Below are positions 1 to 37,619 of a stretch of DNA of 37,619 bases, piece by piece (within the stretch, counting starts at the first letter, position 1; each line of letters starts with the position of its first letter). The stretch is from positions 1-37,619 of the forward strand of contig JAJFUG010000078.1 of the NCBI GenBank assembly GCA_021372515.1, read 5' to 3'. This DNA is from a bacterium. Lineage in GTDB: Bacteria > Gemmatimonadota > Glassbacteria > GWA2-58-10. The notes under the pieces were generated by a model, which ran no database searches, was not told the origin of the DNA, and saw only the letters and a list, made by a program, of their open reading frames with translations. Both the position numbers and the translations under genes were made by a program.

Positions 1-2547
1 TCAGAACTGATCACCCCAGTACCAGCGCATCTGGAAATTCGAGATGTCCTCGAACGCGGCCGGGTCGCCCTTGGCCGGGCCGTAATGGTTCCCGCCGCCG
101 AACGTGGTCAGGTAGAGCATGCCAGGGTGAACCGGGTCGAAAATGGGACGGTAGCCCCACTTGAAATTGTAGCCCTGGATATGGGTCCAGGTGGCCCCGC
201 GGTCCTCGCTGCGGAACGCGGCGTTGTCGAACGTGTTGATCACGATCACGTTGCTGTCGCGCGGGTCGACCGCCGCGCCGTAGACATGGGCGTCCTCGCG
301 GAAAATACGCCGCCAGGTCAGACCGCCGTCGTCGCTGGCCAGCACGCCGCCGCCCACGTTGTTCACCTGCCAGTTGCCGTGGACCATCTCGCCCACGTCC
401 ATCTGCGGCCAGGCGCAGAGGTACAGACGGTCGGGGTTGAGCGGGTCGTAGATCAGGTCGTTGGGGAAATTGACCTTCTCGGGCAGGCTCACCTGGGTCC
501 AGGTGGCCCCGGAGTCCTCGCTGCGGAACAGCCCGCCATCCGTGATGACACTGCCCTGACGGTCCTGCACCACCAGGGCGAACAACCGTCCGCCGGGCAA
601 CAGGCACAGGTGCCAGTAGTTGCGGTTGGTTCCCGGCACCTGGGGAAGGGCCTGCCAGGTCAGGCCGTTGTTGACCGACTTGTACACGCCGCTGCGGAAC
701 CCGCTGGCGTAAAGAGTGCGGTTGCCGGCCGGAGTGCGCAGATCGACCACGAAATGAGTGGGGACGAATGTGGAGGGCAGGCCGGAGCTGGCGTTTGTCC
801 AGGTGCGGCCGCCGTCGGTCGTGGTCATCATCCCGCCGGCCGGGTCGTTGAACCCGTTGCGGAACATCTTGTCTCGCGGCAGGTCGTGCTTGTAGGACCA
901 GGCGGACCAGGCGCGCCCCTTGACCTCGGGGTCGAACTCCATCCAGTAGCAGGTGTTGGCCCAGTTGCCCGGCACGCCCTTGATCCCGCTCTGCCAGGAC
1001 TGGCCGCCGTCGAAGCTCTGGAACGCCCCAATATCGGTGGTGGGGGCGAATATGTGCAGGCTGTCGAACGGGTCGAACTTCAGCGTGTAGCTGCCGGTCA
1101 CATCCAGGCCGCGGCTGGAGAAGGTGCCGTCCGCGTTGGTGTTCGAGTACACCTGGTTCCAGGTCTTGCCGCCGTCCAGGGTGCGGATCGTGCCGCCGTA
1201 GTCGGTCACGTAGGCGATATCGCTGTTGGAGGCGCAGACCCCGATCGACAGCGCGCTGCCGCGCCAGCCCGGCCCGTAGACCGCATCCAGCCAGCCCTGG
1301 TCGATCAGGTTGTTGAGGACCAGTCCGCTCCAGCCGGAATGATAGACCCATTCCCACTTGGCCCCGCGGTCGCTGGTGCGGAATATCCCGAAAGTGCCGC
1401 CCGGGAAATCCGGGCAGGAAAGATAGACCACATCCGGCTTGCCCTCACAGACCGCCAGGGTGTTGTAAGTGCCGCCGGACAGGGTGCTGGTGGTCACGCT
1501 GGTCCAGGTGGCCCCGCGGTCCGCGCTGCGGTAGACTTTGTTGCTTCCCAGGACGTACAGAAGGGTTCCCTGGCTGTCGTGCCCGCCATCGGCCGCATCC
1601 AGCGAGGAGAGCGGCAGGCTGACTGGAGTTGACTGCCCGCTGGTCTCCGAGACAAGGAGCGCCTGGCTCTGGGTCACAACCAGCACCTCATCCGGCTTGC
1701 CCCACCAGGAGCCGGGGAACAGGGCGATCACCGGCGAACCGAGGTCCGATACCACGCGTCGCCAGCTCGCGCCGTAGTCGTTGGAGACCAGAACGTAGTA
1801 CGAGGCGCCCCAGGGTGCGGAGTGTACTATCCAGAGGTGGTTGCTATTGGTGGGGTCCACGCGCACCAGCTCCACCTCGGTGGATTGCTCGCCCTCGGGC
1901 TGGCCCTGGGCGGTCTCGACCCAGTAGTCGGCGTGGTCGCCCTCCATGTGCTCCTTGATTATATCGGCCGGGTCGGGGTAGACAATCTCCCAGCGCAGGC
2001 CCTTGTCCCGGCTGCGCAGGAGCATGCCGGAGGCGGCGTAAACCGTGTTCGGGTCGGAGGGGTCGAACTCGAAGTCCAGGACGATGGTGCGCAGGTTGAA
2101 CATGCGCCAGGTCTTGGCGTTGTCGTAGGTCACGTAGGCCCCGGTCATGTCGCAGCGCTCGAACACATTGTCCGGGTCGGCCGGGTTGACCGTGGGCAGG
2201 AACTGGCCGCCGCCGCCGCCCGGCCCGACCACGCGCCAGGAGGTGGCCGTTGGTTCGGCCTGGCTGACCGTGCCGCCATTTATCCGGCGGCCCAGGAATA
2301 TGGCGTCCGCCAGGGAGCGCACCCCGTCGCCGTTGAAATCGCCGGTCCAGGCGGCGGAGCCGGAGCGCAGGCGGGCCAGTTGGCACAGCACGTCCATGAT
2401 GCTCACCCGGCCGTCACCGTTGACATCCTCGTTGAACCGCACCGAGGACAGCTCCGGTGTGACAGCCGCGACAGGCAGCGGCAGAATGAGCGCCGCGCCC
2501 AGACAGAGAAGGAAAGCCATCGAAACCTGTCTCATCCAGCGAGCCAT
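1..2547 (-). CDS. Secreted BNR/Asp-box propeller protein with N-terminal dockerin
   Basis: 848 aa, complete; the stop is the first three bases of the window. A signal peptide spans about residues 1-28. Residues 38-92 form a type I dockerin-like pair of calcium loops (DVNGDGRVS and DFNGDGVRS, each followed by a helix). The rest is a run of at least ten Asp-box motifs of the S-x-D-x-G-x-T-W kind (SNDYGASW, SADRGATW, TLDGGKTW, TTDGGRTW, SEDSGATW, SDDGGLTW). These are typical of sialidase/VPS10/GH74-type beta-propellers, and the early GGGGG plus P-x-D-P-x-x-V pattern resembles GH74 xyloglucanases. The likely role is extracellular glycan binding or hydrolysis; I cannot identify the catalytic acids, so the substrate is open. 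AAGGAG lies 7 nt before the ATG. A 6-bp-stem hairpin (2602-2619) lies in the leader. Dockerins usually anchor to cohesins, and none is visible here. Confidence 0.85.
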   Translation of the reverse strand: MARWMRQVSMAFLLCLGAALILPLPVAAVTPELSSVRFNEDVNGDGRVSIMDVLCQLARLRSGSAAWTGDFNGDGVRSLADAIFLGRRINGGTVSQAEPTATSWRVVGPGGGGGQFLPTVNPADPDNVFERCDMTGAYVTYDNAKTWRMFNLRTIVLDFEFDPSDPNTVYAASGMLLRSRDKGLRWEIVYPDPADIIKEHMEGDHADYWVETAQGQPEGEQSTEVELVRVDPTNSNHLWIVHSAPWGASYYVLVSNDYGASWRRVVSDLGSPVIALFPGSWWGKPDEVLVVTQSQALLVSETSGQSTPVSLPLSSLDAADGGHDSQGTLLYVLGSNKVYRSADRGATWTSVTTSTLSGGTYNTLAVCEGKPDVVYLSCPDFPGGTFGIFRTSDRGAKWEWVYHSGWSGLVLNNLIDQGWLDAVYGPGWRGSALSIGVCASNSDIAYVTDYGGTIRTLDGGKTWNQVYSNTNADGTFSSRGLDVTGSYTLKFDPFDSLHIFAPTTDIGAFQSFDGGQSWQSGIKGVPGNWANTCYWMEFDPEVKGRAWSAWSYKHDLPRDKMFRNGFNDPAGGMMTTTDGGRTWTNASSGLPSTFVPTHFVVDLRTPAGNRTLYASGFRSGVYKSVNNGLTWQALPQVPGTNRNYWHLCLLPGGRLFALVVQDRQGSVITDGGLFRSEDSGATWTQVSLPEKVNFPNDLIYDPLNPDRLYLCAWPQMDVGEMVHGNWQVNNVGGGVLASDDGGLTWRRIFREDAHVYGAAVDPRDSNVIVINTFDNAAFRSEDRGATWTHIQGYNFKWGYRPIFDPVHPGMLYLTTFGGGNHYGPAKGDPAAFEDISNFQMRWYWGDQF

Positions 2548-2712
2548 TCTCTACTCCTTTTTATTGACATTCCTTTGGGGGAATTCAGTTTGAGGGGTTG
2601 GTGCCGGGTGGGTCCGGCAATTGATTCAGATTAAAAACAAAATAACAGTTTTCTTTTATTGAGCAAGACGGATTTACGCGGGAAAGAGTCGGCGCGGGCC
2701 GAGCGAACAATC

Positions 2713-2741
2713 TTGTCAGGCGGGCGTGAGCGGGCTATATA
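2713..2741 (+). promoter_or_regulatory. Sigma-70-type promoter for the MBL-fold lipoprotein gene
   Basis: TTGTCA at 2713-2718, a 17-nt spacer, then TATATA at 2736-2741, lying 58 nt before the ATG at 2800. A strong ribosome-binding site (AGAGGAG, 2786-2792) follows with 7-nt spacing. The spacing and the empty divergent gap support the call. Confidence 0.6.
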
Positions 2742-2799
2742 AGAGACGGATTGAATCCGGTCACACGCGCCGATTCCACGCAAACAGAGGAGTTCGGGT

Positions 2800-3816
2800 A
2801 TGAAGAAATGGGGTTTGGCATCTGTCTTGCTGGCGGGCTTTCTTGCCGGCCTGGCCTTTCTGACTGCGGGCTGCGGAGCGGGGAGTACGCAGAACAGCCC
2901 CACTGTGACCGCGAAACGGGACACCTGGGTGCGCGCGGCCCTGGCAGAGGTGGAAACCACGCTGGCCGCCAATCCGCCCGGCAGCGGCGAACCCGAGCTG
3001 CGCCGTCAGACGCTCTGGCTGCTGGATGACCCGCTGCACCTGTCCGAGGCCCCGCGGATCGGCGCGATAGGGGAGTACTACCGGCAGGCGATCGAGAGCG
3101 CCCTGACCCGGATCGAAGACGAGAAAGTCACCTCCGGGGCCACGCTCTGGAAGCTGTACAACCACTCTTTTGTAGTGAAGACCAGCGAGGCGACATTCGG
3201 CTTCGACATAAACCCGGGCGTGGACTCGGTGCTCATGAGCGACAGCCAGCAGGAGCGCCTGGCCCGGGCCCTGGATGTGATGTTCCTCTCGCACCCGCAC
3301 CGCGACCATGCGAACTATGGTTTCGTGGAGCGCCTGCGGCGGCTGGGAAAACCGGTGGCCGCCCCGGAGGGTCTCTGGAGCGACCGTCCGCTCGGGCCCG
3401 GACTGACCTATCCCTCCGCTGGCGCGGACCTGAGCCTGGGCGGCGTGGCTTACCGTGTTTTCCCCGGCCACCAGGAGGACATCCCGAACAATGTCCACCT
3501 GGTCCGCTCGGGCGGTGTATCGGTCATGCACACCGGCGACCAGGATAACCGTGAGGATTTCGCGGCCTGGATCGACAGCCTGGGCACGCACCACCAAGTC
3601 GATATCCTGCTGCCCAACTGCTGGACCCCCGATCTGCCGCGCCTGGTCCGCGGGGTCAACCCCCGCCTGGTTATCACCGGGCATGAGAACGAGCTGGGCC
3701 ACACGGTGGACCACAGGGAGAGCTTTTCCAAGACCTACGGGAAGATCGGGGACATCGCCTGCCCCTGCCCGGTGTTGAGCTGGGGTGAGCGCTACCATTT
3801 CGAGAGTGGGAAGTGA
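2800..3816 (+). CDS. Metallo-beta-lactamase-fold hydrolase, lipoprotein
   Basis: 338 aa. A lipoprotein signal ends in LTAGC, making Cys25 the probable lipidated residue, so the protein should sit on a membrane facing the periplasm or outside. Residues 163-171 read LSHPHRDHA, the H-x-H-x-D-H metal site of the MBL fold. Later candidate ligands are H224 (FPGHQ), H244/D247 (HTGDQD) and H295 (ITGHE). The fold hydrolyses esters, phosphoesters or lactams using one or two metals; the substrate cannot be read here. The 110 residues before the motif are partly helical and unlike a standard MBL start, so there may be a small extra domain. It is monocistronic, with its own promoter and a downstream bidirectional terminator. 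Confidence 0.8.
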   Translation: MKKWGLASVLLAGFLAGLAFLTAGCGAGSTQNSPTVTAKRDTWVRAALAEVETTLAANPPGSGEPELRRQTLWLLDDPLHLSEAPRIGAIGEYYRQAIESALTRIEDEKVTSGATLWKLYNHSFVVKTSEATFGFDINPGVDSVLMSDSQQERLARALDVMFLSHPHRDHANYGFVERLRRLGKPVAAPEGLWSDRPLGPGLTYPSAGADLSLGGVAYRVFPGHQEDIPNNVHLVRSGGVSVMHTGDQDNREDFAAWIDSLGTHHQVDILLPNCWTPDLPRLVRGVNPRLVITGHENELGHTVDHRESFSKTYGKIGDIACPCPVLSWGERYHFESGK

Positions 3817-3858
3817 GGTGGAGAGAAAGACTTTTTTTGTTTGCCTGACTCGACTGTA

Positions 3859-4001
3859 ACACACACTGCCCGCTGACACGGGCACCCCTCTCGAGAGGGC
3901 AGTTATCCCGCCCCGCTGTCCGGCCCGCGATAAATTGCCCAGGAGGAGAGGCTTTCAATCCCTCTAAAAAGAGGGGGGGCGGCGTAGCCGACGGGGTGTG
4001 T
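3859..4001. repeat. Dispersed-repeat-like intergenic element with nested palindromes
   Basis: Non-coding stretch whose ends are roughly inverted (ACACAC at 3861-3866 against GTGTGT at 3996-4001, each next to a CCCG/CGGG block). It contains two strong palindromes: CCCTCTCGAGAGGG (3886-3899, perfect 14 bp) and CCCTCT-AAAA-AGAGGG (3960-3975). This build is typical of small dispersed intergenic repeats or MITE/REP-like elements. No second copy is present in the window, so its dispersed nature is inferred. Confidence 0.4.
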
Positions 4002-4011
4002 AGATTCAAAT

Positions 4012-4046
4012 AAAAAGGGGCACGCTGCACAGCGCGCCCCTTTTGT
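4012..4046. terminator. Bidirectional terminator between convergent genes
   Basis: Stem GGGGCaCGCT (4017-4026) pairs with AGCGcGCCCC (4031-4040) with one mismatch. It is flanked by A-runs on the left and TTTTGTTTT on the right, so both the + gene (ends 3816) and the - gene (ends 4080) get a stem plus U-tract. Confidence 0.75.
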
Positions 4047-4079
4047 TTTACGGCAGGAATACTCTCGTAAGCTGAGACC

Positions 4080-5813
4080 TTACGGGATCACCGGCAGCAC
4101 GATCCGCGAGGGATAGAGCTTGCCGTGGTGTACGCCCTGGCTGGCTTTCTCGATCCGCGTGCCGGTGGCGAAATCCTCACCCGTGTTCAGGTTGCGGTCG
4201 AAACGCGGGAAGTTGCTGCTCGAGACCTCCACCCGGATGCGGTGGCCCTTGAGGAACACGTTGCTGGTGGCCCAGAGGTCGATACTGTACTCGTAGATTT
4301 TGCCCGGCTGAATGGGCGTGGGCGCCTTGCCCGGCTCGCGGTACGTGGCCCGCACGATCCCGTCGCACAGGCTCATCGCCCGGCCGTCCGGGTGCACGTC
4401 CAGCAGCTTTACCGTGAAATCGGTGCTGGGGGCCGAGCTTTCGGCCCAGAGCACGGCGCGCACCGGTCCGGTCACCTCCAGGTCGGCGTCCAGCGCGGCC
4501 GTGGTGTAGACCAGGATATCGCCGCGCAGCTCCTTGGCCGCCTCGTCATAGGGTCCCTCCATCGCGCTCAGGACCGGGTCGCGCGGGTCGTAGACAAAGC
4601 GGTCGGGGTTGTCGCGGGCCGGGACTTTTTCGCTCAGGACACCGTCGCCGTTACGCGTGTTGGCCTTTCCGCCGCCGTCCAGGTAGAAATCGCGGTACTG
4701 GGTGCGGGCCAGGGGCCACTCCTTCTCGTTGCGCCACTCATTCCGTCCCATCACGAACAGACGCACCGGGCCGAGGGTGTCGAGACCGGTGTCGAGGCCC
4801 TTGATCCGGTTGTCGAACCACTGCAGCTCGATCTGCCGCACATCCAGGACCGCGCCCTTGCCGAAATCCAGCTCGCCGGTGCGGCCGTCGCGGGTGAAAC
4901 TGTGCACCCAGGGCCCGATCAGCAGGCGCTGCCCGGCGCGCACGGCCGGGTCGATGCCCGAGGCGGTCATGGCGCTGAAATTGTTGAGCGTGCCGTGCAA
5001 AAGGATATCGAACCAGCCGCCCACGTTGAACGCCGCGGCCCGTATCTTCGAATGCCCGTCCCCGACAGTGGTCGGCTCCCAGTAACGGTCGTGCTCGGGG
5101 TGGCTCAGCCAGTCGCGCAGGAACGGCACTTTCCAGCCGGCCAGCCGGTCCTGGTCGGCCAGCGGCAGGGACTCGTAGATTTTCATCAACTGCTCATCCG
5201 TGCGCTTGGCGTTGAGGCCGTAGGGCAGGGTCATCTCGAAGCTCCAGGCGCTCCAGAGGCTCATGCGGAACGCGCCGCCGTAATAGACCTCATCGTGCAT
5301 GTCCGAGGCCGTGACCACCGGGAACATCGCCACCAGACGATCCTGGTCGGCCTGGGGGGCGGGCATCCACTGGGTGAACCCCACGTAGGAGCCGCCGAAC
5401 GTGCCGAACCGGCCGTTGCACCAGCTCTGCGCGGCCAGCCATTTCTGGCTGTCCACGCCGTCGTCCCGCTCGTTCCGGACCGCGTCGAACAGGCCCTCCG
5501 ACTCACCCCGTCCGCGCACATCCATCAGCACCACCGCATAGCCGCGCGAGGCGAAGAAATGCCCCTCGCCGTTACCCGCGCCGCCGTTGCCGTAGGGCGT
5601 GCGCAGCAGGAGCGCCGGGAACGCGCCCGCGGTGTCCGGACGGTAGATGTTGGCCGAGAGCCGCACCCCGTCGCGCATCTCGACTTTCACGTCCAACTCC
5701 TCGCGCACGCGGTAGGCCGCAGGCGAGGTGTCCGCCGCGAGCCGGGATACGGGAACAGCCAGCCAGAGCAACAGCAGCACCAGGAACAGCCCTCGAACGG
5801 GTCGACTGCGCAT
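4080..5813 (-). CDS. Secreted CocE/NonD-family hydrolase (X-Pro dipeptidyl-peptidase/esterase fold)
   Basis: 577 aa with an N-terminal signal peptide (about 1-27). An alpha/beta-hydrolase core starts at VEMRDGVRLSANIYRP (about 45-59). The nucleophile elbow is GGSYVG with Ser142 preceded by FGTFG; a likely catalytic Asp lies in NVGGWFDILLHG and His in GPWVHS. The C-terminal 220 residues (VRAVLWAESSAPSTDF, then GHRIRVEVSSSNFPRFDRN) are the jelly-roll domain of the X-Pro dipeptidyl-peptidase C-terminal family. Members cleave acyl esters, amides or X-Pro peptides. The signal peptide suggests a periplasmic or secreted hydrolase. It is a distant paralogue of the 15278-17308 gene. It starts 3 nt after a poor Shine-Dalgarno sequence (GGAGCGCTCCC), so the exact start is less certain. 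Confidence 0.88.
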   Translation of the reverse strand: MRSRPVRGLFLVLLLLWLAVPVSRLAADTSPAAYRVREELDVKVEMRDGVRLSANIYRPDTAGAFPALLLRTPYGNGGAGNGEGHFFASRGYAVVLMDVRGRGESEGLFDAVRNERDDGVDSQKWLAAQSWCNGRFGTFGGSYVGFTQWMPAPQADQDRLVAMFPVVTASDMHDEVYYGGAFRMSLWSAWSFEMTLPYGLNAKRTDEQLMKIYESLPLADQDRLAGWKVPFLRDWLSHPEHDRYWEPTTVGDGHSKIRAAAFNVGGWFDILLHGTLNNFSAMTASGIDPAVRAGQRLLIGPWVHSFTRDGRTGELDFGKGAVLDVRQIELQWFDNRIKGLDTGLDTLGPVRLFVMGRNEWRNEKEWPLARTQYRDFYLDGGGKANTRNGDGVLSEKVPARDNPDRFVYDPRDPVLSAMEGPYDEAAKELRGDILVYTTAALDADLEVTGPVRAVLWAESSAPSTDFTVKLLDVHPDGRAMSLCDGIVRATYREPGKAPTPIQPGKIYEYSIDLWATSNVFLKGHRIRVEVSSSNFPRFDRNLNTGEDFATGTRIEKASQGVHHGKLYPSRIVLPVIP

Positions 5814-5988
5814 GGGAGCGCTCCTTGATTGGGGAGAATTAAATCCGCGCCAGCGATTTCAGAACTTCCGCCGAGGGCGGTCAGTCGCGCATCGGCTGGA
5901 ACAACGAAAAGGAACATCAATCTAAATATATATGTTGCTGTCCTGAGGGTGTGATATTTTTCTGGCCTGGGGGAACAATAGATGTAAC

Positions 5989-6004
5989 ATTGGACTAATC
6001 CAAT
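5989..6004. promoter_or_regulatory. Small palindrome in the divergent gap
   Basis: ATTGGA-CTAA-TCCAAT, a perfect 6-bp inverted repeat with a 4-nt centre in the AT-rich gap between the CocE gene (-) and the DUF362 gene (+). Position and symmetry fit an operator; no regulator can be assigned. Confidence 0.3.
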
Positions 6005-6106
6005 AAGTAGACATAACGCTCTAACATTCCCGCCGCTGTGCTCCACCTCTGGATCAACCGCCGCTCGGACGGGGCTTGCCGCCCGGACGAAGACAGGGGA
6101 CTTAAG

Positions 6107-7978
6107 ATGAAAAAGAGACGTTCTTCTCTCGTCCTGATCGCGCTGCTCACCGGGCTGGTCGGCCTGGATTTCGCGGTGCGCTCCCAGACCCCGGTGGCCC
6201 ACACCCGCTGGTGCGAGATGTCCGACTGGCAATATGACGCCAATCATGTCAGCACGGTGAGCCTGGTGCCCAGCGACTATTCAGGATTGCACGAGCCGGC
6301 CGCACTGAGCGACAGCCTGACCTACGAGCAGATCGCCGCGATGGTCCAGGAAGCCCTGGACCTGGCCGGTGGCCTGGACCTGCTGGTCCCGGCCTCAGTG
6401 CACAGCATCGTGCTCAAGCCTAACATAGTCGAGCCGGGCGAGGTGGGAAAGCGGGTGAACGGCACCGGAGTGGACACCGACTGGCGCGTGATCCGCGCCC
6501 TGGCGCTGGCGCTCTATGCGCACAACCCGGGCTACAGCATCCGGGTGGCCGAGGCCGCGGGCGGCTGGACCCGTCCCGGCACCCCGGGCGTGGCAGCCTG
6601 GGCCACGCTGGACGGCTACACGATGACCGGCTACAAGGGTATGGTCGAATCCCTCAAGGCCGACCCGGCCTACCCGGGCCTGGATTTCGACTGGGTGGAC
6701 CTGAACTATGACGACACCGTGGCGGTGAAAGTCCCGGAGCCGCGCCTGTCTCCGGACCAGACTGTGTTTTACCTTCCTCGCACCCTGGTCGAGGCGGATT
6801 ACATCATCGACGTGCCGGTGATGAAAGTGCACACAACCGGCGTGACCGTGGGCCTCAAGAACTGGGTCGGAATCCTGCCCGGCATGGTCTACGGCTGGTC
6901 CAAGGACGGGGGCTACGGCGGCAACGGCATCGGACTGAACCACGCCGCCGACCACATCCAGAAGAACATAGTCGAGCTGCACCGCGCCCTGCCGGCCAAC
7001 CTGACCCTGGTGGACGCGATCACGTGCAAGGAGCAGTCCAAGTACTTCTCCGGTATCTCCAAGCGGCGCAACCTGATAATCGCCGGAACGGATGTGGTGG
7101 CCGTGGATGCCGTGTGCTCGCACCTGATGGGGGTGAACCCTGATGACGTGGAGCATATCAGCCTGGCGGCCCTGGCCGGCCTGGGCCAGAACGACCTGGA
7201 CAAGATCGAGATCGCGGGCGGCGCCATCGAGCACTGCGCCGACCGGTTTATCAAGGCCGAGAAGACCATGGTCGCATCACAGATGAATTCCAGCTATTCC
7301 TACTATGGCCAGAGCAACCGGACCTGGCTGGTGCGGGGCGGTTTTGCCGGCACGGACCTGGACAGCGACCGTCTGGGCGGCGAGGCCGCGGCCGCGCCGG
7401 TGGCAGGCAAGGACGGCTGGAGCCGGCCGCTGTACTTCTACGATGACATCATCGACCCGGCCGCGGTCTGCCGGGATTCGGTCGACGGGGTGGAATACAG
7501 TTTCGCCTGGCTGGATTGCCCGGAGGCCGCCGCGGCGCAGCTCTGGGTCGGCTCGGCCCAGGAGATGGCGCTCTGGCTGAACGGCCAACTCGTTTATCAC
7601 TACAGCGGCGCCGCGCGCGAGCACCATCTGCCCAACTCGGTGGTCAATGTCACGGTGCAGAAAGGGCTCAACCGCATCCTGGTCAAGACTGTCCAGCGCG
7701 GCGGCGAGAGCACTTTCAGCCTGAATGTCTGCGAGAACGAGCCGGACAAGAAATACGCCGGCAACCGTCTGGCCGGAGCCAGATTCATGGCCTCCACCAC
7801 TCCGGTGCACAAGCCCGGGGACTGCAACGGCGACAACAAGCTGGATGTGTTCGACCTGCTGGCCCTGCTCAAGGCGCTCAGTTCCGGCAGCCAGGGCGCG
7901 GATTACGACTGCAACGGGGACAGCCGGGTGGATGTGTTCGATCTGCTGAGCCTGCTCAAGAGCCTGGGTGGAAACTGA
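6107..7978 (+). CDS. Secreted DUF362 protein with C-terminal dockerin
   Basis: 623 aa from the ATG at 6107, preceded by GACAGGGGA; the open frame extends upstream to 6038, but the signal-like KKRRSSLVLIALLTGLVGL supports 6107. Residues about 75-400 match the DUF362 pattern: SIVLKPNIVEPG, VIRALALALY, ADYIIDVPVMKVHTTGVTVGLKNWVG and VVAVDAVCSHLMG. The middle part (about 420-560) has an F5/8-like beta-rich look with WLVRGGFAG and ALWLNGQLVYH. The last 55 residues are a dockerin with two loops, DCNGDNKLDVFDLL and DCNGDSRVDVFDLL, each followed by a helix. DUF362 is of uncertain function; some members are coupled to ferredoxin-type clusters, but no CxxCxxC cluster is seen here. It shares a 30-nt gap with the permease downstream, so the two may be co-transcribed. 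Confidence 0.85.
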   Translation: MKKRRSSLVLIALLTGLVGLDFAVRSQTPVAHTRWCEMSDWQYDANHVSTVSLVPSDYSGLHEPAALSDSLTYEQIAAMVQEALDLAGGLDLLVPASVHSIVLKPNIVEPGEVGKRVNGTGVDTDWRVIRALALALYAHNPGYSIRVAEAAGGWTRPGTPGVAAWATLDGYTMTGYKGMVESLKADPAYPGLDFDWVDLNYDDTVAVKVPEPRLSPDQTVFYLPRTLVEADYIIDVPVMKVHTTGVTVGLKNWVGILPGMVYGWSKDGGYGGNGIGLNHAADHIQKNIVELHRALPANLTLVDAITCKEQSKYFSGISKRRNLIIAGTDVVAVDAVCSHLMGVNPDDVEHISLAALAGLGQNDLDKIEIAGGAIEHCADRFIKAEKTMVASQMNSSYSYYGQSNRTWLVRGGFAGTDLDSDRLGGEAAAAPVAGKDGWSRPLYFYDDIIDPAAVCRDSVDGVEYSFAWLDCPEAAAAQLWVGSAQEMALWLNGQLVYHYSGAAREHHLPNSVVNVTVQKGLNRILVKTVQRGGESTFSLNVCENEPDKKYAGNRLAGARFMASTTPVHKPGDCNGDNKLDVFDLLALLKALSSGSQGADYDCNGDSRVDVFDLLSLLKSLGGN

Positions 7979-8008
7979 GGACCGGTTGGACGGCCGCGCG
8001 GCCATGAG

Positions 8009-8929
8009 GTGGGCTTGGACTCCTGGTACACGTTCCAGAGGATATTCCTGCGCACCTGGACCTGGCGGATCATAGTCAATTTCTTCGAGCTGCTGGGCGA
8101 GTTGTTCCCCTACCTCCTGGCCGGGATAGTGCTGGCGGCCATTCTGCGGCGCAGTTTCCTGGGCCTGGGCCGGGCCGCGCTTTTCCGCTCGAACAAGCCC
8201 CTGGTCATAGTCCTGGCCGCCTTGGCCGGAATGCTGGCTCCGCTGCCGTTCTACCTGGCTGCTCCGCTGGCCGCGGTGTTTGTCGCCTCGGGCATGCCAG
8301 CCCCGGTGGCGCTGGCTTTCCTGGTCGCCTGCCCGTTGATCGATCCCAACCTGATACTTCTTACCTGGGCCGCTTTCGGCTGGAAGATGACCCTGGCGCG
8401 CGTGCTGTCCGCGTTCATCCTGGCCGTGGCCGGGGGCCTGGCCTGGAAAGCCCTGGAGCTGCGGTTCCCGACAGCCGCGCGGGCGGAGTTCCTGGCCGCA
8501 TCCCAGGCCAAGGCGGAGAGCTACGGCGCGCGCGACTTGCGCACCGCTCTCTGGCGTCAGAGCCTTTTCATTGCCCGGGTGTTCAGCCTGAGCCTGCTGA
8601 TCAGCGCGGCGCTCAAGGCGCTGTTGCCGCCGGAGTCACTGCGGGCGCTGCTGGGCGGCACGGGCAGTCTGGCCGTGCTGGCGGCCATCGCCGCGGGCAT
8701 CCCGTTTTACCAGTGCGGCGGCGCCTCGATCCCGGTGATGCAGGCCCTGGCCGGCCTGGGCCTGAGCCAGGGCGCGGTGCTGGCCTTTTTCATCTCGGGC
8801 CCGGCCACGAAACTGTCCTCGATGTACGCGTTCCGGGAGGCTTTCGGCTTGCGTTTCCTTCTTCTGTTCGTGGGCTACGCCCTGGCCGGGGCCTTCGTGG
8901 CCGGGGTGCTGTTCAACCTGCTGGTCTGA
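8009..8929 (+). CDS. DUF318/ArsP-type membrane permease
   Basis: 306 aa with about eight hydrophobic segments in two related halves. The first half carries APLPFYLAAPLAAVFVASG plus AFLVACPLIDPN, the second PFYQCGGASIPVMQALAG plus FFISGPATKLSSM. These are the paired signatures of the predicted permease family that includes ArsP and the SO_0444-type Cu/Zn efflux proteins. The Cys usually found in the first-half signature is absent; one Cys remains in the second half. The substrate may be a metal, metalloid or organoarsenical, but this is unproven. The start is GTG at 8009, or possibly TTG at 8015, which is better spaced behind the GAGGTGG at 8006-8012. It lies just after the DUF362-dockerin gene. 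Confidence 0.8.
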   Translation: MGLDSWYTFQRIFLRTWTWRIIVNFFELLGELFPYLLAGIVLAAILRRSFLGLGRAALFRSNKPLVIVLAALAGMLAPLPFYLAAPLAAVFVASGMPAPVALAFLVACPLIDPNLILLTWAAFGWKMTLARVLSAFILAVAGGLAWKALELRFPTAARAEFLAASQAKAESYGARDLRTALWRQSLFIARVFSLSLLISAALKALLPPESLRALLGGTGSLAVLAAIAAGIPFYQCGGASIPVMQALAGLGLSQGAVLAFFISGPATKLSSMYAFREAFGLRFLLLFVGYALAGAFVAGVLFNLLV

Positions 8930-8954
8930 TTGTCAGCCGCAGCACTCCGACAAT

Positions 8955-9008
8955 TTAAAAGAAAAGAAACGAATGAGGGGCTGCCTGCAGTCGCACAGGC
9001 GGCCCCTC
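8955..9008 (-). terminator. Rho-independent terminator of the LTxxQ-like gene
   Basis: Thirteen-base-pair stem: GAGGGGCTGCCTG (8975-8987) pairs with CAGGCGGCCCCTC (8996-9008), with one G-T pair. On the minus strand it is followed by a T-rich stretch (complement of 8955-8970). It lies 42 nt past the stop of the minus gene and also blocks read-through from it into the permease. Confidence 0.8.
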
Positions 9009-9049
9009 ACACGTGCTGCATCTATGATAAAAGCACCCGGGCTTGCGAC

Positions 9050-9706
9050 TCAACCCAGGTACCGCAACGGGCTGACCTCGAACAGTTTGGCGAAGCCGCT
9101 TTTCTGTTCCGCGGTCAGCAGGGATTCGATGTCGCGCTCGCTCTGCTCGATCCTGCGACGGAGCTTGTTGGCCATGTCGGTGCGGGCCTTACGGTGACGC
9201 AGGTCCTCCTGCGTGTACTTGAGCATCATGTCCGCCTCGGCGCCGATGATCTCCCGGATCCGGGCCTCCTGCACCGGGGTCAGAGAAAGCGCGGCCAGGT
9301 GCTTCACGCAACTGCTCACCATCCGCGCTCTTTCCAGCTCGAAATAGCGCTCGGCTTTCTGCGGCCCGACAACCGCGCTGGCCGCGCTGTGGATATTTCT
9401 CAGTCTTTGCCAGGCGTCCACCAGCGCCTGGTTGATCGCTTCCTTGTCGTTTGGGGACACGCTTGTGGGGCCGGTGAAAGCCTGTTCCACCTCGTTCAGG
9501 TAGAGGCCGGCCAGTTGCTGCTGCTGCTGGGCGCTCAGAGCGAGAGGCTCTTTCACTGTTTCGATCCAGCCGGAGACCGCGGCCTGTATCTGGACCTTAT
9601 CGCCGGATTCCGGCCTCGTCTCGTCGGCGCTCTGGCCGAATGTCGCCTGGCCGGCAAGCAACGGACTGAACATGAGCAGGGATGCAGCGAGGATGGACCT
9701 GAACAT
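9050..9706 (-). CDS. Periplasmic Spy/CpxP-like LTxxQ-type protein
   Basis: 218 aa. The ATG at 9706 is chosen because GGGAGGGAGA precedes it directly and a signal peptide (MFRSILAASLLMFSPLLAGQATFG) follows; the longer upstream frame looks spurious. The mature part is almost all helical. It carries two LSxxQ/LTxxQ-like motifs, LALSAQQQQQLAGLY (about 56-70) and LSLTPVQEARIREII, each in front of an amphipathic helix, and a basic-acidic C-terminal coil (RHRKARTDMANKLRRRIEQSE, LLTAEQKSGF). This resembles the Spy/CpxP/zinc-resistance periplasmic chaperone class, but the match is loose and the protein is longer than Spy. It is monocistronic with its own terminator. Confidence 0.6.
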   Translation of the reverse strand: MFRSILAASLLMFSPLLAGQATFGQSADETRPESGDKVQIQAAVSGWIETVKEPLALSAQQQQQLAGLYLNEVEQAFTGPTSVSPNDKEAINQALVDAWQRLRNIHSAASAVVGPQKAERYFELERARMVSSCVKHLAALSLTPVQEARIREIIGAEADMMLKYTQEDLRHRKARTDMANKLRRRIEQSERDIESLLTAEQKSGFAKLFEVSPLRYLG

Positions 9707-10461
9707 TCTCCCTCCCTTTGCGGATTGGGAAATTGAGGATTGATAAATCCCCGAAGAGTCGCTCCGGGTTTCTGACATCCATCCGCGCCCGGTTGCCGGG
9801 GGGCTTGTGCAAAGCGGCGACGGATGAAGATCTGAGCGTGCTTGGCCGCAAATCCTTTCGTTCGGGTGCCTGCCGTACGGTGCGGTTTTCACGGCGGCCC
9901 GCCGTGCGTGTTGACCTCTACTGTTTATACCATCGTCAAGAATAAATGTTTGAAAATTGAGCCTGCCGTCTGGAAACCGGTCGCGGCATTGCCCCTGTCG
10001 ATCCACTGACCGGCCTTGTTGCATCGCTCATATTATGCGACCCCGCAAAAGAGTGCCGGGTTTCATTTTTTTCAGTCTTGCCGCCCCATGGCCCTCGCTC
10101 CCTTGCCGGGGGATCAACCGGACAGCCGGGGCGGCGTCCGAAACCAGACACGGATTCATCTTTTTTGTCTCATTTCAGTCATCCGTTTCAGACGGCGACT
10201 CGGTTGTGTTTGTAACTGTAATAATTAAAGCAGGATAGAAGATTGTGAGCCTCAGGCACATTTTTTGATTGTGCTGAGGTCACAATGTCGAAAATCTCTC
10301 ACCCACCCGTGCGAGATGTGTTCGGACCGGTTATTCAGCGCGAGAGTTCCTGCCACGGCGGGAAATTCGACAAGGGGATGGAAGCAAGTTTAAGGATATC
10401 CTGGCGAAGATAACCGGGACGAAAGCATCCGGAGCCCGTTGTCTTGAGCTCGATATCCTAG
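9707..10461. other. Non-coding stretch with no supported gene
   Basis: About 750 nt between the LTxxQ-like gene and the decayed chemoreceptor. Short open frames exist on both strands but have no ribosome-binding site or family resemblance. The one notable structure is the inverted repeat at 10243-10285. Confidence 0.5.
10243..10285. repeat. Long imperfect inverted repeat
   Basis: Arms TTGTGA-g-CCTCAG-g-CACA (10243-10260) and TGTG-CTGAGG-TCACAA (10270-10285) give 16 pairs with two single-base bulges around a T-rich loop (TTTTTTGAT). It lies about 180 nt before the decayed MCP gene. It could be a leftover terminator, an operator or the end of an element. Confidence 0.5.
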
Positions 10462-11033
10462 TGTAATGTCCTTGCGCCGATAATGGCCATGGAGCTGGAT
10501 TTCAACGTCATCTACCTGAACCGGGCCGGGGCCGGGGCGCTGGGGCTGACGGAGGCGAGCGCCCGGTGCAGGAAATGCAACGAACTTTTCAAGAGACCGG
10601 CCACTGCCGCACATCCAATTGCGGCTACGCGCAGGCCATGCGCGAAAGAAGGGCGCTCACCGCCGACACCGTAGCCAGTCTGCCCGCTGTAGAGATTTCC
10701 ATCCGCTACACCGCGGCGCCGTTGTACTACGGGAAGGGCAAAGTGCTTGGCACGCTGTAATATGTGCTGGACATCTCGAAAGACGTGCAGAACACCCGCG
10801 AGATCGCCGCTCTCACCGAGGCGGCGCAGCAGGGCAAGCTCGATTCGCGCGCGGACGAGAGCGTTTTCGAGGGCAACTACCGTCAAATCGCCGAGGGGGC
10901 CAACCGCCTGCTCGACAGCCTGCCGCGGCCGGTGGAGGAGATGATGGTCACAATGGGCCGGGCCGCACGCAAGGACATGACCGCGCGGATGGACGGAGAG
11001 TGCCAGGGCCTTGTCGGCCCGATACTGAGCCGG
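10462..11033 (+). pseudogene. Decayed methyl-accepting chemotaxis protein (PAS part)
   Basis: Pieces of a PAS-containing chemoreceptor lie in two frames. The first frame gives APIMAMELDFNVIYLN, GAGALGLTEAS and CNELFK. After a 2-nt insertion (apparent AG duplication near 10584) the next frame gives TGHCRTSNCGYAQAM, VEISIRYTAAPLYYGKGKVLGTL, a TAA stop at 10758-10760 where the family usually has Glu, and then YVLDISKDVQNTREI, YRQIAEGANRLLDSLP and KDMTARMDGE. The usual order in MCPs is PAS, then this linker, then the signalling coil. The coil is missing: homology stops near 11033. So it has no proper start, one frameshift, one nonsense change and a lost C-terminus, and is clearly dead. It lies just before a kinase-like and a receiver gene, suggesting an old signalling locus that was rearranged. 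Confidence 0.8.
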
Positions 11034-11122
11034 ACAAACCGAAAATACATATCCCGAACTGACCGTGTCGAGGAACGGCGCGGGAAAACAAATGCCAACC
11101 GTGAAAAAGAAAGACATCTTCT

Positions 11123-11890
11123 ATGAAAACTGATTTTGAAATGACCCTCCAGGCCGGCATCGAGGCGGTGATCGATAACCTCCCCTCCTCCATTTTTCTG
11201 GTGGACAGGGAGAAGAATATCGTTCTGGCCAACCGTTCCGCCTCGATCCTGACCCGGATACCCAAGGACAAGCTGGTCGGCCGGTCCAGCGCCCATGTCC
11301 TGCGCTGCAAGTATCTGGACAAGGGAACCGGTGGTTGCGCGGAGAGCGGAGTCTGCCGGAGCTGCATGCTCCGCAGCGTGATCGACGATTCATTCATTTC
11401 GCGCACCGAGTACTCGGATGTGGAGACCGAGTTCCATTTCGCCGACCGCGGCCCGCGTATACTCAGGCTGTCCACGCGGTATTTCCCCGAGAGCGACACG
11501 GTCATGGTGGCGATCAACGACATGACTGCGGCCCGTCGGGTCGAGGCCCAGCGTATCGAGAACCGGACCCTGAAAGCCGCCCTGGAGACCTCGCTCGCGG
11601 TCTGTCACGAGATATCACAGCCGCTGCAGGTGATATCCGGCTATCTCGAGATGCTGATGTTCGACGGGGGACTGCGGGACAGCAGTTTCCACTGTCTCCA
11701 GGAAATCAGGAAACAGATCCAGCGCCTGCGCGATATCAGCACGGGGCTGCAGAACCTGCGCACTCTGCGCATCGACGATCAGAATCGCCTGGACAGCGCC
11801 AGGGACGGCAAAGCCTTATCTTCCGCAGGGATGGAAAGGTTAAGACCGGAGGGAGCAATCCATGAAAAAACGAATACTGTTCGTGGATGA
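11123..11890 (+). CDS. PAS sensor with phospho-acceptor helix but no kinase ATPase domain
   Basis: 255 aa, cytoplasmic. Residues 10-138 are a PAS domain (VIDNLPSSIFLVDREKNIVLANRSA at the start, ending in VAINDMTAARRVEA) with four inserted cysteines (C62, C72, C78, C81; spacing 9, 5, 2) that could bind a metal or Fe-S cluster. A HisKA-like hairpin follows, with His162 in VCHEISQPLQVISGYLEML and a second helix ending near 215. No N, G1 or G2 box of a HATPase domain appears before the stop, and the last 40 residues are low in structure. It overlaps the next gene by 29 nt, so the two are almost surely co-expressed. Either the protein is phosphorylated by another kinase or it has been truncated. 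The Shine-Dalgarno sequence is weak. Confidence 0.75.
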   Translation: MKTDFEMTLQAGIEAVIDNLPSSIFLVDREKNIVLANRSASILTRIPKDKLVGRSSAHVLRCKYLDKGTGGCAESGVCRSCMLRSVIDDSFISRTEYSDVETEFHFADRGPRILRLSTRYFPESDTVMVAINDMTAARRVEAQRIENRTLKAALETSLAVCHEISQPLQVISGYLEMLMFDGGLRDSSFHCLQEIRKQIQRLRDISTGLQNLRTLRIDDQNRLDSARDGKALSSAGMERLRPEGAIHEKTNTVRG

Positions 11891-12272
11891 CGAGGTTTCC
11901 ATTCTCGAAATGCTGCGTATGGCCTTCGAGCAGTTCGGCTACGAGGTCTACACGGCCGACAGCGGCATGCAGGCGGTCGAACTTCTGAAATCAGTCAAAG
12001 TCGATTGCATGTTTTTCGACCTGCGCCTTCCCGGCATGGACGGTATTGAGCTGTGCCGGATCATACGGCGAGACAACCCGATTGCCGCCATCTTCGCCAT
12101 GACCGGCTACGCCAACGTGTTCGAGCTGTTCGACTGCCGCGAGGCCGGGTTCGACGATTATTTCCTCAAGCCGTTGGACCTGCAGGCGATCCTGGGCACT
12201 GTGGAGGCCGCTTACGAACGCTTGGAACGCTGGAAGCTGAAACGGCCCGAGGCCACGTCCGTAGCCCAGTGA
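11862..12272 (+). CDS. Receiver-only response regulator
   Basis: 136 aa CheY-like domain with all key residues: D9/D10/E11 (VDDE), phospho-acceptor D53 (FFDLRLPGMDG), T81 (AMTGYA) and K103 (FLKPLD). There is no output domain, only a short helical tail (YERLERWKLKRPEA). GGAGGGAGCAATCC precedes the ATG. It starts inside the end of the ATPase-less sensor gene, which makes it that protein's natural partner. Output would be by protein contact, as for CheY/Spo0F-type proteins. Confidence 0.9.
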   Translation: MKKRILFVDDEVSILEMLRMAFEQFGYEVYTADSGMQAVELLKSVKVDCMFFDLRLPGMDGIELCRIIRRDNPIAAIFAMTGYANVFELFDCREAGFDDYFLKPLDLQAILGTVEAAYERLERWKLKRPEATSVAQ

Positions 12273-12291
12273 GATATAGTTCCCGAAAGTT

Positions 12292-12987
12292 TCAGCCGAT
12301 CCAGAGGCCCTCCAGCCGGACCTGAAGGCCATCCGGCGTGCGGTTGAGGTAGTTCACCAGTCCGCTGTGCCGCCACTGCAGCATGCAGCGGCGCGGCTGA
12401 AAGAAATAGCGCATGCCGATCCTCACCTCGCAGCGCGCCTGACTGATCAGGCCCTCGTAGCCCTCGGCGCTGTAGTAGCCGAGGTCCTTGCACCCCTGCT
12501 GGCGCGGCTGCAGGGGACCGGTGACGCACCAGAGGATCACGCCGGTGCGCGTGTCCACGTTCAGCGCCACCCCGCAGTGCGTGACCGGGCAGCCGCAGGA
12601 CATCCCCAGCGGCCGGCCGATCAGCAAATCACCCTCCCGTATCTCCAGCTCGCGTGTCAGCATCGGATTGTGCGGCAGGATTATCTCCCGCGGCCCCGGA
12701 TCCTCGGGGAAATGCTCCAGGTAAAAATCGAACTCCCGGCCCAGGCTGTCCCGCCAGGGTTGAGCTGTTTCCGTGGACTGCCCGGAGCAGACGCAGGGCA
12801 TGGCCGGCGCGCAGGGGAGCGGCTCGGCGGCCGAATGAGTCTGCGGATGCAGGGTGTCCTGCGAAAGGTGAATGCAGCGTTTCAACAACTGCGGCCGGCC
12901 CTCCAGACGTCCGGCCAGCTCGGCGCAGGTACGGAACCCGCAGACCCCGCAGTCCAGTCCGGGCAACTCTTTCTCTGTGATCGACAC
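12292..12987 (-). CDS. Fe-S-binding protein of the Rrf2/ABC/GTPase unit
   Basis: 231 aa from a GTG at 12987, chosen because GGGGGAGGAG lies 5 nt upstream; an in-frame ATG at 13056 overlaps the stop of the previous gene as ATGA and would add 23 poorly structured residues. Near the N-terminus LDCGVCGFRTC followed by a Cys 17 residues later (C13, C16, C21, C38) is the C-x2-C-x4-C-x16-C pattern of the 4Fe-4S domain found in corrinoid protein and RnfB-type proteins. More Cys follow in CAPAMPCVC and MSCGCPVTHCG, and the C-terminal part has WCVTGPLQ and a Cys in RRCMLQW. It is likely a cytoplasmic electron carrier or cluster/metal scaffold. It is the last gene of a tightly packed unit. Confidence 0.75.
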   Translation of the reverse strand: MSITEKELPGLDCGVCGFRTCAELAGRLEGRPQLLKRCIHLSQDTLHPQTHSAAEPLPCAPAMPCVCSGQSTETAQPWRDSLGREFDFYLEHFPEDPGPREIILPHNPMLTRELEIREGDLLIGRPLGMSCGCPVTHCGVALNVDTRTGVILWCVTGPLQPRQQGCKDLGYYSAEGYEGLISQARCEVRIGMRYFFQPRRCMLQWRHSGLVNYLNRTPDGLQVRLEGLWIG

Positions 12988-13052
12988 GGACTCTCCTCCC
13001 CCATCGTTATATTTCTGACTGCGGCGAAAGGGCGGCGGATACCCCCGCGCGC

Positions 13053-13754
13053 TCATTCCCCACGGTAGAAAGTCTGGTTTTCCAGCGGCCGGACCACCCC
13101 GAAATGCGATTGCCAGCCGACCTCTTTTTTCCCGACACAGATCGTGCAGGTGCCCACCGGCGGGTTGCCGCGCAGCAGCATGCGCTCACCTGCCTCCGGA
13201 GCCTCTCCCAGCATTTCCAGCAGCGGATCGATCCCGATCCCGTGCAGGGCGTTCACCTCGCGGATGCGCACCGACGGGGCCACATCCTGGATGCGCGCCC
13301 GGAACACCTCGCGCTCGGCCTGGCTCACCCGGTCGATCTTGGTCACCACGGCCACATCGGCCAGCGAGAGCATCGGGCCGACCTTGAGCGGCAGGTTCAT
13401 CCCGCTGGTGGCCTCCAGCACGATCATCCCCAGGCCCGTGTCCACGTACGGCGAACAGCGCAGGCACAGCCCCGCGGTCTCCACGATCAGGAAATCGGCC
13501 TGCTCCCGGCGCGCCCATGCGACCGCGTCCCCCAGCACCATCACGTTGCAGTGGTCCGGGCAGAGCTCGCCGGAGTATACCTTGCGCACCGGGATTCCGA
13601 ATTCGCGCGCGAACTGCTCGTCCTCCTCGGCGTACTGCACGTCGACCTTCAGAAACACCACCCGAGTTCCCCCGGCGAGCAGACGGCGGACCATGTGCCG
13701 CAGGACCGAGGTCTTTCCGGTAGTGGCCGGCCCGGCGCAGATCAGAAGTCGCAT
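13053..13754 (-). CDS. HypB/UreG/CobW-like P-loop GTPase
   Basis: 233 aa. The P-loop is GPATTGKT (8-15). A specificity motif TKID (138-141) follows VADVAVV-type strand 5, in the usual place for GTP binding in the SIMIBI class. Cys pairs stand out: C65-x3-C69 in ELCPDHC, which recalls the CPH metal motif of UreG; C97/C100 in GLCLRC after the ETAG switch; and C203/C206 near the end. That suite suggests a nucleotide-gated metal or cluster inserter or chaperone, like HypB (Ni), UreG (Ni) or CobW (Co/Zn). The first codons overlap the end of the ABC gene by 13 nt, and it runs into the Fe-S gene, so the three are likely translated together. The exact client is not evident. Confidence 0.8.
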   Translation of the reverse strand: MRLLICAGPATTGKTSVLRHMVRRLLAGGTRVVFLKVDVQYAEEDEQFAREFGIPVRKVYSGELCPDHCNVMVLGDAVAWARREQADFLIVETAGLCLRCSPYVDTGLGMIVLEATSGMNLPLKVGPMLSLADVAVVTKIDRVSQAEREVFRARIQDVAPSVRIREVNALHGIGIDPLLEMLGEAPEAGERMLLRGNPPVGTCTICVGKKEVGWQSHFGVVRPLENQTFYRGE

Positions 13755-14536
13755 GCGAGTCCCTCCAGCATCCCGGCGCTCAGACGCTCGCCGTTGCGCA
13801 GGCGCTCACGCAGGCCGCCCAGCATCTCGTCCAGACGGCTCACCCCGGCGGCGCAGCGGCGCTCCGCCTCATCGGTATGCAGCACCTTGCGCATCGAGCC
13901 GCCCTGCATCACGATCCGGTAGTCGGACAGCAGGGTGATCCGCGGGTCGTGGGTGACGAAGATGAAAATTTTGCGGTACCCGCGCAACAGCTCCAAGGCC
14001 CGGCTGCGGTGGATGCCGGCGTTCTCGACCTCATCCAGCAGGATGATCGGGGTGTTGCAGATCACCGTGGCGTCCGCGATCAGCAGCGCCCGGGTCTGGC
14101 CGCCCGACATCTCGGTCATGCGGCACCCCGGACGGACCGGCTCGCCGGTGAGCTGGTTGGCGAAGACGAGCACCTGCTCCACCAGCCGGCTGACCTGTCC
14201 CTGCTCGCTGCTGCGGATACGGGCGTGGATGGAGAGGAACTCCTCCACCGGCAGGTCGGACAGGAACGAGGTGTGCTGGGTGATAAGGGCGACCGGGTTG
14301 TGGGCCGGGTCGTGGCGGAACCGGGCCGGTGGTGTGCAGCCATCGATCAGGATACGCCGTCCGCTTGGCGTGTTGGCCTCCGCCAGCAGCTCGATGTCGT
14401 CGATCAGGGTCGATTTGCCCGATCCGGTCGGCCCGACGATGCTCACCATGTCCCCCATGCGCATCTCGACCCGCTCCACCGGCTCTGGCTGACCGTCTCG
14501 GCCGACCCCCCCCAGGATTGTCAAGCTCTCGACCAT
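13742..14536 (-). CDS. Soluble ABC-type ATPase, stand-alone
   Basis: 264 aa with a full ABC set: Walker A GPTGSGKS (35-42), Q-loop Q87 (ALITQHTSF), signature MSGGQ (143-147), Walker B IILLDE (164-169) and switch His196 (VTHD). The spacing is normal for one nucleotide-binding domain. No membrane-spanning partner is encoded nearby, and the gene overlaps that of a metal-type GTPase, so transport is not the obvious role. ABC ATPases without permease also act in metallocofactor assembly (SufC) and in enzyme activation (AtwA of methyl-CoM reductase), and such a role is my inference here. The N-terminus (residues 1-34) carries no extra domain. A palindrome like the one at the Rrf2 promoter lies just upstream of its ATG. 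Confidence 0.85.
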   Translation of the reverse strand: MVESLTILGGVGRDGQPEPVERVEMRMGDMVSIVGPTGSGKSTLIDDIELLAEANTPSGRRILIDGCTPPARFRHDPAHNPVALITQHTSFLSDLPVEEFLSIHARIRSSEQGQVSRLVEQVLVFANQLTGEPVRPGCRMTEMSGGQTRALLIADATVICNTPIILLDEVENAGIHRSRALELLRGYRKIFIFVTHDPRITLLSDYRIVMQGGSMRKVLHTDEAERRCAAGVSRLDEMLGGLRERLRNGERLSAGMLEGLACDF

Positions 14537-14548
14537 TATGTTATTTGT

Positions 14549-14561
14549 CCTATGGAATAAG
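14549..14561. promoter_or_regulatory. Second candidate Rrf2 operator, before the ABC gene
   Basis: CCTAT-GGA-ATAAG, one mismatch from a perfect palindrome and matching the layout of the site at 14996-15008 (CCTAT-N3-ATAGG). It lies 12 nt before the ABC ATG in the 44-nt gap after the Rrf2 gene, so the regulator could control the downstream genes separately. Confidence 0.5.
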
Positions 14562-14580
14562 TCGTATAACCTGGAAAAAA

Positions 14581-14982
14581 TTATTTTACATCCTCCAGGC
14601 TGGTTTTTTCGAGCGTTTCCGAGACATAGTCGCGTATCTGGCGGAAAACCTGCACCAGGCTTTGCTCACTCTCGATGGGGGTGGGCTCGTAGAAATACTT
14701 GCTCACCGATTCCGTGGGCGCCAGCGCACCGTCGAACAGGCGGATGATCTCGGCCAGCGAGATGTCCCGGGCCGGCAGGGCCAGACGGTAGCCGCCGCCC
14801 TGGCCTTTCTGGCTCGCAACGTAGCGGGCGCGCTTGAGGGTCAGGAGCAGTTGCTCCAGGTACTTGACCGGGATTTTCTGCGCCTCGGCGATCGACTCGA
14901 CCCGGATATAGCTGTCCGAGTTTGCGCGGGCCAGGTGCAACAGCGCCAGCAGGGCGTATTCGCTGCGTGTGGTCAGTTTCAT
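14581..14982 (-). CDS. Rrf2-family transcriptional regulator lacking the cluster cysteines
   Basis: 133 aa. The winged-helix domain is typical of Rrf2: MKLTTRSEYALLALLHLA at the start, an HTH in VESIAEAQKIPVKYLEQLLLTLKRA and the wing SQKGQGGGYRLALPARDISLAEII. Fe-S members such as IscR, NsrR and RsrR carry three Cys just after this point. Here the segment reads LAPTESVSKYFYEPTPIESE and the whole protein contains no Cys. So it cannot hold a Cys-ligated cluster, and must sense another signal (metabolite, peptide, protein partner) or use non-Cys ligands. It leads a unit with ABC ATPase, GTPase and Fe-S protein genes. A palindrome at its own promoter points to autoregulation. Confidence 0.9.
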   Translation of the reverse strand: MKLTTRSEYALLALLHLARANSDSYIRVESIAEAQKIPVKYLEQLLLTLKRARYVASQKGQGGGYRLALPARDISLAEIIRLFDGALAPTESVSKYFYEPTPIESEQSLVQVFRQIRDYVSETLEKTSLEDVK

Positions 14983-14995
14983 CGCTATTATATGA

Positions 14996-15008
14996 CCTAT
15001 ATGATAGG
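14996..15008. promoter_or_regulatory. Candidate Rrf2 operator at its own promoter
   Basis: Perfect palindrome CCTAT-ATG-ATAGG placed right after the -10 box of the minus-strand promoter (15018-15045), roughly +3 to +15. A site here would block transcription when bound, as is usual for Rrf2-type repressors. A near copy lies at 14549-14561. Confidence 0.6.
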
Positions 15009-15017
15009 GTTAATAAT

Positions 15018-15045
15018 ATAATAACCGCGGAAACCCGACTGTCAA
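15018..15045 (-). promoter_or_regulatory. Sigma-70-type promoter of the Rrf2 unit
   Basis: On the minus strand TTGACA (complement of 15040-15045), a 16-nt spacer, then TATTAT (complement of 15018-15023). The start codon is at 14982, about 30 nt past the expected transcription start. Confidence 0.65.
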
Positions 15046-15277
15046 GTTTTTTCGACCGTCTGCCGTCGATCTGGCGAGTGAAGCCAGGAGTGCAGACTGG
15101 ATTATTTGCTGGACATTTCAACTTGCAGTTTTTAACTATTACCGAATTGGTCCGGTCCGGGCTGGAATCTTGTTTGTGCCTTCCGGCCATCAGATAATCA
15201 AGCCGTTCGGGGCAGAGCGGGCAGGCACGAGCGGCCCTGCGGCAGTCAACGCTTTTACCAGCTCAGGAGGTGCGGCA

Positions 15278-17308
15278 ATGGCATGGATCAACGTTCGGAC
15301 CGTCCGTGAGTCTCAACCCCATCCCAAGCCCCGCACTTGCCGGGGCGCCGTTGCGGGGATGGTTTTCCCGCTGCTGCTGTTTTTTGCGGCGCTGGGTTTC
15401 AGCCCGGCCCCGGCCGCCCAGGGCGACAGCCTGGCCCCCAGGTATCCGCAGCTGCCCAGCGAGATTCCAGCCAGCTTCAAGCCCGTGACCGACAGTTTCG
15501 ACTATGTCAAGCGTGAGGAGATGATCCCCATGCGCGACGGGGTGAAGCTTCACACGGTGATCGTGGTGCCGCGCGGGGCCAAGGGGGCGCCGATTCTGCT
15601 CACCCGCACGCCCTACAAGGCCGACAAGTACCTGAGCGGGCGCTGGAGTCCGCACATGGGCATGCTCCTGGCCGGCGACAACGCCAGTGAACTGATCCTG
15701 GAGGACGGGTACATCCGGGTGTTCCAGGACATACGCGGCAAGTACGGCTCCGAGGGCGACTACGTGCTGACCCGCCAGGTGGCCGGCCCGCTGAACCCCA
15801 CCCCGGTCGACCACGCCACCGACACCTGGGACACGATCGACTGGCTGGTGAAGAACATCCCGGAGTCCAACGGCAAGGTCGGCATCATCGGCACCTCCTA
15901 CAACGGTTTCCTGTCCCTGATGGGCCTGGTCAACCCGCACCCGGCGCTCAAGGCCGCCGTGCCGATCAACCCGATGGTGGACGGCTGGATCGGGGACGAC
16001 TGGTTCCATTACGGCGCATTCCGCTTGGTCAGCCTGCCCTATATCTACAGCCAGGAGAGCACCCGCGGCTCCGATTTCGGCTGGTGGCCGGTCCATTCCG
16101 ATGAATACGAGGAATGCCTGCTGGCCGGCTCTGCGGCCGCTCTGGGCCATAGCCGCGGCCTGGAGCAGTCAGGGTTCTGGCGCAAAATACTGGAGCACCC
16201 GGACTACGACTCTTTCTGGCGCGACCAGGCCATGGACAGGATCCTGGCGGCCCAGCCGCTCAAGGTGCCGGTGATGCTGGTCCACGGGCTCTGGGACCAG
16301 GAGGACATCTACGGTGCGCCCGCGGTCTACCGGGCCCTGGAGCCGAAAGATACGGCCAACGACATGGTGTACATGGTGCTCGGCCCCTGGTCGCACGGCC
16401 AGGCCAGCCGGGACGGGAACAGCCTGGGAGCGGTGCGTTTCAATTTCGACACCGCCCTCTATTTCCGTCAGAACATTCTGCGCCCGTTCCTGGCCCAGCA
16501 CCTGCTCGACCGCGCCCCGGCGCAGAAAGTCCCGCCCGTGGCCGCATTCGAGACCGGAACCAACCGCTGGCTGAGCCTGGAATCCTGGCCCGCCGCCGGT
16601 GACAGGGACAAGAGCATCCAGCCCGCGCCGCTCTACCTCAAGGCCGGGCTGAAACTGGATTTCAGCGCCCCCAAAGCTGGGGATGCGGAGTACGAGGAGT
16701 ATGTCTCCGACCCGGCCAAGCCCGTGCCCTACCGCGCCCGCCCGATCCCAGCGGCCGGTTACGACGAGGAGCGCGGCTGGTCACACTGGCTGACCGACGA
16801 CCAGCGCGAGGCCTCGAGCCGCCCGGATGTGCTGGCTTTTGTCTCGGAGGTCCTGACCGGGCCGGTCAAGATCAGCGGCACGCCGGAGGTCAACCTGGTG
16901 GCCTCCACCAGCGGCACGGATTCGGACTGGGTGATCAAGCTGATCGATGTCTACCCGGATGAGGTGTTCAACCAGCCCGAGATGGGCGGGTTCCAGTTGA
17001 TGGTCTCGGCCGACATCTTCCGTGGACGCTACCGCGAGAGTTTCGAGAATCCCAAGGCCCTGGCCGCCGGCAAGCCGCTGGCCTACACTTTCAGCCTGCC
17101 CAACGCCAACCACGTGTTCCTGCCCGGCCACCGGATCATGGTGCAGGTGCAGTCCACCTGGTTCCCGCTCTACGACCGTAACCCGCAGAGTTTTGTCCCC
17201 AACATTTTCCAGGCCCGGCCCGCGGATTTCCAGAAGGCCGTGCAGAGAGTCTATCACAGCCCGGCCCAGGCCAGTTTCATCCGCCTGCCGCTGGTCAAGG
17301 ACATGTAA
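15278..17308 (+). CDS. Secreted CocE/NonD-family hydrolase
   Basis: 676 aa from the ATG at 15278, preceded by AGGAGG with 8-nt spacing; the open frame continues upstream to 15170 but without a good start. A signal-like stretch (GAVAGMVFPLLLFFAALGF) spans about residues 23-45. The alpha/beta-hydrolase core shows MIPMRDGVKLHTVIVVP, the nucleophile elbow GTSYNG (Ser207), an Asp in LVHGLWDQED and His in GPWSHGQ. The C-terminal jelly-roll (TGPVKISGTPEVNLVAST, GHRIMVQVQSTWFPLYDRN) marks the X-Pro dipeptidyl-peptidase/CocE family. It likely hydrolyses peptides, esters or amides outside the cytoplasm. It is larger than the 577-aa relative at 4080-5813 and stands alone, divergent from the Rrf2 unit. 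Confidence 0.88.
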   Translation: MAWINVRTVRESQPHPKPRTCRGAVAGMVFPLLLFFAALGFSPAPAAQGDSLAPRYPQLPSEIPASFKPVTDSFDYVKREEMIPMRDGVKLHTVIVVPRGAKGAPILLTRTPYKADKYLSGRWSPHMGMLLAGDNASELILEDGYIRVFQDIRGKYGSEGDYVLTRQVAGPLNPTPVDHATDTWDTIDWLVKNIPESNGKVGIIGTSYNGFLSLMGLVNPHPALKAAVPINPMVDGWIGDDWFHYGAFRLVSLPYIYSQESTRGSDFGWWPVHSDEYEECLLAGSAAALGHSRGLEQSGFWRKILEHPDYDSFWRDQAMDRILAAQPLKVPVMLVHGLWDQEDIYGAPAVYRALEPKDTANDMVYMVLGPWSHGQASRDGNSLGAVRFNFDTALYFRQNILRPFLAQHLLDRAPAQKVPPVAAFETGTNRWLSLESWPAAGDRDKSIQPAPLYLKAGLKLDFSAPKAGDAEYEEYVSDPAKPVPYRARPIPAAGYDEERGWSHWLTDDQREASSRPDVLAFVSEVLTGPVKISGTPEVNLVASTSGTDSDWVIKLIDVYPDEVFNQPEMGGFQLMVSADIFRGRYRESFENPKALAAGKPLAYTFSLPNANHVFLPGHRIMVQVQSTWFPLYDRNPQSFVPNIFQARPADFQKAVQRVYHSPAQASFIRLPLVKDM

Positions 17309-17321
17309 TTCAGGATAGAGC

Positions 17322-17374
17322 GGAAGAAAAGAAAGCCGCCGGGAGAGAGATCTCTCCGGCGGCTTTCTGCTTTT
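17322..17374. terminator. Bidirectional terminator
   Basis: A 12-bp stem GAAAGCCGCCGG (17331-17342) pairs with CCGGCGGCTTTC (17356-17367), with inner AGAG/CTCT pairing. It is followed by TGCTTTT on the + strand and by TTTCTTTTCTTCC on the - strand. It serves the CocE gene (+, ends 17308) and the HDOD gene (-, ends 17476). Confidence 0.8.
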
Positions 17375-17475
17375 ACGACGCGGGAGGATGTCGAGCGCGG
17401 TCGGCCGGCTGTTGGGCCGGATTGTGTCCGGAGCCGGGTCTGCGGACCGAAAGAGATGAAGCGGGAGGATGGGAC

Positions 17476-18330
17476 TCAGGCCAGCTTGAGGATGGACATG
17501 CTCTTGACCAGCTCACGGCGGATTTCGGTCAGGCAATCGGTGATATTGGCATCGATGAAATCGGTGTATCGCTCGAGGACCTCACGCCCGGGTTCCGGGA
17601 TGCGGTTATCGCCCGGACAGCCTATGCCCAGCGCCCGGGTGAAGATATCCGCCATATGCACGAAGGCTGTCATTTCGAAATCGACCTTGGAGGTCAGGGT
17701 CGAGGGGTTGTGATGCAGGCCGATAGCCTCCTGGAGCCCGATCGGAAGGTTCCACTGGTGCACCAGCCACATGCCAGCCTCGGCGTGCGTGAACCCGTAC
17801 ACCCGTTTCTCGGCTTCGGCAATAAGGATATCCTCCGTCATACACAGATCGATCACCCGGATGAACATTTCGGGTGTGTAGATGTCGAGCAGCACCTTGC
17901 CGATATCGTGCAGCAGCCCGGCGAGGAACAGGTCGCTGTGTCCCGTGTATCCCGCCATCCGGCCGACCACTCCGCTGGCCACCGCCACACCCAGGGAATG
18001 CTCCCAGAACTTACAGCGGTCGAAGATGCCGGATTCACCCTTGCGGGTCAGGCTTTCGAACACGGCGATGGAAAGAGCGATGTCCCGGACCGCGTTGAAG
18101 CCGAGAGCTACGATCGCGCTGTTGATATCGGTGATTTCTCGATTGAACCCGTAATGGGCCGAGTTGACCGTGCGGAGGACTTTCGAGGTGATGGACAGGT
18201 CGGAGGATATTATCCGTCCGATTTCCTTGGCGTTGACTCGCGGATCAGCGGTCTTGCGAGTTATTTCTGCCACTATCACCGGAAGGGTTGGGAGCTGTCT
18301 GACTCGTGAAACCAGAAGGTGCAGGTTCAA
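17476..18330 (-). CDS. HDOD-domain signalling protein
   Basis: 284 aa, nearly all one HDOD domain: LVSRVRQLPTLPVIVAEI at the start, IGRIISSDLSITSKVLRTVNSAHYG and IVALGFNAVRDIALSIAVFES. It then has an HD-like AGLLHDIGKVLLD and a second histidine site in HAEAGMWLVHQWNLP and GLHHNP. HDOD proteins act in signal transduction, often tied to c-di-GMP, chemotaxis or stress networks, usually without proven catalysis. The start is TTG at 18330; an in-frame TGA two codons upstream rules out anything earlier. It begins 35 nt after the stop of the 238-aa gene, so the pair looks like one operon. Confidence 0.88.
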   Translation of the reverse strand: MNLHLLVSRVRQLPTLPVIVAEITRKTADPRVNAKEIGRIISSDLSITSKVLRTVNSAHYGFNREITDINSAIVALGFNAVRDIALSIAVFESLTRKGESGIFDRCKFWEHSLGVAVASGVVGRMAGYTGHSDLFLAGLLHDIGKVLLDIYTPEMFIRVIDLCMTEDILIAEAEKRVYGFTHAEAGMWLVHQWNLPIGLQEAIGLHHNPSTLTSKVDFEMTAFVHMADIFTRALGIGCPGDNRIPEPGREVLERYTDFIDANITDCLTEIRRELVKSMSILKLA

Positions 18331-18365
18331 TCTTCAAGTCCGTTTCCGGCAGAGGGGGCCTCTAT

Positions 18366-19082
18366 TCAACACTTGGCAACAGTTCTTTGAATGCCGACAA
18401 CATTTATCTGCAGACTTTGCAGCGCCGCGTCCCTGATTTTCATCATCACCGGATTGTGCTCGTAGCCAGCGAAACGGCGGCTCAGCTCCGTGGCAACCCG
18501 GTCCGGGGCCGTACCGCCGTTGTTCCCGGCATTGGACTGCGTTTTCTCTTTTTCGGACAGTTGGGTCTTGCGGACCTCGATCCAAGTGACTCCCGCCATG
18601 TGTATCTTGCGCAGAAGGCTGTTGCTCAGCGGCGTCCCGCCCTCCACGACAACGGCCCCGTTCCTGTCCAATGCCGGAGCGGCCAGGAACATGCCCTCAC
18701 GCGTGTAGCCGAGGTCCATTTTCACCGCATGGCCGTCATCGAACAGTTTCTGGAGCGCCCTGGCCAGAAGGGTGGTGCTCATCAGGTTTTTGCCTTTCCA
18801 CATCTGGCAGGTCATGTCCAGGAGCCCGGCCAGCCGATCCAGATTCTCACGGGACTGGATTTCCAGCGGGCACTCGCCGATACTCTGGCAAGACAGTAGG
18901 CTGAGAACTGCGTTGCGCGCGGCGGTCAGGGACACGCGTGTCGCATATCCCGAAAAAGGCAGCAGTTTCTCCAGGGCACGCAGGTCGCCGGTATCGGCCA
19001 GGGCGCGGATGGCCCGTATCCGGTCGAGCTCGGAAAACTGGGCCGTGGCGGCTGCGCCGTTATTGTTTCCTGTGAAGTCCAT
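18366..19082 (-). CDS. Unknown protein upstream of the HDOD gene
   Basis: 238 aa, no signal peptide or membrane segment. I do not recognise a named family. The first two-thirds are helical (SELDRIRAIRALADTGDLRALEKLLPF looks like a HEAT-type repeat; then LLARALQKLFDDGHAVKMDLG). The part around GMFLAAPALDRNGAVVVEGGTPLSNSLLRKI followed by HMAGVTWIEV resembles the small beta-rich module often found before HD-GYP/HDOD domains (a G-x-x-L-x-x-x-G-I-x-x-V pattern). A Lys/Glu-rich linker precedes a last helix. It may be an adaptor or partner of the HDOD protein. Confidence 0.65.
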   Translation of the reverse strand: MDFTGNNNGAAATAQFSELDRIRAIRALADTGDLRALEKLLPFSGYATRVSLTAARNAVLSLLSCQSIGECPLEIQSRENLDRLAGLLDMTCQMWKGKNLMSTTLLARALQKLFDDGHAVKMDLGYTREGMFLAAPALDRNGAVVVEGGTPLSNSLLRKIHMAGVTWIEVRKTQLSEKEKTQSNAGNNGGTAPDRVATELSRRFAGYEHNPVMMKIRDAALQSLQINVVGIQRTVAKC

Positions 19083-19619
19083 GCCAGTCGGCTTTCCCTG
19101 TATGTGTCCCGGAAGAGGTGTTTTGAATCCAGGCCGTGGATTGACTTGGCGCTCTTACAGGGGAATCACTTGCTATGTCTACTGATTTCAGTAAATAAGC
19201 AATGTAAAATTAAAAATATAAAGTGCAAGGATATTTCGACCCCCGAAGTGGATTTGTTTTTATAAGGATTTGTTTCTTGACATTATTCGGATTATTTTTG
19301 ATCCGACAGACCGGAAGAAAAGGATTGGATGTTCCACGCGATGGCATTTCTTTGTTTAGTTTGCAGTTGCGAGGCTATTCCGCATCCCGATGTTGTTTCG
19401 GCTCGCAACCGTTTTGCGCCATGCTGATTGACTGCCGTTATTCCAGCCGGAACGGCCCGGGCCAAACCCGGGCCGTTCCGGGAAAGTCTGTCACTGCCGG
19501 ACCATTTCCCGGTCAGAGCAGGACTATCACTCCGCCGTGGCTGTTGTTGTACGCATCGCACAGGTCTTTCAGCCTCAGGATTACCGAGTGCCGTCCAAAA
19601 TCCTTGATGACTGTCTTAT
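19083..19619. other. Intergenic stretch without a supported gene
   Basis: The left third is AT-rich and probably carries the promoter of the minus-strand 238-aa gene. A 13-bp perfect hairpin lies at 19449-19479. The minus frame past the sensor gene stop holds a 42-codon open stretch (ending at 19517) but with no start, so no gene is called. Confidence 0.4.
19449..19479. terminator. GC-rich hairpin, likely terminator of the sensor gene
   Basis: GGAACGGCCCGGG (19449-19461) pairs perfectly with CCCGGGCCGTTCC (19467-19479) around a CCAAA loop. It has no U-tract on either strand. It sits about 140 nt past the stop of the minus-strand sensor gene; the same kind of hairpin follows the PorV-like gene at 21739-21772. 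Confidence 0.5.
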
Positions 19620-21458
19620 CTATCTTGTGGTCGGCATCGCCTTACGATTGGCTGTAAAGTCCTGAGCCACTCCGAGAAAGCCGGTTATCTCACACTGTTC
19701 GTTCCTGACCGCGGTGACAATGAGATTCACCGTCAGACGCCCGCCGTCCTTCCTGACATAGGTCCATTCCCTCTCCTCGAAATTTCCTGATTTTGTCCGC
19801 TCGACGAACACGTCGAACCCCCGCACCTCGTAGCCGGGCTCCACGCTCAGCTGCCGGCCACGCTCAACCACCTCGGACTCGAGATGGACAAGGGCCGGGG
19901 ACTGTTTTCCGATCATCTCCGCGGCGGTATAGCCCAGCATCCTTTCCGCTCCGCTGTTGAGCACCTGGATGATCCCGTCGGGATCGGTCGTTATGATTGA
20001 GACCTGCGTCGCGGCGTTCTGGACACTCTCGAGACGTTTCTCACTTTCCCTGAGCGCGGTTTCGGCTTTCTTCCGGTCTGCGATGTTCCTTCCGGCCAGG
20101 AACAGGTATTCTTGGCCTTCGAAGACCATATGCGTTGCCGTGACCTCCACCGGAAACACTGCACCGTCTTTACTGCGGTGCGAGGTTTCGCAGGAAGAAA
20201 ACCCGCTGGATTTGACTTTTTCCCACAGGCTATCCCATTCATCGGGCTTTATTTCCGGATTGATCTCGAAAACGCTCTTTGCCAGCAGTTCCGTCCGGCT
20301 GTAGCCGGTTGCCTCGCAGATGGCGTTGTTCACGTAGACATGCCTGGCCTGACGGTCGACCCGGCGGATGAAGTCCGCGGAATTGTTTAGCGCGAACCCG
20401 GCCAGCTTGAGCTGGCGTTCCGACTGGCTGCGTTTTCGGAGTGACAGGGCGAGCAGAGTGAACACTGCGGCGAGAAGGCAGAAAACCATCCCGAAATATA
20501 CCCTGAATTTATGCCGGATAAGAATGATCCCCGACAGTTCCGTCAGGGGGGGAACTATCGAGACCAGTTTCCACTCGTAATCCGAATAATGGCTTTCACT
20601 TTTCCTGGCCGCTCTTGCGTCGTTCGAACGGTTCAGGTCTGCGATCGCAGCGACAAAGGATTTGACCGCGATGAAAGTCACCAGGCTGTCGCGATGGACT
20701 GTCTGGCCTCGATCGTGGCTGCCGCAGATGCTCCATAGTGAAGGGTTTTCCAGGGCGAGGGACCTTCCGTGCGGCAGCATGAAACCCCACTGCGCCCCCT
20801 GCGGCCCATCTGTCGGGTAGAAGCCGTCGGAGTTCAGAAGCATGAACCGGGTGGTGTCGATTGTATCGAGGATTTTGGCGGCCTTGAAGTTCAGGACAAC
20901 CATGCCCTGCCTTATTCCCGTGGAGTCGAACACCGGTCTGCAGAACCGGATCATCGGTTTGTGCGGTTCCTCAACAACGCCGTTTTCCACGTTCAGATCG
21001 AGAGGTGAAGCGAAAAGACCGTTCCGGTCCAGTTCCATCGTTTCTTTGAAATAATAACGGTCGGACTTGTTCTGGAGCTGGTCGGTCGGGATTATACGGG
21101 GATTTGCCGAGGCCCGGTCGATCCGGATGATTTCCATGCCGCTGCTGTCGATGTATCTGATCTGATCGTAATAATCCTTGGCCTGGGAGAAAAACAGAAA
21201 TTCGTCCGCCACCTCCTGTTTGCTTTCCGGTTTTTTGAGATGATCGATATTTTGCCTGAGGAGGTCGGTGAGGAAGACAAGATCGCTGATACAGTTTTTC
21301 AAATCGGCGCCGATATTGTCCGAGATTCTATGAACCTCGGTATTTTCTCTACCTTTCAGCAACTTGATTTCAGTCTGTGACTCGTTCTGGTATAAAAAGT
21401 ACAGTATCGCTCCCGAGGTGGAGTTCAGGAGAAGGAACAGAACCAGCAGATTGAGCAC
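19620..21458 (-). CDS. Membrane sensor: Cache-like domain plus two PAS domains, no output domain
   Basis: 612 aa starting at a GTG; a TAA three codons upstream limits the start. Transmembrane helix 1 is LLVLFLLLNSTSGAILYFLY (about 3-24). A 270-residue periplasmic part with QIRYIDSSGMEIIRID, DRYYFKETMEL and QGMVVLNFKAAKIL is typical of a dCache sensor. A second helix is VYFGMVFCLLAAVFTLLAL. Two PAS domains follow, each closing with a PAC motif (GRNIADRKKAE and GVAQDFTANRKA). The protein then stops, where a kinase, GGDEF or sigma-54 domain is usual. It could signal by protein contact, or be a truncated gene. It lies alone between a terminator-like hairpin and the PorV-like unit. Confidence 0.8.
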   Translation of the reverse strand: MLNLLVLFLLLNSTSGAILYFLYQNESQTEIKLLKGRENTEVHRISDNIGADLKNCISDLVFLTDLLRQNIDHLKKPESKQEVADEFLFFSQAKDYYDQIRYIDSSGMEIIRIDRASANPRIIPTDQLQNKSDRYYFKETMELDRNGLFASPLDLNVENGVVEEPHKPMIRFCRPVFDSTGIRQGMVVLNFKAAKILDTIDTTRFMLLNSDGFYPTDGPQGAQWGFMLPHGRSLALENPSLWSICGSHDRGQTVHRDSLVTFIAVKSFVAAIADLNRSNDARAARKSESHYSDYEWKLVSIVPPLTELSGIILIRHKFRVYFGMVFCLLAAVFTLLALSLRKRSQSERQLKLAGFALNNSADFIRRVDRQARHVYVNNAICEATGYSRTELLAKSVFEINPEIKPDEWDSLWEKVKSSGFSSCETSHRSKDGAVFPVEVTATHMVFEGQEYLFLAGRNIADRKKAETALRESEKRLESVQNAATQVSIITTDPDGIIQVLNSGAERMLGYTAAEMIGKQSPALVHLESEVVERGRQLSVEPGYEVRGFDVFVERTKSGNFEEREWTYVRKDGGRLTVNLIVTAVRNEQCEITGFLGVAQDFTANRKAMPTTR

Positions 21459-21791
21459 CGGCCTTTATTTATCCGGGATCAGCAATTGCAGGCTCCCTGA
21501 AAGGGTCAAGGCTGCAAAGCCGAAAATACGCCACGGGTAATTATACTGGAAAAACCCGAACGGCGACAAGCGCGCCCGGTGAACCGGCCCGGCTCAACGC
21601 ACTTCCACCTCGCCGAGCGGGTACCAGCCTTTCTCGTCGGTTTCCGGGTTGGCCGGCCGGATAGTCGGCGCTGCATCCGATTCCGGCGTGGTCGTTGGGA
21701 GCAAACATCGACAACGGATTTGCCGGCGTGATTTTCCGGCAGAGGCCCCGGCCAACAGGCCGGGGCCTCTGCACAGAGGTCGGGTTTCGGC
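21459..21791. other. Intergenic gap with a terminator-like hairpin
   Basis: No convincing gene. The last third holds the 15-bp perfect stem at 21739-21772; the rest shows nothing I can name. Confidence 0.4.
21739..21772 (-). terminator. Hairpin after the PorV-like gene
   Basis: GCAGAGGCCCCGGCC (21739-21753) pairs perfectly with GGCCGGGGCCTCTGC (21758-21772) around AACA, 20 nt past the stop. There is no U-tract, but the position and 15-bp strength fit the end of the unit. Confidence 0.6.
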
Positions 21792-23000
21792 TCAGAACCC
21801 GAAAGCGATGGTGAAGAAATGGTCCGACATCAGGCGACCCTTGTTCCGGTAGGCGTAGTTGAACGTAACCTTGCGGCCGCCGAAATCGCGCGAGACGCCG
21901 CCGCCCAGGCTCAGGCCGCGCAGCGTCGGGTCATCCCCCCAGTAACTGTAGCCGTACTGGTCGGTGCCGTCAGTGAACTCGTCGGTTTGAACCAGCCAGC
22001 CCATCCGCAGCGCACCGTTGGTGAAAGGGGTGAAATTGTAGCTCAGCTCCGAGCCGGTGGCGTAACTGATCGGGGTATTGCTGTTGCGCCAGATTTCGCC
22101 GGTGGCGAGCCAGTTGAGCTTCTCGGAGGTGATCAGGTTGTAAGCCAGGGCGATCTTCACCACTGTGGGCAGACGGTAAGTGTGGGTCTGCTGGTACAGG
22201 TAACGGTTGCCACGGCGGCTGATCGCTTCCTGATAGGAGGAGAAATCGGTATAGCCCGTCGGGTAGTCCCCGGTGCGGGTCTCCGGTCCCACTTCTTGCA
22301 GCAGGTTCGCCCCGCGCATGGTGATATTGGTTCCCAGGTTCTGCACGGCGAAAGCGAACTTGATCTCGCGGTCCATGAACTCGGTGTGGTAGATCGCACC
22401 GGCGTCGATGGCGAAGGCGTTGCCCGCGATATTGCTGAGCACATCCTGGTGGATGTACTTCAGGTTCAACCCGGCCGCGAAGCGGTCGGAGAAATTGTAG
22501 GCGAAAGAGCCACCCATCTGGAAGTCATAGGCGTTGAAAGTCTCCCCGGTGCCCAGGGGAGAACTGACCGTGGTGTACTCGATCTCCGGAATGTCCAGAT
22601 ATCCGAAGAATCCCCCCACCACCAGGTTGCCGTCCATGACCGGGACCGCGGCGGCGGCATAGCTGTAGGTCAGGTCCATCGTATAATCGACAACGGTCAG
22701 CATGACTTCCCTTTTCTGCAGGAAACCCAGGCCGGCCGGGTTCCACCACATGGAAGAGATATCATCGCAAACGGCGGAATAGGCGCTGCCCAGACCGATT
22801 CCGCGCGCGCCGACCGGGATTTCCAGAAACTCCGCCGCCCGCACTCCCACAAACGAGCTGGCCTTGGGTCGTCCCTGTACGGGATACTTATCCAGACCGG
22901 AGTATTCCTGGTTCAGCACCCCTTGTGCGAACAGCGGGAGCGCGACGAACAGGAGCGCGCCGAGAGTAGTTATGGCTCGCATGGCCGTCTTTCCTGACAT
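21792..23000 (-). CDS. PorV/PorQ-family outer-membrane protein
   Basis: 402 aa. A signal peptide ends near ALPLFAQ (about 25). The motif region AAEFLEIPVGARGIGLGSAYSAVCDDISSMWWNPAGL is the hallmark of the PorV/PorQ (UPF0164) outer-membrane family. The rest alternates beta-strands (YSYAAAAVPVMDGNLVVGGFFGYL) and ends in Phe (FFTIAFGF), as outer-membrane barrels do. In Bacteroidota PorV helps type IX secretion and shuttles CTD-bearing cargo. Its place as the last gene after a TonB receptor and a CTD-like secreted protein fits such a role. GGAGG lies 7 nt before the ATG. It is followed by a strong hairpin. Confidence 0.85.
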   Translation of the reverse strand: MSGKTAMRAITTLGALLFVALPLFAQGVLNQEYSGLDKYPVQGRPKASSFVGVRAAEFLEIPVGARGIGLGSAYSAVCDDISSMWWNPAGLGFLQKREVMLTVVDYTMDLTYSYAAAAVPVMDGNLVVGGFFGYLDIPEIEYTTVSSPLGTGETFNAYDFQMGGSFAYNFSDRFAAGLNLKYIHQDVLSNIAGNAFAIDAGAIYHTEFMDREIKFAFAVQNLGTNITMRGANLLQEVGPETRTGDYPTGYTDFSSYQEAISRRGNRYLYQQTHTYRLPTVVKIALAYNLITSEKLNWLATGEIWRNSNTPISYATGSELSYNFTPFTNGALRMGWLVQTDEFTDGTDQYGYSYWGDDPTLRGLSLGGGVSRDFGGRKVTFNYAYRNKGRLMSDHFFTIAFGF

Positions 23001-23059
23001 GGATTACCTCCATCAGTATAACAGGGGATAGGTTCTAAAATTACGGTTCAGGACCGGCG

Positions 23060-26000
23060 TCAGTTGACTATGTAGAACTTACCGGTCACCGTCTTCCCCC
23101 GGCTATCTGTCACGTGATAGAAATACAGTCCGCTCGCCACAGTCGTCCCGAAACGGTTGCGCATGTTCCAGGGCTCGGTCCCGCTGTGGTTGTCGTAGCC
23201 CGTAAGCTGCAGGGGTTGACTGCTGTTGTTCAGACGGTCCCAGTCGGCGTAGTTGCCCCAGCCGTGACGGTTGGCGCTGATGTGGTTGAGCACGTTGACC
23301 AGGTGGCCGCCCATCGAGTAGATGCGGATGGTGCAGCGGTCCGGCAGGTTGACGAACTCGATGCGCCGGCTGTCCGCCGACAGGTCGAGGAAGGAGCTGG
23401 CTATGTACGGGTTCGGCACCACGCGGACCTTGCCCAGGTCCGCGTCCTCGGCGTTCATGGTCGAGGGCTTGATCTTGATCTCCCACTTGTCGCCCGGCAG
23501 GGCCATGTCCGAGAACTGGGTGAACTCGGTCTGGCCGTCGTTCCAGGAGCCGAAGGCGTTGTCGACGATCCAGACCGTTCCCGGCGTGGGCATGCTGATA
23601 CCGTCGCCGCCGTCTCTCTCGACCGCCCAGAGCAGACCGTTCAGGAAAAATCCGAACTGCATGGTGTTGTCCGCCGGCAGAGTGGATTCCATCTTCACGG
23701 TGCGTTCGCTCTTGGGCAGCTTATCGAGGAACGCCTCCGTGTAGTAAGTCCCGACCGGGGAATCGCCGCCGGTGAGAATCGGGCCGCCGAAACCTTCCTG
23801 GGTCTGGAAGCCCCAGCCCCATTCATCCGGATAGTCGACCTTGTTGACCGCGGCGTTTCCGGTCAGGTTCATGACTTCCACGGTCAGGTTGCCGCCGCCG
23901 GCGTCTTTCCAGGTGACCTGGAAACGGCCGGACACGGTGGTGCCCAGGTTGCTGGGCGAGGTGCCGGGCTTGTCGCCGCACCAGCGGGCCTGCGGCAGGG
24001 AGATGTCGCCTCCCGTGTAGGCGCCCGGATTCATGTGATAATACAGGCTTGAAGAAAGGCCCCGCCTGTCCATTGCATCAAAGGTGAACTTGATGCTGTA
24101 GTCGATGCCGGCGTTGTCGACCGGGCCGGAGAAAGTGAGCGTCGGGCGGGCCTCGCTCTGGGTGAGATCGACCAGGGGGCTTTCGTAGCTGCCGTCGACC
24201 AGGGCCAGCCTGTTGGCTGCGGCCTGGCGCTGACCGGCGCAACTCCCGTCCTCGTCTTGGGCTTCCTTTTCCTTGACCGTCAGATAGATGGTCTTGGTAG
24301 CGGTTATGCGCTCGTTGTTGATCGGAATGAAATTGATCTCGCGCATCTCCAGCGGCTGGAGAGACAGCGGCGGATCGGTCAGGCTGCCGTCGCCGGGGCC
24401 GTGGAGAATCGCGGTCGGCGAATTTTCCATCTGCCGGCCGTCGCCGCTGATGAACTTGGCCGTACCTTCAAGGGTAGCTGTCTTGAAATTGCTGGCGTCA
24501 CTGCGCGGGATGACCGTGTAGAGTCCGTTCGGGCCGACACGGTTCCAGACTTTCCCGCTGCTCTCGGGCGGCTGGCTGAACATTTCGCCGGTGGCCGGGT
24601 CATAGTTCCTGTCGTAGGGCACCAGGGCGTACCAGACTTTCTGTCCGTTCTCCATGCGCTGTAGCGGCTGGTCGTCTTCCTTCTTGTCCACATAGTAGTA
24701 GACAATATTCCCGGCGGATTTGCTGCAATTCATCAGCATCACGGAATGGGAGTCGTTGGGGCCGACATAGCTGCGGTACAGACGGTAGCCCTCGAAATCG
24801 TATTCTACATAAACATGGTTCGGGTCGAGTTCGGGGTTCGCCTGCAGGAAAGCGTAGTACGCATCCGGGGTGTTGACATTGATGTCGCTCCAGGTGATGG
24901 TCACCTGGCGGTCACCGGGGATGATGGTCAGCGCCGGCGGGATCGGTGTTTCAGGCACCACGTAGCCGCCTTCCCAGGTCAACTTGGCCACGCTGGCGTA
25001 TTGCATCGCCGGCGCGAAGAACTTCTGGCAATCCGCGTTGTCCATGTTGACCAGCTCCCCGCGCGGGAACGCGAAATTGCTCGGGTCGCCGTAGGTGAAC
25101 ATCATCACCCAGTCGTAGCTGCACGTATCGCGCGGGGCGAAATCGCTGATGTAGCCGTAGTGCCAGTACATGTTCCGTCCGACCCGGTCACCCCAGAGCC
25201 ACTGGTTGTAACGTGCGTCGGAGGGCTCCAGCATGCCGGGGTAGCCGAAAGCCACTTTCCCGTCGAAAGGATTGATGCCTCCGCCGAGGACGTATTCGCT
25301 GTGGCCGCGGCCCCGGGACAGGTTGTACTGCTTGCCGTATGCATAGCCCGTTTCACCGGTGTCCTGGTTGCCGGAGAAACCGAACTCCACAACATCATAG
25401 GAGTTATAGCAATTGTTGGTGGGGACCATGACCTGGCCGTTGAACTCCGGCAGGCGCAGGGCCCAGTCGATCACGATGAAGGGGTCGGTGCTGAACGAGG
25501 CCTCGATCCCGTCCTTGTCGGCGAACACGTGGATCCCCAGGGGCGTGAAATAGCCCCAGATTTCGTTGTTCGCATCCCGGACGCCGACACTCGGGTTGTT
25601 GGCGATGGAGCGGTGGAGGGTGAATTCCTTGTAAACCTGCCCGTCCGGCTGCCCGGCGGCCTTGCCGCGGATGTCCGGATTGGGGTTCCACTTCAGGTAC
25701 TCGGACATGTTGCGGATACGGGTATGCGCGTACAGGATGTTGTTGCTTTCGGCGAAATTCAGGAAATGGAAGCGGTGCTCAAGGCTTGCGCCCGACGCCC
25801 AGTCATCTCGCTGAAAGGCGTCGCCGCAACGCATGACCACGGTTTCGGCGCCGTGCAGGATCGGCTGCCCCGCTTCATCGCAGAACTCGGGGTACCAGTC
25901 CGCCAGGTCCTCGGGGTCGAGCGAGGTCAGCGTGCGGTTGTGATCGATCCGGCTGGCGGCCTGATCCATGCTTTCTCCGGCGCTGAATGCCGCCTCCAGC

Positions 26001-26338
26001 TCGTTGTAGCTTTCCAGGGAGGTGTTCATGCCGACGAAATGTCCACCGCGGGCGCCCTCGCCCAGAGTGTCCTCGATCGTCCCGTTGCCGTCCATGTCGC
26101 GCAGCACCATTATACCCCAGCTATTGCGCCCTGCAGTGTAATAATTGGCCGAGCCGCGCGGAAAATAGTGATACACGTTGTTACCGAAGGGCGCGCCTGA
26201 CGCGTGCGTGAAATGGAGACCAAGGTTGTTGCCCTTGGAATCGTATTCCTGCTTCTGTTCCGCCGTTGCCGCCGTTGCCCAAAAGGTCAGCAAGACGCCC
26301 AGTGCTGTCGCAACCAAATAGAACTTGATCATTCGCAT
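23060..26338 (-). CDS. Large secreted protein with type IX-like C-terminal domain
   Basis: 1092 aa. A signal peptide spans about 1-26. The bulk is beta-rich with fibronectin-like parts (PPALTIIPGDRQVTITWSDI at about 475) and no catalytic motif I can name. A calcium-loop-like RDMDGNGTIED lies near residue 80. The C-terminus starts VRVVPNPYIASS, passes RRIEFVNLPDRCTIRIYSMGG and ends in VASGLYFYHV and KTVTGKFYIV, the classic FlgD-Ig-like/T9SS type A sorting pattern. It is most likely exported and attached to, or released from, the outer surface. It lies 58 nt after the TonB receptor and 59 nt before the PorV-like gene, and AGGAGA precedes the ATG, so the three form one operon. It may be a surface binding partner of the receptor, by analogy with SusD/SusE, but this is inferred. 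Confidence 0.8.
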   Translation of the reverse strand: MRMIKFYLVATALGVLLTFWATAATAEQKQEYDSKGNNLGLHFTHASGAPFGNNVYHYFPRGSANYYTAGRNSWGIMVLRDMDGNGTIEDTLGEGARGGHFVGMNTSLESYNELEAAFSAGESMDQAASRIDHNRTLTSLDPEDLADWYPEFCDEAGQPILHGAETVVMRCGDAFQRDDWASGASLEHRFHFLNFAESNNILYAHTRIRNMSEYLKWNPNPDIRGKAAGQPDGQVYKEFTLHRSIANNPSVGVRDANNEIWGYFTPLGIHVFADKDGIEASFSTDPFIVIDWALRLPEFNGQVMVPTNNCYNSYDVVEFGFSGNQDTGETGYAYGKQYNLSRGRGHSEYVLGGGINPFDGKVAFGYPGMLEPSDARYNQWLWGDRVGRNMYWHYGYISDFAPRDTCSYDWVMMFTYGDPSNFAFPRGELVNMDNADCQKFFAPAMQYASVAKLTWEGGYVVPETPIPPALTIIPGDRQVTITWSDINVNTPDAYYAFLQANPELDPNHVYVEYDFEGYRLYRSYVGPNDSHSVMLMNCSKSAGNIVYYYVDKKEDDQPLQRMENGQKVWYALVPYDRNYDPATGEMFSQPPESSGKVWNRVGPNGLYTVIPRSDASNFKTATLEGTAKFISGDGRQMENSPTAILHGPGDGSLTDPPLSLQPLEMREINFIPINNERITATKTIYLTVKEKEAQDEDGSCAGQRQAAANRLALVDGSYESPLVDLTQSEARPTLTFSGPVDNAGIDYSIKFTFDAMDRRGLSSSLYYHMNPGAYTGGDISLPQARWCGDKPGTSPSNLGTTVSGRFQVTWKDAGGGNLTVEVMNLTGNAAVNKVDYPDEWGWGFQTQEGFGGPILTGGDSPVGTYYTEAFLDKLPKSERTVKMESTLPADNTMQFGFFLNGLLWAVERDGGDGISMPTPGTVWIVDNAFGSWNDGQTEFTQFSDMALPGDKWEIKIKPSTMNAEDADLGKVRVVPNPYIASSFLDLSADSRRIEFVNLPDRCTIRIYSMGGHLVNVLNHISANRHGWGNYADWDRLNNSSQPLQLTGYDNHSGTEPWNMRNRFGTTVASGLYFYHVTDSRGKTVTGKFYIVN

Positions 26339-26396
26339 AAGATATCTCTCCTGTTGACCCGCAGTGTTCTAACCGCTGTGAATACGGCGACCGGCA

Positions 26397-29300
26397 TCAG
26401 AAATTGAAGTCGACGCCCATTCTGATCTGCCTGGCCCGGCCGTATTGGGTCTTTTCCATGGTGGAGTTGAGCATGGCTTCGGCCATGGCGCCCTTGGCCT
26501 GTTCTTCGAGGCTGAGAAAGCCGTCCCCGTTGAAATCGGCGTTGAACAGCACGCGGTCGGCCCAGGCTGCATCCGTCCTGGCCAGCATGCCATCGTTCCA
26601 TGGCAGGACTTCGCCGCCTTTCACCTGCCAGTAGTAACCGTCGTAGGTGTAGCCGCTGGGGTATTCGATGGACGGCTTCTGGTTGAGCAGGTTGTAGATA
26701 TCCGCGAACACGCCGACACGTTTCGTCCCGCCGATCTTGAAGCTTTTGTTGATCCTCAGATCGACGTTCTTGTTCCAGCGGCCGCGGAAAATAGTGTTGT
26801 TCGGGGTGCCGCTGCCCATGGTGAAAATGGGGTTGATCCGCAGATCGCCGAGGACCCTGTTCCAGACCCTGCCGGAGAGGAAATTCTCCGGGAACAGGTA
26901 GGTGAAATTCGCGCTGATCTTGTGGGTCTGGTCCCCGTCGATCGGATTGATCACGTCCGAGGGCCGTATTTCCTCACCGGTGGAGGCATCGACCGAGTAG
27001 CCGCTGTTGGTGTAATTGCTTCCGGTGGTGCGCGAGAACTGCAGGGTGTACATCAGGTTGTAGCTGAAGTTGTTGCTGAAGCGGCGGCGCAGCGTGAAAT
27101 CCAGGCCCTTGATGTTGCCGTTGTCCTTGTTGGCGTAGCCCTGGTAATACTCGCGGATCCTGCGGTCAAGGTGCTTGGCGTAGTAGTCGCGGAAGAACTC
27201 CTTGTTGGCCACGTTGCCGTCCACGTCGCGGTAGAAGGCCACGATGTCCACCACCTGGTCCTCACCCATCAGGTAGCTCAGCCCGGTCTCAAAAGCGTCG
27301 GTGCGGCTGTACTCCAGGCCGCCCGGGTTGTATCTGTCGAAGATGAACGTCAGGCTGGGCAGTTGGGTGAAAACGCCGTAGGAGAAACGCAACTGCGACT
27401 TGTCAGTCACCGGGAACCCGACATCGAAACGCGGGGACCACTCGCTTATGTTAGTGGGGAAGTAGTTGTCGCTGTACTGGTCGTTGTTGCGGAACGCCCA
27501 GTTGTCCCGGGGCTCGAACCGGTCGTAGCGGATGCCGTAATCCAGGACGAAATCGCCCAGGTCGGTCCGGTTCTGCGCGTAGAGCCCGTACTGACGGGGC
27601 TTGTACTTGAACTCGTTGGCCAAGTCGCGGCGCGTACTGCTGCCGGAGATGTCGAACATGTTGTTGTCGAAGGCGGTCATCTGCACACCCAGCTTGGCCC
27701 GGTTGGTGCGGTTGAGCTGGAAATCGATATCGCCCTTGAAGTTGTTCTGCAGCTCACGCTGGTAGCGGTAGGCCAGGAAGTACAGCCAGTCTCCCTGGAC
27801 CAGCTGGAACGGCGTTTCCACGTTCCACCAGCGCTGCCACCCGTCGATGCCGTTGGGGAAGTATTTTTTGGCCGCGGGGGTGCTCTCCAGCGGATAGTTG
27901 CGGCCCGGGAAAGTCTCGATCTCGAACGGTATGTCGTGCGGCGTCCAGCCGAGGAACGTGTCGTCGTGACGGTAATTGTCCTTGATGCTGGCGCTGTTGA
28001 TATCCTGGGTCCGGAAATTGGTATAGCGGAACTGCAACGTGGCGCTGCGCTGGGCGCTTTTCAGGAAGTCCCAGTCGAAACCGGCCAGGTAGTTGGTCGA
28101 GCGGGTGCGGCGGCCGTAGGCCTGCGGGATGAACACTGTTTCCTCGCCCGGAGCCCATTCGCGCTGCGGTAAGCTATACCTGTCGGCCATGCCGTCAAAG
28201 AAATAACTCCCGTCATCGTGGGCCGGGTAGCTGTTCTGGTCACGCGAGAAATTGGACGTGGCGATCAGCTTCAGACCCTCGACCGGCGAGCTGGTGAGCT
28301 TGGCCGATGCCAGGGTGCGGTCCTGCCAGTTATAGGGCAGGCGCACCGGGTTGAACGGGGAGAACAGCGAGGCGATCTCGCCGGTCTTCGAGGCATAGAA
28401 CTCGCGGCCGGCTTTAAACTCGTCGAGGGAGAAAGGCTTGGTGCCGTAATAGTGCGGATCGTTGCGCACGGCGTCGTTCAGCCGGTCGACAAAATCCTGA
28501 TTCACGCCGCGGAAACCCTCATCTGCGTGGGTCGGATTCCGGTCTGCGATACCCTGGATTTCACCCGAGACATGGAAAAACAGGTTCGGGACCAGCGGCA
28601 CCGGGCCACCCACCGAGGTGATGAGCTGGTTGTAGCCGTAATCGGAGGTGCGGGGGTTCTGCTGGTCCGTGATGAAACGCACGTTACCCTGCAGGCTCGC
28701 GCCGCCTTCCTTGGTCACGATGTTGATGATACCGCTCTGGGCGTTGCCGTACTCGGCCTGGAACCCGCCGGTGAGGATGTCCACCTGCTCGACCGCTCCG
28801 GTCGAGAACTCCAGCGGAGTGGTATCCTCGCTCAGGGAACCCTCTTCCTGCTCGAAGACCCAGCCATAGCCGCCGCGGAACGGGTTGGCGGTGTAGTTGC
28901 GCACCGTCACGCCGTCCACCACCATGGCTTCCTCGCCCAGACGGCCGCCGCGGATACGCACGCCGCGCGATAGGGCGCCCGCGCCGCCGGTCTGCACGCC
29001 GGCCTCCAGGACCAGCATGTCCTCGAGCTTGTTGGCGGGAATATCGGATATCTTCTCGGCGGTCATCCTCTGCTTGGAGACCGTGTTGTCGCGCGGCACC
29101 AGGGGCGCCACCGCCGCCTCGACCGTGATCCCGGAAAGCTCCACCACCGTGGAACTCAGGTGGGCATCGACCGTGGAAGTCTGTCCGGCCAGCAGGAGCT
29201 GGTCGGCGATGGTCGTTTTCTGGTAGCCGGTGAAGGTGAATGTGATGGCGCGACGGCCGGGCGGGACGTTCAGAATGAAATAATAGCCGTCTGCATTGGT

Positions 29301-29495
29301 GACGTTGCCCAGGCGGGTGCCCTCAACCACAACCTGAGCCCCGGCCAGGGGTTGTCCGCTGTCCTTGTCCCGCACCACTCCCTCGATCTTGGAAGTGTTG
29401 AGCTGCGCCAGAGCGCTTACTACCAGGAACAAGGTCATCACCGAGACCAGCGCGAGCAAGGCTGCTAAACGTGGATATCTGTTTTCTGAATGCAT
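26397..29495 (-). CDS. TonB-dependent receptor with carboxypeptidase-like N-terminal extension
   Basis: 1032 aa. Signal peptide about 1-31. Residues about 33-115 form the carboxypeptidase-regulatory-like domain (KIEGVVRDKDSGQPLAGAQVVVEG, YYFILNVPPGRRAITFTFTGY) typical of SusC-like receptors. The plug follows (DIPANKLEDMLVLEAGVQTG, IRGGRLGEEAMVVDGV, VEQVDILTGGFQAEYGNAQSGIINIVTKEG) and then the barrel, ending in Phe (QIRMGVDFNF). It takes up ligands across the outer membrane using TonB energy; the ligand is unknown. Oddly, the last extracellular loop has a canonical EF-hand loop, DFNGDGFLSLEE. A ROK regulator gene lies just upstream on the same strand. Confidence 0.93.
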   Translation of the reverse strand: MHSENRYPRLAALLALVSVMTLFLVVSALAQLNTSKIEGVVRDKDSGQPLAGAQVVVEGTRLGNVTNADGYYFILNVPPGRRAITFTFTGYQKTTIADQLLLAGQTSTVDAHLSSTVVELSGITVEAAVAPLVPRDNTVSKQRMTAEKISDIPANKLEDMLVLEAGVQTGGAGALSRGVRIRGGRLGEEAMVVDGVTVRNYTANPFRGGYGWVFEQEEGSLSEDTTPLEFSTGAVEQVDILTGGFQAEYGNAQSGIINIVTKEGGASLQGNVRFITDQQNPRTSDYGYNQLITSVGGPVPLVPNLFFHVSGEIQGIADRNPTHADEGFRGVNQDFVDRLNDAVRNDPHYYGTKPFSLDEFKAGREFYASKTGEIASLFSPFNPVRLPYNWQDRTLASAKLTSSPVEGLKLIATSNFSRDQNSYPAHDDGSYFFDGMADRYSLPQREWAPGEETVFIPQAYGRRTRSTNYLAGFDWDFLKSAQRSATLQFRYTNFRTQDINSASIKDNYRHDDTFLGWTPHDIPFEIETFPGRNYPLESTPAAKKYFPNGIDGWQRWWNVETPFQLVQGDWLYFLAYRYQRELQNNFKGDIDFQLNRTNRAKLGVQMTAFDNNMFDISGSSTRRDLANEFKYKPRQYGLYAQNRTDLGDFVLDYGIRYDRFEPRDNWAFRNNDQYSDNYFPTNISEWSPRFDVGFPVTDKSQLRFSYGVFTQLPSLTFIFDRYNPGGLEYSRTDAFETGLSYLMGEDQVVDIVAFYRDVDGNVANKEFFRDYYAKHLDRRIREYYQGYANKDNGNIKGLDFTLRRRFSNNFSYNLMYTLQFSRTTGSNYTNSGYSVDASTGEEIRPSDVINPIDGDQTHKISANFTYLFPENFLSGRVWNRVLGDLRINPIFTMGSGTPNNTIFRGRWNKNVDLRINKSFKIGGTKRVGVFADIYNLLNQKPSIEYPSGYTYDGYYWQVKGGEVLPWNDGMLARTDAAWADRVLFNADFNGDGFLSLEEQAKGAMAEAMLNSTMEKTQYGRARQIRMGVDFNF

Positions 29496-29644
29496 ATGTT
29501 GTTCTCCGCCTTGAAGTAGGGAATCAGACAGACAATTTTTCAGAGCATTTCCATAGGCTTCTCCTTATGATTGAATCACTGTCTGCTTACTGCGCACGTT
29601 TCATTTTTTCATCCGCCGCCTCCTTTTTTGTGTGGCCGAAAGTG
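29496..29644 (-). promoter_or_regulatory. Leader between ROK and TonB genes with two tiny SD-led frames
   Basis: After the ROK stop come AAGGAGG and ATG-AAA-AAA-TGA (29601-29612), then AAGGAG and ATG-GAA-ATG-CTC-TGA (29540-29554), then the TonB start with GGAG. These minimal frames could act in translation control, or be chance. Confidence 0.3.
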
Positions 29645-30892
29645 TCAGACCGGCACTATCCGCTTGCCGGAGATTCCCTGCGCCGGGCCGCGACGGTTCG
29701 GGCTGCACGACGCATAAATAAGGTCTTTCAGGATCAGCGCCCTGCCGCCTTCGAACGTGCCCCGGCGCAGGGAGCCGGGCACGATCAGCCCGCGCAGGGA
29801 TGTCTGGTGGAAGCAGTCCTGTGACTCCATCTCCCTCAGGATTTCATCCACCACCAGGTCCCAGACCGGTGTTATCTCGCCGCCCACGATGATCCGTTCG
29901 GGATCGATCCCGCGGTAGATGCTGGCCAGCCCCACCGCCAGGTAGCGCGCGGCCTGTTTGAGCGACCACAGCGCTGTCGGGTCGCCTTGGCGGGCCATGG
30001 TAAGGATATGGTCGAGATCGGGATTGATGTCGTAGGCAAGCGGGTTGCCGGTGAGGTCTCGATAGCGCTGCACTATTCCGCGCAGGGAACCGTTTTGCTC
30101 CCAGATGTCCTTGGTGAACTCCTCCCGGCGTCCGTTGATGTCGACTGTCTTCGCGCCGATGCGGTCGTCCAGGAAATGCGCGCCGTAATAGAGCTGCCGC
30201 CCGATCACAACCCCGATCCCGATCCCGTCCGTGACCAGCACATAGACAAAGCTGCCCAGCTCGCGGGTTTCCGGAGCGAACATCAGTTCGGCCAGGGCCG
30301 CCGCCCGGCCGTCGTTTTCGATCAGCACCGGGCAGTCCAACTCGGCGGAGACCACCTCCCTGACATCCACCTCGTGCCAATCCAAAGCGCGATGCTGGTG
30401 GACCATGCCGCGCCTCGAATCGAGCGCACAGGGGAGAATGAGGCTGACTCCGAGCACCCTTTGCGAATAGGAATCGAGCCTGCCTGCCAGGGTCCGGGAG
30501 CATTCACTGAGGAAGGCGACCGGTTGGCCCGGCACGGTGGGGATTGATCTGGAATCGAGGACTCGGCCCGTGAGGTCGCAAACAGCCAGCTCCGTGCTCC
30601 AGAGCTTGACATCTATCAGGCCGTAGACCTTGTAATTCTCATTGATCCGCAGATTTACCGGCTTACGGCCCATGGCGGTCTGGACCTGGTTGGATTCGCG
30701 GACCAGCCCCTCGTCGATCAGCTCGCTGACAATGCTCGACACGGTCGGCTTGCAAAGGCCGGTCAGCCGGGAGATACGGACACGGGAGATCGGGCTGAGC
30801 GTAAAGATCAGATTAAGCACACTGGAGCGGTTAATGGCCCGCAATTCTCTGTTGTCAGGAGACATGGTCAGTTTTGTCCCGGCGTTGAACAC
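29645..30892 (-). CDS. ROK-family transcriptional regulator
   Basis: 415 aa from a GTG (an in-frame ATG lies at 30865). The N-terminal winged helix (INRSSVLNLIFTLSPISRVRISRLTGLCKPTVSSIVSELIDEGLV) is the NagC/XylR type. A ROK sugar-binding fold follows (VYGLIDVKLWSTELAVCDLTGRVL, CPVLIENDGRAAALAEL, FVYVLVTDGIGIGVVIGRQLYYG, ERIIVGGEIT). The DxGxT phosphate motif is degraded (DVKLWS) and the CxCGxxGC zinc motif is absent, so it is a regulator and not a sugar kinase. It likely represses the TonB unit until a sugar or glycan fragment binds. A XylR-like inverted repeat lies upstream. No terminator separates it from the TonB gene. Confidence 0.9.
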   Translation of the reverse strand: MFNAGTKLTMSPDNRELRAINRSSVLNLIFTLSPISRVRISRLTGLCKPTVSSIVSELIDEGLVRESNQVQTAMGRKPVNLRINENYKVYGLIDVKLWSTELAVCDLTGRVLDSRSIPTVPGQPVAFLSECSRTLAGRLDSYSQRVLGVSLILPCALDSRRGMVHQHRALDWHEVDVREVVSAELDCPVLIENDGRAAALAELMFAPETRELGSFVYVLVTDGIGIGVVIGRQLYYGAHFLDDRIGAKTVDINGRREEFTKDIWEQNGSLRGIVQRYRDLTGNPLAYDINPDLDHILTMARQGDPTALWSLKQAARYLAVGLASIYRGIDPERIIVGGEITPVWDLVVDEILREMESQDCFHQTSLRGLIVPGSLRRGTFEGGRALILKDLIYASCSPNRRGPAQGISGKRIVPV

Positions 30893-30976
30893 CTGGTGCC
30901 AGACAATCAGCTCGGTTTCGGGATTTGTGTTGAGATTTATTACCGGGAATGGGCATGAGCGATGTTGTTTAATGGA

Positions 30977-30997
30977 TTAGTTATTAAACAAAACTAA
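30977..30997. promoter_or_regulatory. Candidate ROK (XylR-like) operator
   Basis: TTAGTT-N9-AACTAA, a perfect 6-bp inverted repeat about 85 nt before the ROK start. Bacillus XylR operators are known to have TTAGTTT...AAACTAA half-sites, so the match is to the right family. A second, tighter pair (TTAGT-N7-ACTAA) lies at 31091-31107. Confidence 0.55.
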
Positions 30998-31350
30998 AAA
31001 AATAAATAAAGGGCTAACAACAACGACAAAAACAGATACAAGAGCGGTTATAGAACAAATAACAGCCTTAAATGTGTAAAAAGAGAATTATTAGTCTAAA
31101 AAACTAACCAGGCCGAGCAAAAAGTTCTCCTTTGCAGCTTGCCTCTCAATCCGCAACTGATTCCCGGATAAAATTCTGCGAAGTACCCGCAACAAATCTT
31201 GCTGCTCTCAGAACAAATCGGATTTGATGCAGTTGTTGCGGAAATGCGACAACCTGTAACGGTTGACGGTCGATCAGCGCTATCCAGTGGCAGAGACTAC
31301 GGAATCACTTGGCAACGATCTCGAACTGTCTGCCAGGATCGGCGAAAGCC

Positions 31351-31371
31351 AAAAACGACAACACTTTGTTG
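31351..31371 (-). terminator. Weak terminator after the thioredoxin-like gene
   Basis: On the minus strand CAACA-AAG-TGTTG followed by TCGTTTTT; a short stem (5 bp) but with a U-tract, just past the stop. Confidence 0.35.
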
Positions 31372-31377
31372 AAATGC

Positions 31378-31728
31378 TCATGTCGGGTCTGGATTATCCA
31401 GGAAAGCGCAAATCTTTTCCCGGATAGTCATCCGGGGAAACACCCCGCTGATATGGTCGACAACCGTACCCTGCCGGAAAAAAATCAGAGTGGGAAGACT
31501 TTGAACGGCATACTCGGCCGCTACATTCCTGTTTTCATCCACATCGACTATTCCCAGCTTGAGCTGGTCCTCGAATTCGGCTTTCAACTGATTCATCACA
31601 GAGGTGAACAAAGTGCACGAGCCGCTCCAGCGGGCGACAAACTCTACCAGCACCAGGCCGGATGATTCGAGGACCTCTTTTTTAAAGTTTATTTCAGTCA
31701 GAACGATGGGGGTCGATACTGACTTCAT
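31378..31728 (-). CDS. Thioredoxin-fold protein with one active-site Cys missing
   Basis: 116 aa, thioredoxin fold throughout: VLVEFVARWSGSC (about 26-38), LKLGIVDVDENRNVAAEYAVQSLPTLIFFRQG with cis-Pro79, then an amphipathic end helix. The usual W-C-G-P-C is W34-S-G-S-C38, so the attacking first Cys is Ser and only the resolving Cys remains. It cannot work as a normal dithiol reductant. A monothiol role, a chaperone or redox-sensing role, or decay are possible. There is no signal peptide. It lies 234 nt after the propeller-sigma-54 regulator gene, same strand. Confidence 0.85.
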   Translation of the reverse strand: MKSVSTPIVLTEINFKKEVLESSGLVLVEFVARWSGSCTLFTSVMNQLKAEFEDQLKLGIVDVDENRNVAAEYAVQSLPTLIFFRQGTVVDHISGVFPRMTIREKICAFLDNPDPT

Positions 31729-31930
31729 CCGCGCCTCTAAAGATGCCGCTACACACCTCTGTTTATCCTGATAACAGCCGGGCGATCGTGGTCCGCACTC
31801 GGATCTGCAATAACAAAACCCGTACCAGAAAAAACTGTATTGCGTGGAAGATATTTCAATCGGCTGAAGGCAGGCTAAATACGGTTAAAAACACTGAAAG
31901 CGGGGTGTTGGTCGGGAGGATGAAAAACTA

Positions 31931-31963
31931 CAATATTTTGGAGTGCCTCCAATATTTTGGAGT
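31931..31963. repeat. Short direct repeat and hairpin at the regulator gene end
   Basis: A 14-nt unit beginning CAATATTTTG occurs twice (31931-31944 and 31950-31963, period 19). The second overlaps a hairpin CTCCAA-TATT-TTGGAG (31947-31962) just past the stop of the minus gene. It may be a weak terminator or an operator. Confidence 0.4.
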
Positions 31964-34900
31964 CAGGAGGTCTTTCGGCGGGGCGGCGTCTCCTTCCTTA
32001 CGCCGAGCTTAACCATCTTTGCTTCCAGCGTGGTCGGCTTCAGGCCCAGCAGTTCGGCGGCCCCGGATTTGCCTCTGACCCTCCAGCCGGTCATTTCCAT
32101 CACATTGACAATGTGCTGCTTATCAAGGTCATCCAGAGTAAGCACTTGCTTGGTCGAGGCGCTCGTGTTCTCGAGGCACTCGCTCAGCTTTAGCTGGCTG
32201 CCGCTGCTGACAATCACGGCCCGCTCAATGACGTTCTGCAGTTCGCGGATGTTGCCCGGCCATTTGTAGGCCTGCAAAGTGTCGAGCACGCTCTGGGGGA
32301 TGGCGCTGATCTGTTTGCCGATCCTTGAATTGAACTGGTTGACGAAATGGTTCACCAGCAGAGGGATGTCTTCCTTGTGTTCCCTGAGAGGCGGGCATTT
32401 GATAGGGTATACGTTCAATCTGTAGTAGAGGTCCTCGCGGAAAGCGCCGCGGCTGACCTCCTGTTCCAGGTCGCGGTTGGTGGCCGCGATAATCCTGACA
32501 TCGACATGGATGGTGTTTGTACTGCCCAGCCGCTCGAATTCACCATCCTGCAGCACACGCAAAAGCTTGGCCTGCAGCTCCAGCGGCAATTCGCCGATTT
32601 CGTCCAGGAACAGCGAGCCGCCATCGGCCAGCTCAAACCGTCCTGTTTTGCGCGAGACTGCGCCGGTGAAAGCCCCCTTCTCGTAACCGAACATTTCACT
32701 TTCGATCAGGCTGGCCGGGATGGAAGCACAGTTGATTGTCACCAGCGGCTTGTAGGCGCGGGGGCTCAGACGGTGCACGGCCCTGGCGATAAGCTGTTTG
32801 CCGGTGCCCGTTTCGCCCAGGATCAGGACCGTGCTGTCGGTGAAGGCCACTTTCTCCACTCTTTCCAGCACCTTGTTCAGCGCCTCGCTGTTGCCGATTA
32901 TCTCGTTGAAGTTGTGGGTCAGCTTGATCTCTTCCTGCAGGTAGATATTCTCGGCCTGGAGGCGGTCTTTCAGGTTTTTCACCTCGATGTTTTTCTCACG
33001 GAGGGCCAGCTCCACTTTCTTGCGTTCGGTTATTTCGGCAAGAAGCTCGGTATTTCTTTTCTGGATCAGGCGTGTCCTGACATTCAGCACGACCCAGCCC
33101 AGACCCAGTACCGCGCTCAGCATGAGCGCCCTGAACCAGAGGGCCGACCAGAAGGGCGGCAGAATCTCGAACTGAAGCCGGGCCGTCTCGGCGTTCCAGA
33201 TACCGTCGCGGTTCCTGGCCCGCAATTCGAATTCATATCTGCCCGGAGGAAGATAGGGGTAGGAGGCAGAATTCAACCTGGTTTCTGTCCACTCTGTATC
33301 CAGGCCCTCGAGCTTATAGCTGTAGACGACCTCCTCCGGAGCGGAAAGGCTGATTCCGATATAGTCGATTTTAAGGCTGTTCTGATTGTAGCGTAACCGG
33401 AGGCCGTTGGTCAGCGTGGTGTCTTTTTCGGCGATCCTGAAGCGCGTTATGTACAGAGGCGGGGGCAGAGTATCGCGCTTGATCGCCGATGGGTCGAATT
33501 TGATCACTCCGTGCAGGGAGTTGAACCAGAAGTTGCCTTTTTTATCTTCGATCGGCTGCACGGCAGCGAAAGAGAACTGGTGGATGCCTGCCGAGGCGAA
33601 AAACCCGTCGTTCCTTGCGGTGAAGGTGACAAAAGACTTGCCGTCGAAGCGGTCGAGCCCCAGGGGGACACGGAAAAATAATCCGGCCCCGGTCTCGAAA
33701 ATATAATAGCAGACATTGCTGGACAGGCCGTTATCCGTGGTGAAATGCGTCAATTTCCCGTCGAGCAGACGGCTTATTCCGCCGCCGCCGGTCCCCGCCC
33801 AGAGCGCCCCGTTCCTGTCCCGGTACAGAGTGATTATCTCGTTGCTGCCGGGAGTGCTTCCGAGGGAATAGAATTCACTCTCGATCCGGTTGTGGTTCGT
33901 GACATATTGGCAATAATCGTCAATCTTCGGATTGACCAGGCCGCTGTCCGTTCCGAACCAGTACCCTCCTCGCCCGTCCGGGGCAATCGCAGTGAATTTC
34001 ATTCCCTGGTTCAAAAAAGTCCGCTCGAAGTTTTTGGCTACGATCAACCCCTCCTCTGATCCTGAAAGCAAACATCCGCCTGCCGTCTGTTGATTGAAAA
34101 ACAACAATGGTTTCATGGCGCTCGAGAAGTGGGTCTTATCCGGTTTTTCTTCGAAGTCCCGGCCGTTGAATCTCAATTGATACCCGACTTGCTGAGTGAA
34201 ATACAGGTTACCTTTGTCATCTTCGGAAGAGACCTCTTCCAGCCAGAGGCTGTCGGTCGTGAAAGCCCTGAGACTATTACCTTCGACTCTGTGAAGCGTT
34301 AAACTGGTGTTGAACCAGAGACCGCCCCTGCTGTCTTCGTACACACACGAAACCAGTTTTCCATCCCTGGACAGCAACGTGGTCCAGCGCTCCCCGTCAT
34401 ACTTGACAGCTCCTTTGACGTTTTCGGAAGTGAACCACAGATTTCCCCTCGAATCCGCCAGCATCGGCACCAGGGAATTGCACGGCAGCCCGTCCGCGAC
34501 GGTGTAGAGGACAAACGCCTCTCCGCTGAACCTGGCCGCACCGTTTCCGTTGGTCCCGATCCAGATGTTTTTTTCGCTGTCCTCGATCAGAGATGTGATC
34601 CGGTTGGAGGGCAAGCCTTTGTCCGTGTTGTATGTTTTCCAGGTCCGGCCGTCGTACACACCCAGGCCGCCGTCCGCCGCCAGCCAGATCCGGCCCTGGC
34701 TGTCTTCGAGAAGCACCGGGTCCGAGCCGTTGGGTATTCCGTCCTTGACGGTATAGGATTCGAGACTCGCGTTCCGGTAATCCCCGGACATCTTGATCGC
34801 GATCGTTCCCTCGATGAACGGATTCACGCCGGCCAGCCAGATATCACCCCTTTTGTCTTCTATAATGGAATTGATGTGGGAATCGTAGAAGGGGCCGAAC

Positions 34901-35499
34901 GACTTGATATTTGTCCATTCTTTCCCGTCGAATACACATATTCCTTTCCTCTGAAGTCCGACCCAGATATTGCCCCTGGAGTCTTCGATGACGGTCCGCG
35001 TTCTGTTCTCACCCAGCACCGAGTCGGAAAAGACTGTCCAGTTGGTTCCATCGAACCGGACCACCCCGTTGCCGAAGGTGGCGAACCACATGTTGCCGTG
35101 GGAATCCTCCATGATCGACCAGGTTGTCACGAAAGGTGGAAAGTGATCTTTGTAGTAGCGCCAGTTCACTCCGTCGAACCTGCCGATCCCTTTGCCCGGG
35201 AAACTGAGCCAGAAATCACCCTTGGAATCCTGGTGTATTCTGAAGACATTGTTCGACGGCAGTCCGTCCCGTGTGGAAAAAGTCGTAAACGATTTACCGT
35301 CGAATTTGATTAAACCGTTAGTCGTGGCGAACCAGAGATAACCGAGGCGGTCCTGGAGGATGCTGTTGATTTGGGTGGAGCCCAGTCCCTCTTCCACATC
35401 GTAATTGCGGAAAAAGTATCTCTCGGCCCGGGCCTCTTGCCGGGAAAGCGGCAGCAAAACGGCTGCGGAGAAGATGATTGGCAGGAGGATTCTTTTCAT
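31963..35499 (-). CDS. Membrane propeller sensor fused to a sigma-54 AAA+ activator
   Basis: 1178 aa. Signal or anchor 1-26. Residues about 30-690 are two-component-regulator propeller repeats ([74 protein letters not shown]), the periplasmic ligand sensor of hybrid systems. A Y_Y_Y Ig-like domain follows ([33 protein letters not shown]), then a membrane helix (about 787-806) and a coiled coil (about 815-870). Instead of a kinase comes a sigma-54 AAA+ domain: Walker A GETGTGKQ (895-902), GAFTGA (942-947) and Walker [12 protein letters not shown] (960-970). A Fis-like HTH is near the end ([18 protein letters not shown]). It should sense a periplasmic ligand and remodel RNA polymerase-sigma-54 directly, with no phosphorelay. 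It is likely membrane-bound. Confidence 0.93.
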
Positions 35500-35678
35500 G
35501 TTCGGATCTTCCTGGCGCGAGATTCATGCAAAACAGGCAAACCGGTGAAGAATAATATTACCAGGATCGGCAGTGGAACACAACAAAAATCAGTTCATCG
35601 CTGTCATCATAAGATTGAAAGCAGTTGATTGACCGGGAGGCAGCAAAGACCACGAGACTGTTCCTTTATCTTGAATCG

Positions 35679-35707
35679 ATTTTACATCGATTTTGCGCCT
35701 TTGACAA
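35679..35707 (-). promoter_or_regulatory. Sigma-70-type promoter of the propeller-sigma-54 gene
   Basis: On the minus strand TTGTCA (complement of 35702-35707), 17 nt, TAAAAT (complement of 35679-35684). The -10 region overlaps a direct repeat ATCGATTTT (35676-35684 and 35687-35695), a possible binding site. The leader to the ATG at 35499 is about 175 nt with no feature I can name. Confidence 0.55.
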
Positions 35708-35760
35708 GATTAGTTTTTTTAAAGGAGTATTAATATCTCGTCGGAGGAGGGGCAAATCGT

Positions 35761-35956
35761 AATTTAAATGACCGGCGGTTTCCCTTGGACGGCCTCATGC
35801 CCGGCTGCGGGGAATGGATTGCGGCGCTGACGTAAAAAAAGTGGGATATCACCGGGAGGGGATGAAACGAAACAGGCGCCGCGAAATGCCGTCGGTATGA
35901 CCGATATAGAAACGGTCACTGGACTCGGACCTGAGAATGTAGACATGGAAGGGCAT
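35761..35956 (-). pseudogene. Decayed GIY-YIG endonuclease-like gene
   Basis: From an ATG at 35956 the frame reads MPFHVYILRSESSDRFYIGHT and then DGISRRL, the start of a UPF0213-type GIY-YIG nuclease (VYIL...FYIG). It stops after 35 codons, at 35849. Downstream, other minus frames hold short stretches such as QSIPRSRA and GRPRETAGHL, resembling degraded C-termini. An intact protein would be about 80-100 aa. So this is a broken copy; the loss site lies near 35870, after the YIG motif. Confidence 0.6.
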
Positions 35957-36147
35957 GAGACAAAACAGGTGTCGTGATAACCTTACGGCGCCTGCCTCTG
36001 TCAGGGAATTCTGCCTGAACCCGATTGTCCCCGACTGGAGGGTTTCTGAGGCGGAACTGGGTACGCTGTTGAACACCTGATACGTGAGTTACTGCAGTCT
36101 TGTATTTTCGAGAACCACAGGCAGGCCATCCGTTCGATTCTTTGGTT

Positions 36148-36579
36148 TCAACGGGCGCGCGCTGGCTGAAAGGCCGGGACTTTACATTTTCCGGCCGCTT
36201 TTGTAAGTGAGGCATCCTGAGTGGCGAGAGGTAGATCGAGCCTCATGGTGAGGTCCAGATAGGAAGCGTCATATGTGGAAAGCCCATGTTCACGGGCGAG
36301 CGAGACGATCTCATTGAGCATCCGCTCGGGTGTTTCCTGCTCCACTGTAATGGGCAAACCGCTCAGGAGGGAGAGAAATCGGACAACCGAAGCCCGGCTG
36401 AGACGTCCTTTCCTTTCGGCGACAAGAAGGACATTGCCCACCTCGAGAGGCCAGATGGCGGGCACAAAAGCCTCTCCTGATTCCAGGCTTTCGAGGACCG
36501 CCTCCGCATATTCGTTTCCTTCGTCCTCGAAACACCAGGACATGACGACTGAGTTGTCGACGACAAAGCGAGTGGACAT
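36148..36579 (-). CDS. vapC: VapC-type PIN-domain toxin
   Basis: 143 aa PIN domain with the four acidic residues of the family: D8 (VVDNSVVMSW), E46 (WPLEVGN), D104 (TYDASYLDL) and D122 (ATQDASL). VapC toxins are Mg-dependent ribonucleases that cut tRNA or rRNA. The ATG overlaps the antitoxin stop by one base (TGATG), the usual coupling in TA operons. The C-terminus is intact. Confidence 0.9.
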   Translation of the reverse strand: MSTRFVVDNSVVMSWCFEDEGNEYAEAVLESLESGEAFVPAIWPLEVGNVLLVAERKGRLSRASVVRFLSLLSGLPITVEQETPERMLNEIVSLAREHGLSTYDASYLDLTMRLDLPLATQDASLTKAAGKCKVPAFQPARAR

Positions 36580-36818
36580 CAGCGCCTGCCTTCCTCGATC
36601 ATGCCGCGAATGGAAAGCCCTTCGAGGCTGCGGCCGCTTCGAAACTGCTTCAACTGGTCGATGACCTCACGCACGGGAGTCCGTTTCGAGGAATCGGCGG
36701 GTTGCAGGGTCGCCACGTGCACACCGTGCTTTGTGATCGCTATTTTCTCTCCCCTGGCCACACGCTCCAGGAGTTGAGCGAGGTGTGTTTTCGCCTCATA
36801 GGTTCCGACTGTTTCCAT
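36579..36818 (-). CDS. vapB: Phd/YefM-type antitoxin (VapB role)
   Basis: 79 aa: METVGTYEAKTHLAQLLERVARGEKIAITKHGVHVATL is the Phd/YefM fold that binds DNA as a dimer, and the C-terminal tail (VREVIDQLKQF... MIEEGRR) would wrap the PIN toxin. AGGGAGG precedes the ATG. It overlaps vapC by one base and lies just behind its own palindromic operator, so it should repress its own transcription with VapC as co-repressor. Confidence 0.88.
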   Translation of the reverse strand: METVGTYEAKTHLAQLLERVARGEKIAITKHGVHVATLQPADSSKRTPVREVIDQLKQFRSGRSLEGLSIRGMIEEGRR

Positions 36819-36835
36819 ATAAAGCCTCCCTTTAA

Positions 36836-36852
36836 ACTGGTCTTATACCAGT
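36836..36852. promoter_or_regulatory. Palindromic operator of the VapBC operon
   Basis: ACTGGT-CTTAT-ACCAGT, a perfect 6-bp inverted repeat 18 nt before the antitoxin ATG and directly after a possible minus-strand -10 box (TATATT, complement of 36855-36860). This is where TA repression sites sit. Confidence 0.65.
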
Positions 36853-36899
36853 CTAATATACACCGGTTGGAAAGGCAAGCTCTTGCCGTTGCCTTTTCT

Positions 36900-37235
36900 C
36901 TAATTCTGCCAGACAGTGTAGCCTTTCTTCCGCAGTGTTTCCGCAAGATGCACCTCGGTTTCCAAGGCTTCTTTCTGCGTTCCGATTGGATTGTATTTCT
37001 CGTAAAGTTTCGGCCTCAACCGGATACCGTATTTGTACACGACCTTGGAATACAGTGGCCCCTTGCGGTTGCAGGCCCCGCGCATGTGTTCCAGATATTT
37101 TTTCTCCGGGCTTTTGGATGTGTAGCCGACATACAGACAGGGCAGCTCCGGGTTCCGTAGGGGGTTGGCCTGACGGGGTGTCCGGGTCTCGGCGAATTCC
37201 CGGTCCAGCTCTATTACATATACACAATAGCCCAT
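36900..37235 (-). CDS. Small GIY-YIG-type protein
   Basis: 111 aa from the ATG at 37235; a TTG two codons earlier is also possible. GYCVYVIELD is strand 1, LPCLYVGYTSKSPEKKYLEHMRG holds the YVG part and a basic helix with His, and ALETEVHLAETLRKKGY carries the candidate catalytic Glu. This is the GIY-YIG nuclease fold, with an unusually long loop between the two motifs (over 20 residues). The enzyme may be structure-specific or only nucleic-acid binding. It follows the decayed GIY-YIG copy and the VapBC pair, an accessory-type neighbourhood. Confidence 0.75.
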   Translation of the reverse strand: MGYCVYVIELDREFAETRTPRQANPLRNPELPCLYVGYTSKSPEKKYLEHMRGACNRKGPLYSKVVYKYGIRLRPKLYEKYNPIGTQKEALETEVHLAETLRKKGYTVWQN

Positions 37236-37557
37236 CGTCAATCCAGCCTCGGAAAGGACACGGTATTCTTGGAGCGAAACGGCAGCGTTTCAAAATAAAA
37301 ACGTTTTTCTCGAATAAGTATGATAACTAAATAGAATTGAGGCAAAAGCAGTTTAATCAAGACGCAATTGTCCAGATAAAGATAATAACAAAAACAACAT
37401 ATTCATCTCTAACAGGAAATCAAATCTTTAGATACTTGACTGACTGCCATTGCGGATTTACAATCTTAATTGAAGCAACGATGGTTGCTTTTCATTTCCC
37501 GCCCAATATACTGCCAATCCCATTATTCACTGCAATTTACATTGCGGAGAACAGCGA
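37236..37557. other. AT-rich gap before the last gene
   Basis: About 320 nt with no gene. The right part holds the promoter at 37436-37464; the rest is low in GC and featureless to my eye. Confidence 0.45.
37436..37464 (+). promoter_or_regulatory. Sigma-70-type promoter
   Basis: TTGACT (37436-37441), 17 nt, TACAAT (37459-37464). It points to the partial gene starting at 37558. Confidence 0.65.
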
Positions 37558-37619
37558 ATGCGTAAAGCGGAGCTCTCCACGAAGAACAATCTGCGCCTTT
37601 CAAGGTGGGCAACGGTATT
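37558..37619 (+). CDS. Start of a gene cut by the window end
   Basis: ATG at 37558 opens a frame of 20 codons to the window edge (MRKAELSTKNNLRLSRWATV) with GGAG about 9 nt upstream and a good promoter 94 nt before. It is too short to name. Confidence 0.45.
   Translation, partial: MRKAELSTKNNLRLSRWATV

Follow-up and report, generated by a model that had tools for sequence, protein, structure and literature searches.

The locus described here raises two questions: whether four closely packed genes for a regulator, an ABC ATPase, a GTPase and an Fe-S protein form a functional module, and what such a module would do. In the window (the whole stretch of 37,619 nucleotides that was analysed) the unit lies on the minus strand. 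It consists of an accessory gene for an Rrf2-family regulator (14581..14982, 133 aa, no Cys, PF02082) and three core genes, for a stand-alone ABC ATPase (13742..14536, 264 aa, PF00005), a G3E (HypB/UreG-like) GTPase (13053..13754, 233 aa, PF02492) and a PF04060 Fe-S protein. The Rrf2 stop and the ABC start are 44 nt apart, the ABC and GTPase genes overlap by 13 nt, and no permease gene is found within the unit. An earlier note on this DNA had described the products as a Cys-free Rrf2 protein, a permease-free ABC ATPase, a Cys-rich HypB/UreG-like GTPase and an Fe-S protein, and both the sequence and the Pfam matches agree with it. The order, the strand and the 13-nt overlap that it gave hold as well; its 4-nt overlap between the GTPase and Fe-S genes does not, as it hangs on an unlikely Fe-S start. 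More specifically, the long Fe-S ORF from ATG 13056 is too long judging by the homologues, most of which start a few residues ahead of LPGL(D/N)CG in the alignment, and by GGGAGGAG, which lies just ahead of GTG 12987 in the window. The Fe-S gene is likely 12292..12987 with the GTG at 12987 as start, encoding 231 aa. This start leaves a gap of about 65 nt after the GTPase gene, at the very site of the cysteine desulfurase gene in 28 relatives.

The same gene order is present in 44 contigs of other genomes from many phyla. Such an arrangement recurs far beyond chance, and the module is real. GTPases of these relatives are 68–87% identical to the window copy, which across many phyla means strong constraint. 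Of the 43 loci that extend far enough, 42 have the ABC gene beside the GTPase gene, and in most loci the two overlap by 1–13 nt. The Fe-S gene comes next in all 39 loci with room (one is a fragment). Distances co-vary between GTPase and ABC ATPase (Mantel r=0.79) and between GTPase and Fe-S protein (r=0.67); none of 2000 permutations reached the observed value in either case. A NifS-type cysteine desulfurase gene lies between the GTPase and Fe-S genes in 28/42 loci and is missing in the window unit. The Rrf2 gene, found in 21/42 loci, is optional, so the core is ABC-GTPase-FeS. Scattering of the genes among relatives, or pairing of the ABC protein with a permease gene, had been named in the earlier note as observations that would speak against a module. 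Neither was seen: synteny is kept in the 44 contigs and none of the approximately 160 flank ORFs scanned is a recurrent permease. The same ORFs include no recurrent metalloenzyme. A limited literature search gave no description of the module, and the searches of families, structures and papers agree that it is apparently undescribed, as had been supposed.

The GTPase scores 47.6 bits against PF02492 (gathering score 20.7) and has the GTPase fold, P-loop, ETAG and TKxD motifs of HypB and UreG; Foldseek matches its AlphaFold model to UreG (E 6e-11) and HypB (9e-11). However, it is only about 19–21% identical to those structures, and it falls far below the cut-offs of both HypB (TIGR00073, 53 bits against 121.2) and UreG (TIGR00101, 21.5 bits against 204.2). 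No family model searched names it; among defence-system models there was one weak match. Mean column identity in the GTPase alignment A1 is 84%, and C65, H68, C97, C100, C203, C206 and H217 are invariant. Some of these Cys/His residues stand where UreG has its CPH motif, whereas the CLRC motif, the C-terminal CTIC/H motif and the paired ABC ATPase set the module protein apart from HypB and UreG. HypA, hydrogenase and urease genes were not seen recurring around the module. The fold of the UreG/HypB type, together with the conserved Cys and His residues, fits a metal- or cluster-handling GTPase. In this respect the suggested delivery of a metal or cluster by the unit is plausible; re-activation of a low-potential enzyme, the other suggestion of the earlier note, is conceivable.

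The ABC ATPase has Walker A GPTGSGK, the signature SGGQ and LLDEVENAG (alignment A3). Transporter ATPase domains make up most of the 56 PDB sequences that its profile matches best, and neither SufC nor AtwA is in this set. Like SufC and AtwA it is a stand-alone ABC ATPase beside cluster-related genes and without a permease; unlike them, it has no SufBD or Mcr genes recurring in its flanks. Membership in the SUF system, the MCR activation complex or an ABC transporter finds no counterpart in the flanks, where recurrent SufB/SufD-type neighbours, Mcr/Mmp partners and permeases were not seen. Defence-system models matched the ABC protein weakly (best mad3, E=2e-20), which was taken as generic ATPase similarity.

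The Fe-S protein matches PF04060 with 30.3 bits (gathering score 23). Its N-terminus contains a CX2CX4CX16C motif with invariant cysteines and aligns with the corrinoid/Fe-S protein with identical Cys spacing. AcsC (the corrinoid/Fe-S protein large subunit) and RnfB have the same cluster domain, but they share only about 50 residues with the module protein. The C-terminal domain carries SCGCPxTHCG and one further Cys, with C126, C128, H132, C133, C196 and H202 invariant (numbering of alignment A2). Pfam and NCBIfam gave no match to it, and PDB none that is confident; the fold search had 0 matches at E<=0.001, so any catalysis is a guess. Several weak entries for an FMN split-barrel flavin-reductase fold (E about 0.3–1) were distrusted. 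The desulfurase has the SGSACS active-site loop of NifS/IscS and TIGR03402 as its nearest type; unlike those proteins it scores just under the NifS cut-off (477–495 bits against 530.75) and sits inside this operon.

Rrf2 regulators often control Fe-S genes. The window protein clearly belongs to this family (PF02082, E=1e-32; over the NCBIfam Rrf2 superfamily cut-off), and in place of the cluster-binding Cys loop it has a conserved TESVSxYFYExTPIE. An IscR/NsrR-type Cys loop is absent from it and was seen only in the divergent copy of locus L055. Upstream lies a putative promoter on the minus strand (15015..15045), recognised by its match to consensus: TTGACA at 15045–15040 and ATTATA/TATATT about 17–19 nt downstream. 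Between the promoter and the Rrf2 start there is a putative operator, also on the minus strand (14995..15010), ACCCTATCATATAGGT, with the inverted repeat CCTAT-CAT-ATAGG. Several relatives have a TTCCTA..TAGGAA-type palindrome at the equivalent place, and in the loci scanned it is essentially confined to the module promoter. The best named subfamily is CymR, which together with CysK is a known regulator of cysteine metabolism (PMC2869319). The module regulator resembles CymR in family and in its closeness to CysK in several relatives; it differs in its score, far under the CymR cut-off (78.2 bits, 6e-22, against 195), and in the near-restriction of the palindrome to the module promoter.

In all, 45 sulfur-assimilation genes stand in 18/49 module loci, whereas 60 control regions taken from these genomes contain none; there is mild circularity in that the reference proteins were drawn from module loci. 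The earlier note, made from the letters of the window, could reveal neither NifS nor this sulfur context. The recurrent neighbours are MetY, CysK, MetX/W, serine acetyltransferase, CysDNC, TauE and ComA. Examples are MetX-MetW-MetY-module (L125), CysC-CysD-CysN-TauE-module (L056), module-ComA-..-TauE-ComA (L057), module-MetY-nitrogenase-like D/K (L055), and L123, with MetY downstream and a transport operon upstream that looks SsuABC-like by eye. Five of the sulfur-positive loci are from Omnitrophota. A sulfur gene is absent from the examined flanks, many of them short, of 31/49 module loci and of the window. The only telling recurrent neighbours are genes of cysteine and methionine synthesis, which points to a metal- and NTP-dependent step of sulfur assimilation. 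It is important to note that the window's genome has no siroheme sulfite/nitrite reductase and no strong CysH/CysD; hence this genome gives no sign of an oxidised sulfur substrate. A ComA/coenzyme M or phosphosulfolactate route was rejected as the common link, as only 6/50 genomes are over the cut-off.

We tentatively favour, at slightly less than an even chance, a mobile, self-contained metallocentre system serving sulfur assimilation in which the new Fe-S protein would be the functional product. Low-potential electrons could flow from its N-terminal cluster to a second centre held by the new C-terminal domain. NifS would supply sulfur, the Cys/His-rich GTPase would supply or check the metal, and the ABC ATPase would drive assembly or conformational activation. 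The finished Fe-S protein might then help to make the sulfide or thiol used by CysK and MetY from an oxidised or organic sulfur source. In loci that have it, the Cys-free Rrf2 protein may bind the promoter palindrome and couple expression to sulfur status, like CymR. A bolder version, which we regard as unlikely, is an NTP-driven reductase of a new kind. Here the new fold of the Fe-S protein would house a novel cluster, metal or mixed-metal, which NifS and the GTPase assemble and the ABC ATPase energises, and the protein would reduce sulfite, sulfonate or other low-value sulfur to sulfide under anoxia. If this is true, a further energised low-potential system stands beside the nitrogenase-like, double-cubane/ASKHA and MCR-activation ones. 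Should the sulfur link prove right, annotation is blind to a sulfur-assimilation step of many uncultured anaerobes, and the module offers a compact model for possible cooperation of a GTPase and an ABC ATPase on one metal centre.

Instead, the module could be dedicated to assembling or activating a metallocluster (by NifS, ABC ATPase, GTPase and Fe-S scaffold) for a client, another enzyme encoded elsewhere, the cysteine-synthesis neighbours merely feeding NifS. The TIGR03402-like desulfurase, the metallochaperone fold of the GTPase, the usual targets of Rrf2 regulators and an operon with no recognised catalytic enzyme all suit this explanation. We nevertheless find it somewhat unlikely: cysteine supply leaves the MetX, MetW, TauE, CysDN and ComA neighbours unexplained, the flank ORFs scanned show no recurrent client enzyme, and NifS is missing from a third of the loci. 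That the ABC ATPase is part of an importer and the other proteins are bystanders is hardly credible, PF00005 and the transporter-like PDB matches notwithstanding, given its overlap with the GTPase gene in most loci, its distances co-varying with those of the GTPase and the lack of a recurrent permease beside it.

Two further explanations were considered. A siroheme-independent sulfite reductase, with the ABC ATPase and GTPase energising electron flow to the Fe-S protein and the latter reducing sulfite to sulfide, would account for the CysDNC/TauE and ComA neighbours. PF01077 is absent in 17/29 module genomes with strong PF01507 (CysH/CysD) as compared to about 50/164 module-negative Thermoleophilia (Fisher p=0.005, confounded by phylum), and all 3 module-positive Thermoleophilia lack it. 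We judge this reading quite improbable, since PF01077 is present in the other 12/29, 30% of the module-negative controls lack it too, PF01507 is by hit length often CysD and not CysH, and the window's genome has neither PF01077 nor a strong PF01507. The 12 genomes with PF01077 and the background absence make the distribution non-complementary, so strict replacement of siroheme sulfite reductase was rejected and replacement in general is weakly supported. Very unlikely, in our estimate, is a maturation or electron-donor system for nitrogenases or the nitrogenase-like methylthio-alkane reductase (MAR), an enzyme that feeds methionine salvage (PMC10418091). In P. oryzae a nitrogenase-like H-D-K set adjoins the module, and in H. 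mobile two D-K pairs do so, with MetY; the anaerobic sulfur/methionine context of these two isolates recalls MAR and type I mlp clusters. Yet most module genomes lack a nitrogenase-like gene: PF00148 is over the cut-off in only 13/45, with 0 in the window's own genome (99.5% complete). The single, always co-occurring metalloenzyme that the earlier note expected was therefore not found. L045 and L055 had suggested nitrogenase/MAR as an obligate client, which the count of 13/45 led us to reject. Moreover, in a study that names no ABC or GTPase factor, R. capsulatus made the MAR of R. rubrum from marBHDK (PMC12552129), and GTPase, HypB and Rrf2 go unmentioned in the mlp paper.

The module is distributed patchily over >12 bacterial phyla. 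Among 298 genomes of the host phylum, the Fe-S protein is full length in the window's own genome only. The closest GTPase relatives within that phylum (L002 and L003) are 34–37% identical and have no ABC or Fe-S neighbour. A search of plasmids gave no match to the Fe-S protein. Several MAG contigs among the relatives could be misbinned; three host records carry isolate names, Pararhodospirillum oryzae, Heliobacterium mobile and Geotalea toluenoxydans. As to the window itself, the tetranucleotide signature closest to its own among 91 loci is that of a further contig from its genome, which argues against misbinning.

The four genes proposed in the earlier note as an undescribed metallocofactor module all lie on the minus strand at the positions it gave, and their families agree with Pfam: an Rrf2 regulator (14581-14982, PF02082), an ABC ATPase (13742-14536, PF00005), a GTPase (13053-13754, PF02492) and an Fe-S gene (PF04060) with its 3' end at 12292. 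The 13-nt ABC/GTPase overlap is present, and the Rrf2 protein is indeed without cysteine. Homologous Fe-S proteins mostly start a few residues ahead of LPGL(D/N)CG and GGGAGGAG lies upstream of the GTG at 12987. We therefore prefer this shorter start over the longer one considered before and take the Fe-S gene as 12292-12987, which removes the 4-nt overlap. Plus-strand HAMP, PAS-HisKA and response-regulator genes (10764-12272) converge on the Fe-S gene, ending 19 nt from its 3' end. Two S15 X-Pro dipeptidyl-peptidase genes occur in the window (4080-5813 and 15170-17308), the second adjoining the module divergently.

The module is a real unit. The GTPase and the Fe-S protein have one copy each in the own genome, and when one genome per species was scanned, close GTPase relatives (68-87% identity) turned up at 44 loci, across which gene order is kept. 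These loci come from Verrucomicrobiota, Chloroflexota, Planctomycetota, Omnitrophota, Melainabacteria, Pseudomonadota, Acidobacteriota, Actinomycetota, Lentisphaerota, Delongbacteria, Myxococcota, Elusimicrobiota, Bdellovibrionota and Bacillota. The ABC gene adjoins the GTPase gene in 42/43 loci with room and the Fe-S gene comes after it in 39/39 (once only as a fragment). In 28/42 loci a gene for a NifS-type cysteine desulfurase separates the GTPase and Fe-S genes, and a closely related Rrf2 gene precedes the module in 21/42. On these counts the ABC-GTPase-Fe-S part of the proposed four-gene unit stands as the core, Rrf2 is optional, and NifS is a frequent member missing from the window. Most complete GTPases have exactly 233 aa (mean column identity 84%), and pairwise protein distances correlate, most strongly for GTPase-ABC (r=0.79) and GTPase-Fe-S (r=0.67). 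One locus (L061:10001-10790), with a truncated GTPase gene directly followed by the Fe-S fragment and no ABC gene, is apparently a decaying copy. Upstream of the module, two Chloroflexota loci carry a tandem pair of Rrf2 genes (L036:8142-9157 and L038:8206-9156).

The module is rare and patchy, being found in 1/298 host-phylum genomes (the own genome only), in 8/189 Omnitrophota (full-length matches) and in 5/199 and 3/200 genomes of two further classes. Phyla with several members do not form single clades in the tree, although support for most of its forks is weak. The distribution is most naturally read as horizontal transfer, and some of the patchiness could come from misbinned MAG contigs. 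Against misbinning as the full account, the module is also present in isolate-named records (Pararhodospirillum oryzae, Heliobacterium mobile, Geotalea toluenoxydans) and on contigs of 100-400 kb, and among 91 loci compared the window is nearest in composition to another own-genome contig.

The predicted GTPase model (pLDDT 83) best matches UreG and HypB, and C65-P-D-H68 aligns at the position of the UreG CPH motif. The protein scores far short of the cut-offs for HypB and UreG. Its invariant residues include C65, H68, C97, C100, C203, C206 and H217. In the ABC protein, Walker A, signature and Walker B motifs are all present; its profile is nearest to transporter ATPases in the PDB, with neither SufC nor AtwA among the 56 best matches. 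In the tests made, the module did not belong with HypB, UreG or SUF. The N-terminal CX2CX4CX16C domain of the Fe-S protein resembles that of the corrinoid/Fe-S protein; for the C-terminal domain, which carries an invariant SCGCPxTHCG and, further on, a Cys and a His, Pfam and NCBIfam gave no match and Foldseek gave none with confidence. Rrf2 proteins carry a conserved TESVSxYFYExTPIE segment in place of the cluster-binding Cys loop. Several relatives have a TTCCTA...TAGGAA-type palindrome at the module promoter, with only one further weak match in those loci, and the window has a variant at 15010-14995.

Outside the module itself, clustering of flank genes gave CysK-type genes in 11 loci and MetY in 9. 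MetX, MetW and serine acetyltransferase each came up in 3, and the other recurrent clusters (3 loci each) look generic. With fixed sulfur-gene queries, 18/49 module loci (45 genes) had sulfur-gene neighbours as compared to 0/60 control regions, which were taken from these genomes and almost matched the module loci in total length. The effect is large, and its p=3e-17 overstates independence, as module loci supplied part of the queries and some of the loci are related to one another. Individual loci combine the module with CysC-CysD-CysN-TauE (L056), ComA and TauE (L057), MetX-MetW-MetY (L125), or nitrogenase-like genes plus MetY or serine acetyltransferase (L055, L045). A further one (L123) has MetY nearby and, upstream, a transport operon (1-4538) that, judged by eye, resembles an SsuABC-type sulfonate ABC transporter. 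The flanks of the module in L055 (Heliobacterium mobile) hold two nitrogenase-like D/K pairs (4220-7136, 14280-17067), a UroD-like methyltransferase and MetY.

About 160 flank ORFs were scanned with Pfam and gave no recurrent permease. The module is not an obvious transporter. The same scans gave no recurrent metalloenzyme of the kind that the earlier note expected to co-occur. Nitrogenase-like PF00148 exceeds the cut-off in just 13/45 genomes and is absent from the own genome, so the module is not a general nitrogenase or methylthio-alkane reductase accessory.

The conserved core, the invariant Cys/His sites and the sulfur-gene neighbourhood are established observations, and sulfur assimilation is the best lead to function. 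The GTPase would handle a metal, NifS would supply sulfur and the ABC ATPase would energise assembly or activation; the Fe-S protein may hold the finished centre, where redox chemistry would provide CysK/MetY with reduced sulfur. The chief alternative is a cluster-assembly system serving a client encoded elsewhere. That the module is a siroheme-free sulfite reductase is unlikely. PF01077 is absent from 17/29 module genomes with strong PF01507 matches, as compared to about 50/164 module-negative, PF01507-positive Thermoleophilia (counted from listings); this is suggestive (Fisher p=0.005) but confounded by phylum. Moreover, hit lengths suggest that many PF01507 matches are CysD and not CysH, 12 module genomes carry both families, and the own genome has neither PF01077 nor a strong PF01507 match. 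An actinomycete MAG without PF01077 has CysH-CysC-ComA genes and a TauE-like permease (L080:5621-9719), possibly another way of handling sulfite. As a G3E-GTPase-based metallocentre system the module would be known in kind, with a real chance that it is a categorically new thing; no earlier description was found in the open-access papers searched.

Elsewhere in the window, a 1092-aa ORF (23060-26338) with no Pfam match at E<=1e-6 has a weak OMPP1/FadL-like ORF on one side and a TonB-dependent receptor on the other. A 1178-aa protein (31963-35499) fuses a Reg_prop/Y_Y_Y sensor to a sigma-54 activator AAA+ domain.
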